From Alienimonas californiensis (lineage in GTDB: Bacteria > Planctomycetota > Planctomycetia > Planctomycetales > Planctomycetaceae): a stretch of 64,000 bases of DNA. This document shows positions 1 to 64,000 of this stretch, piece after piece. The notes below the pieces were generated by a model. It was given only the letters and a program-made list of their open reading frames with translations, was not told the origin of the DNA and searched no databases. A program made the position numbers and the translations under genes. Positions within the stretch are counted from its first letter, which is position 1. Every line of letters starts with the position of its first letter. The stretch covers positions 186,001-250,000 of the forward strand of contig NZ_CP036265.1 of assembly GCF_007743815.1 (NCBI RefSeq), given 5' to 3'.

Positions 1-402
1 CAGCGAGAGTTCCCGCATCGACTGCGGCGCCCGCCGCCCGCCGGGCCGCACCCCGACGAGCACCGGCCGCGCCGGGGCGACCGCCGGCCCCGGCGCCGGC
101 CCCGCCAAGGGACCCTGCGGCAGGGCGGCGGGCGAGTCGGACGGGGGGACGGTCAGCCGCGGGTCGATCGCCAGCGGCGCCGGCGCCGGAATGATCTGCG
201 GCGTCTGCGGGAAGGCGGTCGGCACGATGCTCGGCGATCGCGGGTCGATCGTCGACGGCATGCGGAAGCTCTCCCCCTGCCCCCCGGCGCCCTGCCCGAA
301 GGCCGTCGGGCACAGGGCCGAGGCGCACAGCAGCGGGCCGACCCCGAGCAGCAGCGCCGCGGAGCGGGACGAACGGACGGCGGAGACGCGGGCGCGGGTC
401 AT
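1..402 (-). CDS. flgH: Probable flagellar L-ring protein FlgH, N-terminal part (cut by window edge)
   Basis: The ATG at 402 overlaps the flgA stop by four bases (ATGA), so the two are probably translationally coupled. The visible 134 codons start with a basic stretch and a hydrophobic signal segment (LLLGVGPLLCAS). A long Pro/Ala-rich linker follows, and the visible part ends in RRAPQSMRELSL before the reading frame leaves the window. The protein is assigned as FlgH mainly by position: flgF, flgG, flgA and then flgH is a common order for rod and ring genes. FlgH would form the outer-membrane L ring around the rod. No diagnostic FlgH motif is inside the window, so the name is an inference; another exported flagellar protein is possible. 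Confidence 0.6.
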   Translation of the reverse strand, partial: MTRARVSAVRSSRSAALLLGVGPLLCASALCPTAFGQGAGGQGESFRMPSTIDPRSPSIVPTAFPQTPQIIPAPAPLAIDPRLTVPPSDSPAALPQGPLAGPAPGPAVAPARPVLVGVRPGGRRAPQSMRELSL

Positions 403-1577
403 CGCGGGCCTCCGGCAGGATCGAAATGGGGTGTGGAATCGAACTGGGGCGTCGTGGCGTAGGCCGGGCTCTCGGCGGCTTCGCCGACCAGCACCGCCCG
501 CCGATTGCCGACCACCCGGGCGTAAATCCGCGTGCGGTCGCCGTAGGCGGGGCCGTCCGGGTCGGACATCGGGATGGTCTGTCCCAGCAGGCCGTTGCGG
601 GTCGCCTTAAGGTCGCGGGAAACGGTGATCCCGCCGACGCGGCTTTCGACGCGCACCGTCTGATTGGCCCGCACCAGCGGGGTCTGGCGCAGGTCGTCGG
701 ACTCGACCACGGCGCCGACGGGCAGATCGCGGATCGCCTCCCCGGTGGGCAGGCGCCCGACGAAGTCCGTCGTCGAAGGCCACGGGGCGGTCGGCTGGAC
801 GGCGCCGGCCAACCGGATCGGGGCGGCGGCGCCGCCGCTGCCGGCGACGGCGGTCTCTGGCCGCCAAGCGACGTGGTCGGCGGTGATCGGGGCGCCGCGG
901 GGGATCGGCTCGGTCAGCACCGGCACGAGCCGCGGCGGATCGAGCCGCACCGCGGCCTCGACCGTCACCACGTTTTCCAGGCGGTCCAACCAGCGGAGCG
1001 TGACCGTCTGCACGACGCTGGGGGTCGGGGCGAGGCCGCTGAGGTCGCAGCCGTCCGGGCGGTGCCGGGCGAGGATGCGGGCGGCCTCCGGGGCGAGGGC
1101 GACTTCAATCCGCACGCCCTCCACGCCGGCCCGGGCGAGCGCCCGGGAGGCGGCGGCGGTGACGAACTTCTCCCCGTAGGCCCGATCGCCCGGGCTGGCC
1201 GGGCGATTGTCGGCGGGTTCGCCCCCCGTCGTCCGCGGGGCGGAGAGGACGACGGCTTTGGCGCCGGTCAGCATCACGGCGAACCCGCCGGCGAGCGCCC
1301 GGTCGCGAACCGTCGCAGCGGAGAGAGTGGTCGTATTGCCCTCGACGGGGGCGGGCGCCAGCGGCACGGTCCGCAGGCGGGCGGCGGCGGGGGCGTCCGC
1401 GGGGCCGTCCGCGGTCACCTCGGCCACGTCGCCGACGCGCACGACGCTGTCGACGGCCGCGGCCCGGGCCTTCAGCGTCACCGTCACCCCGGCGGGGGCG
1501 GGAGCGCAGCACGCGAGGGCGGCGCAGAGCGTCAGGGCGGCGGCGGTCGTCCTGTTCATCATGCGCGTCAGAGCCAT
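399..1577 (-). CDS. flgA: Flagella basal body P-ring formation protein FlgA
   Basis: FlgA is a periplasmic chaperone for assembly of the FlgI P ring. The 392-residue protein has an N-terminal signal sequence (TAAALTLCAALACCAPAPA). It ends in a SAF-type beta-clip domain: LVPVLTEPIPRGAPITADHV, then a second part with VGAVVESDDL, VRANQTVRV and the typical ATRNGLLGQTI segment. It is longer than enterobacterial FlgA (about 220 residues) because of an extended N-terminal half, a form I recall from other planctomycetes. Start choice is uncertain: an in-frame ATG at 1559 (MNRTT) gives a tidier signal peptide. It lies 55 bases after flgG and overlaps the following gene by four bases. Confidence 0.9.
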   Translation of the reverse strand: MALTRMMNRTTAAALTLCAALACCAPAPAGVTVTLKARAAAVDSVVRVGDVAEVTADGPADAPAAARLRTVPLAPAPVEGNTTTLSAATVRDRALAGGFAVMLTGAKAVVLSAPRTTGGEPADNRPASPGDRAYGEKFVTAAASRALARAGVEGVRIEVALAPEAARILARHRPDGCDLSGLAPTPSVVQTVTLRWLDRLENVVTVEAAVRLDPPRLVPVLTEPIPRGAPITADHVAWRPETAVAGSGGAAAPIRLAGAVQPTAPWPSTTDFVGRLPTGEAIRDLPVGAVVESDDLRQTPLVRANQTVRVESRVGGITVSRDLKATRNGLLGQTIPMSDPDGPAYGDRTRIYARVVGNRRAVLVGEAAESPAYATTPQFDSTPHFDPAGGPR

Positions 1578-1632
1578 CGAGACGGGGTGAGGAATCGTCG
1601 TCCGCGAGACCGCAAGCGGTCTTCAAGCCGGA

Positions 1633-2433
1633 TCAGAACCGCCGCAGGTTGGCGATCTGTTCGAGCATTTTGTCCGCGGCCTGCACGACCTGGGTGTTCA
1701 GTTCGAAGTTCCGCTGCGTCTTGATCAGCCCGACCAGTTCGCGGACCGGCTCGACGTTGGACTGTTCGAGGTAGTTCTGCCGCAGCACGCCGCGGCCCTC
1801 GGTGCCGGGCTGGCCCTCCAGCGGCTGGCCGCTGGCGTCGGTCACGCTGTAGAGGTTCTCGCCGCGGTGGATCAGGCCCTGCGGGTTGACGAACCGGGCG
1901 AGCTGCAACTGCCCGACCTGCTGGGCCTGGTTCTGTCCGGCCTGCAAAACGCTGACCACGCCGTCCGGGGAGATGGACACTTCCAGCGTGTCCGGCGGGA
2001 CGGTGATGCCGGGGACCAGCCGGCGGCCCTTGTCGGCGCTGGCGAGAACCAGTTCGCCGTCCGGATTAAGGGTGAAGGCCCCGTCGCGGGTGTACATCGT
2101 CTCGTTCTCGTCCTCCACGACGAAGAATCCGTCGCCGCCGATCGCCACGTCCAACTGGCCGGCGGTCTCCATCATGTTGCCCTGAGAGAACGTCCGCTGC
2201 GTGCTGGCGACCCGGGTGCCGAGGCCGACCTCCACGCCCAGCGGGACCGGATTCCCGTTGGCGTCCGGGGCGCCGGGCAGGCGGAGGTGCTCGTAGAACA
2301 GGTCCTCGAAGTTGGCCCGCTCCCGCTTGAAGCCGGTGGTGCCGGCGTTGGCGAGGTTGTTGGCGATCACGTCGAGTTCAAACTCGAACGCGTGCATGCC
2401 GGTTCCGGCGGATTGCAGGGCGCGGAGAGACAT
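1633..2433 (-). CDS. flgG: Flagellar distal rod protein FlgG
   Basis: This 266-residue protein is the distal rod subunit of the flagellar basal body, exported by the flagellar type III system. It opens with the conserved rod N-terminus (MSLRALQSAGTGMHAFEFEL, then DVIANNLANAGTTGFKRE). It contains the central FlgG signature GQLDVAIGGDGFFVV with YTRDGAFTLNPDGELV. It closes with the amphipathic C-terminal helix (ELVGLIKTQRNFELNTQVVQ then AADKMLEQIANLRRF). Length matches the family (about 260). It sits between flgF (73 bases upstream) and flgA on the minus strand, consistent with one rod operon. No Shine-Dalgarno sequence is visible. Confidence 0.97.
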   Translation of the reverse strand: MSLRALQSAGTGMHAFEFELDVIANNLANAGTTGFKRERANFEDLFYEHLRLPGAPDANGNPVPLGVEVGLGTRVASTQRTFSQGNMMETAGQLDVAIGGDGFFVVEDENETMYTRDGAFTLNPDGELVLASADKGRRLVPGITVPPDTLEVSISPDGVVSVLQAGQNQAQQVGQLQLARFVNPQGLIHRGENLYSVTDASGQPLEGQPGTEGRGVLRQNYLEQSNVEPVRELVGLIKTQRNFELNTQVVQAADKMLEQIANLRRF

Positions 2434-2477
2434 TCGAAGGCGGAGGGACGAAGGCGGGAGGCGGAAGGGCGAACGGC

Positions 2478-2491
2478 GGGGCGTCAGCCCC
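2478..2491. repeat. Short GC hairpin GGGGC-GTCA-GCCCC
   Basis: A perfect 5-bp stem with a GTCA tetraloop lies in the 73-base gap between flgF and flgG. The same hairpin core recurs at 19264-19279, and a GTGA-loop version occurs at 19475-19488 (read on the minus strand). All three sit in non-coding DNA. It looks like a small dispersed palindromic repeat, but its function is unknown. Confidence 0.5.
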
Positions 2492-2506
2492 CCGAGGAAT
2501 CGCTCA

Positions 2507-3325
2507 TCACGGCCGGGCGGCGGCGAGCAGGCGGCCGAGGGTGTCGTCCTGGAGCTTCACGAGGTTCACGTTCGTCTCGAACCCGCGGCTGGCGGCGATC
2601 ATGGACATGGTCTCCCTCACGCTGTCGACTCCGCTGCCCTCCACGAAGCCCTGCCGCACGTTCGTCTCCCGAGGGTCGACGGGGCGGGTTTCCGCGGCGG
2701 TCAGCAGGCCGTCGCCCTGCTTGGTCAGGCTGCGGGGGTCGGTCGGTTCGACGAGGCTCAGCTTGCCCAGCGGGTAGTTCGTGCCGTCGTCGAAGCTGGC
2801 GGAGAGGGTGCCGTCCGGGGCAATGCCGATGCGGGCGGCGTTCGCGGGGACGTTCAACGCCCCCCCGCCCTCGCCCAGCACCGGCCGGCCGCCCTCCGCG
2901 GTGACCAGCGTGCCGTCCGGCCCCCGGGTGAACCGGCCGTCGCGGGTGAGAACCGGGCCGTCGTCGGACTGAATCTGAAAGAACCCGGGGCCGGCGAGGG
3001 CGACGTCCAGGTCGCCGCCGGTTTCATTCAGCGGCCCCTGGGCGAGGTCGATCGCCGTCGCGGCCAGGCCGTTGCCACCCGTCATCCGGGCGAGGGCGGA
3101 GCCGAGGTCGAACGGATTCGTGCCCGGCAGGTCGGTCAGCGACGGCGGAGCGCCCCCCTGCCCGAACGACAGGCGGTTGTCCGCGTGGGGGCGGTAGTGG
3201 CCGGCGAGGGCCAGCTCCCGCTTAAAGCCGGTGGTGCCGGCGTTCGCCATGTTGTTGGCGGTGACCTCCAACTCACGTTGGTTCGTCGCCGCTCCCTGGG
3301 CGGATTGATACAGGCCGTAGAGCAC
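2507..3325 (-). CDS. flgF: Flagellar proximal rod protein FlgF (FlgF/FlgG-type hook-basal body protein)
   Basis: The 272-residue protein has the rod N-terminus (MLYGLYQSAQGAATNQRELE, VTANNMANAGTTGFKRE). It carries the internal signature GGDLDVALAGPGFFQIQ with LTRDGRFTRGPDGTLV, and ends in the rod C-terminal helix (ETMSMIAASRGFETNVNLVK). It resembles the adjacent FlgG but is more divergent, as expected for FlgF, which builds the proximal rod. It is the first gene of the minus-strand flagellar set, with a possible sigma-28 promoter about 60 bases upstream. The FlgF/FlgG split rests on similarity and gene order; both are rod proteins beyond doubt. Confidence 0.9.
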   Translation of the reverse strand: MLYGLYQSAQGAATNQRELEVTANNMANAGTTGFKRELALAGHYRPHADNRLSFGQGGAPPSLTDLPGTNPFDLGSALARMTGGNGLAATAIDLAQGPLNETGGDLDVALAGPGFFQIQSDDGPVLTRDGRFTRGPDGTLVTAEGGRPVLGEGGGALNVPANAARIGIAPDGTLSASFDDGTNYPLGKLSLVEPTDPRSLTKQGDGLLTAAETRPVDPRETNVRQGFVEGSGVDSVRETMSMIAASRGFETNVNLVKLQDDTLGRLLAAARP

Positions 3326-3383
3326 GACGATCGCCGGTCAGGGGGAGGGGGACCGGCGCGACGGGGCGCCGGTTCTTCGGTCC

Positions 3384-3410
3384 CTATCGGCAGGGGCGCG
3401 GCGGACTCTT
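3384..3410 (-). promoter_or_regulatory. Candidate sigma-28 (FliA) promoter upstream of flgF
   Basis: On the minus strand the segment 3391-3384 reads GCCGATAG, one base from the FliA -10 consensus GCCGATAA. Fifteen bases upstream lies AAGA, a weak match to the TAAA -35 element. It is 59 bases before the flgF start, and flagellar genes are the natural targets of this sigma factor. The weak -35 leaves it tentative. Confidence 0.35.
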
Positions 3411-3469
3411 CGGCAGAATCGGCAAAGTCGCCGCAATCGATCCCGAGCGGCCCGTCAGAGCGTCGCCCC

Positions 3470-4012
3470 TCAGAGGGTCTTGATCGCCGTCAGCCCCGCG
3501 GCCCGGCGCCAGGCGCTCAGTTGGCCCCAGTGGACGGCGTCGTGCGTGGTCAGCAGATGGGTGAGCAGATCGCCAACGCGGGGGAACCGGCCGGCGAGCC
3601 GCTCGAGTTCCGGCGGCAGCGGTTCGTCCAGCGCCGCCGCAGGGACGAGCGCCGCGGCGGCGAGGACGCGGTCGTGCGTCTCCCGCACCGCGGCCCGCAG
3701 TTGTTCGCCGTTCGGCGGCGTGAAGCCGTCGGCGTAGACCAGCGGCTGGCTGCCGATGCCGAAGTTCTCCCGCCAGCCGGGCAGATCCACGGGCGTCGCC
3801 TCGACCCCCAGCCCTTTCAGCACGGTCAGCGAGAAGTTCCCCACCACCGCGACGTGCCCCAGAATCCAGACCGGCGGATTCATCCCCGGCTGCGGGCGTT
3901 CGGTGAGCCGCTCCTCGGGCAGATCGGCGGCCAGCGCGGCACCGTAGGCGGTGTGCATCTCATAGCAGCGACGGGCGTACCGCAGCGGGTCGGCGGGGGA
4001 CGGATCGGGCAT
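3470..4012 (-). CDS. DinB-like (DinB/YfiT four-helix) protein
   Basis: This small soluble protein has the DinB-like fold pattern. NPPVWILGHVAVVGNF carries the first conserved histidine, and the C-terminal LLTHLLTTHDAVHWGQLSAW carries the others. In this superfamily three histidines bind a divalent metal, and members include thiol transferases and stress-induced proteins. The specific reaction cannot be read from sequence. I start it at the ATG at 4012 (MPDPSPADP); an in-frame ATG at 4054 would add 14 residues with no visible conservation. It lies alone between flgF and the WD40/caspase gene, on the same strand as both. Confidence 0.85.
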   Translation of the reverse strand: MPDPSPADPLRYARRCYEMHTAYGAALAADLPEERLTERPQPGMNPPVWILGHVAVVGNFSLTVLKGLGVEATPVDLPGWRENFGIGSQPLVYADGFTPPNGEQLRAAVRETHDRVLAAAALVPAAALDEPLPPELERLAGRFPRVGDLLTHLLTTHDAVHWGQLSAWRRAAGLTAIKTL

Positions 4013-4096
4013 CGGACGGCTTTCCAAGGGGAGACGTCGCACCATATCCAACAATCCGCCGCGGACTCCCCCCGGTCCGCCGTTTCGTCCCCGGTC

Positions 4097-7000
4097 CTAT
4101 GGCCAGCGGCTGAGGATGATCGAGGTCGGATCGACGCCGGACATGTCGTAGAACACCGGCCGCTGCGTTCCCCCCTCGTCCCGGAGGCCCTGCAGGGCGA
4201 ACAGCCGGGGCACCGTCTTCTGGACGTAGTTCCGCACGGCGCTGAGGGAGATCTCCGCCCCGGGGGCGAGCGACATCTCCACGTCGGCGAGGTTCGGGTG
4301 CCCCGGCGGCGGCGACAGGGCCGAACCGTCGAGGATCGAGGCGACCGCCCAGGTGAACAGGCCGTTCGTGATCGGTTCGCGGCCTTCGAAGGAGTAGGCG
4401 TCGCCGGAGGAGGAGCACAGCACCGCGATCCCCGTTTTCGCCCCCACCGCCGAGGCCGCGGCGGTCAGGTCGGTCGAAGAGGAGGTCAGGGCGGCGAGGT
4501 CTTCTTCGCCGAGGAACGCGCCGTCCTGCGGAATCAGCGCCCCGCTGTGGCAGGCGTCGATCAGGATCACCACCTGGCAGGCCTTGTTCCGAACTGCGAC
4601 GGCGTGCTCCACCAGTTCCCTCGCCGACAACGAGTTCGCGCCGAAATCCCCCTCCGAAGCGTCCGCGAGCATCAGGTAGAACCGCTCCCCGACTTCGCCC
4701 CCCCGCCCGGCGGCGGACCGAGCGCCGGCCGCCCGCACCCCGTGGCCGGAGAACAGAAACAGCACGGTGTCGCCCTCCCCGACCTTCCCCGAGATCCGCC
4801 GCCAGGCGCGGTCCAGATCCTCCGCCCCGGCGTCCTCCAGCAGCGTGACGTTCACCTCGCTGTAGTGGCCCCCGGCGGTCAGCGTCCGCCGGCCGCCCTC
4901 GTCGTAGAACCGGGCGACGCGCTGGGCGTCGTCGTTGGCCAGCGCCAGCCGGCCCAGCGGCGGGGCGTACCGCTCCACGCCCGCGGCGAGCACCCACAAC
5001 TGCGGGTAGCCCTCCTCCTCCGGGATCGCCTCGGCCCGCACGTCGATGGGGGCGTCGCCCAGCGGGATGCGGTCCTCGCGCATCTCCACCTCCGCGACGA
5101 TGCGGTTCGGCCCCGGCGCCAGCCGCAGCGTGGCCTCGTAGACGCCGGCGTCCCCGGCCGTCGGCAGGGCCGGCGCGCTGGCCCCGTAGCGGCCGTTCAC
5201 GCGGAACCGCAGAGCGTCGATCGTCTGCCCCTGCCGGGGCGTCACCCGGACCCGCACCGGCAGGTCCAAGCTGTTCACGACGCGGCCCTCCCCGCCGGCC
5301 CCCCCGCCGGACCGGACCGAGAGCGACGGCGTGAGCCATTCCAGCGACACATCCGGGGAGGAGACGACCTGCTCCGGCGGCGAGTCCCGAAGGACGATCA
5401 GACGCTGGAAGAACCGCCGCTGGGAGGCCGTGACGACCTCGAGGGCGAACCCCTTCTCCCCCGGGTCTTCTGCCGTGGGGAGATACGGCAGCGACTGCCG
5501 CACGGTCGCCGTTGCCCGGGGCGGGTCGAATTGTTCGGAGGCGACCACCGGGCCGCTCAGCTCCCGCACCGCCCAACTCTGAATCGGGTCCCCCTCCGTC
5601 GCGCCGAGCGTCGCCTCGAACAGAACGGACTCCGCCGCGTGCGAGACCGACAGCAGCGACGCCATGTCGATCCGCGGCCGGGCGTCCCGCGGCGGCGGGG
5701 CGGCGTCTTCGGGCGGCACGACCGGCGGCACGACCGGCGGCTTAACGGGTGCCTGTGGCGGCGGTTCGTCCGGGAGGTCGGACTCGGCGGGGGCGGCCTC
5801 CTCGGCGGCCTGCCAGGCGCCGGCCTCCAGCAATCGGGAGACGGCCTGCGGGCGGTGGTAACGCCGCTGCACCGCGGAGAAGGGCAGGAAGGCGGGCCGC
5901 TCGCCGGCGCCGCGGTTCTCCTGCCAGCCGATCCGGTTCGCCCCGCCGCCGGCGTACATGAAGTAGCCGTCGGGGTGCCAGGCGACCCAGCCGTCGCCCC
6001 GGCCCTGCTCGACCGCCAGCGTCAGCGTGGGCATGAACACCGGCCGGGCCACGCGCGTGGCCGGCGGCAGCGGCTGGCCCTGCCGGTCGAACCGCCAGTT
6101 CGTCTGCTCGTGCCAGGGGACGTCCGACAGTTCGTCCCGGACCTGCTCGAACGTGGCGAACGCCGGCGCCCCCTCCCGCACTGCGGCGACGGTCCGCAGC
6201 AGGTCCGCCGACCGGATGCCCTTGCGGTGCAGGTAGGCGTTTTCCGCCACCGCCGTCACCCGGACCCGCCCGCCCTCCGGCGCCCGTTCGATCTCCAAGC
6301 CCCACAGTCGCTTCAGGGCCGCGTCGGCGTCGCGGTCCGGGGCGGCGGGGTCGGGCAGGTCGTCGAGGGACCAGAACCGCACCGTGCCGTCGTCCGACGC
6401 CGTGGCGAGGTACCGCCCGTCCGGCGCGACGGCCACGTCGTTCAACCGGTCCTGATGCCCCCAGAACGTCCGCAGCAGCCGGTTTGAACCGTCGGCGGCG
6501 TAGACGAACAAGGCCCCGTGCGCCGTGCCCACGGCGACCGCCTCCGCCGACCGGCCCCGCTGGGCCGGGATGAGCCGAAAACAGGTGGCCGGTCCGGCGT
6601 ACGGCTCCAGCGTGAGCCCGGCGGCGATCTCCGCCCCGCGACGGTCGGCCGGGCCGGGGAGCGGGGCGGGAACCAGCCGCTGCCGCTTCGGAGCGAACCG
6701 GAAGGCCGTCGCGGGGGCCTCCCGCGTCGCGGCGACCTGGGTGACGATCGAGTACCCCGTGCCGCCGTCCCTCGGGTCGGCCGGATCGAAGGCGACGCGA
6801 TCGAACCGCGGCCCCCCGACCAGCGTGCGAACCAGCCGCTTCGTGGGCACGTCCCAGATCTGCACGTCGTTGCCCTGGGCGAGCGCCAGCGTGCGGCCGT
6901 CCGGCGAGAGGGCGCAGCCGGACGGCGGCGTCAGCCGGTCGGCCACGGCTCCGAGGGTCAGCGACACGGCGCCGGTCCGCACGTCCCACACCACCGCGGA

Positions 7001-8251
7001 ACCGGCGGACGGGTCGGTCGCCTCCCCCGCCCCGGCCAGTTGGCTGCCGTCCGCGGAGAAGGCCAGCGACATCTGGAACCCCGCCCCCGGCGGGATCGGC
7101 AGGTCGGCGAAGGCCCAGGCCCCGCCGGGCCGGCGGATCCAGACCAGCACGCGGGTCTTGCCGGCGGCGTCGACGTACGCCGCGGCGAAGCGATCGCCGA
7201 CCGGCGAGGCGGCCAGCGCCGTCACCCAGAAGGCGCCGCCCGGCAGCGCCAGTTCCGTGCCGCCGCCGTTGGTGGAGAGAAGATGCAGTTTCCACAGGTG
7301 AGGCGCCGGCCCGGGGGCGGGGGCGACGACGTCAGTCTCCCCGACGAGCGCCACCGGCCACCGCGGGATCGGCAACCAGCCGTCGCCCTGCGGCAACTGC
7401 ACGGCCGCCCGCAACTCCCGGGCCGGCCCGAACGGCGCCTGGGACCGCACCAGCACGCGGCCGGCGTCGTCGACGGAGGCGGCGGTCGTCCCGGAGGGCG
7501 ACACGGAGAGATCGTGTATCACCGCTCGATGCCCGACCGCGGCCGCCCCGTCCGGGCCGGCGGGTTCGTAGTGCAGCGGTTCGCGACTGTCGTCGTTCAC
7601 GTCGACCCACTGCAAATCGCCGATCCGGTCCGTGCCGCCGTATCCGCCGATCACCGCTGCAGTCGTGCCGTCGGGCCGGGCGAAGACCTCCACGGCGCGG
7701 ACCGCCCCGAACAGGCCCTCCTCGGCCAGCCAGCGGTGCGTGGCGACGACGGTCCCGGCGTTCCAATCCCAGACCAGCGCCCGCTTATCGTGCCCGCCGG
7801 AGAGGAGGCGCCGACCGTCCGGGGTGAAGCAGAGGGCCTGCACGCTGGCGGCGTGGCCGTCGCGGTCGCTGGCGACGAACAGCTGCCGCCGCCCGTTGGC
7901 CTCCCGCTCCGCCGCCGTCGGCGCCCGCACCACGGGCGCCGACGTGACGGGCGCCGACGTGACGGGCGCCGACGTGACGGGCGCCGACGTGACGGGCGCC
8001 GACGTGACGGGCGCCGACGTGACGGGCGCCGACGTGACGGGCGGCGCTGTGACGGGCGGCGCCGCGACCACCGGCGGGGAGCTCGGGTTCGCCGTTGCCG
8101 GGGGCACGTTCGGCGTCGCCACGCCGACCTGCGCGAGCGCCGTCCCGCCGGTCGCCGTCAGGGCCGTGAGCGACGCGACGGCCAGCGACAGAGCCGTCAC
8201 AACCAGCGACGTGGTTCCGGGGGGGGAACAGGGTTCTGACCGAATGAACAT
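4097..8251 (-). CDS. Secreted WD40-repeat protein with C-terminal caspase (peptidase C14) domain, catalytic dyad intact
   Basis: The 1384-residue exported protein has four parts. First is a signal sequence (SLVVTALSLAVASLTALTAT), followed by a low-complexity linker with seven TSAPV repeats. Next comes a WD40 beta-propeller (for example LCFTPDGRRLLSGGHDKRAL and VAPDGRYLATASDDGTVRFW). A conserved spacer follows (WHPDGYFMYAGGGANRIGW). The C-terminal caspase-like domain begins near residue 1080 and keeps both catalytic residues: His1170 in FLFSGHGV and Cys1234 in LIDACHSG. It probably cleaves proteins after basic residues, as metacaspase and orthocaspase relatives do, but the substrate is unknown. 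The ATG at 8251 is preferred over 8317 because the signal peptide follows directly. It diverges from the barrel gene at 8483, and a paralogue lacking the cysteine lies at 9866. Confidence 0.9.
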   Translation of the reverse strand: MFIRSEPCSPPGTTSLVVTALSLAVASLTALTATGGTALAQVGVATPNVPPATANPSSPPVVAAPPVTAPPVTSAPVTSAPVTSAPVTSAPVTSAPVTSAPVTSAPVVRAPTAAEREANGRRQLFVASDRDGHAASVQALCFTPDGRRLLSGGHDKRALVWDWNAGTVVATHRWLAEEGLFGAVRAVEVFARPDGTTAAVIGGYGGTDRIGDLQWVDVNDDSREPLHYEPAGPDGAAAVGHRAVIHDLSVSPSGTTAASVDDAGRVLVRSQAPFGPARELRAAVQLPQGDGWLPIPRWPVALVGETDVVAPAPGPAPHLWKLHLLSTNGGGTELALPGGAFWVTALAASPVGDRFAAAYVDAAGKTRVLVWIRRPGGAWAFADLPIPPGAGFQMSLAFSADGSQLAGAGEATDPSAGSAVVWDVRTGAVSLTLGAVADRLTPPSGCALSPDGRTLALAQGNDVQIWDVPTKRLVRTLVGGPRFDRVAFDPADPRDGGTGYSIVTQVAATREAPATAFRFAPKRQRLVPAPLPGPADRRGAEIAAGLTLEPYAGPATCFRLIPAQRGRSAEAVAVGTAHGALFVYAADGSNRLLRTFWGHQDRLNDVAVAPDGRYLATASDDGTVRFWSLDDLPDPAAPDRDADAALKRLWGLEIERAPEGGRVRVTAVAENAYLHRKGIRSADLLRTVAAVREGAPAFATFEQVRDELSDVPWHEQTNWRFDRQGQPLPPATRVARPVFMPTLTLAVEQGRGDGWVAWHPDGYFMYAGGGANRIGWQENRGAGERPAFLPFSAVQRRYHRPQAVSRLLEAGAWQAAEEAAPAESDLPDEPPPQAPVKPPVVPPVVPPEDAAPPPRDARPRIDMASLLSVSHAAESVLFEATLGATEGDPIQSWAVRELSGPVVASEQFDPPRATATVRQSLPYLPTAEDPGEKGFALEVVTASQRRFFQRLIVLRDSPPEQVVSSPDVSLEWLTPSLSVRSGGGAGGEGRVVNSLDLPVRVRVTPRQGQTIDALRFRVNGRYGASAPALPTAGDAGVYEATLRLAPGPNRIVAEVEMREDRIPLGDAPIDVRAEAIPEEEGYPQLWVLAAGVERYAPPLGRLALANDDAQRVARFYDEGGRRTLTAGGHYSEVNVTLLEDAGAEDLDRAWRRISGKVGEGDTVLFLFSGHGVRAAGARSAAGRGGEVGERFYLMLADASEGDFGANSLSARELVEHAVAVRNKACQVVILIDACHSGALIPQDGAFLGEEDLAALTSSSTDLTAAASAVGAKTGIAVLCSSSGDAYSFEGREPITNGLFTWAVASILDGSALSPPPGHPNLADVEMSLAPGAEISLSAVRNYVQKTVPRLFALQGLRDEGGTQRPVFYDMSGVDPTSIILSRWP
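7931..8065. repeat. 15-bp tandem repeat encoding TSAPV units
   Basis: Seven consecutive 15-base units (7931-8035; six identical, GACGGGCGCCGACGT on the plus strand, with one substitution in the first) are followed by two degenerate units. Read on the minus strand they encode TSAPV repeats between the signal peptide and the WD40 propeller of the caspase protein. Because 15 is a multiple of three, copy-number changes keep the frame and only alter linker length. Confidence 0.95.
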
Positions 8252-8471
8252 CGGACGCTCTGGTTCCGAAGGATTGATCGGGACCGGACAGTCCCGACAC
8301 CGGCGGGGAACAGACAAAAAACCTCGTCCCCCCAGCGATTTTAGTGAAGAAGGCGAGCGTTCGGCAGGCGCTGGGCCGTCCGGCCTTCAGGAACGCGTGA
8401 AACCGCTCCGATATGGAACGAGTCGCGGACGCTCCGTGTTTTCGGCGTCACGCTCACGTTCCACTCCGGTC

Positions 8472-8478
8472 AAGGAGG
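8472..8478 (+). promoter_or_regulatory. Strong Shine-Dalgarno sequence (AAGGAGG)
   Basis: AAGGAGG ends four bases before the ATG at 8483, and it fixes that start. I found no comparably strong site at the other starts I checked in this window, so this gene may be translated unusually efficiently. Confidence 0.8.
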
Positions 8479-8482
8479 ACCG

Positions 8483-9757
8483 ATGCTGCCCCCCCTGAAA
8501 CGTCACGCCGATCGCCTGCGGCGGGCGGCGGTCCTCGGCATTGTCGCCGGCGGCGCCGCCACCCCCGCGTTCGCGGGTCCGCCGCCGTGCCCCCCGCCGG
8601 CTTACAACCCCTGCCCGCCGGCCTACAACCCCTGCCCGCCGGGCGTGATCACGCCGGTGACGCCGGCGCCGCCGGCCCCGATGGACGGTTCCGCCACGGA
8701 GCTGCTGCCGGAGACGTTCTCCCGGACGGCCCCGCCCTCGCCGGCGGCCCAGAACCTCGTCGCCAACACGGCCAACCCGCTGGCCGGCCGCTCCGGCCTC
8801 GCGGCGGTCGGCGGCGGCGTGGGCGACCCGGGCTACATCGACCCCGCCGTCGTCGCCAGCCGCTTCCGCCTCCGCTACAGCGGCGCCCGCGACGGCAACA
8901 GCGACCGCGGCGAATTCCTCTACGGCGCCTACGACACCCCGGCGCTGCAAGCGTCCTTGCCCCCGGGCACTCCCGCCGTGTTCATCGGCCCCGGCAACCC
9001 GGGCAACGTCGCCGCCGTCCCCGGCCAGACCGTCAGCGGCCCGACCGGCCCCGTCCGGCCGGTGATCGACGGCTTCGATTACGACGAGATCTCCGCCTAT
9101 CTCGAACTGGAAGTGGTCGAGGGCGTCTCCGCCTTCGTTGAGGTCCCCTGGCGGGACGTCAGCGGCTACGACCAGTTCCGCGATCAGGGTTTCGCCGACG
9201 ACGGTCTCGGCGACATCAACGCCGGCGTTCGCGTATCGCTGTACGACGACTGCGACACCGCCCTCACGTTTCAGTTGATGTACCAGACGAACACCGGCGA
9301 TCCGGACTTCGGCCTGGGCAACGGCACGCAGTTCATCGTGCCCGGCCTGCTGTTCCAGCAATCGCTGTCGGACGACCTGCACCTGTTCGGCGAGGCGCAG
9401 TATTACGTCGACGCCGGCAACGGCACCGAGTTCAACGGCGAAGACTACACCAGCGACGTGCTCCGCTTCGGCCTCGGCGCCGCCCTGGACCTGGTCGAAA
9501 CCCGCGACACCAACCTGCAACTCCTCAACGAGTTCGTCGGCTGGACCTTCTACGACGGCCAGCAGTCCGAGTTCAACCCGGCGACCCGCCAGATCGACGT
9601 CACCGACGCCGACGGCGAAACGATCGTCAACTACAAGGTCGGCCTGCGGTACCTGTTCGGCCGGCAGAGCGTTTACGCCGGCTACGGCCTGGCCCTCACC
9701 GACGACGTGCTCTACGACGACATCGTTCGCCTTGAGTACTCCGTCCTGCTGGACTAG
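8483..9757 (+). CDS. Probable outer-membrane beta-barrel protein (unknown function)
   Basis: The 424-residue protein starts with a signal peptide (VLGIVAGGAATPAFAG), then a Pro/Tyr/Cys repeat (two near-copies of PPAYNPCP). The rest is rich in alternating aromatic/polar strands such as YLELEVVEGVSAFVEVPW, TALTFQLMYQTN, LFGEAQYYVDAGN and QSVYAGYGLALTDDVLY. It ends in a strand with alternating hydrophobics (VRLEYSVLLD), typical of small outer-membrane barrels of the phenol-degradation MetA-pathway/transporter type. No ligand can be predicted. It lies between two caspase-like genes on the opposite strand and shares a 230-base divergent region with the WD40 caspase. The strong Shine-Dalgarno site suggests high expression. 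A strong hairpin terminator follows. Confidence 0.8.
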   Translation: MLPPLKRHADRLRRAAVLGIVAGGAATPAFAGPPPCPPPAYNPCPPAYNPCPPGVITPVTPAPPAPMDGSATELLPETFSRTAPPSPAAQNLVANTANPLAGRSGLAAVGGGVGDPGYIDPAVVASRFRLRYSGARDGNSDRGEFLYGAYDTPALQASLPPGTPAVFIGPGNPGNVAAVPGQTVSGPTGPVRPVIDGFDYDEISAYLELEVVEGVSAFVEVPWRDVSGYDQFRDQGFADDGLGDINAGVRVSLYDDCDTALTFQLMYQTNTGDPDFGLGNGTQFIVPGLLFQQSLSDDLHLFGEAQYYVDAGNGTEFNGEDYTSDVLRFGLGAALDLVETRDTNLQLLNEFVGWTFYDGQQSEFNPATRQIDVTDADGETIVNYKVGLRYLFGRQSVYAGYGLALTDDVLYDDIVRLEYSVLLD

Positions 9758-9801
9758 TTCGACCTGCTTGTTAGTTCGACCTGCTGTGAGTTCGACTTGT
9801 T
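9755..9801 (+). repeat. Three short direct repeats at the end of the barrel gene
   Basis: TAGTTCGACCTGCT occurs at 9755-9768 and 9772-9785, and a diverged copy GAGTTCGACTTGTT at 9788-9801, with a spacing of 16-17 bases. The first copy includes the stop codon of the barrel gene. They lie just before the terminator hairpin. Confidence 0.7.
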
Positions 9802-9850
9802 GAATGAGCTGAAGGGTCGGCTCAACAAGACGGACTGACCTCCGCACCGA

Positions 9851-9884
9851 ACCCGCCGCGACGGCTCAGTCCGTCGCGGCGGGT
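9851..9884. terminator. Perfect 14-bp hairpin between convergent genes
   Basis: ACCCGCCGCGACGG (9851-9864) pairs exactly with 9871-9884 around a six-base CTCAGT loop. On the plus strand it is followed by TCCTCGTTTG. It lies 93 bases after the barrel gene and overlaps the last codons and stop of the minus-strand caspase-like gene, so it could end transcription in either direction. Confidence 0.75.
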
Positions 9885-11692
9885 TCCTCGTTTGAGGGCT
9901 CGCGGTTCGCCGAATCGCCCGGGGCGGCCGGCAAAACGAAGCGGACGCGGACCGGCGGGAACGCCCCCGCGGTTCCGGCCTCCCCCCCGGCTCCGGCGAC
10001 GACCAGCGCCAGCCGGCGATCGACGAGTTCGTCCCGCTCGCGGAACTCCAACTGGGTCGAAGCGGCCTTCGCGGCGGCCGGGTCGACGTTTGCGACCACG
10101 GCCCACAGGTTCTCCGCCACCGTGTCGCTCTGCAGGAACATCCATTCGTCCAGGAGGTCCTCGACCGTCCTCCGCCGGTCCTCGTCGACCGTCGTCGGGG
10201 ACGCCGGGGCGGGGTGAATCCGTTCGGCGCCGGCGAGCGCCAGCAGGCGCCGGGCGTTCAGCGCCGGCAGGCGGTAGGGCGAGCCGAGCACTTCAATTCT
10301 GTGGGGCGTCGGCCCGGGGAGCAGCGCGATCCGTTCCGTCCGCAACGTGCGGGCCCCGTCCTCGGCCTCCGGCCAGGCGGACAGCAGGCGAGGTTCGAAG
10401 GGCGCGCCGGGCTCCGGCGAGACCGGACCGGCGTCGACGACGTACAGGTACAGCAAGCCGCTGCGGGGGGTGAGACACAGTTCGGGGCGGGTGCCGGGGG
10501 GCAGGCGGTCGGCCTCCAGGTCCAACGGGGAGCGATTGCCGCGGCGATTCTGCACCCGCCACTCGAACGCCTCGAACCCCCGCGGCGACGCCGCCTCGCC
10601 GCGGCCGAGCAGTTCCTCCCGCACCAGGAAATCGTCCCGCTGCAGATTGCCGTGGAGCGCCACCGCGGTCGCCGTGTTCCCGGGCTGATCGTCCGACGAC
10701 TCCAGTGCCTCGCACAGCGCCCGCCACGTCACGTCCGGCTGACGCAGGAGGCTCAGCATCTCGCTCGTGAACCGGCTGGCGGAACCGTCCGGGGAGCTGC
10801 CCGAGACGCCGCCCGCGGCGGCGTTCTTGGACGCGGCGTCGGTCCGGAGGGCCGCGGAGGCGGCGAAGAACAGCAGCGTGCAGGAGTCGTCGAACCGCGT
10901 CCGGCGGAGATCCACGGCCTGCCCGTCGGTCGCCGATTTCCGCCGCGGGTCGGCGTCCCGCGGCGCCTCCAGAAACCCGCCGGGCGCCATATTCGTCTGC
11001 GGGCCGTCCGCCGAGGCCCCCGCTCCCCCGACCCGGCCGGCCTCGACGACGACCACCAGTTCGTCGCAGCGCCCGGTCAGGGCGCACATCTGCAGGAAGA
11101 ACTCGTCGTCGCGGACGAGGTCCTCCTCGGCGTATTGGGACGGTTTCAGCGGGGCGCCGGCCGCCGGGCCGGTCGGGATCATCACGAACGCCTCGTCGAT
11201 GAAGTCGCCGGCCCCGGCGCCGTGGGCGCCGACCTGCTGAAGCTCGTCCCCGTCCTCGTCGGGACGGATCGTGCCGTGACCGCTGAAGTAGAAGAAGATC
11301 TGCTTCGCCTTCGGCCCGTCGGCGGGAATCGCGGCGAGCGCCTGATCGAACTGGGTCAGGAACTGCGCCCGGGTGGCGTTCCGCAGGAGGTGAATCTCCT
11401 CCTCCGCATAGCCCGCCTCGTCGCGCAGCCAACGCTGCACGGCCTCCAAGTTGGCCGACGAGGCGGACAGTTCGAACCCCGGATAGGCGTCGTTGCCAAT
11501 GAGAATCGCGTACCGCCCGGGCGCGGCGCCGTCTGCCGCGACGACCGACGGGGCGCCGCCCATGAGCAGGACCAGCAACGCCGTCCCGCGGAACGTCGCT
11601 CTGCTCAACGCCCCCCCGGCAGACCGCGCCGGCCGGCCGGGCCGGGAGGTGCGAGGAACGTCGCGGCGGGCGGGAGGCTCCGGGGAAGACAT
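9866..11692 (-). CDS. Secreted caspase-like protein with the catalytic cysteine lost (pseudo-caspase)
   Basis: The 608-residue protein has a hydrophobic export signal (TALLVLLMGGAPSVVAADG) and then a caspase p20-like fold: RYAILIGNDAYPG, a helix, LRNATRAQFL, and the conserved His139 in FYFSGHG. At the position of the catalytic block (DACHSG in the neighbour at 4097) it reads EAGRVGG, so Gly219 replaces the cysteine and Glu217 the aspartate. Proteolysis by the usual mechanism is therefore unlikely. A second half of about 300 residues (FEWRVQNRRGNRSPLDLEAD, LCLTPRSGLLYLYVVDAG) has a beta-rich look and carries no motif I recognise. It may act as a binding or regulatory partner of an active caspase; that is inference. 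It lies convergent to the barrel gene. Confidence 0.85.
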   Translation of the reverse strand: MSSPEPPARRDVPRTSRPGRPARSAGGALSRATFRGTALLVLLMGGAPSVVAADGAAPGRYAILIGNDAYPGFELSASSANLEAVQRWLRDEAGYAEEEIHLLRNATRAQFLTQFDQALAAIPADGPKAKQIFFYFSGHGTIRPDEDGDELQQVGAHGAGAGDFIDEAFVMIPTGPAAGAPLKPSQYAEEDLVRDDEFFLQMCALTGRCDELVVVVEAGRVGGAGASADGPQTNMAPGGFLEAPRDADPRRKSATDGQAVDLRRTRFDDSCTLLFFAASAALRTDAASKNAAAGGVSGSSPDGSASRFTSEMLSLLRQPDVTWRALCEALESSDDQPGNTATAVALHGNLQRDDFLVREELLGRGEAASPRGFEAFEWRVQNRRGNRSPLDLEADRLPPGTRPELCLTPRSGLLYLYVVDAGPVSPEPGAPFEPRLLSAWPEAEDGARTLRTERIALLPGPTPHRIEVLGSPYRLPALNARRLLALAGAERIHPAPASPTTVDEDRRRTVEDLLDEWMFLQSDTVAENLWAVVANVDPAAAKAASTQLEFRERDELVDRRLALVVAGAGGEAGTAGAFPPVRVRFVLPAAPGDSANREPSNEEPAATD

Positions 11693-11738
11693 CAGCGGTC
11701 CCTCGGGCAGGGACGGGCGGGGATACGGGCGGGAGGAA

Positions 11739-11773
11739 CGTACGGCGTCGTGAAGGCCCTACGCCGCCGTACG
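11739..11773. repeat. Inverted repeat upstream of the pseudo-caspase gene
   Basis: CGTACGGCG (11739-11747) is matched by its exact complement at 11765-11773, with 17 bases between. It lies 47 bases upstream of the minus-strand start at 11692, a position compatible with an operator or an RNA hairpin. The rest of the 384-base divergent region (11693-12076) holds no convincing gene. Confidence 0.4.
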
Positions 11774-11964
11774 CCGCCTGCTTCCCCGGGAGCGTTCCGA
11801 ACGTCCGGCCGCGTGCCGGCGTGCCGTCTCCCCGCAGCCGGCGGCAGGTCGTTCAGCGGTTCGCAGACCGCGCCGTTCATCAGGACCAATTTACCGGGGG
11901 GCCTCCCCAAACGCCATCGGGGTTCCATGGCTGGACACGGACCTCACAGTCCGTTAGCAGCAGG

Positions 11965-11993
11965 TTGACACGGGCGCAAACCCCGCTTGGGAT
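11965..11993 (+). promoter_or_regulatory. Candidate sigma-70 promoter for the Tyr-rich protein gene
   Basis: A perfect TTGACA (11965-11970) is followed after 17 bases by TGGGAT, a poor -10; GATAGT three bases further on is an alternative with a long spacer. The start codon lies 84 bases downstream. The good -35 in GC-rich DNA is the main support. Confidence 0.35.
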
Positions 11994-12076
11994 AGTTCTG
12001 GGCTGAACGCCGGTAGGAGGGCCGTCGGTTTGTCCGCTCCGTCACCTCCCCGTCCCCCCCGCTGAAACCTCTCACA

Positions 12077-12577
12077 ATGTCCGCTTTTCGCCCCACCCTG
12101 CTGGCCGGCCTGATGGCCGCGGCGGCCGCCGGGCTCGTGTGCGTGCCCGGCGCGTTCGACGCCGCGTCGACCGCCGAGGCCAACGCCACGAACGCCCGTC
12201 GCCAGTACTACTCCGGCTGGCACTACTCCGCGCCGTCGCGGTACCACTACCGCGTCTACCACTATAAGCCCACGCCGACCTACACGAGCTACCGCCGGCG
12301 GTACGTCGTCTATTACCCGACGCAGCCGCGGTACGTGTATTATTATAACCCGTACAGCCACCGCTACCTCGGCCGGTTCGACCTGGAAGCCGAGGGCGAA
12401 GGGAAGTACTCCCAGCTGGCCGAGAAGGACCAGAAGGAGAACCTCGAGGAGATCCCCGAGTCGGCCTTCCCCGCTCTGGACAAGATGCCCGTGATCCCCG
12501 ACGCCGAAGACGGCGAGCGGATGGCGCCCCTCCCCGAAGGACTGCCCGAGGACGAGGGCGAAGGGTCCGAGGACTAA
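12077..12577 (+). CDS. Secreted Tyr-rich protein of a planctomycete type, unknown function
   Basis: This 166-residue protein has a signal peptide (LLAGLMAAAAAGLVCVPGAF). A middle section is extraordinarily rich in tyrosine and arginine (RRQYYSGWHYSAPSRYHYRV, YVVYYPTQPRYVYYYNPYSH). The C-terminal third is acidic and Pro/Glu-rich (LEEIPESAFPALDKMPVIPD). I recall similar small proteins from planctomycete genomes, but none with a known role. The Tyr-rich, basic middle suggests binding to a polymer or surface outside the cell; this is inference. The gene stands alone, with a candidate promoter upstream and a hairpin terminator 57 bases downstream. Confidence 0.8.
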   Translation: MSAFRPTLLAGLMAAAAAGLVCVPGAFDAASTAEANATNARRQYYSGWHYSAPSRYHYRVYHYKPTPTYTSYRRRYVVYYPTQPRYVYYYNPYSHRYLGRFDLEAEGEGKYSQLAEKDQKENLEEIPESAFPALDKMPVIPDAEDGERMAPLPEGLPEDEGEGSED

Positions 12578-12633
12578 TCGCCCGGCGCGCCTCGCCTCGC
12601 GTGCGGCTCGTCGTTTTCAACGGATTCGTATTG

Positions 12634-12668
12634 AAGCGTCCCGGCGTGTTGCCGGGGCGCTTCTTTGC
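12634..12668 (+). terminator. Rho-independent-type terminator after the Tyr-rich protein gene
   Basis: AAGCGTCCCGG (12634-12644) pairs with CCGGGGCGCTT (12652-12662) around a seven-base loop, with one T-G wobble. It is followed by CTTTGCTTG. It lies 57 bases after the stop codon at 12577. Confidence 0.75.
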
Positions 12669-12790
12669 TTGCGCGGAGGTCTGTTTGCGCGGGGGGCGCT
12701 CCGCAGTGCGGCGGGAGGAGCGGGGCGTCGGCCGGCGGGCCGCGTTAGGTTGGTCGGAGTCCCTCTCGCCCCACGCTCGCCCCCGCCCCC

Positions 12791-14350
12791 GTGATGCTTT
12801 TCGCCCCCCTCCCGGGCCTGCGGGCCGTCGGCCTGCTGCTCGCCGTCGTCTCCACGGCGAGCGCCGCCCCGGCGCCCGCGGAGCGGCCCCACATCCTCTG
12901 GATCACCATTGAGGACTGGAGCCCCGACCTGTCCTGCTACGGCACGCCGGGCATCGAAACGCCGCACGTCGACGCCCTCGCGGCCGAGGGCGTCCGCTAT
13001 ACCCGGGCGTTTACCACGGCGCCGGTCTGCTCGCCGTCGCGGTCGGCGTTGATGACGGGCGTTCATCAGAACTGGATCGGGGCGGAGCAGCACCGCACGC
13101 AGGACAAGCGGCCCCTGCCCCACGGCGTGCGGCAGATCCCGCATCTGCTGGCGGACGCCGGGTATTTCACCTGCCTGATGAGCAGCAAGGTGGACGTGAA
13201 CTTCCTGCCGGACGCCCGGGAAGAATTATTTCAGGGGACGGACTGGACGCAGCGGGCTGAAGGGCAGCCGTTCTTCGCCCGCATCAGCTTTCAGGGCACC
13301 CACCGCCCCTGGAACCGCGACCCGCAACGGCCGATCGACCCGGCGGACGTGGAACTGCCGCCCTACTACGCCGACACCCCCTTCATCCGCCGGGACTGGG
13401 CGAACGGGTTGGAACAGATGCAGCTCGTCGACCGGGAAGTCGGCGCGTTGTTAAAACGTTTGGAGGACGAGGGCCTGGCGGAGAACACGCTGGTGTTCTT
13501 CACCGCGGACCACGGCCGCTGCCACATCCGCGGCAAGCAGTTTCTCTACGACCCCGGCCTGCACGTCCCGCTGATCGTGCGGTGGCCGGGGCGGATCGAA
13601 CCGGGCGGGGTGAACGACGATCTGGTGACGGCGATCGACCTGTGCGCCACGGCCCTCGACGCGGCGGGGGTCACGCCGCCGGTCCCGCTGCACGGGGCGA
13701 GCCTGCTCGGCCCGGAGATCGCCGCCCGCAAGTACGTGTTCGCCGCCCGCGACCGGATGGGCGCCACGCACGACGCCATGCGGACGATCCGCTCCAAAGA
13801 ATATAAACTCATCCTCAACCTCATGCCGGAGCGGCCCTGGTGCCAGTTCAGCTCCTATAAAGAGGGCGCCTACCCGGCCCTGGCGGAGATGAGCGTGCTG
13901 TATCTCAAGGGCGAACTGACGCCGGAGCAGGCGGCGTTCTTCGCTCCGAGCAAACCGGAGGTGGAACTGTTCGATCTGCGGTCCGACCCGCACGAGGTAA
14001 ACAACGTCGCCGACGACCCGGCCCTCTCGGCGACGAAGGCGGAACTCCTCGCGGAGTTGCAACGCTGGCGGACCGAGGTGATTGCGGACCGCGGCGTCTC
14101 CGAGGCGTTCCGGGCCCGGGGCGTCTTCCCGCCGGAGCGGCCCACGCCGACCGTCGGCGAGTGGGTCTTCAAACACGCCGCGGAGTACGACATGCGCACC
14201 CACGGCGAGCCGCCCTGGTATCCGACCCGCACGCTGGCCGAGTGGGAGGCGGTCCGGGCGCTGTGGGAGCCGTACGTCTTCCGCGGGCCGGAGGAACGCG
14301 TCCGCCGCCCACGGATTCCCCACACCCGCAAACCGCCGTCACTGCGGTAG
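12791..14350 (+). CDS. Secreted sulfatase (alkaline-phosphatase superfamily)
   Basis: This 519-residue sulfatase has an export signal (VGLLLAVVSTASAAP). The metal-binding N-terminus HILWITIEDWSPDLSCYG is followed by the formylglycine motif CSPSR (in TTAPVCSPSRSALMTG), whose cysteine would be oxidised by a formylglycine-generating enzyme. VFFTADHGR supplies the second metal-site Asp/His. The C-terminus has the usual ELFDLRSDPHEVNNVADDP block. It would hydrolyse sulfate esters, probably on algal or animal polysaccharides outside the cytoplasm, but the substrate cannot be told. It has no operon partner. An inverted pair of palindromic repeats follows it. Confidence 0.93.
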   Translation: MMLFAPLPGLRAVGLLLAVVSTASAAPAPAERPHILWITIEDWSPDLSCYGTPGIETPHVDALAAEGVRYTRAFTTAPVCSPSRSALMTGVHQNWIGAEQHRTQDKRPLPHGVRQIPHLLADAGYFTCLMSSKVDVNFLPDAREELFQGTDWTQRAEGQPFFARISFQGTHRPWNRDPQRPIDPADVELPPYYADTPFIRRDWANGLEQMQLVDREVGALLKRLEDEGLAENTLVFFTADHGRCHIRGKQFLYDPGLHVPLIVRWPGRIEPGGVNDDLVTAIDLCATALDAAGVTPPVPLHGASLLGPEIAARKYVFAARDRMGATHDAMRTIRSKEYKLILNLMPERPWCQFSSYKEGAYPALAEMSVLYLKGELTPEQAAFFAPSKPEVELFDLRSDPHEVNNVADDPALSATKAELLAELQRWRTEVIADRGVSEAFRARGVFPPERPTPTVGEWVFKHAAEYDMRTHGEPPWYPTRTLAEWEAVRALWEPYVFRGPEERVRRPRIPHTRKPPSLR

Positions 14351-14389
14351 CGGCGCCCGCGGCCAGACGAGGCGGCTTCGAACAGGGTT

Positions 14390-14555
14390 CTCCCCTCTCC
14401 CCCTTGGGGGAGAGGGGTCGGGGGTGAGGGGGTCCGCGCAGCGGCAACGCTGGGCAATCCGACGTGGATTGCAGCGATCACCCTCCGCCGGCGCCCGCAC
14501 CGACGGCTGCGCCGCACCCTCACCCCCGGCCCCTCTCCCTCAGGGGAGAGGGGAG
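14390..14555. repeat. Inverted pair of REP-like palindromic repeats
   Basis: Copy 1 (14390-14430) has a perfect 12-bp hairpin (CCCCTCTCCCCC-TT-GGGGGAGAGGGG) followed by TCGGGGGTGAGGG. Copy 2 (14517-14555) is the reverse complement of the same roughly 40-base element with a few changes. The 86 bases between hold no gene. The element fills the gap between the convergent sulfatase and methionine aminopeptidase genes and could act as a bidirectional terminator. Confidence 0.85.
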
Positions 14556-14575
14556 AAGAACGACTCGCCCGCCGC

Positions 14576-15475
14576 CTAACTTCCGAACTGGTGCCCCTCC
14601 GCGGGGCCGTTCTGGGTGAGGGTGAGCACGTCCGGACCGTGATCGGTCATGAACAGCGTGTGCTCGAACTGGGCGCTGGGTTTGCGGTCCTTGGTGCGGA
14701 CGCTCCAGCCGTCGCGGCGGTCCGGCTTGCCGGTGTCGTGCGTGCCGGCGTTGAGCATCGGCTCGATCGTGAAGCACATGCCGGGCTTGAGCACGACGTT
14801 TTTGGCGTGCTCCTCCGGGTAGTGGGGGATGCCGGGCTCCTGGTGGAACTCCTCGCCCAGCCCGTGGCCCTGAAAGTTCCGCACGACGCCATAGCCGCGG
14901 TCCCGGGCGAGGCTGAAGATCGCCCGGCCGATGTCGAACACGGTGCCCCACGGCTTGGCCGCGTGGATGCCGGCCCAGAGGCTGTCGAAGGTCGCCTGCA
15001 CGAGGTCGACCGTGCGGGGGTCCACCTCGCCGACGAGGAACGTCTCGCTGCTGTCGCCGTACCAGCCGTCGACGATCGAGGTGAGGTCCACGTTGACGAT
15101 ATCCCCCTCCTTCAGCACGTAATCGGAGGGGATGCCGTGGCAGACGACCTCGTTCACGCTGGTGCAGATGCTCGCCGGGTAGTCCCGGCCGCCGTGGGCG
15201 TTCTCGTAACCCAGCGTGGCGGGGCGGTGGCCGTGCTCGCGGGTGTATTCGTAGGCCAGTTCGTCCAGCTTGGCGGTCGTCACGCCGGGCTGCACGTGCG
15301 GGCGGAGCATATCCATCAGCTCCGCGTTGAACCGCCCGGCGCGGGTCAGGGCCTCATGCTCGGCGGGGCCGTAAATCGGCGCCGGCTTGCGTTTCTGGGC
15401 CGGTTTGCCGCCTTTCGACTGGCTCTTCGCCCGTCGCTTCGGGAGCGCGGGTCGCGGGGCGAGGGTGCGGAACAT
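14576..15475 (-). CDS. map: Type I methionine aminopeptidase
   Basis: This enzyme removes the N-terminal methionine from new proteins in the cytoplasm. All five metal ligands are visible: Asp in VNVDLTSIVDGWYGDSSETF (two), His in NFQGHGLGEEFHQEPGIPHY, Glu in CFTIEPMLNAG and Glu in QFEHTLFMTDHG. The substrate histidine lies in NEVVCHGIP. The 299 residues include an extra basic N-terminal segment of about 35 residues (PKRRAKSQSKGGKPAQKRKP), seen in extended bacterial MetAP forms and possibly ribosome- or RNA-contacting; that role is inferred. The gene is on the minus strand, convergent to the sulfatase, 82 bases after the small protein gene at 15558. Confidence 0.95.
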   Translation of the reverse strand: MFRTLAPRPALPKRRAKSQSKGGKPAQKRKPAPIYGPAEHEALTRAGRFNAELMDMLRPHVQPGVTTAKLDELAYEYTREHGHRPATLGYENAHGGRDYPASICTSVNEVVCHGIPSDYVLKEGDIVNVDLTSIVDGWYGDSSETFLVGEVDPRTVDLVQATFDSLWAGIHAAKPWGTVFDIGRAIFSLARDRGYGVVRNFQGHGLGEEFHQEPGIPHYPEEHAKNVVLKPGMCFTIEPMLNAGTHDTGKPDRRDGWSVRTKDRKPSAQFEHTLFMTDHGPDVLTLTQNGPAEGHQFGS

Positions 15476-15557
15476 ACGGGACGCGGGGGCGGACGGAACG
15501 GACGAGCGAGGGCCCGATCATCCGCGCCGGAGCCGACGCGGGCAACGCCACGATCGC

Positions 15558-15905
15558 TCAGCCGTCCAGAGTCGGCCCCGGCCGGAGTTTCGAGGGGTTC
15601 GGCAGACCGGCGGGACCGTCGCACGAATGGACCTCCAAACCGGCCAACCGATCCTCGATTGTGTAGAGGAATACCCCGCACGGCTCCCCGTCCGGGCCGT
15701 CCCACTGATGACGGGCGAACGGCCGCATCCCGCCGTCGCCGCCGCGGACGAAGTCGACGCTCGCGCAGCCGCAACCGCAGAGGCCGACCACGCGGAGGTC
15801 GTCGACCTCCGGCAGAAACCGGGCGCCGATGGGGCCGCCGCAAGTCAGGAGCCACCGCACCAGCGTCGCCTCGCGGTCCGTCAGCGGTCGCGGCGGCACG
15901 TCCAC
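15558..15905 (-). CDS. Small cysteine-rich conserved protein, unknown function
   Basis: The 115-residue product starts at GTG 15905, only four bases after the zwf stop codon, so it is very probably co-transcribed with zwf. It has a short helical N-terminus (LTDREATLVRWLLTCGG). A cysteine cluster LCGCGCASVDF could bind metal, and the C-terminal half is beta-rich (GVFLYTIEDRLAGLEVHS). I recall small proteins with a CGCGC-type motif followed by a DF pair in other bacteria, without a known role. No signal peptide is seen. Confidence 0.75.
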   Translation of the reverse strand: MDVPPRPLTDREATLVRWLLTCGGPIGARFLPEVDDLRVVGLCGCGCASVDFVRGGDGGMRPFARHQWDGPDGEPCGVFLYTIEDRLAGLEVHSCDGPAGLPNPSKLRPGPTLDG

Positions 15906-15909
15906 GGGC

Positions 15910-17487
15910 CTACTGCTCCCCGCGCCACTGGCGGCCGCTGTCGCTCAGCAGATTCATCGCGGCGTCCGGGCCCCACGTGCCGGCGGGGTAGTCCTCCGGT
16001 TTGTGCTCCGGCTTGGCCCACGCCTTGAGGACCGGGTCGAGGAACCGCCACGCCGCTTCCAGCTCGTCGTCCCGGGTAAACAGGGTGCGGTCGCCTCGCA
16101 TCACGTCGAGCAACAGCCGTTCGTAGGCCTCCGGCAGCTTGGTGGGAAAGGCTTCGCTGTAGTCGAAGTCCATGCGGACGGGGTGAATCTGGTACTGCAT
16201 GCCCGGCCGCTTCGAGGAAAAGCTCAACTCGATGCCCTCGTTCGGCTGCACGCGGAACACCAGCCGGTTGGGCTGGGCGCCGATCAGGTCGCAGACGTCC
16301 CCGCTGCACTCCACCGTGCGGAACAATTGCATCGGCGGCAGTTTGAATTGCACGGCGATCTCCGTGAGTTTTTCCGGCAATCGCTTGCCGGTGCGGAGAT
16401 AAAACGGCACCCCGCTCCAGCGCCAGTTGTCGACCCGCACCTTCATCGCCGCGAAGGTCTCGGTCGTGCTGTTCTCGCCGATGCGATCCTCTTCTAAATA
16501 CCCGTTCATCCCGTCGGCGGCGACGTACTGCCCGGCGATCGCCCACTCGTTGAGCTTTTTGCCGCCGGGGCGGAGGGCCTCCATCACCTTGCGTTTTTCG
16601 TCGCGGATGTCGTCAGCGGCGAATTTCGCCGGCGGCTCCATCGCCACTAAAGCCAGCAGTTGCAGAACGTGGTTCTGCAACACGTCCCGCAGGGCGCCGG
16701 CGGTGTCGTAGTACCCGCCGCGGGCGCCCTCGATGCCCTGCGATTCGCTCACGGTAATCTGCACGTGATCCACGTGCTGCCGATTAAACAGCGGTTCGAA
16801 AATGCCGTTGCCGAACCGGAACATCAGGACGTTCTGAACGGTCTCCTTGCCGAGATAATGGTCGATCCGATACAGCTGTTTTTCCCGCAGGCGGGCCCGC
16901 AGGTCGCTGTTCAATTCCTTGGCGCTCTCCAGGTCCGTGCCGAACGGCTTCTCCACGACGACCCGCAGCCAGGGCGGGTGGTCGTCCTGATCGTCCTCCG
17001 GGATGAGCCCGCCGCCGGCGAGGGCCTCCACGCAGTCGTGAAACAGGTTGGGGCCGACCGCCAGATAGGCGATCCGCCGGTCCGTCACGCCGGCGTCCCG
17101 TTCGATCGTTTTGATTTCCTCGCCCCAGGCCGCGTATTGCTCCGGCGTGGCGATGTCGAGGCGGCGATAGAACAGCCGGGCGGCGAAGCGGTCCCAGTTC
17201 TCCGCGGAGACGGGGGCGGTGCGGGCCTCCTCGTTCACCGCGGCGTGCATTTCCTCGCGGAACTCGGCGTCCGTTTTGTCCCGCCGGGCGACGCCGATGA
17301 TCGGGGAGGCGTCGGACAGGTAGCCGTCCTGCCAGAGGTCGTACAGCGCCGGCAGGAGTTTGCGGGCGGTGAGATCCCCGCTGGCCCCGAAGATCACGAA
17401 GGAGGCGGCGCCGGCCTCGCCTTCGCTTTTGAGAATGCGGTCGGTGACCGGCTGGACGGTCGGACGGATCTCGGTGGGGGCGGCCAT
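15910..17487 (-). CDS. zwf: Glucose-6-phosphate 1-dehydrogenase
   Basis: Zwf oxidises glucose-6-phosphate to 6-phosphogluconolactone with NAD(P)+, the entry step of the oxidative pentose phosphate or Entner-Doudoroff route. The N-terminus has the nucleotide-binding IFGASGDLTARKLLPALYDL, the substrate site RIDHYLGKETVQNVLMFRFG with its catalytic His/Lys region, and FEPLFNRQHVDHVQITVSES. The length of 525 residues is slightly above the usual 490-510. It is located downstream of a GntP gluconate permease gene on the same strand (98-base gap) and directly upstream of a small Cys-rich gene. This arrangement links gluconate uptake with 6-phosphogluconate metabolism. Confidence 0.97.
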   Translation of the reverse strand: MAAPTEIRPTVQPVTDRILKSEGEAGAASFVIFGASGDLTARKLLPALYDLWQDGYLSDASPIIGVARRDKTDAEFREEMHAAVNEEARTAPVSAENWDRFAARLFYRRLDIATPEQYAAWGEEIKTIERDAGVTDRRIAYLAVGPNLFHDCVEALAGGGLIPEDDQDDHPPWLRVVVEKPFGTDLESAKELNSDLRARLREKQLYRIDHYLGKETVQNVLMFRFGNGIFEPLFNRQHVDHVQITVSESQGIEGARGGYYDTAGALRDVLQNHVLQLLALVAMEPPAKFAADDIRDEKRKVMEALRPGGKKLNEWAIAGQYVAADGMNGYLEEDRIGENSTTETFAAMKVRVDNWRWSGVPFYLRTGKRLPEKLTEIAVQFKLPPMQLFRTVECSGDVCDLIGAQPNRLVFRVQPNEGIELSFSSKRPGMQYQIHPVRMDFDYSEAFPTKLPEAYERLLLDVMRGDRTLFTRDDELEAAWRFLDPVLKAWAKPEHKPEDYPAGTWGPDAAMNLLSDSGRQWRGEQ

Positions 17488-17585
17488 CGGGCGTTGACGC
17501 GGAACGGACGGGACGGGCGCGGCACCTTACCAGCCCGCCGCCCCGCCGTCGGCCGTCCGGCGGCCCCGCCGTCCGGTCCGCGGTC

Positions 17586-19232
17586 TCAGGTCAACGGCAA
17601 CAGCCAGGCCAGCAGCAGGCTGGTGGCGAAGGAGGTCACGCCGAGGATCGTCAGCAGCGGGGTCCAGCTTTTCAGGGTTTCGGCCTCGGTGAGGCCGCCC
17701 ATTTTGGCGAAGATCCAGAACCCGCTGTCCGTCATCCAACTGCCGACCAGACTGCCGCCGCCGATCGCGGTGCCGAGGTAGACCGGGTGGAAGGGCAGCG
17801 CGGCGACGTCCGGGCCGGTGACGAAGTCGGCGAGGATGCCGCTGGTCACGATCATCGCCGTGGTGCTCGATCCTTGGGCGCTCTTGAGCAGCACCGCGAT
17901 GCCGAAGCCCAGCCCCAGCAGGCCGAAGCCCTGGGTGCTGCTCTCGCCGAAGGCGTCCGCGATCGCCTTGCCGACGCCGGCCTCCTTCAACATCCCGCCG
18001 AACGCGGCGCCGGCGCAGGTGATGAGGATGATCACCCCGCCGCTCATCAGGCTGGTTTCGACCAGTCGGCCGATCGCTTCCCGACTGGGGCGGCGCTGGC
18101 GCCAGAGCAGGAACAGACTCACCGCGGCCGAGAGCAGCAGGGCGAGGTTCGGGTCGCCGAACACCCGGGCGTAGCCGACGGGGCCGTCCCGCCGGGCCCG
18201 GTATTCGGCGACGGCCGGGTCGGCGTTCGCCGGGTCGTCGGCGAGGGCGTCGGCGGCGCTCTCCGCGGCGCCGGGGTCGAGGTCGCGGGCCACCAGCCCG
18301 TCGTCCTTCAACACGCCGATCTGGTTCCGCAGATAGGTGTCCCCGGTCGTCTTCACGCCCACCAGCGCGACCGGCAGCAGCACGGGGACCAGCGCCAGCC
18401 AGAGGGACAGCCGCGGCGCCCCCGGGGGGTTCGCCTCATGAATGTGGGCGGCGTCGATCGCGTCCGGGTTGGGGATGTCCGCTGCTTCGCCGCTGACCAG
18501 CGTGTCGTCGGAGCGGGCCGTGAGCGTCGTACCGCTTTCCGGGCCGCCGGGGAGGGCGTCGGGGACTCCGGCCTGACCGCCGCCGCCGGGCGTGACCGGC
18601 ATTTTGCGGTCGATCCACGATCCGAACAGCAGCCCCACGATCGCCGCCGGCAGGGCGATCAGGGCGCCGATCCCCATCATCACGCCCAGGTCGATGTCCA
18701 GGTTCTCCGCGAGCGTCAGCGGCCCCGGCGTCGGCGGGACGAGGGTGTGCGTGATCGCCCCGCCGGCGGCGATGGCGCACAGGCACTTCAGATAGTTCTT
18801 CCGCGTGGTGGCGTAATAACTGCGGGCCAGCGGGACGAGCAGATAAAAGACCGTATCGAAGAAGACCGGCACGCTCAGCACGTACCCGCTGCCCAGCAGG
18901 GCGATCGGGCTGCGTTCGATCCCCAGGAGCCGCACGAACGACTGCACGATGCGGTCCGCCGCCCCGCTCTCCAGCAGACAAGTCCCCACGACCGCCGCCA
19001 GCGCGATCACCAGCCCCACGTTCTTCGCCGCCGCCCCGAACTCCGCGGCCACCCGGGTGACCTTCTCGCCGACCGGCGCCGGGACGAACTCCTCTCCCGA
19101 CTGCTGCAGCGGATTCATCAAGCTCACCACCAGCGCCGCGGTCAGCAGGGCCAGGAAGGCGTTGATCTTGAACCCCAGGATCAACACCAGCACGACCGCG
19201 ACCCCGACGGCGAGGATGACGAACGGGGACAT
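17586..19232 (-). CDS. GntP-family gluconate/organic acid permease
   Basis: This is an inner-membrane proton symporter of the GntP family, with many hydrophobic helices from the N-terminus on ([20 protein letters not shown]). Family patterns include [40 protein letters not shown] and, near the C-terminus, [20 protein letters not shown]. At 548 residues it is about 100 longer than typical members. The excess is two hydrophilic insertions (around residues 210-275 and 300-370). I start it at the ATG at 19232, because upstream codons would add a Pro/Arg-rich tail before the first helix. Gluconate is the likely substrate given zwf next door, but lactate or other hydroxy acids are possible. Confidence 0.9.
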
Positions 19233-19263
19233 GGGCGCGGCGGGTCTGAGAATCGGCGAGCGA

Positions 19264-19300
19264 GGGGGCGTCAGCCCCCTGAGAGGGCGAATCAGCCCTC
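19264..19300. repeat. Tandem GC hairpins in the gntP leader region
   Basis: Two perfect hairpins follow each other: GGGGGC-GTCA-GCCCCC (19264-19279) and GAGGGC-GAATCA-GCCCTC (19283-19300). A weaker CTCATG/CATGAG pair lies just beyond. They are 32 bases upstream of the gntP start and could be in its transcript leader. The first shares its core with the hairpin at 2478. Confidence 0.6.
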
Positions 19301-19474
19301 CGAGAGGCACTCATGAGGCCTGAACCCCATGAGCGGCGGCTGATCGGCGGGGGAGGATGACAGTCCGCCGCACGGCCCTCAACGCCGTTCGGCACGCCCC
19401 GGGCGGTCGAATCGAACGCCGCCCCTACGATCCGCACCCGTGCCTCGCCTTCGGCCCTCGCACCCGCACCTCAT

Positions 19475-19488
19475 GGGGCTCACGCCCC
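19475..19488. repeat. Short GC hairpin GGGGC-TCAC-GCCCC
   Basis: A five-bp stem with a four-base loop lies 20 bases before the start of the deacetylase-like gene. On the minus strand it reads GGGGCGTGAGCCCC, close to the hairpins at 2478 and 19264. Confidence 0.4.
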
Positions 19489-19507
19489 ACGCTCGCCAAA
19501 CAGGCCC

Positions 19508-20431
19508 GTGCTGTATCACACCGACACCTTCGCCCTGCCCCTGCCGGAGGGCCACCGCTTTCCGATGGCGAAGTACACGCGCCTGCGGGAACGCGTCGCC
19601 GCCTGGCTGGCGGAGGCCCGCCCGCCGGGCGTGGCGCTCACGCTGCCCCCGGCGGCGACGGACGAGCAACTGCTCCGCGTGCACACGCCAAACTACTTCC
19701 GCCGCATCACGACCGGCGATCTGACCCGGCTGGAGGTGAACCGGCTGGGCTTCCCGTGGAGCGAGGCCCTGGTGGAACGCTCCCGCCGCAGCGTGGGGGC
19801 GACGATCGCCGCCTGCACGGACGCCGTCGCCGGGCTGCAAACCGGCCGGCCGTTCGCCGCGAACCTCGCCGGCGGTACGCACCACGCCTTTGCCGACCGC
19901 GGGGAGGGCTTCTGCCTGTTCAACGACGCCGTCGTCGCCGTGCGGGACCTGCGGGCCCGCGGCCTGACCGAGCGGGCGACGATCGTCGATTGCGACGTGC
20001 ACCAGGGCAACGGCACCGCGGCGCTGTGCGGGGACGACGACGCCACCTTCACGCTCTCCCTGCACGGGGCGCGGAACTATCCGGGGAAGAAGGAAGTCAG
20101 CGACCTGGACGTCCCCCTGCCCGACCGGACCGGCGACGAGGCCTATTTGTGGGCGCTGGGCAAGGCCCTGGAGGAACTGGACCGCCGCTTCGCGCCGCAA
20201 CTGATCATTTATGTGGCGGGCGCCGACCCGTACGAACACGACCGCCTCGGCCGGCTCAGCCTGACGGCGGAGGGCCTGCGGGAACGGGATCTCATGGTTT
20301 ATCGCTGGGCAAAGGAGCGGGGCCTGCCGGTCGCCGCCGTGATGGCCGGCGGCTACGCCCCGGACGTGGAGGCGATCGCGGCGATCCACTTCGCCACCGT
20401 CCGCGGCGGCGTGGAAGAGTTGTGCGGCTGA
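19508..20431 (+). CDS. Histone deacetylase/AcuC-family amidohydrolase
   Basis: The 307-residue zinc enzyme has a complete HDAC-type active site: the His pair in GGTHHAF, the zinc ligands Asp and His in IVDCDVHQGNGT, the third ligand Asp in VAGADPYEHDRLG, and the transition-state Tyr in MAGGYAPDV. Bacterial members deacetylate proteins, acetoin-linked enzymes, polyamines or other acetylated small molecules; which applies here is unknown. The start is a GTG at 19508, right before the conserved LYHTDTF. It lies between gntP (divergent) and the kinase gene (150 bases downstream, same strand). Confidence 0.93.
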   Translation: MLYHTDTFALPLPEGHRFPMAKYTRLRERVAAWLAEARPPGVALTLPPAATDEQLLRVHTPNYFRRITTGDLTRLEVNRLGFPWSEALVERSRRSVGATIAACTDAVAGLQTGRPFAANLAGGTHHAFADRGEGFCLFNDAVVAVRDLRARGLTERATIVDCDVHQGNGTAALCGDDDATFTLSLHGARNYPGKKEVSDLDVPLPDRTGDEAYLWALGKALEELDRRFAPQLIIYVAGADPYEHDRLGRLSLTAEGLRERDLMVYRWAKERGLPVAAVMAGGYAPDVEAIAAIHFATVRGGVEELCG

Positions 20432-20581
20432 CCGGGCGGCGCGTCCCCAGCCAAGGTCGCCGCGCCCGTCGTGGACTGCCGCCTCCGCCGCCGGGAATCG
20501 TTTCGGCGCCGTTCAGTCCGTCTTCAAAACGCCTGCCGGCGAATCGCCCGCGGTCCATGCGGACGGGCCGGCCGGTGCAGT

Positions 20582-23401
20582 ATGCTCCCGCACAATACCC
20601 CGGAGCCTTCCCCTCCCGGACCGCCGGTCGCCCCGATGCCGCAACGCCCCCCTTCGTCCGCCGGGGAGCGTCCCGGGCATCGCACCGTGGAGCGAGGCGC
20701 CTCTCAGACGGTCTGGAACGGCTCGCCCCCCACGGACGAACCGACGGCGGAATCCACGGGGAACTCGGCGTCGGAACCCGGGGCGGACTCGGCGGGGAGC
20801 GATCCCCCCGCCGACCCCGCGATGAAGGCCACGACCGCGGCGGGGGCGTTGCGCACGGTGCTCTCCGGCAACGAAACGTTGCCCTTCGACCCGAACTCCG
20901 ACGGCCCGGTCCTGCCCGGCGAGGGCGAGTTCGCCGACGGCGAACTGGCCTTCGGCCGTTACCGCATCCAGCGGGAACTGGGCCGCGGCGGGATGGGGGC
21001 GGTCTACCTGGCCCGGGACGAGCAGCTCGACCGGGACGTCGCCCTGAAGATTCCCTCCGCCGCCGCCGCCGCGGACCCGGAGCAGACGGAACGGTTCCTC
21101 CGTGAAGCCCGGGCCGCCGCCACCCTGCGGCACCCGAACCTCTGCCCGATCCACGACGCCGGCCAGGTCCCCGGCGAATCGGGGGCCGGGCAGTTGTTCA
21201 TCACCATGGCCTACCTGCCCGGTCAGAGCCTGAAGGACGCCCTTCACGGCCCCCAGCCGGTGCGCTCGGCGGTGCGGCTGATCGGCAAGCTGGCCGACGC
21301 CATGGCCCACGCCCACGACCACGGCGTGATCCACCGGGATCTGAAGCCCGGCAACGTCATGCTGGACGAGAAGGGACGCCCCCACATCACCGACTTCGGC
21401 CTCGCCCGCCGCGAGGCCGACGACGCCCTCGTCACCCAGACCGGCGCCACGCTGGGCACCCCCGCCTACATGAGCCCGGAGCAGATCCTCGGCGACCCGG
21501 CGCAGGTCGGCCCCCGGGCGGACGTCTACGCGCTCGGCGTGATGCTCTACGAACTGCTGACCGGCCGGTTGCCCTACGAGGGCACGGTCACGGCGGTGCT
21601 GGGCAAGGCGCTCACCGAAGACCCGCCGCCGCCGCGTGCGCTGCGGGACGAGGTGGACCCGCACCTGGAGGCGATCTGGAAACGCATGACCGCCCGCCCC
21701 CTGTCGGAACGGTACGGCAGCATGCGGGAGGTGCGGGAAGCCCTCGCCGGCTACCTGAAGGACGGCCCGCAGTCGATCCTCGCCGATCGGATCGCGGGGC
21801 GTCCCCCGGCGGCCGCCCCGACCTTGCCCCTCTCGCCCCAGTGCGATCGGCAGCCGGATCGAAAACGCACCGCGGCGACTTGGACGCGGCGCCTGCGGTG
21901 GGGCCTCGCGGCGGCGGCGCTCGCGCTGTTGGGCGTGGTCACGGTCGTCGACCGCCTGCCGGACGGGTGGTTGCAGACGGTGACGATAAACGTCCCCAGC
22001 GAGGGCGCCGCCCTGAGCGCGGACAACGCCGCCGGCGGCGGAGCCGGTTCCTCCGGCGAGGGCGGAGCGTCCGGCGGCGACGGCGAGGTTCTGCCGGCGT
22101 CCCTGACGGATTCCGAACCCGACGCCGACGGATGGGTCGACCTGCTCAACGGACGCGATCTGGCCGGGTGGACGCTGATCCCGCCGGAAACTTGGTCGGT
22201 TCAATTCGGAGAGTTGGTCGCCGACTTCCCGGCCGGGCGGGACGCCCCGATCTTCGCCGCCCCCCCGCCGGAGCGCCTGCCGCAGGATTACGAACTGGAT
22301 CTCGAATTCCTGCCCTCCCCCGAAGCCGAGCTCAAGGTGCGGGTCCGGCGGGTGAACGACGGCTCCGCGAGGGACGACGACTCCGTCTACGCGACCCTCG
22401 GCGACCCGGGCGTGGAGCGGTGGGGCTTCCTGAGCGCCCGCGTCGCTCTCCGCGGCGACGCGGAATACCTCGCCCGCGAGCCGATGCACCGCGCCCGGAC
22501 CGCGGCCTGGGAGGCGATCGACGCCGCGGACGGCTGGCAGCGAGTCCGGCTGCAGGTTCGGGACGACGTCGCGTCGTTGTCGGTCAACGGCGTGGACATG
22601 GGGTCTCTCGCCGACGCCTACATGGCCCGCGGGCGGGTCCTGCGGCTGGACGTGGATCGCAACCCGCCGGAGGGCCCGGCCACGGTGCGGTTCCGCTCGC
22701 TCCGCTTCCGCCCGCTCGACCCGGACGGGGGCCTGGAGAACCTGCCCACGCCCCCCGCGGACGACCCCGGCTGGGTCGAACTGTTCGACGGCGAGACCCT
22801 GGACGGCTGGGAGGGCGACCGCGACCTCTGGTCCGTGGAGGACGGACTGCTGGTGGGCATGCTCCCCGCGGTCCGGGGCGAACGGATCGCCGTCCTGACC
22901 CACGAACGGCCGTTCGGCGACGCGCTGGTCCGCATCGCGTACGAGCCGCATGACTGGTACTTCCACGGGCTGCTCGTCCGTCTGCCGTCGGAGGGCAAGG
23001 ACGGCTTGATGGTCCACACGTACAACGGCTACCCGGCCAGCATGGGCGGCAAGTTCCGCCGCATGGACGGCCGCCACGGCCCGCCGACCGTCTCGACGCC
23101 GAACTCCCACGTCGCCTATCGAGCGATGGCGGACAACGGCGAACCGGCGGGATACGACGTGTTGGAGGCGCGGGTCGTCGGCGACGAGGTCGCCTCCGCC
23201 CGCAACGGCGTGCCGATCGATAAGGAGTCCGTCCCGGGGCTCCCGGAGAGGGGGCAGATCGGCCTGCGGATCGCATCGACCTCCTCGGGCCCGTCCGGAA
23301 TGCGGATTCGCTCGATCCGCGTCTTCCCGCTGAACGACCCCGAACCGACCGTCGCCGACCCAACCGTCGCCGACCTGCCCTCCGCCGATCTCGGGGAGTA
23401 G
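20582..23401 (+). CDS. Membrane Ser/Thr protein kinase with two extracytoplasmic DUF1080 (3-keto-disaccharide hydrolase-like) domains
   Basis: This 939-residue protein starts at ATG 20582. A disordered Pro/Ser-rich N-terminus leads to a PknB-type kinase domain from about residue 126. The Gly loop is GRGGMGAVYLA, the lysine lies in VALKIP, the catalytic loop is VIHRDLKPGNVML (Asp253), and ITDFGLA and GTPAYMSPEQ follow. One membrane helix (near residues 440-456, WGLAAAALALLGVVTVV) separates the kinase from two beta-sandwich domains. These start near residues 518 (GWVDLLNGRDLAGW) and 730 (GWVELFDGETLDGW), and both match the DUF1080/LamG-like fold. The layout suggests a receptor kinase sensing a carbohydrate outside the cytoplasm; this is inference. 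A partial copy of the first sensor domain is encoded just downstream. Confidence 0.9.
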   Translation: MLPHNTPEPSPPGPPVAPMPQRPPSSAGERPGHRTVERGASQTVWNGSPPTDEPTAESTGNSASEPGADSAGSDPPADPAMKATTAAGALRTVLSGNETLPFDPNSDGPVLPGEGEFADGELAFGRYRIQRELGRGGMGAVYLARDEQLDRDVALKIPSAAAAADPEQTERFLREARAAATLRHPNLCPIHDAGQVPGESGAGQLFITMAYLPGQSLKDALHGPQPVRSAVRLIGKLADAMAHAHDHGVIHRDLKPGNVMLDEKGRPHITDFGLARREADDALVTQTGATLGTPAYMSPEQILGDPAQVGPRADVYALGVMLYELLTGRLPYEGTVTAVLGKALTEDPPPPRALRDEVDPHLEAIWKRMTARPLSERYGSMREVREALAGYLKDGPQSILADRIAGRPPAAAPTLPLSPQCDRQPDRKRTAATWTRRLRWGLAAAALALLGVVTVVDRLPDGWLQTVTINVPSEGAALSADNAAGGGAGSSGEGGASGGDGEVLPASLTDSEPDADGWVDLLNGRDLAGWTLIPPETWSVQFGELVADFPAGRDAPIFAAPPPERLPQDYELDLEFLPSPEAELKVRVRRVNDGSARDDDSVYATLGDPGVERWGFLSARVALRGDAEYLAREPMHRARTAAWEAIDAADGWQRVRLQVRDDVASLSVNGVDMGSLADAYMARGRVLRLDVDRNPPEGPATVRFRSLRFRPLDPDGGLENLPTPPADDPGWVELFDGETLDGWEGDRDLWSVEDGLLVGMLPAVRGERIAVLTHERPFGDALVRIAYEPHDWYFHGLLVRLPSEGKDGLMVHTYNGYPASMGGKFRRMDGRHGPPTVSTPNSHVAYRAMADNGEPAGYDVLEARVVGDEVASARNGVPIDKESVPGLPERGQIGLRIASTSSGPSGMRIRSIRVFPLNDPEPTVADPTVADLPSADLGE

Positions 23402-23430
23402 ACGGCGCCCCGGGGCCTGCCGCGGCGCCC

Positions 23431-23450
23431 GGGCGTTCGGTCGAACGCCC
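23431..23450 (+). terminator. Hairpin after the kinase gene
   Basis: GGGCGTTC-GGTC-GAACGCCC is a perfect 8-bp hairpin 29 bases after the kinase stop codon. It lacks a T-run, so termination is plausible but not certain. Confidence 0.45.
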
Positions 23451-23495
23451 CGCTTCCGCCCGCTTCGAACGCCCGACCGCCCCGCGGCGGACGGT

Positions 23496-23855
23496 ATGTT
23501 CCCAACGGTTGATCGCTTCTCCCGCCCCCGTCCGCCCCCCGCGATGCTTCACGCCCGGACGCCCGCCAAGATCGCCCAGGCCCGTGCGGCCGCGGGGCGA
23601 GGCGACGGCGAAAAGCGGCACCGGATGCGGGTGTGGGACGACCGCGTCTCGATGACGGTCAACGGAGTCGACTTCGGGCAGACCGAAGGCGCCCGCGACC
23701 CCGACATGCTTCACGGCCGGCTCCTGCGACTGGACGTCGGTCGCAAGTCGCGGATCGCCCCGCAGGCGAAGGTCCGGTTCCGCTCGATCCAGATTCGCCC
23801 GCTGCGTCCCGACGGGACGCCGCTGATCGCTGCGTCGGCCGCGGCGGCGCCGTGA
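23496..23855 (+). CDS. Orphan DUF1080 tail fragment (truncated paralogue of the kinase sensor domain)
   Basis: The 119-residue reading frame encodes only the last strands of a DUF1080 domain: RVSMTVNGVDFGQTEGA, LHGRLLRLDVGRKS and AKVRFRSIQIRPLRPDG. These line up with RDDVASLSVNGVDMGSLADA, LRLDVDRNPPEG and ATVRFRSLRFRPLDPDG near residues 660-720 of the adjacent kinase. No kinase, membrane helix or signal peptide remains. The start is unsure: ATG 23496 or ATG 23544. The stop overlaps the GTG start of the next gene by four bases (GTGA). It could be a decayed remnant of a second kinase gene, kept because it is translationally coupled to the BatA-like gene, or a small free-standing protein. Confidence 0.5.
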   Translation: MFPTVDRFSRPRPPPAMLHARTPAKIAQARAAAGRGDGEKRHRMRVWDDRVSMTVNGVDFGQTEGARDPDMLHGRLLRLDVGRKSRIAPQAKVRFRSIQIRPLRPDGTPLIAASAAAAP

Positions 23856-26038
23856 GCTTCGCCCACCCCGCCCTGTTGTCCCTGTTGGCGCTGGCGGCGG
23901 CGCCGGGGGTGATTCATTGGCTCGTCGGGCGGTGGGCGCCGGTGGAGCCTTGGGCGGCGATGCGGTTCCTCACCGTCGTCACGCCGGCCCGACGGCGGTC
24001 GGAATTACGGGATCGGCTCGTGCTGGCGGCCCGCACGTTGGCCCTGGTGCTGGCGGCGGTCGCGGCGGCGGGGCCGCGGGCGGTCGGGTGGGGGGACGGG
24101 GTGGGGTCCGCCGCGGACGATCCGCCCACGCTGCACGTGGTCGTGCTGGACGACTCTCTCTCCACCGCCCGCCCCCGCGGCGAGGGGTCGGCCTTCGTCG
24201 GACTGCGGCGGTCCGCCCTGGAGATCGCGGCGACCGCCAACCCCGCGGACCGCTTCGCCCTGGTGCGAACGGCGAAGACGGACCCGCTGACCGGGCCGCC
24301 CCGGACGCTGGGGCCGGTCGGGGCGGCGGAGTTTCGCCGGAACGTCGCCGCGGCCGAGCCGCTGCCTGCCGCGGGGAACGCGCCCGCCGCCCTCGCCGCC
24401 GCCGCGGAACTGCTGGATGTACAGGCCGACCGCTTTCCCCGCGTCGACGTCGCCGTGCTGACCGATCGGGCCGCGACGGATTGGGACGGCCCGGCGTTCG
24501 CGGCGGCGCTGGACCGCCTGCGGGCGGCGGGTCGCGGGGCGAACGTGGTGCGGTGGCTCGGTCCGTCCGGGGCGGGGCCGGCGGGCCGGGTGATCGTCGA
24601 TCTCTCCGTGAGTGCCGGCGACCCGGACCCGCGTCTGAACGCCCGCCCCCGCGTCGGGGCGCCGGCGGAACTGACGGCGACGGTGCGTTCGTTCGGACCG
24701 CGGCCGGCGGGGGCGGTCGCCTTCTTCGTGAACGAGCGGTTCGTCGGCCGGGCGGCGCTGCCGGCGGTCGTTCCGGAAGATCTAGAACCCGTCGGAACGA
24801 CGGCGGCGATCCCAGTCACGTTCGAGACCGCGGAACCGGCCCGGGCGGAGGCCCGCTTGGAGGGCGAGCCGGGGCCGCCGGCGCTGGCGTCGCGGTTCGC
24901 GGTCCTGCCGGTGCGGAACCGGCTGCGGGTGTTGGTCGCCGCGGACCCGGCATTGAACGCCGCGGGGGCGGCGGGCGATCCGGGGTTCTATCTGGAACAG
25001 GCGCTGGCCGCGGATGCGGAGACGTTCGCGGTGGAACGCACCGACTTCGACACGCTTCCGACGCGCAATCTGGCGGCGTTCGACGCGGTCGCCGCCGCCG
25101 GCGCCCCGCCCCCGGACGCCGCCGCGGCGCTGCGGGCGTTTCTGGAGGAGGGCGGCGGGCTGTTCGTCGCCCTCCGCCCGACCGACGACCCGGCGGACCT
25201 GCGGGCTCTCTTCGCCGGTCCCCTCGGCGGCGTCGCCGTCGGACCGACGGTCGGCGTGGCGGACCCGACCGATCCCGCCGCGACCGGGTTCACGTTCGAG
25301 TTCGAATCGAAGGGAACCGACGCCGGCGCCGCGGCGCCGCTTGCCGGGGTGAGCGGGCTGCGCGGGGGGCTCGTCGTGGGGTTCCGTCGGCTGGAATCGA
25401 GGCCGTCGGCGGGGGCGTGGCCGCTGCGGGTCGTGGCCCGGTTTGCGGACGACGCCGGGCAGACCGTCGCCCCGGCGGTTCTGACGGCAACCGGCTCGGC
25501 GGGCGGGCGGGCGGCGGTGTTGGCGACCTCCGTCGACGCCGGCTGGGGCGGGCCGTGGCCGGTCGCGGGGGCGAGCTTCGTCCCGCTGGTCCGCGGCCTG
25601 ACGGCCTTCGCGGCGCTGTCGCCGACGTCGGGCAATGCGACGACCGGCGAGGCGTTGACGGACACGCGTCCGCCCGGTCGCTTCGCCCAGGCGGTCCGCG
25701 TCCGGCGGCCGGACGGGAGCGAACGGCTGGCCGCCGTGGTCGACGGCGTCGCCCGGTTCACGCAGACCGGGGAACCGGGGTTCTATCGGTTCCTGCCGGA
25801 GTCGAACGCGGCCCCGGCTCGATCTGCCGGTCAGGGCCGCTGGGTCGCGGTGAACGTTCCGCCGGCGGAGGCGGACCCGCGGCCCGCCGTGATTCCCGAA
25901 GCGGACGCCCCCGCAACGAACACGCCGACGGCGATCGCGGAACCGCGACCGCTGTCGGCGTGGGTCTGGGCGGCGACGCTGGCCGCCCTGCTGATCGAAC
26001 CGGCCCTCGCCCACCGGGGCGGGCAAACGGCCGGGTGA
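23852..26038 (+). CDS. BatA-domain membrane protein with periplasmic vWA-like region
   Basis: The 728-residue protein begins with the BatA N-terminal domain: helix one in HPALLSLLALAAAPGVIHWL with the typical WAAMRFL, then helix two in LVLAARTLALVLAAVAAAG. A long region follows that resembles the planctomycete version of the von Willebrand/gatase-like BatA family (LHVVVLDDSLSTARP, VDVAVLTDRAATDWDGPAFA). A final helix is LSAWVWAATLAALLIEPALA. The degenerate DDSLS replaces the DxSxS metal site. Bat proteins usually act with MoxR ATPases, DUF58 and other vWA proteins, none of which is in this window. Start GTG 23852 fits the domain start and the GTGA overlap with the upstream fragment. It is convergent, with a six-base gap, to the TolA-like gene. 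Confidence 0.85.
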   Translation: MSFAHPALLSLLALAAAPGVIHWLVGRWAPVEPWAAMRFLTVVTPARRRSELRDRLVLAARTLALVLAAVAAAGPRAVGWGDGVGSAADDPPTLHVVVLDDSLSTARPRGEGSAFVGLRRSALEIAATANPADRFALVRTAKTDPLTGPPRTLGPVGAAEFRRNVAAAEPLPAAGNAPAALAAAAELLDVQADRFPRVDVAVLTDRAATDWDGPAFAAALDRLRAAGRGANVVRWLGPSGAGPAGRVIVDLSVSAGDPDPRLNARPRVGAPAELTATVRSFGPRPAGAVAFFVNERFVGRAALPAVVPEDLEPVGTTAAIPVTFETAEPARAEARLEGEPGPPALASRFAVLPVRNRLRVLVAADPALNAAGAAGDPGFYLEQALAADAETFAVERTDFDTLPTRNLAAFDAVAAAGAPPPDAAAALRAFLEEGGGLFVALRPTDDPADLRALFAGPLGGVAVGPTVGVADPTDPAATGFTFEFESKGTDAGAAAPLAGVSGLRGGLVVGFRRLESRPSAGAWPLRVVARFADDAGQTVAPAVLTATGSAGGRAAVLATSVDAGWGGPWPVAGASFVPLVRGLTAFAALSPTSGNATTGEALTDTRPPGRFAQAVRVRRPDGSERLAAVVDGVARFTQTGEPGFYRFLPESNAAPARSAGQGRWVAVNVPPAEADPRPAVIPEADAPATNTPTAIAEPRPLSAWVWAATLAALLIEPALAHRGGQTAG

Positions 26039-26044
26039 CGGGAC

Positions 26045-27571
26045 TCAAATCGCGGTGGGCTCTTCGTCGGCGGCCTCTTCGCTCTCGTCCGCACCGTCCT
26101 CGGCCGGCTTCTCCTCCGCGGCGGGGGCCTCTTCGGCGTCCGTCTGCGGCGGCTCGGGGGTCTCCTCCTCCTTCATCTCCGGAGCGGCCTCGGCCGGCTT
26201 GGCTTCGGCTTCGGCTTCGGCTTTCTCCGCGGCGGCCTTCTCGGCGGCAGCCTTTTCAGCGGCGGCCTTGGCTTCGGCTTCCTGCTTGGCCTTCTGATCG
26301 GCCATCGCCTTTTCCTTGGCGGCCTGCTCCGCCTCGGCCTTGGCCTTGGCTTCGGCTTCCGCCTTGGCCTTCTCCGCGGCCTTCTGTTCGGCCATCGCCT
26401 TCTCGGCGGCGGCCTTTTCCGCAGCGGCTTTCTCGGCGGCGGCCTTGGCCATCGCGGCCTGCTTGGCTTCGGCCTCGGCCTTCGCCTTGGCGGCGGCTTC
26501 CTCGGCCTTTTTGCGGGCCTCGGCCTCCTCCTTGGCCTTCTCGGCGGCCTTTTTCTCCGCCATCGCCTTCTCCTTGGCGGCCTGCTCCGCCTTGGCCCGT
26601 TCGGCCTCCGCGTTGGCTTTGGCTTCGGCGGCCATCGCGGCGGACTTCGCCTGTTCGGCGGCGGCCTTGGCCTTGGCGGCAGCCTTTTCCGCTTCGGCCT
26701 GCTCCGCTGCGGCGGCGGGGGCGGCGGGGGTCATGGCGGGGGCGGCGGCGGCCTCCGGTTTGACGGAGGGTTCGGCGTTCACGACCGGGGCGGCGTTCTC
26801 GGCCGGGGCGCCCGGCTGGGGGTAGGCGACGCGGCTCCACTTGCCGGCGTCGGCGGAGAAGGCCGCGAAACCCTGCTCCGACCGCACCGTCACGTAGCGG
26901 GAGGCGACAATCGGCGAAGCGTCCGCCTCAGCGTCCTCCAGCGGGAGGAAATCGCCGGTCCCGGACGCGGCGCTGTAGGCGTACACGCCGCCCTCCACGC
27001 GGATCGCGGCGAGGTCGCCGTTGACGATCGGCGGGGCGGAGGCGCCGCGCTGGCCGAGGTCGTGGGAGCCCCACTTGCCGGAGTTCCCGCCGTAGGCGTA
27101 CACGCGGCCGTCGACCTTCAGCATCATCACGCCGGAGCCCACCACCGGCTTCACTTGGCCGCGTTCCTCCGCCGGCACGTCGACCGGCAGGGGCGCCAGT
27201 TCGCCCTGCGAGGGGCTGTAGCCCCACACTTTGGAGCCGTCCGGGGAGATCAGCGCCGCCGGACCCGCGGAGGACTCGATGAAGGTGCCGGTGGGCGCCG
27301 CCGGCCGGGCCGGGGCGGCGGAGGACCGCGCGGCCGACGCCGCCTGCGAACCGACCGCCTGCGAGGCGGCCGGGCCGGACAGGACGCGAACCGACCCGGG
27401 CACGATCCGTTCCGCCCCCCCCCGCTGGCCGTAGGCCTGGGCGGCGTAGGGGCGGGCGTTGTACGTCGGGCTGTAAGACCGGATCGGGACGCCCGGGGGG
27501 CTCGCAAACTGGGCACTGGCGGGAAGAGCGCCGCCGGCGAGCAGCGCGGCGGCGAGGACGGGGCGAAGCAT
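26045..27571 (-). CDS. Exported protein with TolA-like Ala/Lys/Glu coiled coil
   Basis: The 508-residue protein starts with a signal peptide (MLRPVLAAALLAGGALPASA). Residues of about 95-250 contain repeated beta segments (DGSKVWGYSPSQGELAPLPV, VDGRVYAYGGNSGKWGSHDL, EGGVYAYSAASGTGDFLPLE) that resemble blades of a propeller. The second half is an extremely biased helix of Ala, Lys and Glu, over 160 residues (such as AAEKAKAEAEAKAKAEAEQA), like the periplasmic domain of TolA. It ends in an acidic tail. A role in spanning the periplasm or tethering is plausible from the coil. No TonB/TolA C-terminal domain is present. It stands alone on the minus strand. Confidence 0.8.
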   Translation of the reverse strand: MLRPVLAAALLAGGALPASAQFASPPGVPIRSYSPTYNARPYAAQAYGQRGGAERIVPGSVRVLSGPAASQAVGSQAASAARSSAAPARPAAPTGTFIESSAGPAALISPDGSKVWGYSPSQGELAPLPVDVPAEERGQVKPVVGSGVMMLKVDGRVYAYGGNSGKWGSHDLGQRGASAPPIVNGDLAAIRVEGGVYAYSAASGTGDFLPLEDAEADASPIVASRYVTVRSEQGFAAFSADAGKWSRVAYPQPGAPAENAAPVVNAEPSVKPEAAAAPAMTPAAPAAAAEQAEAEKAAAKAKAAAEQAKSAAMAAEAKANAEAERAKAEQAAKEKAMAEKKAAEKAKEEAEARKKAEEAAAKAKAEAEAKQAAMAKAAAEKAAAEKAAAEKAMAEQKAAEKAKAEAEAKAKAEAEQAAKEKAMADQKAKQEAEAKAAAEKAAAEKAAAEKAEAEAEAKPAEAAPEMKEEETPEPPQTDAEEAPAAEEKPAEDGADESEEAADEEPTAI

Positions 27572-28004
27572 GAGCGACGAAACGATCGGGGTGGCGAAAA
27601 CGAGGTGGGGCTCGGCAATCCGGCGACGACGCAGCCGCGACCGGGCTTACCCATCCTGCCCAGTCTCTCAGTGCTGCGTCCATCGGGGAACGCCGTAGCG
27701 TGCGCCCGGCGGCCGTGAAAAAAGGCTGCGGGACCGGGCTGTAGGGGCGCAACGCCCGCTCGCGGGGTCCGGAGAGCCGGCGGGAGCGGAACCGAAACGG
27801 GACGAAGCGGGTCTGTGAGGCGTCGGTCGGGTACAGGAGGTCCCGGCGGGGTGGTACACTGCGGGATCGTCCGACGGTCGCGCCGCCCCGGCCTCGCCCC
27901 GGCGTGTTCCCGTTCCCCCCGCCCGCCGCCTCGTCCGCCGGTTCCCGCCGTGCGTGACCCGTCGCCGGCCGGCGTCCGCGTTTCTCCCCGCCCCGAGTCT
28001 TCCC
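27572..28004. other. Intergenic region between the coiled-coil and acetolactate synthase genes
   Basis: This 433-base divergent stretch should hold the promoters of both genes. I see no leader-peptide attenuator, no convincing -35/-10 pair and no gene. The only structure noted is a small GGGCG-CAA-CGCCC palindrome near 27745. GTG 27954, in frame with acetolactate synthase, is a possible earlier start. Confidence 0.5.
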
Positions 28005-29867
28005 TTGTCCACCGCCGCCCCCGCCGCGCCCTCCGCCCCGCACGCGGCCGGCGTCGCCGTTGATTCCCAAAAAACGGCTTCCGGCAAGCCCGCCGCCAAA
28101 AAGACTCTCAACGGGGCCGAGATTCTGGTCGCCGGGCTGGTCAAGCAGGGCGTGAAGAACATCTTCGCCTATCCGGGCGGCGCCAGCATGCCCCTGCACC
28201 AGGCGTTGCTGGCGGCTCAGGACGAACTCCGCACGATCCTGCCCCGCCACGAGCAGGGCGGCGGCTTCGCCGCCCAGGGCGTGGCCCGGGTGACGGGCGA
28301 CGTCGGCGTGTGCATGGCGACCAGCGGCCCGGGGGCGACGAACCTCGTCACCGCCATCGCCGACGCCAAGCTGGACAGCGTCCCGATGGTGGCGATCACC
28401 GGGCAGGTGCCCCAGGCGGTGATCGGCAGCGACGCCTTCCAGGAGACTCCCATGGTGGAGATCTCCCGGTCGATCACCAAGCACGCCTACATGATCACCG
28501 ACGTGCGGGACGTGGCCCGCATCGTCAAGGAGGCCTTCTTCATCGCCCGGACCGGCCGCCCCGGCCCGGTGCTGATCGACTTCCCCAAGGACGTGCAGCT
28601 GGCGACCCTCGACGCCGCCGACGTCGACCACGACCCGGCCCTGGACCTGCCCGGCTACAACCCGGTCGTCAACCCACCCAAGCCGGCCCAGATCAAGCAG
28701 ATCCTCGCGGCGATCAAACGCAGCAAGAAGCCGGTCATTTACGTCGGCGGCGGCTGCGTGACGGGCGGCTCCAGCGACGAGCTGACCAGCTTCGCCCTGA
28801 AGACCGGCATCCCCGTGACCACCACGGTGATGGGCATCGGCAGCTTCCCCGGCGAGCATGAGCAGAACCTGCACATGCTCGGGATGCACGGCACCGTGCC
28901 GGCGAACTACGCCGTCAACGAGGCCGACCTGCTGCTCGCCTTCGGCGTGCGGTTCGACGACCGCGTGACCGGCAAACTGGAGGAGTTCGCCCGCCACGGC
29001 AAGATCGTCCACGTCGACATCGACCCGGCGGAGATCCACAAGAACAAAGAGGCCCACATCCCGGTCCACGCGGACCTCGGCAAGACGCTGGAGGCCCTCA
29101 ACGCCGCCTTCGACCCCGCCGACGCCCCGGACATCGCCGCCTGGCGGGACCAGATCGCCGAGTGGAAGCAGAAGCACCCGCTGGCCTATTCCGAAACCGG
29201 CCCCGGCGGCGACACCGAAGCGATCCTCCAGCAGCACGCGATCAAAACGCTCTACGAGCGGACCAAGTCGCGGAACCCGTACGTCGCCGTCGGCGTGGGT
29301 CAGCACCAGATGTGGAGCGCCCAGTTCTTCAAGTTCGCCAAGCCGCGCCACTGGCTGAGCAGTTCCGGCCTCGGCACGATGGGCTTCGGCCTGCCCGCCG
29401 CGATGGGCGTGGCGGCGGAACTGCCGGACGAGTTGGTGATCGACATCGACGGCGACGGCAGTTTCCTGATGAACGTCCAGGAACTGGCGACCCTCACCTG
29501 CGAGAAGCTGCCGGTCAAAATCCTGCTGCTCAACAACCAGCACCTCGGCATGGTCGTCCAGTGGGAAGACCGCTTCATGAGCGGCCGCCGCGCCCACACC
29601 TACCTCGGCCCGATCGACAACCCGGAGTGGTTCGGCCAGGGCACCGGCGACACCCAAGGCGAGACCTACCCCAACTTCGTGCAGATCGCCCGCGGATTCG
29701 GCGTCGAGGCCGCCCAGGTCCGCAAGAAGAGCGAACTGCCCGCCGCCCTCGATAAAATGATCGAGGCGAAGGGCCCCTACCTGCTGGACGTGATCTGCCC
29801 CTATCAGGAGCACGTGCTCCCGATGATCCCTGCCGGCGGCACCGCCCGGGACATCATCACGGAGTAA
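28005..29867 (+). CDS. ilvB: Acetolactate synthase, large (catalytic) subunit
   Basis: This ThDP-dependent enzyme makes acetolactate or acetohydroxybutyrate, the first common step of branched-chain amino acid synthesis. Visible landmarks are the catalytic Glu in [15 protein letters not shown], the [10 protein letters not shown] loop, the FAD-domain segment [15 protein letters not shown] and [15 protein letters not shown]. The ThDP/Mg motif [12 protein letters not shown] runs on to [18 protein letters not shown]. About 620 residues is slightly long because of a low-complexity N-terminus ([13 protein letters not shown]). The start is uncertain: TTG 28005 is preferred, GTG 27954 is possible. No ilvN regulatory subunit or ilvC lies nearby, so the operon is split or the partner is elsewhere. 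A strong hairpin follows. Confidence 0.93.
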
Positions 29868-29889
29868 CTCCGGCGAATCGTGTGAGCCC

Positions 29890-29930
29890 AGCGACCCGGA
29901 CGCGTTCAGCGGCCGGGTCGCTGTCGTTTG
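29890..29930 (+). terminator. Terminator hairpin after acetolactate synthase
   Basis: AGCGACCCGG (29890-29899) pairs perfectly with CCGGGTCGCT (29913-29922), followed by GTCGTTTG. It lies 22 bases after the stop codon and separates ilvB from the oxidoreductase gene. Confidence 0.7.
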
Positions 29931-29962
29931 AGCCAACGTTTTTCGAGATTGAGGACAGCCCA

Positions 29963-30979
29963 ATGCCCGCTTCCGGTTCCATCGTCCGCTGGGGAATCCT
30001 TGGCGCCGCCCGCATCGCCGTGAACAAGGTGATCCCGGCGACCCAACGGGCCGCGAACGCGGAGGTCGTCGCCATCGCCAGCCGCCGCCGGGACGCCGCC
30101 GAACGGGCCGCCGCCGACCTCGGTATCTCCCGCGTCCACGACAGCTACGAAGCCCTGCTGGCGGACGAGAACGTCGACGCGGTTTATATCCCCCTGCCGA
30201 ACGACGCCCACGTGCCTTGGTCGCTCAAGGCGCTGGCGGCCGGCAAGCACGTGCTCTGCGAGAAGCCGCTGGCGCTGTCGTCCGTGGAGGCTCAAACCCT
30301 CGTCGACGCCGCCGCGGCCCACCCGGAATTGAAGGTGATGGAGGCGTTCATGTATCGCCTGCATCCGCAGTGGGTGCGGTTCAAAGAGTTGATCGACGGC
30401 GGGGCGATCGGAGAATTGAAGTCGATCCAATCCTTCTTCAGCTATTTCAATCGGAACGCCGACGACATCCGCAACGACCCCGCCAAAGGCGGCGGGGCGT
30501 TGATGGACATCGGTTGCTATCAGATCTCCCTCTCCCGCTGGCTGTTCGACGCCGAACCGGACCGCGTGCTGGGCCGCATCGAAATCGACCCGGACTACGG
30601 CACCGACCGCATCGCGGACGGCGTCCTCGACTTCGGCCGCGGCACGTCGACGTTCACCTGTTCGACGCAGCTTGTGCCCTATCAGCGGGTCAACGCGTTC
30701 GGCACGGCGGGCCGGGTCGAACTGGAGATCCCCTTCAACGCCCCGCCGAACGCCCCCTGCGTGCTGCATCTTCAATCCGGCCGCGCCGGCGAATACGGCG
30801 CCCCCGTGCGGGAGGACTTGCCCGTCGCCGATCAATACACCCTCCAGGCGGAGGCCTTCGGAGACGCGGTGTTAAACGACACGCCCGTCCCCACTCCGCT
30901 GACCGACGCCGTCGCCAACCTGCGGGTGATCGAAGCCTTGAGGGCCAGCGACGAGCGCGGGGCGTGGGAAACGCTTTGA
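29963..30979 (+). CDS. Gfo/Idh/MocA-family NAD(P)-dependent oxidoreductase
   Basis: The 338-residue cytoplasmic dehydrogenase has an N-terminal Rossmann fold (RWGILGAARIAVNKVIPATQ), the family hallmark EKP in HVLCEKPLALS, and the second domain with GGGALMDIGCYQISLSRWLF. Members oxidise or reduce sugars, inositols or sugar derivatives using a bound nicotinamide cofactor; the exact substrate cannot be read. ATG 29963 is chosen since GAGGA lies eight bases upstream, a modest Shine-Dalgarno site. The stop overlaps the next gene by four bases (TTGA), suggesting coupled translation. Confidence 0.92.
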   Translation: MPASGSIVRWGILGAARIAVNKVIPATQRAANAEVVAIASRRRDAAERAAADLGISRVHDSYEALLADENVDAVYIPLPNDAHVPWSLKALAAGKHVLCEKPLALSSVEAQTLVDAAAAHPELKVMEAFMYRLHPQWVRFKELIDGGAIGELKSIQSFFSYFNRNADDIRNDPAKGGGALMDIGCYQISLSRWLFDAEPDRVLGRIEIDPDYGTDRIADGVLDFGRGTSTFTCSTQLVPYQRVNAFGTAGRVELEIPFNAPPNAPCVLHLQSGRAGEYGAPVREDLPVADQYTLQAEAFGDAVLNDTPVPTPLTDAVANLRVIEALRASDERGAWETL

Positions 30980-31815
30980 CCGAGACCGCACTGCCGCCGG
31001 CTCCCGACTCCGCCGCATGGCGGACGCTCGCAGGGCTGTATTGGGGACCGACCGGCTGGCGGACAGGGGATCCGTCGGCGGTTCCGGCCGAGGAGATCGC
31101 ACACGCTAAAGCCGCCGGCGTGTTGTTCGACCCGGTCCGAATTCCTCACGCCCGGGCAGTCGACCGGGTTCGGGAGGCCGCCTCCGCGGTCGACGCCCGT
31201 CGGGCAGCAGACGCCTTCGCCGTCAGTCTCCGCAGCCGACGGATGGACCTGCGGAGCGTCCTCGGCAGCTTCGCGGCCGCCCGTCTGACGCCCCCGCACC
31301 GTCGCTCCGAGTCGGCCCCCATGCCCTGCGCGGTGTGCGGGTTCGGGGGGACCGGGTCGCGGCCGGTGGACCTGAACGTGTTAAACTTCGAACGACTCAA
31401 GTGGGGCGGCGTCCGGCACGACAGCCCGGTCTACGCCGCGTTCGACTTGGAACGCTTCGCGGAACTCCCGCCGTGCGGACCCGGCCCCGTCGACCGGGCG
31501 GCGCTGCGGGAGCTACTCGACCGAATCGCCGCGGTCCCGCCGGACGTCACGGGGGCCACGCTGCAAAAGGAACTCCGAGGGGCGTTCCCATCCAATAAGG
31601 ATGAGCGAGACGGCGTCGCAGCGATCCTCGGGCACTGCGGCGTCTTAGCGACGCCGGCGAAACCCGGACATTTCCCCAACTTCGTCCCCCACCGCGATCG
31701 GGCCGCGCCGGCCGGCCGCGTCGACATGCCTTACCCGGCCGGCTGGTGGACTGGTACTGACGGCCTGAACGCGGAGGCCGTCCGGTTCTGGTTTGGGCAT
31801 CTCTTGGACGACTGA
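30976..31815 (+). CDS. Conserved protein of unknown function, coupled to the oxidoreductase
   Basis: This 279-residue soluble protein starts at a TTG that overlaps the previous stop codon (TTGA), the best evidence that it is real and co-translated. The N-terminus is mixed helix (WRTLAGLYWGPTGWRTGD). A CxxC pair occurs in MPCAVCGFGG, followed by LNVLNFERLKWGGVRH and a C-terminal YPAGWWTGTDGLNAEAVRFW. No catalytic motif, signal peptide or membrane helix is seen. I do not recognise the family. The CxxC alone is not enough to claim zinc binding. Confidence 0.75.
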   Translation: MTETALPPAPDSAAWRTLAGLYWGPTGWRTGDPSAVPAEEIAHAKAAGVLFDPVRIPHARAVDRVREAASAVDARRAADAFAVSLRSRRMDLRSVLGSFAAARLTPPHRRSESAPMPCAVCGFGGTGSRPVDLNVLNFERLKWGGVRHDSPVYAAFDLERFAELPPCGPGPVDRAALRELLDRIAAVPPDVTGATLQKELRGAFPSNKDERDGVAAILGHCGVLATPAKPGHFPNFVPHRDRAAPAGRVDMPYPAGWWTGTDGLNAEAVRFWFGHLLDD

Positions 31816-31898
31816 TCGCCCCGAACCGATCGCGGCGAGCGCTCAGGCCTTCGAAGCGCCAGTTGACGTTGTGTGCCGACGGCTGATAGAGCGCACCG

Positions 31899-32408
31899 AT
31901 GTTCGCCCTCGCCCTACTGCTCGTCGTCGATCCGCCGCCGGCCAGTTTTCGCTGGGAGGTCCGGGAGACCGTCACGGTCGGGGACGCCGCCCCGACCGTG
32001 ACGACCGAATCAGTGGAGGCCGCCGTCGCCGCCGACGGGACGTTCTCCGCCCGCGTCGTCGACGGCGCTCGAACTCGCACGCTCTCGGGAAAGGTCTGGA
32101 AGAGCAGCGATCACTGGTTATTCCAGGTCGGCTATCGCGAAGTCGTCGTCGACGGCTGGATCGCCGTCCCCGGCGGGCGGAAACCGTTCGAGAGCGTCAC
32201 AGAACATGACACATTTCTCTCGATCGACGCCCTCGGGAAGCCTGTCGTCATCGACGGAATCATTACGTCGTCGAAGCCGGAGGACGGCCCGGGGGAGCGG
32301 CGCGTTCGCTCCTATGCGAGCACCCTTCTCCCCGCCTTCGGGGCGCCGGCGACGCACGAGCCGGCCGTGGTTCAGGGGCTCTTTAAAATGGTCGATCCCG
32401 CCCCCTGA
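31899..32408 (+). CDS. Small possibly exported protein, unknown function
   Basis: The 169-residue frame begins with a short hydrophobic stretch (MFALALLLVVDPPPASF) that could be a weak signal peptide. It then shows beta-type strands (FRWEVRETVTVGDAAPTVTT, FSARVVDGARTRTLSGKVWK, HWLFQVGYREVVVDGWIAVP), consistent with a small beta-sandwich. No family recognised. It is convergent to the ASPIC-domain gene, and the two coding ends overlap by 37 bases (32372-32408). Start ATG 31899 is the first in frame; support is only open frame and composition. Confidence 0.55.
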   Translation: MFALALLLVVDPPPASFRWEVRETVTVGDAAPTVTTESVEAAVAADGTFSARVVDGARTRTLSGKVWKSSDHWLFQVGYREVVVDGWIAVPGGRKPFESVTEHDTFLSIDALGKPVVIDGIITSSKPEDGPGERRVRSYASTLLPAFGAPATHEPAVVQGLFKMVDPAP

Positions 32409-34213
32409 ACCAGCAGGAACCGCCCGGCGGCCGTCACGCCGGCGAACCGCTCCGTCGCGCCGCCCGGCCAGCGGACGGAGACGTCTAAAGACGTCCCTGA
32501 AGGTGTGGCGCCGAGGCCGAAGGTCAGCCGCTTTTCGTCGCCGCTCAGGTAGCCGTCGCCAGCGGTGATCCACTTTGTACGCGGACCGCTTGGGACGCCC
32601 TCGGCGGTGGGGGCGCTCACGGTGACGGCGGCGCCGACGGCGTCGCGGTCGGAGGTCGTGCCGACCAGTCGCAGCGAGACCGTCGTGCAGGTGGTCGCTT
32701 CGTTCTTCAATAAAACCGCGGGGCCGTTCAGGCGGGTGGCGACGCACTCGTCGCGGCCGTCGCCGTTCCAGTCCAGCCGGGCGAGGCCGCGGCCGAGAGC
32801 CGGCGTGTCGAAGAACGCCCCGGCAGCCACGGGCGGAACCGGCTCGAACCGTCCGCCGCCGACGTTCTCCAGCAGCGCCGGCCGCATGAACAGCGGGGAG
32901 CCGCGGTGCGTGAAGTCGTCGATGTGACCATTAACGTAAATCAGATCCTCGTCGCCGTCGGCGTCGTGATCGAGGAATGCCGCCCCGAAGCCCAGCGTTT
33001 CATAGCCCGGCTCGAACAGCCCGGAGCGGCGGGTGGCGTCCTCGTATAACAGCGGCCCGGCGCGGGAGAGGGACGTATACAGTGTGTTCGACTCCCCCTC
33101 GTAGTTCGTCACGAACAGGTCCGGGCGGCCGTCGGCGTTGAGGTCGGCGGCGGCGAGGCCCATGCCGGCTTCGCTCTCCCCCGCCCCGCTCGTGGCGACG
33201 CCGGCGGCCACGGCAGCCTCCCGAAACTGCGGCGGCCCGCCGCGGCGGTCGTCCGTGCGAATGTAAAGGTGATTAGGCCGCTGATCGTTGGCGACGTAGA
33301 TTTCGTTGCCGGGGCGGCCGTCGAGATCGGTCGCCAGCACGCCCAGCCCCGGGCCGACGGCGAGGCCGGCGAGGTCGGTCGCCTCCGCGAAGAGGCCGGT
33401 CCCGAGGTTGAGCCACAGCCGGTCGGCCGCGGCGGGGAAGCCGTTCGGGCTGCACGCCCGCGGCGGGTCGTCGCCGGTCCGGCAGATCTTCGTATAGACG
33501 TCCCGGCCGGTGAGGTAGTTCGCCTCGTAAATATCCGGCAGACCGTCTCCGTTGAGGTCGGCGATCGCGGCGGAGACGGTCCAGTCCGTGCCGTCCGGGT
33601 GCGGGGTGAGGCCGGCGGCGGCGGTAACGTCCGTGAAGGTGCCGTCGCCCTCGTTCCGCAGCAGGCGGTTCGTCCCGGCGTTGCAGACGAACAGGTCCGG
33701 GAAGCCGTCGCCGTCCAGATCGCCCGCCGCGGCCCCCTGCCCGTAGCCGGTGAGGACCAGCCCGGCGGCGTCCGTCACGTCCTCGAATTGTTCGCCGTCG
33801 ACGTTGCGGAACAGCCGGCCGCGGCGGTCGGCAGGGGCGGCCGGGTTCGGTTCGCTGCTCGGCGGGACGGCGCCGTCGGTCCACTCGCAGCCTTGGGGGA
33901 ACAGCAGATCGGGGCGGCCGTCGAGGTCGTAATCGAAAGCCACCACGCCGCCGCCGGTCCATTCAGACATCCGCCGCCCACCGGCGATCCGGCCGTTCGC
34001 GTCCGGCGTGCGGGCGTCGAAGCGGGTGAAGTGCAGGCCGACTTCCTCCGTGACGTCCGAAAACGCCGGCGGGCCGGTCGGTGCCGGCGGGGCCGTCGGC
34101 GGGGGCGGGGAGAACGGCGGGGGAGGCTCGGGGGCCCGCTCGCCGCAGCCGAGCGGGCACAGGGCGATCAGCAGAACCGTGACGAACGACGGCCGGGATC
34201 GGGGGGCGGGCAC
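32372..34213 (-). CDS. Exported FG-GAP/VCBS repeat protein with ASPIC/UnbV domain
   Basis: This 613-residue exported protein starts at GTG 34213 with a hydrophobic segment (SFVTVLLIALCPLGCG), which may be a lipoprotein signal, although the box is imperfect. At least six FG-GAP-type repeats carry calcium-binding DxDxDG loops (FDYDLDGRPDLLFPQG, DLDGDGFPDLFVCN, DLNGDGLPDIYEAN, DLNADGRPDLFVTN, DHDADGDEDLIYVN). They form a beta-propeller ending in the ASPIC/UnbV domain (VGAAVTVSAPTAEG, WITAGDGYLSGDEKRLTFGL, VRWPGGATERFAGV). Such proteins are abundant in planctomycetes and related to human CRTAC1; roles in adhesion or surface assembly are proposed. It diverges from the gene at 34277 with a 63-base gap. 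Confidence 0.92.
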   Translation of the reverse strand: MPAPRSRPSFVTVLLIALCPLGCGERAPEPPPPFSPPPPTAPPAPTGPPAFSDVTEEVGLHFTRFDARTPDANGRIAGGRRMSEWTGGGVVAFDYDLDGRPDLLFPQGCEWTDGAVPPSSEPNPAAPADRRGRLFRNVDGEQFEDVTDAAGLVLTGYGQGAAAGDLDGDGFPDLFVCNAGTNRLLRNEGDGTFTDVTAAAGLTPHPDGTDWTVSAAIADLNGDGLPDIYEANYLTGRDVYTKICRTGDDPPRACSPNGFPAAADRLWLNLGTGLFAEATDLAGLAVGPGLGVLATDLDGRPGNEIYVANDQRPNHLYIRTDDRRGGPPQFREAAVAAGVATSGAGESEAGMGLAAADLNADGRPDLFVTNYEGESNTLYTSLSRAGPLLYEDATRRSGLFEPGYETLGFGAAFLDHDADGDEDLIYVNGHIDDFTHRGSPLFMRPALLENVGGGRFEPVPPVAAGAFFDTPALGRGLARLDWNGDGRDECVATRLNGPAVLLKNEATTCTTVSLRLVGTTSDRDAVGAAVTVSAPTAEGVPSGPRTKWITAGDGYLSGDEKRLTFGLGATPSGTSLDVSVRWPGGATERFAGVTAAGRFLLVQGAGSTILKSP

Positions 34214-34276
34214 CGCGTCATCTTGTCGATCGCGGCCGGGTTGGACACCCCGGCCCGTCGCCGGCACCGTGCGGCG

Positions 34277-37200
34277 GTGACCGCCCCCGCCCGCCGCCGT
34301 TCGTTCGTTCTCCTCGCCGGGTTGCTGCTGGCGGCCCTCGCCGTGGGGTTGGCGGTCTGGCTCTGGATGAGGCCGAGCGTCCCGGAGCCCGCGGAGGCCG
34401 CCCGGCTGGTGCGGGTTCACAATGAAGCCGTCGCCGCATTGGAGGCCGGCGACCCGGCCGCGGCGGATCCGCTGCTGGCGGAATTAATCGAAGAACGCAT
34501 CCCTGCCGCGATGGGCTTGAACGTGGCGGCGATCCGCAACCGGGCGGTGGGCGCCGTGCTGGCGATCGACGCGGAATCCGGCGACGCCCTGCCCGCCGCG
34601 GAGCGGGAGGCGTGGTTCGTGCGGGCGGAGGCGGCGGTGGCGGCGTTGCAGGCCCGGGTGCCGGACGCCCCGGCGGGATTCTACTTGGAGAGCCGGCTCG
34701 CAACGGCGGCGGGGGACGACGCCCGACAGCTTGAGGCCCTGCTGAAGACCTCAGCCCGAGCGGATGCTGGATGGGGCTCCTTCCTGCTCTACGACGCCTT
34801 CGGCGACAGCCCCGATCCGGACCGGACGGCAGTTGCGGATGCGGCGCTGGCGGAGGCGCGGCGGTTTGCGCCGGAGAACGCGTGGGTTCTTCTTCAATAC
34901 CTCCAGTGGGCGACGGAAAATAAAGAGCCGGAAACCGCCGCCGCGTTCGCCGATCTGCGAACACAGGTCGCCCCCTACGCCGACGGCTTCGCCCTGCGGC
35001 AGAACGGCGACGTGCTGCCGCTGATCGAGGCCGGCGAGGCGGCCGCGAAGGCCGGCGACTGGAACACCGCCCGCCGCAACGCAACCCTGCTGTTCAACGT
35101 GTTGCGGGCCGAGGAGGTCGTTCGCAGCGATCGCCTCGCGGTGCAACGGCACCCGCTGGATTTTTTAGTCACCGATCTCCCCTCCACCTTTTATGACGCC
35201 TCCGGCCTGTCCCGCACGCCGGAGGCGACGGCGATCCCGGTTCAATTCGAACCCTTCGCCGGCCCGGCCGCGGCGCCGGAGGTGGCGGGGGCGCTGGCGA
35301 TTGAGACGGCGAACCTCGACCTACTCGGCGGCGAGGAACTACTTATCCTGACCGGCGACACCGTGCGGGCGTTCTCCCGGGACGCCGGCGGGCCGTGGGC
35401 GGAAACGCTGCGGTACGACCTGCCGGCCGATCAATTCGACGGACTGCTCGCCGCGGACCTGGACCTCGACAACGCCGCCGCCCCGGCCGCGGCGGCGGGA
35501 CGTAACGGCCCCGCGGTCGCCTGTCACACGGCGGACCCGGACCTCGTGCTCTGGGGGCCGGGCGGCGTGCTGGTTCTGGAGAACCGCCTGCAAGCGGACG
35601 GCACCCGTGCGCTCGTGCCCGTCGCCGATCAGGCGGCGTTGAACGCGTTAGAGGGCGTGTCACTGGTCGCGGCGGCGGACCTTGATCAAGAGGGGGACCT
35701 CGATCTGGCCGTGCTGTCCGAGGGCGGGCCGTCGCTGTGGTTCAACCGCGGCAACCTCACCTTCGAGAACCGCACCGGCCGGTCCGATCTCGGCGAGAAG
35801 GCGTTCGCGGCGACGGATGTGCTCGCGGTGGATCTCGACCGCGACGTGGACCTCGATCTGCTCTGGGGAACCGCCGGGGCCGCCGCCCCGGTCGGCGTGT
35901 GGGAGAACCTGCGGCACGGGGAGTTCCGGGCTCAAATCGAATCGGCCGGCGGCCCGCTCGGCTTCGAATTATTGGACGCGGACGGCAACGCCAGTTGGGA
36001 TCTCGCCGTCGCCGACGGCGAGCGGGTGCGGCTGCACACGTCCGTCGCCCCCGCCCCCGGCCGGCTGCGGTGGAGCGAGCCGCGGACGATCTCGGAGTTC
36101 CCCGCCACCCGCCTGCGAAGCTTGGATCACGACAACGACGGCCGCGTCGACCTGCTCGCCTGGGGGCCGGACGGCGTGCGGCTGCTCCGCAACGCGGCCG
36201 GCGGTTGGGAGGACGTCTCCGACCGCCTGCCGGCGACGCAGGGACGAATTCAAGACGCACTGCCCCGCGATTTGGACGGCGACGGCGACCTCGATCTGGT
36301 GATGCTCGTCGTCGACCGGGTCGTCGTGTGGGAGAACCGCGGCGGGGACGCGAACGACTCGCTGCAGGTCGCCCTGCTGGCGGAGTTCGACAACGACGGG
36401 ACCGACCCGAAACGCACCAACCACGTCGGCCTCGGCAGTTTATTAGAACTGCGGCGGGGGCCGGTCTATCAGGCGGCGGTCGTGCGGGACGCCGTCACCC
36501 ACTTCGGCCTCGGCCCCAAAACCGACGGTCCGGCCGGGGAGGCGCTGCGGGTTCTCTGGCCCAACGGCATCCCGGAGGTCGTCCGCGAGCCGACCGGCGG
36601 GGCGCTCTGTCACCCGCAAAAGCTCGGCGGTTCCTGTCCGTATCTTTATACGTGGAACGGGGAGCGGTTCATTTTCGCCACGGACCTCTGTTGGGCGGCG
36701 CCGATCGGGCTGCAGCTCGCCGAGGGCGTCTTCGCCCCCACCCGGGCCTGGGAACACGTCAAGATCGACGGTGCCGACCTCAAACCTCGCGACGGCCGCT
36801 ATGAATTGCGGGTGACCTGCGAACTGTGGGAGGCGGATTATTTCGACCGGATTGAGCTCACCTGCGTCGACCACCCGCCCGGCACGCACGTCTTCACCAA
36901 CGAGAAGGTCGGCCCGCCGGAGTTGGTCGAACCTCGCTTGTACGCGGCCGTAACGCTGCACGAACCCGTCGCCGCCCGGGTACGGTCGGGCGAGGAAGAA
37001 GCGGGCGCGTGGCGGGACGTTCTCGAAACAATCCGCAAGCGGGACGAGGACTACGTGCGTCCCTTCGAATTGAAGCGAACGCAGGGCTATACGGCGCCGT
37101 GGACGCTGGAACTGGACCTCGCCGGGTCGCCCCGGGCGGGAGCGGTGTTGTTATTGACCGGGTGGACGTTCCCCACGGACACCGGGTTGAACGTCGCCCT

Positions 37201-37939
37201 GTCGCAAAACCCGGACCTGCCCGGTCCGCGGCCGCCGACGCTGCTCATGGAGACGGCCGAAGGCTGGGAGACGGTCCTGCCCAACGCCGGGTTCCCGGGC
37301 GGCAAAACGAAAACAATCGCCCTTCCCCTGCCGGACTTCCGTTCCGACGACCGCCGCGTGCGGCTCAGCGGCACGCAGGAGTTGTATTGGGACCGGGCCG
37401 CCTGGTGCGTGCCGGGGAAGGTGGAAGTGCGGGAAACGCAGGCCGAGTTGCTCTCCGCGGACCTGCGGTATCGCGGGTTCTCGGCACGCCGCTGGCCGGA
37501 GGGCGGACACGGGCCGGATCAGTTCGATTATCAAAACGTCACCGCGGAGCAGATCTGGCCGCCGATGGCCGGGCCGTTCACCCGCTTCGGCGACGTGCGG
37601 GAATTATTGACCGCGGCAGACGACCGGCAGGCGGTGCTGGCCAGCGGGGACGAGATCGCCCTCTCCTTCGCCGCCCCGCCGCTACGGGACGGATGGATGC
37701 GGGACTTTATCATCAGTTCAATCGGGTACGACAAGGACGCCAACCTGCACACGGTCCACGGCCAAACCGTCGAACCGCTGCCGCACGCCGGCATGACTCG
37801 CTACCCGCCCCCGCCGGGCGAGCCGTTCCCCGACACCCCGGCGCTGCGGGATTATCTGAAGGACTATCAAACCCGCCCCGCCGACGCCCGGGCCTTCTGG
37901 CGGGCGGTGCGGGACCAAGCGGAGGACGTGACGCCGTGA
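34277..37939 (+). CDS. Large membrane-anchored FG-GAP/VCBS repeat protein with a conserved C-terminal region
   Basis: The 1220-residue protein has an N-terminal signal anchor (FVLLAGLLLAALAVGLAVWL) and a helical region that resembles tetratricopeptide repeats (residues of about 35-280). FG-GAP-like repeats follow (AADLDQEGDLDLAVLSEGGP, AVDLDRDVDLDLLWGT, SLDHDNDGRVDLLAWG, DLDGDGDLDLVMLVVD), with an ASPIC-like piece (AVTHFGLGPKT, VLWPNGIPEVVRE). The last 440 residues start at GGSCPYLYTWNGERFIFATD. They are rich in beta strands, with cysteines and many aromatic residues, and show no motif I can name. Start GTG 34277 puts the hydrophobic anchor next to a short basic leader. It overlaps the next gene by four bases (GTGA). 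Confidence 0.88.
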   Translation: MTAPARRRSFVLLAGLLLAALAVGLAVWLWMRPSVPEPAEAARLVRVHNEAVAALEAGDPAAADPLLAELIEERIPAAMGLNVAAIRNRAVGAVLAIDAESGDALPAAEREAWFVRAEAAVAALQARVPDAPAGFYLESRLATAAGDDARQLEALLKTSARADAGWGSFLLYDAFGDSPDPDRTAVADAALAEARRFAPENAWVLLQYLQWATENKEPETAAAFADLRTQVAPYADGFALRQNGDVLPLIEAGEAAAKAGDWNTARRNATLLFNVLRAEEVVRSDRLAVQRHPLDFLVTDLPSTFYDASGLSRTPEATAIPVQFEPFAGPAAAPEVAGALAIETANLDLLGGEELLILTGDTVRAFSRDAGGPWAETLRYDLPADQFDGLLAADLDLDNAAAPAAAAGRNGPAVACHTADPDLVLWGPGGVLVLENRLQADGTRALVPVADQAALNALEGVSLVAAADLDQEGDLDLAVLSEGGPSLWFNRGNLTFENRTGRSDLGEKAFAATDVLAVDLDRDVDLDLLWGTAGAAAPVGVWENLRHGEFRAQIESAGGPLGFELLDADGNASWDLAVADGERVRLHTSVAPAPGRLRWSEPRTISEFPATRLRSLDHDNDGRVDLLAWGPDGVRLLRNAAGGWEDVSDRLPATQGRIQDALPRDLDGDGDLDLVMLVVDRVVVWENRGGDANDSLQVALLAEFDNDGTDPKRTNHVGLGSLLELRRGPVYQAAVVRDAVTHFGLGPKTDGPAGEALRVLWPNGIPEVVREPTGGALCHPQKLGGSCPYLYTWNGERFIFATDLCWAAPIGLQLAEGVFAPTRAWEHVKIDGADLKPRDGRYELRVTCELWEADYFDRIELTCVDHPPGTHVFTNEKVGPPELVEPRLYAAVTLHEPVAARVRSGEEEAGAWRDVLETIRKRDEDYVRPFELKRTQGYTAPWTLELDLAGSPRAGAVLLLTGWTFPTDTGLNVALSQNPDLPGPRPPTLLMETAEGWETVLPNAGFPGGKTKTIALPLPDFRSDDRRVRLSGTQELYWDRAAWCVPGKVEVRETQAELLSADLRYRGFSARRWPEGGHGPDQFDYQNVTAEQIWPPMAGPFTRFGDVRELLTAADDRQAVLASGDEIALSFAAPPLRDGWMRDFIISSIGYDKDANLHTVHGQTVEPLPHAGMTRYPPPPGEPFPDTPALRDYLKDYQTRPADARAFWRAVRDQAEDVTP

Positions 37940-38850
37940 CGTTCGCCCTGCTCTGCCTCGCCGCATTCGCCCCGCCGCTGGGAGGGAGCGACGCCGACGA
38001 TGGGTTCCGCTATCCCCTCGCCTGCACGATTGCGGGCGATGGGACGATCTACGTCGCGGACCGCCGGCTGCCGGGGGTGTGGCGGGTGACGACGACTGAC
38101 GGGGAGCCCACCCGGCTGTCGCGGTTCAAAACGGGCGGCGGGACGTTTCGTACGCCGCTGAACGCTCCGCGGTGCATGGTCTTTGCGCCGCCGTCCAAGG
38201 GCTTCCCAAGCGGCGCCGTATTGGTGGGGGACTCGGCGACGCGGGCGATTATTCGACTCGATCCGACCGCCGACGAACCGGCGGCGGAACCGCTGCGGGT
38301 CGGGGAGACGGACGTCAGCCCGATCGGCGTGCCGTCGGCCCTCGCCGTGGCGGCGGACGGGACGCTGTTCGTCGCGGACCTCGAATCGCAGCGCATCTAT
38401 CGCGTTCCGCCAAGGGAACCGGCGGCGGCGATCGCGGCGCTCCCGGGCGTGCGGGGGCTGTGTCTGGCGGCGGACGGCGCTCTGCTGGCGGTCACCACGG
38501 AGAAGGACGCCATTCGTCGCTTCGTCCCCGCTGCGGACGGGGCGTGGAGCGAACAGGTCGCCGTGGCGGGGCGGCCGTTCCAGTCGCCGCAGGGGGCGGC
38601 GCTGGGGCCGGACGGGACGCTGCACGTCGCGGACAACGCCGCCGGCTGCCTCTGGCGACTGGCGCCGACGGGCGACGGCGGGTTCGCGGAGCCGACGAAG
38701 CTCGCCGCGGGGGCGCCGCTGGTCGGACCGACGGGGGTCTGCTTCGACTCTTCAACTAATCCGCCCCGGCTGATCGTCGTCGATCCCAAGGCCCGGGCGC
38801 TGTTCGCACTCAACCCGGCGGGCGGCGAAGTGAAGACGCTGGCGAAGTGA
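37936..38850 (+). CDS. Exported NHL/SMP-30-like beta-propeller protein
   Basis: This 304-residue protein is translationally coupled (GTGA overlap) to the FG-GAP protein and so likely works with it. After a signal peptide (FALLCLAAFAPPLGG) it has repeated strands of a six-bladed propeller: CTIAGDGTIYVADRRLPGVW, LAVAADGTLFVADLESQRIY, LCLAADGALLAVTTEKDAIR and AALGPDGTLHVADNAAGCLW. This is the NHL/gluconolactonase-like pattern. Metal-ligand residues of SMP-30 lactonases are not obvious, so a binding rather than catalytic role is more likely. Confidence 0.85.
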   Translation: MTFALLCLAAFAPPLGGSDADDGFRYPLACTIAGDGTIYVADRRLPGVWRVTTTDGEPTRLSRFKTGGGTFRTPLNAPRCMVFAPPSKGFPSGAVLVGDSATRAIIRLDPTADEPAAEPLRVGETDVSPIGVPSALAVAADGTLFVADLESQRIYRVPPREPAAAIAALPGVRGLCLAADGALLAVTTEKDAIRRFVPAADGAWSEQVAVAGRPFQSPQGAALGPDGTLHVADNAAGCLWRLAPTGDGGFAEPTKLAAGAPLVGPTGVCFDSSTNPPRLIVVDPKARALFALNPAGGEVKTLAK

Positions 38851-39436
38851 TCTCGGCCGGCAGGCGGTTTGTTCGCCGAAGCCCTTGCGCCGCAGTCGGT
38901 TCGGACAGAACAGGTCCCGACCCCCCGTAGGTTGAGGGTCCGACCGTTCCCCCCGCACCGGATGCGGGCAGCGATCGAACCCCTCGCGGGGCGAGCGACG
39001 CGGCCGACGTTGGTGACGGACGCCGTGGAGCTCGCCCCCGCGTCGGTCGGCTCGCGACCGCCCGACGCGATCCGTCCCCCGCCCGTCGGCACGGACGCCG
39101 CCCCCGCCCGCCTTCCCCCGGGAGAGCCATTGAGCCAGGTTCCACAACCGGGCTCAACCGGCCCCGGGCACGGCGGGCGGTCGTTTCCGAAGCCTAGCGA
39201 CCCGCTTTCCCAAGCGACAACGCCGGAGCCCGAATTCTCCTTCTCCACTCCTGCCCCGGCGCACACCGGCCGGGCCCCGGTTGCGACCGGGCGGGGCGGC
39301 GACTGACCCGCGTGATGCAGAACCCATGGCGATCCGTCTTCGCATGGTGAAAACAGACCCGGCGGCCCGACCGCGAAGCGAACAGCCCGCGGCCGGGTTC
39401 GCCGCTGCGCGGACCGCGACGCCCCCGGCGGTTCGT
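38851..39436. other. 586-base intergenic stretch without a convincing gene
   Basis: Open frames on both strands here have Pro/Arg-rich, non-globular translations and no recognisable motif, so I call none of them. The region separates the convergent ends of the propeller gene and the ABC permease gene. No perfect long hairpin or T-rich terminator was found. Confidence 0.55.
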
Positions 39437-40768
39437 TCAGTTCAGATACTTCGTCACGTCCGCCCCGTAGGCGCGGGTGGCGGGCAGCAGACCGGCGAGG
39501 GCGGCGAGGAGCGCCAGGCCGGGCAGGAGCCAGAGTTCCTCCCACCGCACCGCCCAGGGGTCGATCACCAGCCCGGGAGGCAGGAAGGGCAGCACGGCGA
39601 ACGTCAGAGCGTGGCCCAGGAAGAAGCCCAGCAGGCCGCCCAGCAGCGTGACGACCGCCGCCTCCAACAGGATTACGGCGAACACCGTGGACCGCTGCGC
39701 CCCGAGGGCCCGCAGCACGGCGACCTCCGTCAGCCGTTCGGAGAGGGTCGTATAGAGGCTCACGAAGATCCCCACCCCGGCGACCACCACCACCAACGCG
39801 CTGAGGGCCACCAGCACAGTCTGGGCGGGGGCGAGGAACGTCTCTCGCAGGCGGGCGACGGGGCCGGCGGGGTTCACGGCGGCGGCTTTAAAGCCCTCGT
39901 TAATGTCCGCGGCGACCATCGGCACCATCATGTTCGCCTCCCGGTCGCCCTTCACGTTGACGAAGATCGCGGAGACCTCCTTTTGCAAGTCCGGCGTGCC
40001 GCCGACCCCGGGGACGTTCGCCTCGCGTTCGGCCTGTTTGAGCGCTTCGCCCTCCAGTTCCGGCAGGCCCTGCAAGGCCCGCCAGCGGTTCACGCCCTCG
40101 CTGAGCGGTTTGTCGTGCCCGCTGACGGCGTAGAACCCGTTGAGCTGCACGAAGGCCGTTTGATCGTTCGCCGTGCCGGTGGGCAGCAGGACGCCGACGA
40201 TCTCGAAGAGTTCGTCGTGCACGTGGGCGTTGGGATCGTCCGCCCCGCCGTGGACGAGCTTGAAGCTGTCGCCGACGCCCCAATTGTTGGCTCGGGCGAC
40301 CTCGGAGCCGACGACCGCCTCGAACCCGCTTTCGCCGCTGAACCCGCGGCTGCCGTCGGTCTCGGACATGCGGAAGGGCTCGTCACGGTTCACCCCGGCC
40401 AGGAAGAACCGGTTGATCGTGGCGACGATCGGGAAGCCGCCCTCCTGCGTCGTGTCGCCGAAGGCGATCGGCACCGCCTCGGCGAAGCGGTCGTCGGCCT
40501 GAATCTGTTGATAATAGGGATACGGCAACGGCTCCATCGCCGCCGGCATGCGGTACAGCGTGGTGAGCACGAGTTGCAGGTCGCTGCCCTTCGGTCCAAG
40601 GATCAGATCGAAGGGCGTCGCCGGCTTGGAGAGGGCCCGGTCGACCACCGCGGAGGTGCTCAGGACCGCGACGACCAGCATCGTGCCCAGCGCGACGGAC
40701 AACGCCGTCAGCCCCGTGACCAATGCACGGTTTTTCACGCTCTTGAAGGCGATGGCGAAAGGGGACAT
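39437..40768 (-). CDS. ABC transporter permease, FtsX/MacB type
   Basis: The 443-residue permease has an N-terminal helix (VTGLTALSVALGTMLVVAVL), a large periplasmic MacB-PCD-like domain of about 250 residues, and three C-terminal helices (TVLVALSALVVVVAGVGIFV, FAVILLEAAVVTLLGGLLGF, LWLLPGLALLAALAGLLPAT). ERLTEVAVLRALGAQRSTVF is the typical coupling segment. This type VII (mechanotransmission) architecture moves lipoproteins, peptides or drugs from the periplasm rather than across the inner membrane. It follows its ATPase gene by 54 bases, so the pair forms one transporter. The substrate is unknown. Confidence 0.92.
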   Translation of the reverse strand: MSPFAIAFKSVKNRALVTGLTALSVALGTMLVVAVLSTSAVVDRALSKPATPFDLILGPKGSDLQLVLTTLYRMPAAMEPLPYPYYQQIQADDRFAEAVPIAFGDTTQEGGFPIVATINRFFLAGVNRDEPFRMSETDGSRGFSGESGFEAVVGSEVARANNWGVGDSFKLVHGGADDPNAHVHDELFEIVGVLLPTGTANDQTAFVQLNGFYAVSGHDKPLSEGVNRWRALQGLPELEGEALKQAEREANVPGVGGTPDLQKEVSAIFVNVKGDREANMMVPMVAADINEGFKAAAVNPAGPVARLRETFLAPAQTVLVALSALVVVVAGVGIFVSLYTTLSERLTEVAVLRALGAQRSTVFAVILLEAAVVTLLGGLLGFFLGHALTFAVLPFLPPGLVIDPWAVRWEELWLLPGLALLAALAGLLPATRAYGADVTKYLN

Positions 40769-40822
40769 GGCGCAGGCAGAGGGGGAAGAACGAAGGCGGA
40801 AGGACGACTTTATTGCGGAGGT

Positions 40823-41545
40823 TTACACAGCGGCGGGGGCGCCGCCTTCCGCCTTCCGCCCTACCCCCACAGCCCCGGAAACAACCCGATTGATCGTGCC
40901 CAGTTCCTCCACGCGGTCGAAGCGGGCGGCGGCTTCGCGGTCGTGGGTGACCAGCAGCAGGGCCACGCCGCGTTCGGAGCAGGTCTCGCGGATCAGGTCC
41001 AGCACGGCGTCGCGGTGGGCGACGTCCACGTTGGCGGTGGGTTCGTCGGCGAGCATCAGCATCGGCTCGCTGGCCAGCGCCCGGGCCACGGCGACCCGCT
41101 GGCGTTCGCCGACGGACAGCTGCGACGGCCGGTTACCGGACCGGTGGGAGAGGCCGACCCGCTCCAGCAGCGCCGCGGCGGCGTGGCGGTCGGCCGTGCG
41201 GCCGGTGAAGCTCATCCCCAGCAGCACGTTCTCCAGCGCCGTGAAGGCCGACAGCAGGTGAAACGTCTGGAAGACGTAGCCGATCCGCTGGGCCCGAAAA
41301 CGGTCGCGGGAGGCCTCCGGCAGCGCCGTGAGGTTCACCCCGCCGATCTCCACGCGGCCGGAGTCCGGCGTGGTCAGGCCGGCGATCACGTTCAGCAGCG
41401 TGGTCTTCCCGCCCCCGCTGGCCCCCAGCAGCACGGCCTGTTCGGCCTTCGCCAACTGGTAGCGGGGCACGTCCAGGATCCGCGTCGGCGGTCCGCCGGC
41501 GGGGTCCGGATAGGACTTCGTCACCTCTTCAACCAACAACGTCAC
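40823..41545 (-). CDS. ABC transporter ATP-binding protein, LolD/MacB type
   Basis: This ATPase powers the adjacent FtsX-type permease. It shows Walker A GASGGGKTTLLN, Q-loop YVFQTFHLLSAFTALENVLL, signature LSVGERQRVAVARAL (LSVGE instead of LSGGQ), Walker B LMLADEPTANVD and the H-loop LVTHDRE. I choose GTG 41545 because the conserved start (TLLVEEVTKSYP) follows directly; the upstream codons to 41695 are Pro/Arg-rich filler. The final 20 residues are variable. It diverges from the DUF885 peptidase gene. Confidence 0.93.
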   Translation of the reverse strand: MTLLVEEVTKSYPDPAGGPPTRILDVPRYQLAKAEQAVLLGASGGGKTTLLNVIAGLTTPDSGRVEIGGVNLTALPEASRDRFRAQRIGYVFQTFHLLSAFTALENVLLGMSFTGRTADRHAAAALLERVGLSHRSGNRPSQLSVGERQRVAVARALASEPMLMLADEPTANVDVAHRDAVLDLIRETCSERGVALLLVTHDREAAARFDRVEELGTINRVVSGAVGVGRKAEGGAPAAV

Positions 41546-41697
41546 GGGCGGCGGGGCGGGTCGGCGGAGCGAGGGAAGGTTGGGACGAGGCGGGGGCGGG
41601 ACGGTAGCATGACGGTCGCCCGCCCCGCACCCGCTCCGGCGAATCACGCCGGCCGGTCCGCTCGCTCCGAGCCCGTCACGAACCAGGAACGTCACGG

Positions 41698-43575
41698 ATG
41701 TCGCTGACTGCTACGCCGCTGCTGGTCCTCCTGTTGGCCGTTTCTCCGCAAACCGGCGAACTCCCGCAAGGCAGCGACCCGCCGTCGCCCGTCGCCCCGC
41801 CGGAGGACTTCGGGGCGGGGTCGCTGGAGGGTTTGAAGCCGGCGGAGGCAGCCCCCGCGGACGCCGCCGCCCGGCTGGACGCCCTGTTGAAGGACCATTG
41901 GGCGTGGACGCTGGAGAACTTCCCGGAGCTGTCCACCTACCTCGGCATGCCGGGGGGGAACGACCGCTGGAACGACGACTCGCCCACGGCGTTCGCCCGC
42001 CGGCACGCCGACCGCCTCGCCTTCGCCGAACGGGCCGCGGCGATCGACGCGTCCACGCTGGACGAAAACGACGCCCTCAACCTCACGCTGTTCCGCCGCG
42101 AACTGGCGGTTCAGATCGCGGAGTGGAACACCGGCTGGCACCTGTTGCCGGTCTCAGCCCGGGAGGGGATTCAGGACGCGGGCAGCCTCGCGGACACGAT
42201 TTCGTTCAAAACCGTGAAGGATTACGACGACTGGCTGACGCGGATCGACGCCTTCGGCGAGAAGATGGACGCCACGTTGGCGCTGCTGGGGGAGGGCGTC
42301 GAGACCGGCCGGCTGCACCCGCAGGTCGTGATGAGCCGCCTGCCCCGGCAGATCCGGGCGCAAATCGTGGAGGACCCCGCCGACAGCCTGTTCTATAAGC
42401 CGTTCCGGGACATACCCGGCGTGCCGGCGGAGGACGCCGAAAAGCTGCGGGCGGCGGCGAAGATCGGCATCGCGCAAACCGTCGTGCCGGCCTACCAGCG
42501 GATGCTGGACTTCTTCGAGGCGGTCTATCTGCCGGCCTGCTACGAGCACGTGGGCTGCTGGCAATGGCCGGAGGTGCGTGAAGAAGACGGCTCCGTCCGC
42601 TTCTGGGCCGGGCCGCGGTGCTACGAGCACTTCTGCGGCAAGTTCACGACCACCGACGCGACCCCGGAGGCGATCCACGCCGTCGGCCTCGCCGAGGTCG
42701 CCCGCATCCGGGCGGAGATGGAGGCCATCAAAGAAGAGGTCGGCTTCGAGGGCGATTTGCAGGCGTTCTTCACCCACCTGCGGACCGACCCGCAGTTCTT
42801 CTACGGCTCCGCCCAGGAATTATTGGACGGCTACCGCCAGCTCATTCGGACCGTCGACCCGGAACTGCCGAAGCTGTTCGGCACGCTGCCGCGGACGCCC
42901 TACGACGTGCAGGCGATTCCCGCCCATATCGCCCCGGACACGACGACCGCCTACTACCGAGAGCCCAGCGCCGACTTCACCCGGCCGGGCACCTTCTTCG
43001 TGAACCTCTACAAACCGGAGAGCCGCCCGAAGTGGGAGATGGCCGCGCTGAGCCTGCACGAAGCGGTCCCCGGCCATCACCTGCAGATCGCCCGCAGCAT
43101 CGAACTGGCCGACCTGCCCGCCTTCCGCAAATACGGCGGCTACACGGCGTTCATCGAGGGCTGGGCCCTGTACGCGGAGCAGATGGGCGAAGAACTGGGC
43201 GTCTACGACGACCCCTACGCCCGCTTCGGCCAACTCACCTACGAGATGTGGCGGGCCGTGCGGCTGGTGGTCGACACCGGCATGCACGACCAACAATGGA
43301 CCCGTGACGAGGCGATCGACTTCTTCCTCGCCAACGCCCCCAAAACGCGGCTGGACGTGGTCAACGAGGTCGACCGCTACATCGCCTGGCCGGGCCAGGC
43401 CCTCGCCTATAAAACCGGCGAGTTGAAGATCAATGAACTGCGGACGTACGCGGAAGAAGAGTTGGGCGAGGACTTCGACGTGAAAGCGTTCCACGACTTC
43501 GTCCTCGGCGCCGGCGCCGTCCCGCTGGACGTATTGGAGGAGCGGGTGAAAGCCTGGGTCGCGGAGCAGGAGTGA
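41698..43575 (+). CDS. DUF885-family zinc metallopeptidase-like protein, exported
   Basis: The 625-residue protein has a short signal sequence (ATPLLVLLLAVSPQTG) and the DUF885 domain. The zinc motif is HEAVPGHHLQIA (an HExxxxHH variant of HExxH). A downstream Glu in YTAFIEGWALYAEQMGEELG is the probable third ligand. QALAYKTGELKINELR near the C-terminus is also typical. Members are long helical peptidases related to carboxypeptidase Taq/M32-like folds, and peptidase activity is expected but the substrate is unknown. It ends eight bases before a long palindromic repeat shared with another convergent junction. Confidence 0.92.
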   Translation: MSLTATPLLVLLLAVSPQTGELPQGSDPPSPVAPPEDFGAGSLEGLKPAEAAPADAAARLDALLKDHWAWTLENFPELSTYLGMPGGNDRWNDDSPTAFARRHADRLAFAERAAAIDASTLDENDALNLTLFRRELAVQIAEWNTGWHLLPVSAREGIQDAGSLADTISFKTVKDYDDWLTRIDAFGEKMDATLALLGEGVETGRLHPQVVMSRLPRQIRAQIVEDPADSLFYKPFRDIPGVPAEDAEKLRAAAKIGIAQTVVPAYQRMLDFFEAVYLPACYEHVGCWQWPEVREEDGSVRFWAGPRCYEHFCGKFTTTDATPEAIHAVGLAEVARIRAEMEAIKEEVGFEGDLQAFFTHLRTDPQFFYGSAQELLDGYRQLIRTVDPELPKLFGTLPRTPYDVQAIPAHIAPDTTTAYYREPSADFTRPGTFFVNLYKPESRPKWEMAALSLHEAVPGHHLQIARSIELADLPAFRKYGGYTAFIEGWALYAEQMGEELGVYDDPYARFGQLTYEMWRAVRLVVDTGMHDQQWTRDEAIDFFLANAPKTRLDVVNEVDRYIAWPGQALAYKTGELKINELRTYAEEELGEDFDVKAFHDFVLGAGAVPLDVLEERVKAWVAEQE

Positions 43576-43582
43576 CCCCGCC

Positions 43583-43682
43583 GTGAGCCCGAAGCGCAAG
43601 CGAGGGGAGTGAGTTGCGACGTCAGCGAGGGGGTACGCCCGGCCGTCGGGAGTCACCCACCTCGCTTGCGCTTCGGGCTCAC
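43583..43682. repeat. Long perfect inverted repeat at convergent gene ends (copy 1)
   Basis: The 23-base arm at 43583-43605 (core GCCCGAAGCGCAAGCGAGG, preceded by GTGA) is perfectly complementary to 43660-43682, with 54 bases between. The right arm supplies the TGA stop of the pabA-like gene. The same arm sequence flanks a shorter loop at 50784-50846, also between convergent genes. It probably acts as a bidirectional terminator or RNA-end protector. Confidence 0.9.
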
Positions 43683-44290
43683 GCAGAAACGGCGTCCCAC
43701 GTTGCAGCGGGCAGCTTCAAGAAGTTTTCCAATAACTCCACGCCCGCCTCGGTCAGAAAACTCTCAGGGTGGAATTGCACGCCGTGGACGGGGAACTGTT
43801 TGTGCTGCAAACCCATGATTTCGCGGCCGAACTCCTCGCTGTCGACCCAGGCGGTCACTTCGAGGCAATCCGGCAGGGAGTCCTCCGGCACGTCGAGGCT
43901 GTGGTAGCGGGTCGCGGAGAACGGGTTCGGCAGGCCGGCGAACACGCCGGCGCCGGTGTGACAAACCTCGCTGACCTTGCCGTGCATCAACCGCTTCGCC
44001 CGGCCGACCGTGCCGCCGTAGACCTCCGCGAGGCTCTGGTGCCCCAGGCAGACGCCCAGGATCGGCGCGGTCGGTCCGAAGCGTTCGATAATCGCCTTGC
44101 TCAGTCCCGCCTCGGCCGGCGTGCAGGGGCCGGGGGAGACGACGATACGCTCCGGCCGCAGGCGGGCCACGTCCTCCAGCGAGACGGCGTCGTTCCGCTC
44201 GACAACGACCTCCAGCGTCGGGTCGATCTCCCCGAAGCGCTGCACGAGGTTGAAGGTGAACGAGTCGTAGTTGTCGAGGACGAACAGCAT
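43679..44290 (-). CDS. pabA: Glutamine amidotransferase subunit of anthranilate/aminodeoxychorismate synthase
   Basis: This class I glutamine amidotransferase delivers ammonia to TrpE or PabB for tryptophan or folate synthesis. The nucleophile Cys lies in [17 protein letters not shown], and the His-Glu pair in [12 protein letters not shown] completes the triad. [20 protein letters not shown] is the canonical N-terminus, so ATG 44290 is the start; upstream in-frame codons to 44323 are dispensable. The 203 residues fit the family. No trpE/pabB is adjacent, so the trpG/pabA choice is open. Its stop codon lies inside the palindromic repeat. Confidence 0.93.
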
Positions 44291-44484
44291 GAGCGGCGGG
44301 CGAAGGGGACGCGGCGCCCGCATCCTACCCTTAAACGCCGCCGACGCCCCGGCTGTCCGACAGTCTCCGGGGGGCGGCCGGGAATCGAACAGTCCGGCCC
44401 CGCGGCGGGCGGGCGGCGGTATCCTGAGCCCTCCCCGGTTCGTTCGAACCCGCTCACAAGCCTCTCCCCCTCAAGGCCACGCCG

Positions 44485-45135
44485 ATGAACGCCAACCTGA
44501 CCGAGATCGTCGTCGTGCTGGACCGCAGCGGCTCGATGAGCTCCATGAAGACCGAGGCGGAGGGCGGCCTGGCGACCTTCGTCGCCGACCAGAAGGCGGA
44601 GGAGGGCGACGCCCGCTTCACCCTGGCGATCTTCGACGACCACTACGACGTGGTGCACGACCGCATCGATCTGCGGGAGGCGCCGGACCGCTTCACGCTG
44701 GAACCGCGGGGGATGACGGCCCTGCTGGACGCCGTCGGCCGCACGATCGACAACGTCGGCCGGGAGCTGGCGGAGACGCCGGAAGCGGAGCGCCCCGGAG
44801 CGGTGCTGTTCTGCGTGGTCACCGACGGCGGCGAGAACTCCAGCCGCGAGTACAGCGGCGACCGTATCAAACTGATGGTCGAGGAACAGACGCACAAATA
44901 CAATTGGCAGTTCACCTTCCTCGGTGCCGGGCCGGAGGTGTTCGCCCAGGGGGAGCGGATGGGGATCGACGCGTCGTCCGGGGCGGCGTTCCTAGACTTG
45001 GGCGAGGCGTTGGGCGCCACCTCGGCCAAGATGTCGCGGATGCGCAAGGCCGTCCGTGCCGGGGCCTCCGGGGCCGTACTGGCGGCCGCCAACCGGATGA
45101 CCGACGAAGAGCGGGCCCAGGCCGAGGGGAAATGA
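44485..45135 (+). CDS. von Willebrand factor A (vWA) domain protein
   Basis: This is a cytoplasmic 216-residue vWA domain with an intact MIDAS metal site: DRSGSMSSM near residue 13, Thr in RGMTALLDAVG and Asp in VVTDGGENSS. It carries no signal or membrane helix. The last 30 residues are helical (MSRMRKAVRAGASGAVLAAA). Small stand-alone vWA proteins often pair with MoxR ATPases or metal-chelation complexes, none of which is nearby. It is convergent to a sulfatase gene with a 21-base gap. Confidence 0.88.
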   Translation: MNANLTEIVVVLDRSGSMSSMKTEAEGGLATFVADQKAEEGDARFTLAIFDDHYDVVHDRIDLREAPDRFTLEPRGMTALLDAVGRTIDNVGRELAETPEAERPGAVLFCVVTDGGENSSREYSGDRIKLMVEEQTHKYNWQFTFLGAGPEVFAQGERMGIDASSGAAFLDLGEALGATSAKMSRMRKAVRAGASGAVLAAANRMTDEERAQAEGK

Positions 45136-45156
45136 CGCCGCTCGGCCCGCGACGAC

Positions 45157-46650
45157 CTAGCGAATCGACGCCTCCGGCAGTTCGCCCTTGATGCCCTGAT
45201 CGAGCGGCATCTCGTCCTCCCCGTCGGGACGAACTTCGGCGATGCGGCGGTCCAGTTCCGCCCGCAACTCCGCCACCATCGGTTGGAGGTCCGGCCGGGC
45301 GATCAGGTTCGTCGTCTCCCCCGGGTCGCGCTCCAGATCGTATAACTCCGCCATGTGCCGGTCCGGCGAGCCGTCGCCGTGCGGGTAGCGAGTATATTTC
45401 CAGCGATCGGTCCGCAGCGCCCGCACGTTCGGCGTGTAGGGGAACTGCTCCTCGTAATTGTATTCGTAGTACCAACTCGTGCGCCAGTCCGGGTCGCCCT
45501 CGGCGAGCAGCGTTTTCCACGACCGGCCCTGCACGTTCGGCAGCGGCTCGGCCCCGCAGATCTCCAGGATGGAGGGGGCGAAGTCGAGCGTCAGCGTCTG
45601 GGCGTCGATCGTCTTCGGATACTTCGGCGAGACCAGTTCCGGGTACCGCACCACCAGCGGAATGCGGATGGAGGGCTCGTGGGCGGTGCGTTTATCGACC
45701 ATCCCGTGCTCGCCCTCCAGCAGGCCGTTGTCGCTGGTGAAGATGAACAGCGTATTGTCCAGCTCCCCCGTGCGGGCAAGGTGGTCGTAGAGGCGGCCGA
45801 CGGAGTCGTCCACCGACAGGATCGTGCCCCAGTAGGCCCGCACCATCCGCTCGAAATCGAGCATCGCCGCGGCGGAGGCGTCGGGGAACTCCTTCCGCCA
45901 GTCGAAGAGCGGGCCGTAGATGCCGTGCCAGGTGTTGAGCCGCTGGGTGATCCAGTCCGGCTTGTCCGCCAGATCGAACGCCGTCCGCGGATAGGGAATC
46001 CGCACCTCGTCGAACGCCGCGGCGTACTTCTGCTCGGGGAAATAAAAGCTGTGCGGGGCCTTATGGCCGACCATCAGCAGGAAGGGCTGATCGGCGGTCT
46101 GTTCGTCTTCCCGCAGCCCTTCCAGCCAGTCGATCGCCATGTCGGTGACGACCGTCGTGTAATAGCCCGGCACGACTTCGCGGGGGCCGTCGTTCGCCCG
46201 GAACTCCGTATCGAAATATTGCCCCTGCCCGCGGTGGGTGACGAAGTGATCGAACCCCGGGCGTTTGCTGTCGTCGTCCTCGCCCATGTGCCATTTACCG
46301 ACGTAGGCGGTGGCGTAGCCGGCGCCTTGCAGCGCCCGCGGAAAGGTCGGCAGGTCGGCCGGATAATCGGTGAAGTTGTTGGTCACCCCGTGGGCGTGGG
46401 CGTAGAGCCCGCCGAGGATCGACGCCCGGCTAGGCGAGCAGAGCGACGTGGTGCAGAAATGATTCTTGAACAGCGCCCCCTCCGCGGCGAGTTGGTCGAT
46501 CCGCGGCGTTTTCACGTGCGGATGGCCCATACAACCCAGCGCCTCCGCCCGCTGATCGTCCGTGAGCACGAACACGACGTTCGGCCGCTCCGCCGCGACC
46601 GCCGGCGTGCCGAGGGCGAACAGGAGCAGAACGATCCGGGAACCGGGCAT
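45157..46650 (-). CDS. Secreted sulfatase
   Basis: The 497-residue protein has a signal peptide ([17 protein letters not shown]), the metal-site [20 protein letters not shown], the formylglycine motif CSPSR ([15 protein letters not shown]) and the second metal site [38 protein letters not shown] is the usual C-terminal block. It is closest in pattern to iduronate-2-sulfatase- and N-sulfoglucosamine-sulfatase-like bacterial enzymes, but the substrate is not determinable. It lies 45 bases downstream of another sulfatase gene on the same strand, so the two may be one transcription unit. Confidence 0.93.
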
Positions 46651-46695
46651 GAGCGCAAGTTATCGATCAAGAGGTGAGTGAAGGCCGGCGGCCTG

Positions 46696-48570
46696 TTATT
46701 CCGCCGCCGCGGCACCGGGGGCGTTGAGATACTCCAGCCGCCGGGCGACGCTGTCCCCGCGGACCTGCGGCTTGAGGACGGACGGGTCGACCGGCGCCGT
46801 CCCTACGACGTGGTCCGCGAACCAGACGATTGTGTTCAGCACCTCCGCGGCGAAGATCGGGGAGTCCGTCTCGTTGAGCAGCGTCGCCAGCAGCGGTTGC
46901 GGCTCGACGGCGCCGATGCGGCCGAGGAACTCCGTCGCCCGCAGCCGCACGACGGGGGAATCGTCCTCCAACAGCGGCCGGACGAGCGGCGCCAGCGACG
47001 CGGCCCGCTCCCCGAAGGCGGTGCAGACCATCGCCGCCCAGTACCGCACCATGGGGTTCGCATCGCTCAATGCGGCTCGCAGCCCCGGCTCCGCCTCGTC
47101 GAACGGCCGCAGGGCCAGATCCGCGACGGCCGACAGCCGGGCGATCTCCTGCCGGTGAGCCTGTCCGAACGCCGCCGGGTCCGCCGCGGCCCGCTCCGCG
47201 AGCACGCTTTCGGGATAGAAGCTGAGGTCCGGCAGCCCGAGCATCGTCTCCCGCAGCGCCGACCGCAGTTCGTGCAACGTCTCCGCGTGGGCCGGATCGG
47301 CGGCGAGGTTCCTGACCTCGTGCGGGTCCGCCTCGCAGTCATAGAGAGCCTCGATCGGCTTCGGCTCGAAGAACGCCGCCTGCGTCGCGTTCAGCTCGCC
47401 GCGACGGCTCAGCTCGCGCCACTGCTGATAGGCGAGCATGTTGTAGCGGTAATTATTCTGCAATCCGTCCGGCAGCCAGGGCTGAAAGGCCCGGACGTAT
47501 CGATACCGGCCCCGCCGCAGCGTGCGGACGAAGTCGTATTTCTCGTCCATGCGGTCGGCGTAGCCGAAGCTGGTTTGCCGGGCCGCGACCGCCTCCGGCG
47601 TCACGCCCGGGCCGAGGAAGGCGGCTCCGTCGATCGTGCCCTCCGGTTCGACGCCCGCCAGCCGCAGCACGGTGGGGCCGAAATCGACGAAGCTGACGAA
47701 TCCGTCCACCCGCGTGCCCCGCTCAAAACCCTGCGCCAGGTGAGCGAAGTTCTTGGGAAGACGAACGACCAACGGCACGTGCAGGCCGGAGTCGTAAACG
47801 TACCCTTTGCCCCGCGGCAGCACGCCGCCGTGGTCGCCGAAATAAAAGACGAAGGTGTCCTCCAACACGCCGGCCGCCTCCAGGTCGGCGACCGTCCTGG
47901 CGACAATCTCGTCGATCGCCAGATGGTTGTCGAGGTAGCGGGCCTGCGTGCCGCGGACCAGCGGCGTGTCCGGCAGATACGGCGGCGGCGTGACCGTTGC
48001 CAAGTCGCGGTCGGACGGGCGGTTCTTCAGAGAATCCTTTTTGAAGTGCAGCGAGCTTTCGTGCGTCTGGGCGTGGGACTGCATATGAAAGAACGGTTGC
48101 TCCGCGTCCGGCCGCTTCTTCCAGCTCGCCTTTTTCGAGGACTCGTCCCACGTGTCTTCGGGCACGACGAAGTTGAAGTCCGTTTTGCTGTTGTTCGTTA
48201 CGTAATACCCGGCCCGCCGGAGGGCGCCGTAGACCGTCGGCTGGCCGTTCGGCAGCGGCGGCTGGAAATCCCTCCGGTGGAACTGCGTGCCGATCCGCGG
48301 GCCGTAACACATTGTGGCCAGCGTGGTGCGGGCCACGGAACAGACCGGAGCGTTGGAGAAGGCGTGGTTGAACGTCAGCCCATCAGCGGCGAGAGCCTCG
48401 ATCGCGGGGGCCTCGGCGCCGCCCTCAAAGAAATGGCGGAGGTAGTGGACCGAATTGTCCTCCGACACGATCCAGACGAAGTTCGGCCGCTCCGCCGCCG
48501 TCGCCCGGCCGCCGAACAGAGCGACCGCGGCGAGGGCCAGCGCCGGGAAGGCTCGGAGGTGAAAAGTCAT
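46696..48570 (-). CDS. Secreted sulfatase-like hydrolase with C-terminal helical repeat region
   Basis: The 624-residue protein has a signal peptide (FPALALAAVALFGGRATAAE) and metal-site NFVWIVSEDNSVHYLRHFFE. Its formylglycine site reads CSVAR (in SNAPVCSVARTTLATM), where Val replaces the Pro/Ala preferred by the modifying enzyme, so maturation is less certain. YFGDHGGVLPRGKGYVYDSG supplies the second metal site. After the usual ALYDCEADPHEVRNLAADPA block, about 140 C-terminal residues form helical HEAT-like repeats (YWAAMVCTAFGERAASLAPL, VRLRATEFLGRIG). It is probably co-transcribed with the next sulfatase, and diverges from the polysaccharide export gene. Confidence 0.9.
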   Translation of the reverse strand: MTFHLRAFPALALAAVALFGGRATAAERPNFVWIVSEDNSVHYLRHFFEGGAEAPAIEALAADGLTFNHAFSNAPVCSVARTTLATMCYGPRIGTQFHRRDFQPPLPNGQPTVYGALRRAGYYVTNNSKTDFNFVVPEDTWDESSKKASWKKRPDAEQPFFHMQSHAQTHESSLHFKKDSLKNRPSDRDLATVTPPPYLPDTPLVRGTQARYLDNHLAIDEIVARTVADLEAAGVLEDTFVFYFGDHGGVLPRGKGYVYDSGLHVPLVVRLPKNFAHLAQGFERGTRVDGFVSFVDFGPTVLRLAGVEPEGTIDGAAFLGPGVTPEAVAARQTSFGYADRMDEKYDFVRTLRRGRYRYVRAFQPWLPDGLQNNYRYNMLAYQQWRELSRRGELNATQAAFFEPKPIEALYDCEADPHEVRNLAADPAHAETLHELRSALRETMLGLPDLSFYPESVLAERAAADPAAFGQAHRQEIARLSAVADLALRPFDEAEPGLRAALSDANPMVRYWAAMVCTAFGERAASLAPLVRPLLEDDSPVVRLRATEFLGRIGAVEPQPLLATLLNETDSPIFAAEVLNTIVWFADHVVGTAPVDPSVLKPQVRGDSVARRLEYLNAPGAAAAE

Positions 48571-48825
48571 GCGTGTGTCCGGGGTTCGACGGCTCCCGCC
48601 GGGCGGGATCGGGCGGCGGGGCGTGCGGGGACCGATTCGACGGGTTCGATGCGTCGGGCGTCAAGCGTCGCCGCCTCTGTTCACGGGGCGCTTCCGGACG
48701 GGACGGCGGGGCGCCCGGGAAATTCGGACCAAGTCTTGAGCCGAACCGGACCGATACCGACGGGGCGGGTCCTGCCGGTTGCGCCGGCGGCCGCCGCACG
48801 CCTCCACTGCCCCGGCTCCCCCGTC

Positions 48826-50757
48826 ATGTTCCGACGCCGCGATCGCTCCCGCGTGTCCGCCGTCCGCGGAGCGTTCGCTTTGGGCGCGCGGGGACCGCGC
48901 CGGCTGGCCGCGGCGGCTCTGCTGGTTCTGTTGGCGGCGACGTCCGGGTGCGCGGCGTTTCGTTCGCTGGAGGGCGTGCCCGCGGGGGATCTCTCGCCGG
49001 ACTTCCGTCAGCCGGTCCGCAGCGGGCTGGAGACGATCGACCTCACCCTGCTGCGGCGGACCCCGCCCCCGCAGCACCGCGTCGACGCCGGCGACGTACT
49101 GAGCGTCTACATCGAGGGCGTACTCGGCGGGCCGGACCAGGCCCCGCCGATTTCCTCCGCGACCCTCGCCCTGGACCGGCCGTCGGTGGGCTATCCGATT
49201 GAGGTGCGGGAGGACGGCACGCTCGCCCTGCCCTTCGCCGGGGCCGTGTCTGTCCGGGGGCTCACCCTGCCGCAGGTCGAAGCGACCCTGCGCGAGGAGT
49301 TCACGGAGCGTCGCGCCCTGTTGAAGACCGGCCAGGAGCGGGTCCTCGTCAGCCTGCAACGGCCGCGGACGCACTCCGTGCTGGTGATTCGGCAGGAATC
49401 AGGGAACCGGCAGGGCAACCTGGGGTCCGCCGGCACGGTCAACTTCGAACTCGACAAGCGGGGCACCGGGCGGATCGTCGACCTGCCGGTCTATCAGAAC
49501 GACGTACTGCACGCCCTGGCCGCCACCGGCGGCCTGCCGGGGCTGGACGCACAGAACGTGATTTATGTCCTCCGCCGTCCCCGCGTGCAGACGATTCCGC
49601 CGGAACAGCACCCCGGGCCGGAGGCGCCCGTCGCCCCGGCCGCCCCCGCCGAAGACGCCGACTCAGAGAACGGTTCCGAGGGCGAGAGAACCTATGAAGA
49701 GGACCTCGACGAGGAGGCCGAGGCGTTCCAGCCGACCCCGCCCGCAAACTTCCGGCCGGCCGCCCCGATGACGGTCTGGCGCGGGCAGTCGCCGGACGGT
49801 CCGACGGCGGCGTCCTACGGCGCCCCGCAGTTCGCCCTCCCGGCGGGGTTCTCGCTGAACGACCGCATGGCCGGCCCGCCGCCCGCCCCGGCGCCGGTTC
49901 CCTCGGCCGGGCCGTCGCTGCCGGCGCTGCCCGAGGCGCAGACCTTCCCCGCCCCGACGCCTCTGCGGGCGACCCCCGTTTCGACGGCGCCGCCCGCCAT
50001 CCCCGCTCCGGCGCCCTGGCCGATCTCCGAGGAGGTGGCGTACTCACCGGAATTCGCCGGGTCGCAGTTCATCGACGCGGCCCCCGGCGAGCCGACGTTC
50101 GCCCCCGACGGACGGTTACGGGTGCCGGCGGAGCGTTGCCCGGCGGACGGCTTCGGCATCGCCGCGGCGACGATGCCCTGTGCGGAGAACGGCTTCCCGC
50201 CCTTCCCGCTGCTCGGCCGGTCGACGATGGGCGGCCCGCACGTGCTGCGGATTCCCGTCCGGCTGACCCCCGGCTGCCCGGTGCCCTTCACCGAGGAGGA
50301 CGTCACCCTCTACGACGGCGACATCGTCTTCGTCGAACACCGCGAGCCGGACGTATTTTATACCGGCGGCCTGCTGGGCGGCGGGCAATATCAACTCCCG
50401 CAGAACTACGACATCGACGTGCTGGAAGCGTTGGCGATCGTGCGGCAGCGGGGCGGCTCCACGGACAAGTCCCCGCTGACCGTCGGCGGGCCGTCGTCGC
50501 TCAATCAGGACGTGACCGTGGGCGCCAGCCGGCTGATTATCCTGCGGAAGGACGAACTGGGGCGGGAACTGCGGGTGGAGGTCGATCTCGAAGCCGCCCT
50601 CCGCGATCCCGGCGAACGCGTGCTGGTGCGGCCGGGGGACTACCTCGTCCTGCGATACACCAAGTGCGAGGCCTGCGGCGCCTTCGTGGAGCGGCTGGTG
50701 TTCGAATCCTTCCTCAGCGCCCTCGCCAACGCGGCGCTGTTCCGGCAGTTCGAATAA
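48826..50757 (+). CDS. Wza-like outer-membrane polysaccharide export protein with Pro-rich insertion
   Basis: The 643-residue protein starts at ATG 48826 with a basic stretch, a hydrophobic helix and a lipobox-like TSGCAAF, so it may be a lipoprotein. An export domain begins at YRVDAGDVL-type residues (HRVDAGDVLSVYIEGVLGG) with DGTLALPFAGAVSVRGLTLP. SLBB-like segments follow (RIVDLPVYQNDVLHALAATG near residue 220; VFYTGGLLGGGQYQLPQNYD near residue 515). Between them lies a Pro/Ala/Glu-rich insertion of about 180 residues, not found in Wza. It would form the outer-membrane channel for exopolysaccharide. It is convergent to the sugar transferase and Wzz genes. Confidence 0.88.
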   Translation: MFRRRDRSRVSAVRGAFALGARGPRRLAAAALLVLLAATSGCAAFRSLEGVPAGDLSPDFRQPVRSGLETIDLTLLRRTPPPQHRVDAGDVLSVYIEGVLGGPDQAPPISSATLALDRPSVGYPIEVREDGTLALPFAGAVSVRGLTLPQVEATLREEFTERRALLKTGQERVLVSLQRPRTHSVLVIRQESGNRQGNLGSAGTVNFELDKRGTGRIVDLPVYQNDVLHALAATGGLPGLDAQNVIYVLRRPRVQTIPPEQHPGPEAPVAPAAPAEDADSENGSEGERTYEEDLDEEAEAFQPTPPANFRPAAPMTVWRGQSPDGPTAASYGAPQFALPAGFSLNDRMAGPPPAPAPVPSAGPSLPALPEAQTFPAPTPLRATPVSTAPPAIPAPAPWPISEEVAYSPEFAGSQFIDAAPGEPTFAPDGRLRVPAERCPADGFGIAAATMPCAENGFPPFPLLGRSTMGGPHVLRIPVRLTPGCPVPFTEEDVTLYDGDIVFVEHREPDVFYTGGLLGGGQYQLPQNYDIDVLEALAIVRQRGGSTDKSPLTVGGPSSLNQDVTVGASRLIILRKDELGRELRVEVDLEAALRDPGERVLVRPGDYLVLRYTKCEACGAFVERLVFESFLSALANAALFRQFE

Positions 50758-50783
50758 GGCGAATTGAACAGCGGGGCGCTCTT

Positions 50784-50846
50784 GGTGAGCCCGAAGCGCA
50801 AGCGAGGATCGGAGTCTCCCTGCCTCGCTTGCGCTTCGGGCTCACC
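50784..50846. repeat. Long perfect inverted repeat at convergent gene ends (copy 2)
   Basis: The 24-base arm at 50784-50807 (core GCCCGAAGCGCAAGCGAGG) pairs perfectly with 50823-50846 around a 15-base loop. It lies between the ends of the export protein gene (50757) and the sugar transferase gene (50868). The arm matches the repeat at 43583-43682 over 23 bases. Confidence 0.92.
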
Positions 50847-50867
50847 GAATCCGGCCGCCCCGCCCAA

Positions 50868-52046
50868 TCACCGGGGTTTATTGGGGCGGACTTCGCGGGC
50901 GACGGCGGCGACGGTGCGGGCGATCAGCGACAGGTCTCCGCGGACGGTGCGGCGGCGGGCGTAACGGAGGTCCATGCGGACCCATTCTTCGAACGGGACC
51001 GCCATCCGGCGGTCCTGCACCTGCCAGCCGCAGGTCAGGCCGGGGGTGACGGTCAGGCGGCGTCGCTGCCAGGGACGGCAGGCGTCGGCCTCGGCGATCG
51101 GCAGCGGACGCGGGCCGACCAGCGACATTTCGCCCTTCAATACGTTCCACAACTGGGGCAGTTCGTCGACGCTCGTTTTGCGGATCAGGCGCCCGACGGC
51201 CGTGATCCGCGGGTCTTGTTCCATCTTGAACGCGGGGCCGTCCTGCTCGTTCTGCGTGAGCATCGCCGCTTGGCGGGCCTCCGCGTCCACGGTCATGGAG
51301 CGGAACTTATAAAGATGGAACACCCGCCCCCCCAGGCCGGCCCGACGCTGCACGAACAGGGCCGGCCCGGGGGAGGTGAGCCGCACGGCGGCGTACACCG
51401 CCAGCAGCGCCGGCGAGAGGACCGTCAGCCCGACCAGAGCGCCGACCACGTCGAGCGACCGCTTCCAGAACGGCATCGGCCGCACCAGCAGGGCCTCCAC
51501 CGGCAGCACGGAGTCGTGACCGCCGTCGGCCGGATCGGCCCCCGGTTCCAGCGCCGGGACGGGCAGCGGGTGCGAATAGAGAACCGTGCCGCCGCGGTTC
51601 CCCGGGACGTCCGCCGCGTGTCCGGCGGAGCGGAGGAACCGACGGGCAGCGTCGGCGTCGGTGTCCCACAGGATCAGGGCCAACCGGTCCCGGTTCAGCC
51701 AGACGACGCGATCGGTGGTGCGCACGCGGGAGGCCCAGGCGGTCGCCATCGCGGCGCGGGCGTCCCCCGCCGGAGCCCGCAGCGTCACGACCGACAGCGA
51801 CCGCCCGCTGCGATCCGACCGCATGCGTTCCACCTCCACCAGCGCCCGGAACGCCTCCCTTGAAAGGGATTCGACGGCGACCGTGCCGACGGCCACCGCG
51901 ATCGGCGCCGCGAAGGACTGCGGGACCGACGCCGCGGCGGCCTCCGCCGGCGGCGGGGGAACGGGCCGTGAGGGGGCCGGACGCGCCGTCTCCGAGGACG
52001 GCGAGGCGGGGTCGGACCACTGCGGGGCGGAGGACGCGATGAACAC
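50868..52046 (-). CDS. Sugar transferase (WcaJ/WbaP-type initiating enzyme) with N-terminal degenerate GGDEF-like domain
   Basis: The C-terminal 200 residues are a polyprenyl-phosphate hexose-1-phosphate transferase: hydrophobic segment VVGALVGLTVLSPALLAVYA, then FVQRRAGLGGRVFHLYKFRS, then IRKTSVDELPQLWNVLKGEM, then SLVGPRPLP. It starts the repeat unit of the polysaccharide at the inner membrane. It lacks the multi-helix N-terminal domain of WcaJ. Instead residues of about 55-150 resemble a degenerate GGDEF domain (FRALVEVERMRSDRSGRSLS, RVRTTDRVVWLNRDRLALIL) without the catalytic GGDEF residues. This could bind a nucleotide such as c-di-GMP; that is inference. It is seven bases downstream of the Wzz-like gene on the same strand. 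Confidence 0.9.
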   Translation of the reverse strand: MFIASSAPQWSDPASPSSETARPAPSRPVPPPPAEAAAASVPQSFAAPIAVAVGTVAVESLSREAFRALVEVERMRSDRSGRSLSVVTLRAPAGDARAAMATAWASRVRTTDRVVWLNRDRLALILWDTDADAARRFLRSAGHAADVPGNRGGTVLYSHPLPVPALEPGADPADGGHDSVLPVEALLVRPMPFWKRSLDVVGALVGLTVLSPALLAVYAAVRLTSPGPALFVQRRAGLGGRVFHLYKFRSMTVDAEARQAAMLTQNEQDGPAFKMEQDPRITAVGRLIRKTSVDELPQLWNVLKGEMSLVGPRPLPIAEADACRPWQRRRLTVTPGLTCGWQVQDRRMAVPFEEWVRMDLRYARRRTVRGDLSLIARTVAAVAREVRPNKPR

Positions 52047-52053
52047 TCGGGAC

Positions 52054-53703
52054 TCAGCGGGGAAGGTCGACGTGCCCGTCGCCCGCGAACGCGGGGCGCC
52101 CGATCGGACGGCGCGGCTCCGCCGGTTCGGCTGGGGCGGCGGGTTCAGCGGGTTCGGGTTCGAACGTCACCGGATCGGCGTCCGCGGCCGGCTCCGGAGT
52201 TGGTCGCCCGGCCGCGGCGCCGGCGAAGGAGGGCAGCACGGAGAGCAGCCCCAGGGCGACGGCGCCGCCGCTGGCCAGCAGGAAGGCGAGAATCGCCACC
52301 ACCGGCTTGTTCGGGCTCACCGGTTTGAACACCAGCGTGGGCGGCTGGGCGACCTTCACGTTCGTGATGCGGCCGTCGGCCAGCTCGCGGTTCATCCGGG
52401 CCTGTTCCAGCCGCTCCGAGTACTCCCCGTACTTGGCGGCGAGGAGGTCCGACTCGCGCTGGAGCCGGTCGATCTCCGCCTCGCGGGCGTTCAGGGCCCG
52501 CAGATCGGCGAGCAAATCCCGCTTCTGGGCCTGAGTCGTTTCGATGCGACGGTCGAGGGCCTCGCCGGCGGCCTGTTCCTCCAGCGCCCGCAGGTGCAGG
52601 CCCTGCAATGTGGGGTTGGTCGAGGCGGCGGCGGCGTCGCCCGGCCCGCGGGCGCCGGCCAGCAGCGCCTCCGCGGCGGCAAGGCGCTCGCGGGCGGCGA
52701 GGACCTCCGGGTGCCGCTCCGTATAGCGGGACAGCAGTTCCTGCTCCCGCAGGCGGAGGCCGTCCACCTGCTTGCGGAGCGAATCGGCGGCGTCGTCCGG
52801 GGAGCCGCTCGCCACGCCCATGCCGGAGCCGCCGACGGCGGTGCCCTCCAACAGCTCGGCGATCGCGGTCCGCAGGGCGTCGCGCTCCGCCGTTTTGGCG
52901 TCGCGTTCGGCGAGGGCCAGCAGCAAACGGTCGTCGATCGCCTCTAATTGATGCTGCAACGCCGTCCGCCGGCCCTCGACGCTGGTCGCCTGGATCGCGT
53001 CCTTGGCGTCCCGCAGCGCGGCGCCGGCCGTGTCGTGCCGCTCGCCCAGCAGGGCGACCTGCTCTTCGAAGAATTCAAAGGAGCCGGAGCGGAACATCTC
53101 CAGATACACGCCCTGGAAGGCGCCGAGGAACTCGGTCAGCAGCGTGCGGGCCAGCTCCGGGGAGTCCGCCCGGCAGGTGACGTCGATCACCGAGGAATCC
53201 TCCGCGCTATAGACGTCGAAGGATTGGGAGAGCGCCTTGACGGCCCTTTCCCGCTCCGTGAGGGCCTCCCGTTCGGGGTCCTCGTCGCCGTCTCCGCCGG
53301 TCGCCGCGGCGAGCAGCCCGAAGATCGGATCCGCCGGCGACCAGCCGCCCTGTTCCAAAATCACGTCCGGGCCGACGCGTTCGGCGACGCGTTCGTACAC
53401 CTCCCGGGTGGTGATGACGTTCAGGACGGAATTCATTTCCGTCTTGCGGGACTCCTGCAGGGAGAACGTCTGCCCGGTGGTGGCCGTCGGGTCCAGGCCG
53501 ATGCTCTCCCGACCCACGCGCACGAACAGCTTCGCCTGGGACCCGTACTCCCGCGGGGCGAACATCAGGCCCACGAACGCCAGGCCCATCACCGCCACAA
53601 AGAACGCCAGCATCCGCGGCCAGGCCCGCCGCACCGCCGTACCGGCCAGCCGCAACGGAGCCGTCGGATCGAACGTACCAGCGTCGGGCGGGGGAATCTG
53701 CAC
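52054..53703 (-). CDS. Wzz-like polysaccharide chain-length/co-polymerase protein without kinase domain
   Basis: The 549-residue protein has an N-terminal helix (MLAFFVAVMGLAFVGLMFAP). A Wzz domain follows (YGSQAKLFVRVGRESIGLDP, TEMNSVLNVITTREVYERVA), then a long coiled-coil region (QHQLEAIDDRLLLALAERDA, REAEIDRLQRESDLLAAKYG). A C-terminal helix (VVAILAFLLASGGAVALGLL) follows the typical PVSPNKP. It ends in a Pro/Glu/Ala-rich cytoplasmic tail where gamma-proteobacterial Wzc proteins carry a tyrosine kinase; none is present here. It would set chain length and couple polymerisation to the export channel encoded convergently. It forms an operon with the sugar transferase. Confidence 0.9.
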   Translation of the reverse strand: MQIPPPDAGTFDPTAPLRLAGTAVRRAWPRMLAFFVAVMGLAFVGLMFAPREYGSQAKLFVRVGRESIGLDPTATTGQTFSLQESRKTEMNSVLNVITTREVYERVAERVGPDVILEQGGWSPADPIFGLLAAATGGDGDEDPEREALTERERAVKALSQSFDVYSAEDSSVIDVTCRADSPELARTLLTEFLGAFQGVYLEMFRSGSFEFFEEQVALLGERHDTAGAALRDAKDAIQATSVEGRRTALQHQLEAIDDRLLLALAERDAKTAERDALRTAIAELLEGTAVGGSGMGVASGSPDDAADSLRKQVDGLRLREQELLSRYTERHPEVLAARERLAAAEALLAGARGPGDAAAASTNPTLQGLHLRALEEQAAGEALDRRIETTQAQKRDLLADLRALNAREAEIDRLQRESDLLAAKYGEYSERLEQARMNRELADGRITNVKVAQPPTLVFKPVSPNKPVVAILAFLLASGGAVALGLLSVLPSFAGAAAGRPTPEPAADADPVTFEPEPAEPAAPAEPAEPRRPIGRPAFAGDGHVDLPR

Positions 53704-54023
53704 GTGCGGAACGGCCCCGGGGTGCGGGGATCAGGAGGAGGGGGGTGACGGAACGCGGCAGGGGGACCCGGCGTCCCGCCCGCGGGGCGGGCCGATCGGT
53801 CCCGAGAGGGGTCTTCAATCCTAGTTTCGCCAAGGGGCTCCCGCACATCCCCCGCTTCCCCAGGCGCCAAAATTTACCCGACCCGCGTCAAACCCCCAGA
53901 ACGTGACGGTAGAGTGGATGCGTCGGGCGGCGCCTCCGCTCGTCGCACGCCGGACGGCCCGTCCGGGGGACGGATCCCGCTCTCGCCCCGTTCCCCGTCT
54001 TTCGCCGAGCGCAACGACCTCGA
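53704..54023. other. Divergent intergenic region between the two halves of the polysaccharide locus
   Basis: These 320 bases separate the minus-strand Wzz operon from the plus-strand glycosyltransferase operon and should contain both promoters. A short AT-rich patch (AAAATTTA near 53870) is the most promoter-like element, but I cannot pair it with convincing -35 and -10 hexamers. No gene is seen. Confidence 0.5.
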
Positions 54024-55403
54024 TTGCCGAGCGTAACGACCCCCAACGCCGTCGTCCCGCTGCGATCCGCCCCGCCGCTCGCGGCGTCGGCGCACCCGTT
54101 CGCGCAGCGTTGGCCCATACCGCGGCCGATGACCGTGCTGCTGTTCTGGGCGGCGCTGGCGGCGTTCTTTACCTTTACCCTCGGTAAAGGAATTGATCCG
54201 AATCGGTCGGTCGATTGGGTGGCGCTGGTGAAACTGGCGATCCGGGCCGGGGCGGGCCTGTGCGCGGGGTGGCTGATCGTCACCGCCCCGAAGGCTCGTC
54301 TCAAGGCGACGTGGCCGTGGTTGCTGCCGGGGGCGCTGTTCGTGGCCTACGCGGTCGCCTCGACGACGTGGTCGCCGCTGCGGCGGATGTCGCTGTTCCA
54401 GGCGGGCACGCTGGGCTCGCTGTATCTGACGGCGGTCGCCGTCGCGCTGTATGCGCCGCAGGCGAACTTCTCCCGCGTCCTGCGGACCTTCGCCGTCGTC
54501 CTGCTGCTGATTTCCGCCGGGCTGCTGGCCGCCCGCGTCGTCGCCCCGGACCTGGCGGTGATGAAGCGGGAGGGGGTCTCGCTGTTTCACGCCACCAACA
54601 CCGCGGCGACGGCCTCGCTGGGGATGATCCTCACGGTCGCCGCCCGATTGGGGTGGGGGTGGCTTTGGACGAAGCGGCTGTGGCCGGTCGCGGTCCCGCT
54701 GCACGCCGCGGTCCTGGCGATCTCCTCGAACCGGATGGCGCTGGTCCTCACCCTGCTGGCGGTGGCGGCGGTCGTGTTCGTCCGGCTGGGGCTTCGCTGG
54801 CAGCTGACCGCGGCGGTCGTCGCGGCGGCGCTGGGCACGTCGTATCTCGCCGTCGACCCCAGCCTCGACGCGGTCGACAGCGTCGCCGAATCGGTCGGCG
54901 ACTTTATGTCCCGCGGGCAGACGCGCGGGCAGCTCAAGAAGCTGTCCGGCCGGGAGGAGATGTGGACGAAAATGTGGGCGTCCTATCAGGAGGCCCCCGC
55001 CCTGGGGCACGGCTACTTCGTCACCTCGAAGACCGGGGTGATGCACGTCTGGTATAAAAAGGGAAACTTCACCGCCCACAACCTGCTGCTCCAGGTGTTG
55101 GTGACCTGCGGGGCGGTCGGCATGACGCTGTGGCTGGCGGGGTTCGCCGCGGTCCCCGCCCTCGCGGCGTTCCGCCTGCTGCGGGAGCCGCGGCTGCGGG
55201 GCGTGGCGGCGCTGGCCGGTCTGCTGGGCCTGTGGGTGTTCGGCTGGGGGCTGACGAACGAATCGTTCATGGGGCCGTTGCAGCCGGAATCGGTGCTGTA
55301 TTTCTTCCTCTACGGCCTCGTCGTGGGCTCCGCGGCCGGGCTCCGCAAACGGGAGCACGCGTCGCCGGCTCGCTTCGTCGAACCGATCGGGGCGGCGGCA
55401 TGA
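54024..55403 (+). CDS. O-antigen ligase/polymerase-like membrane protein
   Basis: This polytopic protein of up to 459 residues has about ten hydrophobic segments (TVLLFWAALAAFFTFTL, LLISAGLLAARVVAPDLAVM, MALVLTLLAVAAVVFVRLGL, LQVLVTCGAVGMTLWLAGFA). A large hydrophilic loop contains SGREEMWTKMWASYQEAPAL-GHGYF and the conserved His in KGNFTAHNLLLQVL. That is the WaaL/Wzy pattern of the O-antigen ligase family, which polymerises or ligates polysaccharide repeat units at the periplasmic face. It is the likely Wzy of the locus. The start is uncertain: TTG 54024, or ATG 54129 just before the first helix. It overlaps the next gene by four bases (ATGA). Confidence 0.87.
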   Translation: MPSVTTPNAVVPLRSAPPLAASAHPFAQRWPIPRPMTVLLFWAALAAFFTFTLGKGIDPNRSVDWVALVKLAIRAGAGLCAGWLIVTAPKARLKATWPWLLPGALFVAYAVASTTWSPLRRMSLFQAGTLGSLYLTAVAVALYAPQANFSRVLRTFAVVLLLISAGLLAARVVAPDLAVMKREGVSLFHATNTAATASLGMILTVAARLGWGWLWTKRLWPVAVPLHAAVLAISSNRMALVLTLLAVAAVVFVRLGLRWQLTAAVVAAALGTSYLAVDPSLDAVDSVAESVGDFMSRGQTRGQLKKLSGREEMWTKMWASYQEAPALGHGYFVTSKTGVMHVWYKKGNFTAHNLLLQVLVTCGAVGMTLWLAGFAAVPALAAFRLLREPRLRGVAALAGLLGLWVFGWGLTNESFMGPLQPESVLYFFLYGLVVGSAAGLRKREHASPARFVEPIGAAA

Positions 55404-56620
55404 AGGTGCTGATCGTTCACGAACGCTACACCCAGCCGGGGGGCGAGGATCAGGTCTACCTCGACGAGGCCGCCCTGCTGGAGTCGCGCGGTCATACGGT
55501 GATCCGTTACGAGCGGCACAACGACGAATTAGCGACGACCGGCCGGCTGCGGCAGGCGGTCGAAACCGTCTGGAGCCGCCGGGCCGTCGCCCAGATCGAC
55601 GCCCTGCTGAAGCGGGAGCGGCCGGACGTCATGCACTGCCACAATACCTTCCCGATCCTGTCCCCCGCGGTGCACCACGCGGCGGCGCGGCGGGGCGTGG
55701 CGACCGTCCAGACGCTGCACAATTTCCGCCTGATCTGCCCGCAGGGGGCGCTCCGCCGCGACGGCCGGATCTGCGAGGACTGCGTCGGCCGCACGTTCGC
55801 GGCGCCGGCGATCCGTCACGCCTGCTACCGCGGCAGTCGGGCGGCGACCGCCGCGACCGCCGCGATGAACGCCGCCCATCACGCATTGGGCACCTGGACG
55901 CACGTCGTCGACCGCTTTATCGCCCTGACGGAGTTCTCCCGCGACCTGTTCGTCCGAGCCGGGCTGCCGGCCGAGCGGATCGAGGTGAAGCCGAACTTCG
56001 TCGCCCCCGACCCCGGCCCCGGCCCGGCGGTGCGGACCGGCGGGATTCTGTTCGTGGGTCGCCTGTCCGAGGAAAAAGGCGTCAACACGCTGCTGGACGC
56101 CTGGAATCAGGTGCGGGGCGACGTGCGGCTGACGATCGTGGGGGACGGCCCGCTGGGCGAGGAGGTGCGGGCCGCCGCCGCCGCCGACCCCCGCATCACG
56201 GCGGCGGGGCGGCGTCCGTTCGCGGAGGTTTTGCAACGCGTCGCCGGGGCGGAGGCGCTGGTGATGCCGTCGGTCTGGTACGAGACGTTCGGCCGCACGC
56301 TGATCGAGGCGTTCGCCGCCGGCACGCCGGTGATCGCCTCGCGGTTGGGGGCGATGGCGGAATTAGTGGCCGACGACGAAACCGGCGTGCTGTTCCCCGC
56401 CGGCGACGCCGCGGCGCTCGCCGCGGCCGTGAACGCCCTGCACTCCGATCCCGCCCGCCGCGCCAGGCTGGGGGACGCCGCCCGCGACGCCTACGTGGCT
56501 GGCTTCACGGCGGATCGGAACTACGAACTGCTGCGGGCGATCTACGAACACGCCGTCGCCCGCGCCCGCCCCTCCTCCCCCTCCCTCCCCCCGGCGTCCC
56601 GCGTCACGGCCCCCGCCTGA
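55400..56620 (+). CDS. GT4-family glycosyltransferase
   Basis: The 406-residue retaining glycosyltransferase has a GT-B fold. The N-terminal domain starts MKVLIVHERYTQPGGEDQVY with DVMHCHNTFPILSPAVHHAA. The C-terminal donor domain shows GGILFVGRLSEEKGVNTLLD, VRLTIVGDGPLGEEV and the signature MPSVWYETFGRTLIEAFAAG-TPVIAS with its conserved glutamates. A cysteine cluster around CPQGALRRDGRICEDCVG is typical of a subgroup of these enzymes. It transfers a sugar to the lipid-linked repeat unit. The ATG overlaps the upstream stop (ATGA), so it is coupled to the ligase/polymerase. Confidence 0.93.
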   Translation: MKVLIVHERYTQPGGEDQVYLDEAALLESRGHTVIRYERHNDELATTGRLRQAVETVWSRRAVAQIDALLKRERPDVMHCHNTFPILSPAVHHAAARRGVATVQTLHNFRLICPQGALRRDGRICEDCVGRTFAAPAIRHACYRGSRAATAATAAMNAAHHALGTWTHVVDRFIALTEFSRDLFVRAGLPAERIEVKPNFVAPDPGPGPAVRTGGILFVGRLSEEKGVNTLLDAWNQVRGDVRLTIVGDGPLGEEVRAAAAADPRITAAGRRPFAEVLQRVAGAEALVMPSVWYETFGRTLIEAFAAGTPVIASRLGAMAELVADDETGVLFPAGDAAALAAAVNALHSDPARRARLGDAARDAYVAGFTADRNYELLRAIYEHAVARARPSSPSLPPASRVTAPA

Positions 56621-56646
56621 CGCCCCGTCTGTCCTCCCGCCGCAAC

Positions 56647-57624
56647 ATGCTCCCCCCGACCGATCGCCGCCCGGACGTCGCCGACGTCGCCTCCGACACC
56701 GAAACGGCCTCCGACATTCTGACCGCCGAGACCGTCGATACGGTTTCCGAGTGCGCGACGGTCGACGCCGCTCCGAGCGCGCCCCCCGCCCCCTGCCCGC
56801 CGCCGCGGTGGCCGGCGAAGCGGGACGTGTTCGGCGTGGGGATCTCGCCGACGACCTACGCCGAGGCCGCCGAGTGCGTCGTGCGGGCGGGGGCGCGGCG
56901 GGAGTCGGCGGTGGTGGGGGCGTTCGCCGTGCACGCGGTCGTCACTGCCAGCGGCGACCCGCAACTCCGGGCCGCGGTGAATCGGTTCGAGATGATCACG
57001 CCGGACGGCCAGCCGGTGCGGTGGGCGCTGAACCTGCTGCACGCCTGCGGACTGAAGGAGCGGGTGTACGGCCCGACGCTGACGCTGGAGATCTGCCGCC
57101 TCGCCGCGGAGCGGGGCGTGCCGGTCTTCCTCTACGGCGGGGCGGAGCACGTCACGCCGCGGCTGGCCGCCCGCCTGCGGAAGATGTTCCCCGCGTTGAA
57201 AATCGCCGGGGCCATGTCCCCGCCGTTCCGCTCGCTGGGCGCCCCGGAGCAGGCCGAGGACGACCGTCGGGCCGTCGAGGCGATCGAGGCCAGCGGCGCC
57301 GGGATCGTGCTGATCGGGCTGGGCTGTCCAAAGCAGGACTTCCTCGCCGCCCGGCTGCGGGACCGCCTCCACGCCGTACAGGTGTGCGTGGGGGCCGCGT
57401 TCGACTTTCACGCGGGCGTCAAACCCGTCGCCCCACGGTGGATGCAGAATCGCGGGCTGGAATGGTTCTATCGATTGGCTTCGGAACCGCAACGCCTCTG
57501 GAAGCGGTACCTGGTGACGAATTCGCAGTACCTCGGGAAGCTCGGCTTAGCGTTGTCGAACCTGCCCCGGACGCGGCGGCAACGCCGCGCCGGCCGCCGC
57601 GCCGCCGCCAAGGCCTCCTTTTGA
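56647..57624 (+). CDS. WecG/TagA/CpsF-family (GT26) glycosyltransferase
   Basis: The 325-residue protein matches the GT26 family, which adds N-acetylmannosamine(-uronic acid) or related sugars to polyprenyl-linked acceptors. Motifs present are ITPDGQPVRWALN, RVYGPTLTLEIC, FLYGGAEHVTPRLAARLRKM, LIGLGCPKQDFLAARL, VGAAFDFHAGVKPVAPRWMQ and RGLEWFYRLASEPQRLWKRY. About 60 N-terminal residues are acidic and low in complexity. It lies 26 bases after the GT4 gene in the same direction, and a hairpin follows its stop. Confidence 0.93.
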   Translation: MLPPTDRRPDVADVASDTETASDILTAETVDTVSECATVDAAPSAPPAPCPPPRWPAKRDVFGVGISPTTYAEAAECVVRAGARRESAVVGAFAVHAVVTASGDPQLRAAVNRFEMITPDGQPVRWALNLLHACGLKERVYGPTLTLEICRLAAERGVPVFLYGGAEHVTPRLAARLRKMFPALKIAGAMSPPFRSLGAPEQAEDDRRAVEAIEASGAGIVLIGLGCPKQDFLAARLRDRLHAVQVCVGAAFDFHAGVKPVAPRWMQNRGLEWFYRLASEPQRLWKRYLVTNSQYLGKLGLALSNLPRTRRQRRAGRRAAAKASF

Positions 57625-57664
57625 GACATCGCGCCGTCGAACCCCGAGCCGCTGACGCGGGCCG

Positions 57665-57683
57665 GACGCCCGCGGCGGGCGTC
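57665..57683 (+). terminator. Hairpin after the GT26 gene
   Basis: GACGCCCG-CGG-CGGGCGTC forms a perfect 8-bp stem with a three-base loop 41 bases after the stop codon. With no T-run it may only partly terminate before the epimerase gene. Confidence 0.45.
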
Positions 57684-57761
57684 GACCTTCCTCCCGTCGC
57701 CTTCCCCCGGTCCGTCCTACTTTCGTCCTCGTTCCTTCCGCCTCCCTCGACCTTCGTCCTG

Positions 57762-58799
57762 ATGAACAATTCCACCATTCTCGTCGCCGGCGCCGGCGGT
57801 TTTATCGGCGGCCACCTCGTCGCCGACCTGCTCCGCCGCGGGTATGAAAACGTTCGGGCGGTGGACGTGAAGCCGATGGACCGTTGGTATCAGGTCTTCC
57901 CGGAGGCGGAGAACGTCGTCGCCGACCTGAAGGAACTGTCCGCCTGCCGGGCGGCCTGCGAGGGCGCCTCGGAGGTGTATAACCTCGCCGCGGATATGGG
58001 CGGGATGGGTTTTATCGAGAACAACAAGGCCTTGTGCATGCTGTCGGTGTTGATCAACACCCACCTGCTGGAGGCCTCCCGGGAGGCGGGCGTGGATCGG
58101 TTCTTCTTCGCCAGCAGCGCCTGCGTCTACGCCGCGGACAAGCAGGTGAACGCCGACGTGATTCCCCTGAAAGAATCCGACGCCTACCCCGCGATGCCCG
58201 AGGACGGCTACGGCTGGGAGAAGCTGTTCAGCGAGCGGATGTGCCGGCACTTCCGCGAGGACTTCGGCCTGACCACCCGCGTAGCCCGGTTCCACAACGT
58301 CTACGGCCCCGAAGGCACCTGGGACGGCGGCCGCGAGAAGGCCCCCGCCGCAGTCTCCCGCAAAATCGCCGTCGCCAAGCACACCGGCGAGCCGGAAATC
58401 GAAGTCTGGGGCGACGGCACGCAGACCCGCAGCTTCATGTACATCGACGACTGCGTCGCCGGAATCGACAAGATCATGCACTCGGACATCGAAGAGCCGA
58501 TCAACCTCGGTTCCGATGAATTAATCACGATCGACGGCCTCGTCGATCTGGTGGCCGATCTGGCAGACGTCGAAGTCACGAAGAAGCACCTGCTGGACAA
58601 GCCCCGCGGCGTGAACGGCCGGAACAGCGACAACACGATGATCCTGGACCGCCTCGGCTGGGAGCCGATGACCTCCCTGCGGTCCGGCATGTCGAAGACC
58701 TACGAGTGGGTCGAAGCCCAGTACCTCGCCCAGTCCGGGCAGGCCGCCGACCCGACACCGGCGACCGTTCCGTTTAAGGCCCAGCCGGAACTGGTGTAG
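57762..58799 (+). CDS. NAD-dependent sugar-nucleotide epimerase, GDP-mannose 3,5-epimerase-like
   Basis: This 345-residue SDR-family enzyme has the NAD site VAGAGGFIGGHLVADLLRRG, and the marker AADMGGMGFIENN typical of GDP-mannose 3,5-epimerases. FFASSACVYAADKQ carries the catalytic cysteine, and YGWEKLFSERMCRHF supplies the Tyr/Lys pair. EKAPAAVSRKIA contains the lysine equivalent of the plant enzyme. It would turn GDP-mannose into GDP-L-galactose/L-gulose for the polysaccharide. Another NDP-sugar substrate cannot be excluded. ATG 57762 gives the usual short leader before the Rossmann motif. Confidence 0.88.
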   Translation: MNNSTILVAGAGGFIGGHLVADLLRRGYENVRAVDVKPMDRWYQVFPEAENVVADLKELSACRAACEGASEVYNLAADMGGMGFIENNKALCMLSVLINTHLLEASREAGVDRFFFASSACVYAADKQVNADVIPLKESDAYPAMPEDGYGWEKLFSERMCRHFREDFGLTTRVARFHNVYGPEGTWDGGREKAPAAVSRKIAVAKHTGEPEIEVWGDGTQTRSFMYIDDCVAGIDKIMHSDIEEPINLGSDELITIDGLVDLVADLADVEVTKKHLLDKPRGVNGRNSDNTMILDRLGWEPMTSLRSGMSKTYEWVEAQYLAQSGQAADPTPATVPFKAQPELV

Positions 58800-58850
58800 C
58801 CCTGCCGGCGTCGCCCCGCCGTCCGTCTCGTCTCCCCCGGCCCCCGCCGC

Positions 58851-59852
58851 ATGTCCTCCGCCGCGCCGCCCGTCAGCATCGGCCTGCCCGTGTACAACGC
58901 GGAGCGGTATCTGATGGGCTGCCTCGAGTCGCTGCTCGGCCAGACCTACGGGGACTTCGAGCTGTTCATCGCCGACAACGCCTCCGGCGACGCGACGGAA
59001 GAGCTCTGCCGCGAGGCCGCCCGGCGGGACGGACGGATTCGGTACGAGCGTCGGGAGAAGAACCACGGCGCCGTCGGGAACTTCAATTACGCCTGCGAAC
59101 GGGCCCGCGGCCGCTATTTTAAGTGGGCCGCCTACGACGACCGCTGCGCCCCGACGTTTCTGGAGCGCTGCGTCGAACGGCTGGAGGAGGACGCCGGCGT
59201 GGCGTGGTGCCACCCGCTCACCCGGCATATCGGGCCGGACGGCGAGGTCGTGCCCCCGGAGGTCGACCCGGCCCTGCCGCCGGGGGCGGACAGCCACAGT
59301 CTGCTGAACCCGCCCGGCCTGCGGTACGACCGCGCCGCGGAGCGTCCGTGGCAGCGTTTCCGGGCGGTCACGCTCGGGACGACCTGGTGCTCCGACGCCT
59401 TCGGCCTGTTCCGCACCGACGCCCTCCGGCGCACGCGGCTGTATCTGCCCTGCTTCGGCGCCGAAAAGCTGCTGATGGCCGAAGTCGCCCTGCTGGGCCG
59501 CTTCGCCGAGCCGCAGGAGGTCCTGTTCGATCAACGGGTGCACCCCGGGGCGGCCAGCAATCTGAGGAACCGGTCCGCGGAGGCGGCGTTCGCGACGGGG
59601 GGCGTCGCCCGGCGGTTCTCGACGGCCCGGCTCACGCTGCTGCGGGGTTACCTCTCGGCGATCCGGCGGGCGGACCTGCCCGCCGCCGACCGCGCCCGCT
59701 GTCTGGCGACCCTGGCCCTGTACGTCGGGCAGGTCGGCAAGTGGCGCCGCGTGCTGCACCACACGCTCTCCGGCCGCGGACTGGGCGACGACACCTGGAA
59801 ACGGATTGCGGCCGCCAAGAGCGTCGCCGCGGCGTCGCCCGGCCCCCGTTGA
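58851..59852 (+). CDS. GT2-family glycosyltransferase
   Basis: The 333-residue inverting glycosyltransferase has the GT-A fold: SIGLPVYNAERYLMGCLESL, FELFIADNASGDATEELCRE, the donor/metal motif KWAAYDDRCAPTFLERCVER (DD for DxD) and EKLLMAEVALLGRF, near the expected catalytic base region. There is no membrane segment, so it acts on the cytoplasmic side of the inner membrane. It probably adds one residue of the repeat unit. It starts at ATG 58851, 51 bases after the epimerase gene. Confidence 0.92.
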   Translation: MSSAAPPVSIGLPVYNAERYLMGCLESLLGQTYGDFELFIADNASGDATEELCREAARRDGRIRYERREKNHGAVGNFNYACERARGRYFKWAAYDDRCAPTFLERCVERLEEDAGVAWCHPLTRHIGPDGEVVPPEVDPALPPGADSHSLLNPPGLRYDRAAERPWQRFRAVTLGTTWCSDAFGLFRTDALRRTRLYLPCFGAEKLLMAEVALLGRFAEPQEVLFDQRVHPGAASNLRNRSAEAAFATGGVARRFSTARLTLLRGYLSAIRRADLPAADRARCLATLALYVGQVGKWRRVLHHTLSGRGLGDDTWKRIAAAKSVAAASPGPR

Positions 59853-59952
59853 CCCCGCCGCTTCCGCGCCCGGCTCGTCTGATCCGGGCCCGGCGTCCTC
59901 CGCTCCGCTTCGCTTCGTCCCGTTCGTTCTCCGCTCCAAGACGCACCGTCCC

Positions 59953-61125
59953 ATGCCCGACCGCCCGGCCCCGCCGCTCGCCGACGTCCCCGCCCCCTTC
60001 GGCGGGGCGTTCGCCGGGCGTTCCGTGTTTGTGACCGGGCACACCGGGTTCAAGGGGAGTTGGCTCTGCCTGTGGCTGGAACGGCTGGGGGCGCAGGTGA
60101 CCGGCTACGCCCTCGATCCGCCGACCGACCCGGCCCACCTGATCGTCTCCGGCGCCGCGGAGCGGCTGGTCGCCGATCACCGGGCGGACGTCCGCGACCG
60201 CAAACGCTTGGCCGCGGCGATCGACGAGGCCGACCCGGACCTCATCCTGCACCTCGCCGCCCAGACCGTCGTGCGGACCGGCTACGAGGAGCCGTTCGAG
60301 ACGTTCGACGTCAACGTGATGGGCACCGCCGCGGTGCTGGACGTCGTTCGAGTCCGGTCAGCCCGGGGGGAAAAGCCGGTCTCGGTCGTCTGCGTGACCA
60401 GCGATAAATGCTACGAGAACGTGGAGCAGGTCTGGGGCTACCGCGAGACCGACGCGATGGGCGATCACGACCCCTACGGCGGCAGCAAGGGGGCGGCGGA
60501 GCTGGCGATTCGCTCCTACCGGCATTCGTTCTTCCCCTCGCACAAGCTGGCGGAGCACCGCGTGCGGCTGGCGAGCGCGCGGGCCGGCAACGTGATCGGC
60601 GGGGGCGACTGGACCCGCGACGCGCTGGTGGTGGACGTGATCGCGGCATTGAACGCCGGGGACCCCGTGCCGCTCCGCAGCCCCGGCGCCTATCGGCCGT
60701 GGCAGCACGTCTTGCAGGCGCTGGACGGCTACCTGACGCTCGCCGCCGGCCTGCTGACGGCGCCGGCGGATCGGGTCGAACCGCTCCTGAGCGGGTTCAA
60801 CGTCGGTCCGCTGCCGGGACACGCCCTGTCGGTGCGGGAGGTGGTCGAGATCCTGTTCGAAGAATGGGGCGCCGGCGAGTGGACCGACGAGAGCGGCGGG
60901 AATCACCCCCGCGAAGCCGGCCTGCTGCATCTCGCGATCGATAAAGCGATGAGCGTGCTCGGCTGGAAGCCGGTCTGGGACGTGCGGGAGGCCCTGCGGC
61001 AGACGGCGCACTGGTACAAGGAGTACCGCGACGAGCCCGCCGCCGCCCGCCGCATCGGCGAGGGGCAGATCGCCCAGTACGAAGCCGCCATGCGCATGCG
61101 GCGGGACGTGACCCGGGAATTCTGA
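59953..61125 (+). CDS. rfbG: CDP-glucose 4,6-dehydratase
   Basis: The 390-residue SDR enzyme converts CDP-glucose to CDP-4-keto-6-deoxyglucose, the precursor of 3,6-dideoxyhexoses and branched sugars. Motifs are SVFVTGHTGFKGSWLCLWLE, LILHLAAQTVVRTGYEEPFE, the catalytic VCVTSDKCYEN with YGGSKGAAE (Tyr/Lys), and RAGNVIGGGDW with RPWQHVLQALDGYL. This combination is specific to the RfbG branch. I start it at ATG 59953, since an earlier in-frame codon would overlap the GT2 gene. The cytidylyltransferase partner (RfbF) is not in the window and may lie downstream. Confidence 0.92.
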   Translation: MPDRPAPPLADVPAPFGGAFAGRSVFVTGHTGFKGSWLCLWLERLGAQVTGYALDPPTDPAHLIVSGAAERLVADHRADVRDRKRLAAAIDEADPDLILHLAAQTVVRTGYEEPFETFDVNVMGTAAVLDVVRVRSARGEKPVSVVCVTSDKCYENVEQVWGYRETDAMGDHDPYGGSKGAAELAIRSYRHSFFPSHKLAEHRVRLASARAGNVIGGGDWTRDALVVDVIAALNAGDPVPLRSPGAYRPWQHVLQALDGYLTLAAGLLTAPADRVEPLLSGFNVGPLPGHALSVREVVEILFEEWGAGEWTDESGGNHPREAGLLHLAIDKAMSVLGWKPVWDVREALRQTAHWYKEYRDEPAAARRIGEGQIAQYEAAMRMRRDVTREF

Positions 61126-61303
61126 CCCCCAACGCCCCTCTTCGCAGCCGATTCGACCCGACCGTTCGCTAATGGCCGACCGCGATTTGCGGAATCGTCC
61201 GCCCCAACGGACGCCTCCCCCTAACCGGGCGGCTCCGGAGGTACGGTAAAGTCTCCGCCGCCGCGCTCGCGAGTCCGTTCCGCCAGCCAGCCCGCCCGCC
61301 CCC

Positions 61304-62647
61304 TTGATCGCCCCGCCCCAGATTCGCACCGAGATCTCCCCTGTTTCGCCCGCGGCCCGGGCGCTGCAGCGGCGGGCCCACGACCTGATCCCCGGCGGGT
61401 GTCACACCTACGCCAAGGGGGACGATCAATTCCCGGAGAACGCCCCGCCGTTCTTCGTCCGCGGCGAAGGCTGCCACGTTTGGGACTTGGACGGGAACCG
61501 CTATATCGAATACGGCATGGGCTGCCGGGCCGTCGGCCTGGGCCACGCCTATGCGCCGGTGCTGGACGCGGTGCGGGACGCCCTGTCGCTGGGCACGAAC
61601 TTCACCCGGCCGCACGTGATCGAAGTCGAGGCCGCCGAGGCCTTCCTTGAGATCGTGCCGGGGGCGGAGATGGTCAAGTTCTGCAAGAACGGCTCCGACG
61701 CCACCACCGCCGCGATCAAGCTGGCCCGGGCGGCGACCGGCCGGGACCTCGTCGCGTTGTGCGGCGATCATCCGTTCTTCTCGGTGGACGACTGGTTCAT
61801 CGGCACCACGCCGATCGACGCCGGCATCCCGCAGAGCGTCAAGGCCCAGTCGCTCACCTTCCGCTATAACGACCTGGCCAGCCTGCGGGCGTTGTTCGAC
61901 GCCCATCCCGGCGAGATCGCCGCGGTAATTCTCGAACCGGCCAAATACGACGCCCCCGGGGACGGCTTCCTGCATAAAGCCCAGGCCCTCTGTCGGGAGC
62001 GGGGAGCGGTTTATATCCTCGACGAGATGATCGCCGGCTTCCGCTATCACAACGGCGGCGGGCAGACGCTCTACGGAATCGAGCCGGACCTGTCCACGTT
62101 CGGCAAGGCGATGGCCAACGGCTTTTCCCTTTCAGCGCTGGCCGGCAAGCGGGAGCTGATGGAACTCGGCGGGCTGCGGCACGACACGGAGCGGGTCTTC
62201 CTGCTCTCCACCACCCACGGCGCCGAAACGCACGCCCTGGCCGCGTTCCTCGCCGTGGCGAAGATCTATCAGGACGAGCCGGTCTGCGAAACGATGGCCG
62301 ACCGCGGCGACCTGCTGCGGGCCGGGATCGAGGCCGCCGCGAAGCAGCGGGGGCTCATCGAGTTCGTGCCGATATTTGGCCCCGGCTGCAACCTCGTGTT
62401 CGGCGCCTGCGGACCGGACGGACAGTCGGACCAAGCCTATCGGAGCCTGTTAATTCAGGAATTGACCAAACGCGGCGTGTTCGGCCCGTCGTTGGTCATC
62501 AGCTATTCGCACTCCGAACGCGACGTGGAGGACACCGTCGCCGCCTTCGAGGGGGCGCTGGACGTCTACGCCCGAGCGCTGGAGGACGGGGTCGAGCGCC
62601 ACCTCGTCGGCCAGCCCTCGCGGGTCGTGTATCGCAAATTCAATTAG
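61304..62647 (+). CDS. Class III aminotransferase, glutamate-1-semialdehyde aminomutase-like
   Basis: The 447-residue PLP enzyme shows IPGGCHTYAKGDDQFPE, the cofactor site FCKNGSDATTAAIKLARA, YILDEMIAGFRYHNGGG with the PLP-binding Asp, and the catalytic lysine in STFGKAMANGFSLSALAGK. It resembles HemL, but several features, and its place among sugar-nucleotide and glycosyltransferase genes next to a DUF4910 gene, point to an amination step in making a surface sugar or its substituent rather than tetrapyrrole synthesis. That reassignment is inference. The start is a TTG at 61304. Confidence 0.9.
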   Translation: MIAPPQIRTEISPVSPAARALQRRAHDLIPGGCHTYAKGDDQFPENAPPFFVRGEGCHVWDLDGNRYIEYGMGCRAVGLGHAYAPVLDAVRDALSLGTNFTRPHVIEVEAAEAFLEIVPGAEMVKFCKNGSDATTAAIKLARAATGRDLVALCGDHPFFSVDDWFIGTTPIDAGIPQSVKAQSLTFRYNDLASLRALFDAHPGEIAAVILEPAKYDAPGDGFLHKAQALCRERGAVYILDEMIAGFRYHNGGGQTLYGIEPDLSTFGKAMANGFSLSALAGKRELMELGGLRHDTERVFLLSTTHGAETHALAAFLAVAKIYQDEPVCETMADRGDLLRAGIEAAAKQRGLIEFVPIFGPGCNLVFGACGPDGQSDQAYRSLLIQELTKRGVFGPSLVISYSHSERDVEDTVAAFEGALDVYARALEDGVERHLVGQPSRVVYRKFN

Positions 62648-62657
62648 CCCCGGTCCG

Positions 62658-64000
62658 CTGGCCGCCCCCCCGTCCAATCCGCCGACCTTTCGCCCCGCCC
62701 CGGACGCGGGTCAGCGGGCGCTGCGCCTGGCGGAGGAACTGTTCGGCATCTATCGGGCGAAGACGGGCGAGGGCGTGCGGCGGTCGCTCGCCCTGCTGGC
62801 AGACGAATTATCGGGGGAAGGAGGCGAATGGACGGTGCACGAAGTGCCCACCGGCACGCCGATCCTCGATTGGGAGGCGCCGCCGGAGTGGAATGTCCGC
62901 GACGCCTGGATCGCCGACCCGGCCGACCCCGCCGCCGGCCGGATTGTCGATTTTCGGCGCTGCAATCTGCACGTCCTCAGCGGGTCCGCCCCGGTCGATC
63001 GCCGCGTGCCGTGGTCGGAGCTGAAGGAGCATCTCGATACGGCGCCGGACCGCCCGGCCGACGTCCCGTTCCGCACCTGCGAACCGGGGGCGCGGTGGGG
63101 GTTCTGCGTCTCGCAGGAGCAATACGACGCCCTCGCCGCCCGCGGGGAGCGGGACTATGCGGTGCGAATCGACGCGACCGTCGCCCCCGGCTCCCTCACC
63201 TATGCCGAGTGGTTCCTCCCGGCCGACGCCCCCAAATGGCCGGGGAACGAACCGGCGGAAGTCCTGATTTCCACGCACGTCTGCCACCCGGCGCTGGCGC
63301 ACGACGGCGTCAGCGGGATGGCCGTCGCCGCGGAGTTGGCCCGGACGCTCGCCGCCCGGCCCGGGCGGCGGTTCGGGTATCGCCTGTTATTCGTCCCGGC
63401 GACGGTCGGGGCGATCGCCTGGCTGGCCGCGAACCGGGACCGGCTGCTCGGGGACGGGGCGGACCGCATTGCCGCCGGGCTGACGTTGGCCTGCTGCGGG
63501 GACGACGGCCCGTTCACGCTGCGGCGCTCCCGCCGCGGGGACGCAATCATCGACCGGGCCGCGGCGGTCGTGTTGAACCACCGGGACGAGCCGTCCGAAC
63601 TGCGGGACTTCGCCCCCTTCGGCTACGACCAGCGGCAGTATTGCTCGCCGGGGTTCAACCTGCCGATCGCCGGGCTGACCCGCACGCCGGACGGGGAGTA
63701 CCCGCAATATCACACCTCCGCGGACGACCTGTCGCTGCTGTCGGCGGCGGGATTGGGGGGGACTGTTGGGGTCTGCGCCGCAATTTTCGACGTGCTGGAG
63801 GCCAATCGGACCTACGTTAATCGTAAGCCGTACGGAGAACCGCGGCTCGGCCCCAGCGGTCTGTACGCCGCGTTCGGGTCCGATCCCGCCTCCGCCGCGG
63901 CCCAGCGGGCCGTGCAGTGGGTGTTGAACCTCAGCGACGGCCGGCATTCGCTGCTGGACGTCGCGGAACGCTCCGGCCTGCCCTTCCCCGCCGTCGCCCG
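62658..64000 (+). CDS. DUF4910 aminopeptidase-like protein, C-terminus cut by window edge
   Basis: This is a peptidase-fold protein of the DUF4910 family that continues beyond the window. The N-terminus LAEELFGIYRAKTGEGVRRS and NVRDAWIADP fit the family. The zinc-site pattern LISTHVCHPALAHDGVSGMA includes His, Cys-His and Asp ligands, with YHTSADDLSLLS as a further ligand region. The last visible block (VQWVLNLSDGRHSLLDVAER) is the start of its winged-helix tail. Function is unproven; these genes recur in O-antigen-type loci. The start is unusual: no ATG, GTG or TTG precedes the conserved region in frame, so I give CTG 62658. ATT 62643 (overlapping the upstream stop) is an alternative; GTG 62775 would truncate the fold. 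Confidence 0.82.
   Translation, partial: MAAPPSNPPTFRPAPDAGQRALRLAEELFGIYRAKTGEGVRRSLALLADELSGEGGEWTVHEVPTGTPILDWEAPPEWNVRDAWIADPADPAAGRIVDFRRCNLHVLSGSAPVDRRVPWSELKEHLDTAPDRPADVPFRTCEPGARWGFCVSQEQYDALAARGERDYAVRIDATVAPGSLTYAEWFLPADAPKWPGNEPAEVLISTHVCHPALAHDGVSGMAVAAELARTLAARPGRRFGYRLLFVPATVGAIAWLAANRDRLLGDGADRIAAGLTLACCGDDGPFTLRRSRRGDAIIDRAAAVVLNHRDEPSELRDFAPFGYDQRQYCSPGFNLPIAGLTRTPDGEYPQYHTSADDLSLLSAAGLGGTVGVCAAIFDVLEANRTYVNRKPYGEPRLGPSGLYAAFGSDPASAAAQRAVQWVLNLSDGRHSLLDVAERSGLPFPAVA

Follow-up and report, generated by a model that had tools for sequence, protein, structure and literature searches.

Prokaryotic caspase homologues with a substituted His-Cys dyad are described as pseudo-orthocaspases (PMC6426788, PMC3501461). 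According to the portions of these papers cited here, 90% of the pseudo-orthocaspases counted come from Alphaproteobacteria or Cyanobacteria, and a His-Gly form is recorded for Synechococcus PCC 7502. WD40 is the commonest additional domain of prokaryotic metacaspases, present in 73 of 671 sequences, in the cited part of PMC3501461. For the VMAP/MoxR-vWA conflict systems, about 70% of the caspase domains in the effector position are said to be inactive in the cited section of PMC7159879. Here, we describe a gene trio of Alienimonas californiensis CA12 that contains a caspase with a complete dyad, a caspase-like protein with a substituted dyad, and a probable outer-membrane barrel.

Results

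The trio lies at positions 4097 to 11692 of the window, the 64,000-nucleotide stretch of DNA that was analysed. It consists of a WD40-caspase gene (4097..8251, minus strand, 1384 aa), a probable outer-membrane β-barrel gene (8483..9757, plus strand, 424 aa), and a second caspase-like gene (9866..11692, minus strand, 608 aa); the coordinates and strands given in the original prediction for this locus were correct. Both caspase genes are on one strand, and the two do not form one operon because the barrel gene intervenes on the other strand. The WD40-caspase gene diverges from the barrel gene across an intergenic region of 231 bp (8252..8482), and the second caspase-like gene and the barrel gene are convergent. 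The corresponding intergenic region of Alienimonas chondri is 230 bp, and little of it is conserved between the two species apart from the ribosome-binding site. This site, AAGGAGG (8472..8478, plus strand), precedes the ATG of the barrel gene by four bases and has the same letters in A. chondri. It had been called the best found in the window; one other gene there, at 62828, also has AAGGAGG.

The WD40-caspase matched Pfam WD40 (E 4.9e-24) and Peptidase_C14 with 39.1 bits, above the Pfam cut-off of 21.4. The dyad residues His1170 and Cys1234, previously noted as kept in this protein, are both invariant between CA12 and A. chondri. The N-terminus has a hydrophobic stretch resembling a signal peptide. 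PDZ-like and Ig-like parts between the WD40 and caspase domains are our reading of the sequence, and Pfam gave no matches there in this protein. In the WD40 family, the Alienimonas protein falls in a mostly intact branch, apart from the branch of pseudocaspases (split support 97/96). The WD40-caspase is most likely an envelope protease. PADLOC reported both caspase proteins under its general caspase model and a WD40 stretch under one HEAT-ARM model. Neither protein is an EACC1-associated caspase (NF047832), as they scored 38.1 and 33.7 bits against a curated cut-off of 140.

The second caspase-like protein matched C14 with 32.9 bits over residues 60-148. It retains the SGHG motif with His139, and EAGRVGG (residues 217-223; codons at 11024..11044, minus strand) replaces the Cys block, as had been noted before. 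Gly219 occupied the Cys column in two alignments, one of 14 homologues and one of 85 C14 domains drawn from 26 family genomes, in which Cys was present in 81, His in 82, and both in 78. With His139 and without the Cys, the protein lacks the dyad of an active orthocaspase. Its caspase fold, seen by Pfam and by matches to its model, together with the Cys to Gly substitution, places it among pseudo-orthocaspases. The AlphaFold model had a mean pLDDT of 53, with block means in the caspase core of 76-92 (residues 61-140) and 73-82 (residues 181-220), and its best PDB matches were caspase-1, metacaspases, and MALT1. The structural check proposed earlier thus yielded a caspase core for this protein. 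The caspase domain is followed by a further C-terminal region.

Cys203, Cys209, Cys271, and Cys327 of the second protein all occur in A. chondri alongside its catalytic Cys. Cys209 and Cys271 are at strand starts in the model, and the catalytic site is at a strand end. No cysteine resembles a substitute for the lost nucleophile, an outcome on which the original prediction had depended. Neither a frameshift nor a sequencing error was accepted as the origin of the dead site, as several in-frame point changes separate it from A. chondri, and the gene runs over 608 codons without a stop or frameshift. We infer that the second protein of CA12 is an inactive pseudo-orthocaspase that would at most bind. 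Export had been proposed for both caspase proteins; hydrophobic signal-like leaders are present in both, but that of the second protein begins only at about residue 37-39.

Assignment of the barrel gene is based on its relatives. The window protein, whose N-terminus is signal-like and proline-rich, had no Pfam match at E 0.1 and ends in Asp. Among its aligned relatives, 9 of 23 matched PF13557 and one matched PF13505 (E up to 0.1), and F or Y is the last residue in most of the 25 proteins read out. The earlier assignment to the outer membrane is thus supported through the family and is probable for the window protein. A structure model built from two sequences had a pLDDT of 29.7, and a PDB profile search with 23 relatives gave no match at E 10. 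Barrel relatives were present in 32 of 120 family genomes. We also considered the barrel as an accessory gene of type VI secretion and rejected this, as the only PF05936 match of the genome is at 412880 and the barrel at 194483. Of 14 barrels with a PF05936 gene within 20 kb, 12 belong to another clade than the Alienimonas barrel. We take PF05936 to be TssK, and other neighbours are likewise presumed to be type VI secretion genes.

In the one close relative compared, A. chondri LzC2, the trio is present with its order and orientation unchanged, and two genes have been gained or lost just outside it. Identity between the species was 58% for the WD40-caspase, 51% for the second protein, and 82% for the barrel. 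The second protein of A. chondri reads EACHAGG and has a complete dyad. Thus, an active protein paired with a dead one is not a conserved design, and the intact site of the sister species makes the dead one look recent. Most likely, both caspases were complete in the Alienimonas ancestor, and the site of one has been lost in CA12. The strand preceding the lost Cys, GRCDELVVVVEA, is identical in both species. Pairwise dN/dS was about 0.51 for the second gene and about 0.53 for the WD40-caspase gene, values from two species that do not distinguish a branch of relaxed constraint. A search of the three-gene order in other planctomycetes, suggested earlier, found it in the two Alienimonas species only (120 or 170 genomes; 20 loci of a contig scan), and the same searches gave no full-length relatives of the second protein outside the genus.

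Using Pfam C14 alone, we found no C14 gene near any barrel outside Alienimonas. The conclusion that the link is absent there was overturned by a degenerate caspase domain in the neighbour at one locus (L076) and by profile searches. A large caspase-like gene was located within 10 kb of the barrel at 11 of 33 loci outside Alienimonas and in none of 40 control regions (p 5e-5); the neighbourhood occurred in 7 of 22 genera (p 3e-4). The other 22 loci had no caspase-like gene within 10 kb, some of the loci stopping at a contig end. None of these 11 neighbours has either catalytic residue, and Pfam detects none of them. They are WD40 proteins of about 1800 aa at 4 loci and proteins of about 1600 aa at 7 loci, the latter adjoining another clade of barrel and lying mainly within type VI secretion loci. 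The pseudocaspase domain matched the C14 profile with 97.2% probability, and five shuffles gave at most 0.3%.

The barrel was present in 17 of 19 genomes with a WD40-pseudocaspase against 15 of 101 others (p 4e-10; genus level 2e-5), where profile A7, built solely from barrel-bearing genomes, may favour matches in such genomes. Where barrels of the Alienimonas clade share a contig with a pseudocaspase, the two closest genes were separated by 0.5-28.5 kb in 8 of 9 genomes and by 302 kb in one. One genome (G095) has its pseudocaspase 122 kb from the barrel, and another (G065) has a second barrel 1.8 Mb from its pseudocaspase. The link of the barrel family with caspase-like genes in other genera is real, and its neighbours there are dead caspase domains. 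Separately, several WD40-caspase-like genes lie close together in G063 and G067, which we counted against the regulatory circuit considered below.

Discussion

To our knowledge, little function has been described for exported bacterial caspase homologues. On balance, and by a narrow judgement, we regard the trio as an envelope module of a barrel and a caspase-fold scaffold, the scaffold being a likely protease in Alienimonas; the second caspase would be specific to the genus and, in CA12, a pseudoenzyme. The trio would have been inherited as a gene cluster from the common ancestor of Alienimonas, encoding the barrel and two exported proteins, of which one is the WD40-caspase, most likely active in the envelope, and the other the second caspase-like protein. 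The second protein was presumably complete in that ancestor and would have lost its nucleophile, and with it its activity, in A. californiensis. The barrel and the WD40-caspase probably work together because barrels of this family are repeatedly found near large caspase-fold proteins. In such modules, the caspase fold would probably be a platform for binding or assembly in the envelope, as the caspase-fold neighbours in other genera are catalytically dead. In Alienimonas, the place of the scaffold may be held by a protease, since the WD40 partner there is a member of the mostly intact branch.

A wider reading, which we offer tentatively, is that of a planctomycete envelope module, the Alienimonas variant included, in which an outer-membrane barrel and a caspase-fold scaffold are coupled. 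The scaffold might often be a giant WD40 protein for export whose gene directly follows one for a Ser/Thr kinase and whose C-terminal caspase domain lacks both catalytic residues. Elsewhere it might be the protein of about 1600 aa, with a dead N-terminal caspase domain, beside the other barrel clade in type VI secretion loci. Under this same tentative reading, the Alienimonas scaffold would have remained a protease and been joined by a second caspase that is already without its site in one species, a step between active and dead modules. Literature searches on type VI secretion in planctomycetes, caspases there, and bacterial WD40 pseudocaspases gave nothing that resembled such a module.

It is less probable, though a serious alternative, that three unrelated envelope genes are neighbours by chance and that the second caspase is merely decaying in CA12. 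The restriction of the trio to one genus, the unrelated flanking genes (flagellar, DinB, sulfatase), and the faster evolution of the caspase genes relative to the barrel agree with this. However, the order is the same in both species despite the two gains or losses just beyond, caspase-like genes accompany the barrel family in 7 genera besides Alienimonas, and the strand ahead of the lost Cys is unchanged. As the Alienimonas WD40-caspase is outside the pseudocaspase branch, simple common descent does not account for its position beside the barrel, which could be a chance arrangement inherited by two species.

The original prediction likened the two to regulator-protease pairs and deemed a small periplasmic or surface proteolytic circuit conceivable. 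In such a circuit, the active WD40-caspase would be bound and controlled by its dead counterpart, as caspase-8 is by c-FLIP. Intact and dead dyads do occur in nearby CA12 genes, and the dead gene has stayed open with a dN/dS close to that of the WD40-caspase. The presence of the trio in both species, the lack of a substitute Cys, and the barrel/caspase link elsewhere also accord with the proposal. Active/dead caspase pairs are known in eukaryotes, but in the cited part of PMC6426788 the authors doubt that prokaryotic pseudo-forms act in this way. Furthermore, the sister species retains the Cys, no relative of the second protein stands beside a WD40-caspase outside the genus in the genomes and loci searched, and the barrel gene separates the two caspase genes. 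A circuit of this kind in CA12 has no comparative support and seems improbable to us. That the second CA12 protein is still a hydrolase with another nucleophile is very hard to credit: His139 and most of the core are retained, but EAGRVGG has no Cys, Ser, or Thr, and the remaining conserved cysteines coexist with the catalytic Cys in A. chondri.

The recurrent barrel/caspase-fold neighbourhood offers a concrete candidate partner. In the Alienimonas pair, the catalytic site was lost between two species, and active-looking and dead orthologues are therefore directly comparable. One set of degenerate planctomycete caspase domains escapes a Pfam search.

Compared with known systems, the barrel is connected to the PF13557/PF13505 outer-membrane barrels through its relatives, which match these families, while the window barrel itself is unmatched. 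The second protein resembles the pseudo-orthocaspases of PMC6426788 and PMC3501461, in the portions cited, in combining a caspase domain of p20 type with a substitution in the His-Cys dyad; it differs in that the CA12 loss, which the intact sister copy does not share, falls inside a single genus of planctomycetes. The WD40-caspase shares WD40 repeats and a C14 domain with the prokaryotic metacaspases in the cited part of PMC3501461 and differs in its putative export signal and adjoining barrel gene. In the VMAP/MoxR-vWA conflict systems, too, active caspase-like domains occur together with inactive ones in a single system. As presented in the cited section of PMC7159879, they are NTPase-centred and multi-gene, whereas the neighbours scanned here include no such gene and the proteins of the trio carry signal-like leaders.

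The caspase-like genes flanking the barrel gene

The predicted gene trio at 4097–11692 was confirmed: a WD40-caspase gene (4097–8251, minus strand), a barrel gene (8483–9757, plus strand), and a second caspase-like gene (9866–11692, minus strand). The product of 8483–9757 is probably an outer-membrane barrel, as judged from its relatives. The catalytic dyad (His and Cys) is complete in the WD40-caspase; the second caspase keeps SGHG and reads EAGRVGG at the Cys block. The core of the second caspase, which had been proposed to be caspase-like and inert, was predicted with good confidence, but the whole model was weak (mean pLDDT 53) and its C-terminal part was left uninterpreted. The closest PDB entries were caspases, MALT1, and metacaspases, the last including Arabidopsis metacaspase 9 with a C147G mutation.

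Seven TSAPV units follow the signal-like leader of the WD40-caspase (7931–8035) and are absent from A. chondri. A 1391-aa open frame (2312–6487, plus strand) lies opposite this gene and its neighbours; it is of the kind expected from the very high third-position G+C and does not count as evidence for a gene. A tyrosine-rich, secreted-looking small protein is encoded at 12077–12577, with no family match above the cut-off; its A. chondri counterpart, judged by its ends, lies at 14870–15511 of locus L075.

Comparison with A. chondri

A. chondri LzC2 (G007), the single further Alienimonas genome compared, carries the trio in the same order and orientation as strain CA12 of the window. The divergent WD40-caspase and barrel genes are 230 bp apart in A. 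chondri and 231 bp in CA12, and the convergent barrel and second caspase genes 61 and 108 bp, respectively. Identity between the two species is 82% for the barrel, 58% for the WD40-caspase, and 51% for the second caspase. The site of the second caspase reads GRCDELVVVVEACHAGG in A. chondri, whereas it reads GRCDELVVVVEAGRVGG in CA12 (codons GCC TGC CAC GCC versus GCC GGC CGG GTC); the site itself is changed and the preceding strand is identical. As the sister protein has its Cys intact, an active/dead pair acting as a conserved circuit is not supported.

Relatives of the second caspase were matched in 4/120 family genomes, namely those of both Alienimonas species and two others in which a short part of the caspase domain matched. 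A two-sequence profile matched 5/170 genomes, with no full-length match outside Alienimonas among these 170. Searching the genome contigs returned 20 loci, among which only that of A. chondri was near full length; 13 of the 20 were aligned with the window protein, and all 13 keep the Cys that it lacks.

In A. chondri, two genes (L075 11397–14802), one with a PSCyt1 match, separate the second caspase gene from that of the small secreted protein; CA12 has no room for them at the corresponding place. Matches to Pfam Peptidase_C14 (C14) number eight in CA12 and three in A. chondri. Four more C14 genes in CA12 are arranged as two close pairs, one at 1.36 Mb and one at 3.58 Mb.

Caspase-like neighbours of the barrel family

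Barrel relatives were found in 32 of the 120 family genomes, giving a set of 35 barrels after any second fragment of the same gene was left out. The barrel tree has two clades, of 13 and 22 rows (support 100/100), and the Alienimonas barrels lie in the latter, closest to G021 (99/97). PF05936, which we take to be TssK, with its neighbours read as T6SS genes, matched on the barrel's own contig, no more than 20 kb away, in 12/13 rows of the smaller clade, and on another contig in the thirteenth (G115), which the tree labels nevertheless count as a match. In the 22-row clade, it matched within 20 kb in two, G069 and G001.

At 13/35 loci (11/33 outside Alienimonas), the barrel has a caspase-like gene less than or equal to 10 kb away, versus 0/40 control regions with the same three detectors (Fisher p 5e-5; by genus 7/22, p 3e-4), related genomes not being independent in these statistics. 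The control regions (19.5 kb, at round positions) came from 10 of the same 30 genomes and cover three of the 11 genomes with a match (G088, G085, and G050). Contig ends cut some barrel loci, a bias against the link. A general WD40 profile, which matched two control regions, was left out of the criteria. The association of barrel and caspase fold within the family is supported; its mechanism is a matter of inference.

None of the 33 barrels outside Alienimonas has a Pfam C14 gene nearby. In G080, however, the product of the gene adjoining the barrel is 1821 aa long; it starts with a signal-like stretch and contains WD40 repeats, a region weakly matching PDZ (15.6 bits versus a cut-off of 27), and, in our reading, Ig-like repeats. 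The C-terminus of this protein and eight relatives matched the C14 profile with 97.2% probability (E 3.4e-11), versus at most 0.3% for five column shuffles of the same alignment. Both catalytic positions are lost in all nine aligned pseudocaspases, with YYRGRE-like and FLDIEN-like blocks in place of FSGHG and DACHSG. The domain was matched in 19/120 genomes, the catalytic residues being read in nine only. A barrel of either clade occurs in 17/19 pseudocaspase genomes versus 15/101 others (p 4e-10; genus level 2e-5). Proximity to T6SS genes, seen for both barrel and pseudocaspase in G001 and G069, may be what links the two there. A row of two large caspase-like proteins and a WD40-pseudocaspase was also seen in G069 (L182 1–19499), about 9–30 kb from the barrel and near T6SS genes.

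In 6/6 genomes examined, the gene immediately upstream of the pseudocaspase, on the same strand, encodes a Ser/Thr kinase, with an FGE-sulfatase domain in G080, G021, G023, and G001 and without it in G060 and G085. The Alienimonas trio has no kinase gene next to it.

Another kind of caspase-like gene follows the barrel, on the same strand, in G015, G022, G034, G050, G086, G104, and G115. Five of the seven are complete, with open frames of 1573–1716 aa, whereas in G022 and G115 the gene runs into a contig end; those of G086 and G104 were detected as homologues of the G015 protein. Among three complete ones scanned with Pfam, L206 and L209 have a VWA domain, which is absent from L214:4558–9705. 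Both catalytic residues are lost in 7/7, the G050 block being read off a family alignment. Another gene in G034, on the opposite side of the barrel, retains the His.

In a tree of 34 shared regions, the Alienimonas WD40-caspase groups with 20 rows labelled active (97/96), separate from 11 pseudocaspases; L137, labelled active, has a very long branch and falls among the pseudocaspases. The dyad is complete in 18/21 rows labelled active, and L048, L051, and L053 have Leu in place of His. Thus, the WD40-caspase-like neighbours of barrels come from two branches, reflecting either partner replacement or chance adjacency in Alienimonas.

Frequency of incomplete dyads

Of the 32 genomes carrying a relative of the barrel, 26 contain Pfam-detectable C14 domains, 85 in total. 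His is present in 82/85, Cys in 81/85, and both in 78/85, one of the seven others being cut by a contig end. Gly is aligned at the Cys column only in the second caspase of the window; G093_C2 (DSGKG, gap at the Cys column) is possibly a second such case. A second C14 gene within 10 kb is common (29/85). One relative, G119:C147, has six C14 genes inside 14.5 kb (29309–43775). Nor are dead dyads rare in the literature: one survey gives 16% for homologues from bacteria and 36% for those from planctomycetes (PMC3501461), and a later one gives 8.6% for bacterial orthocaspases (PMC6426788).
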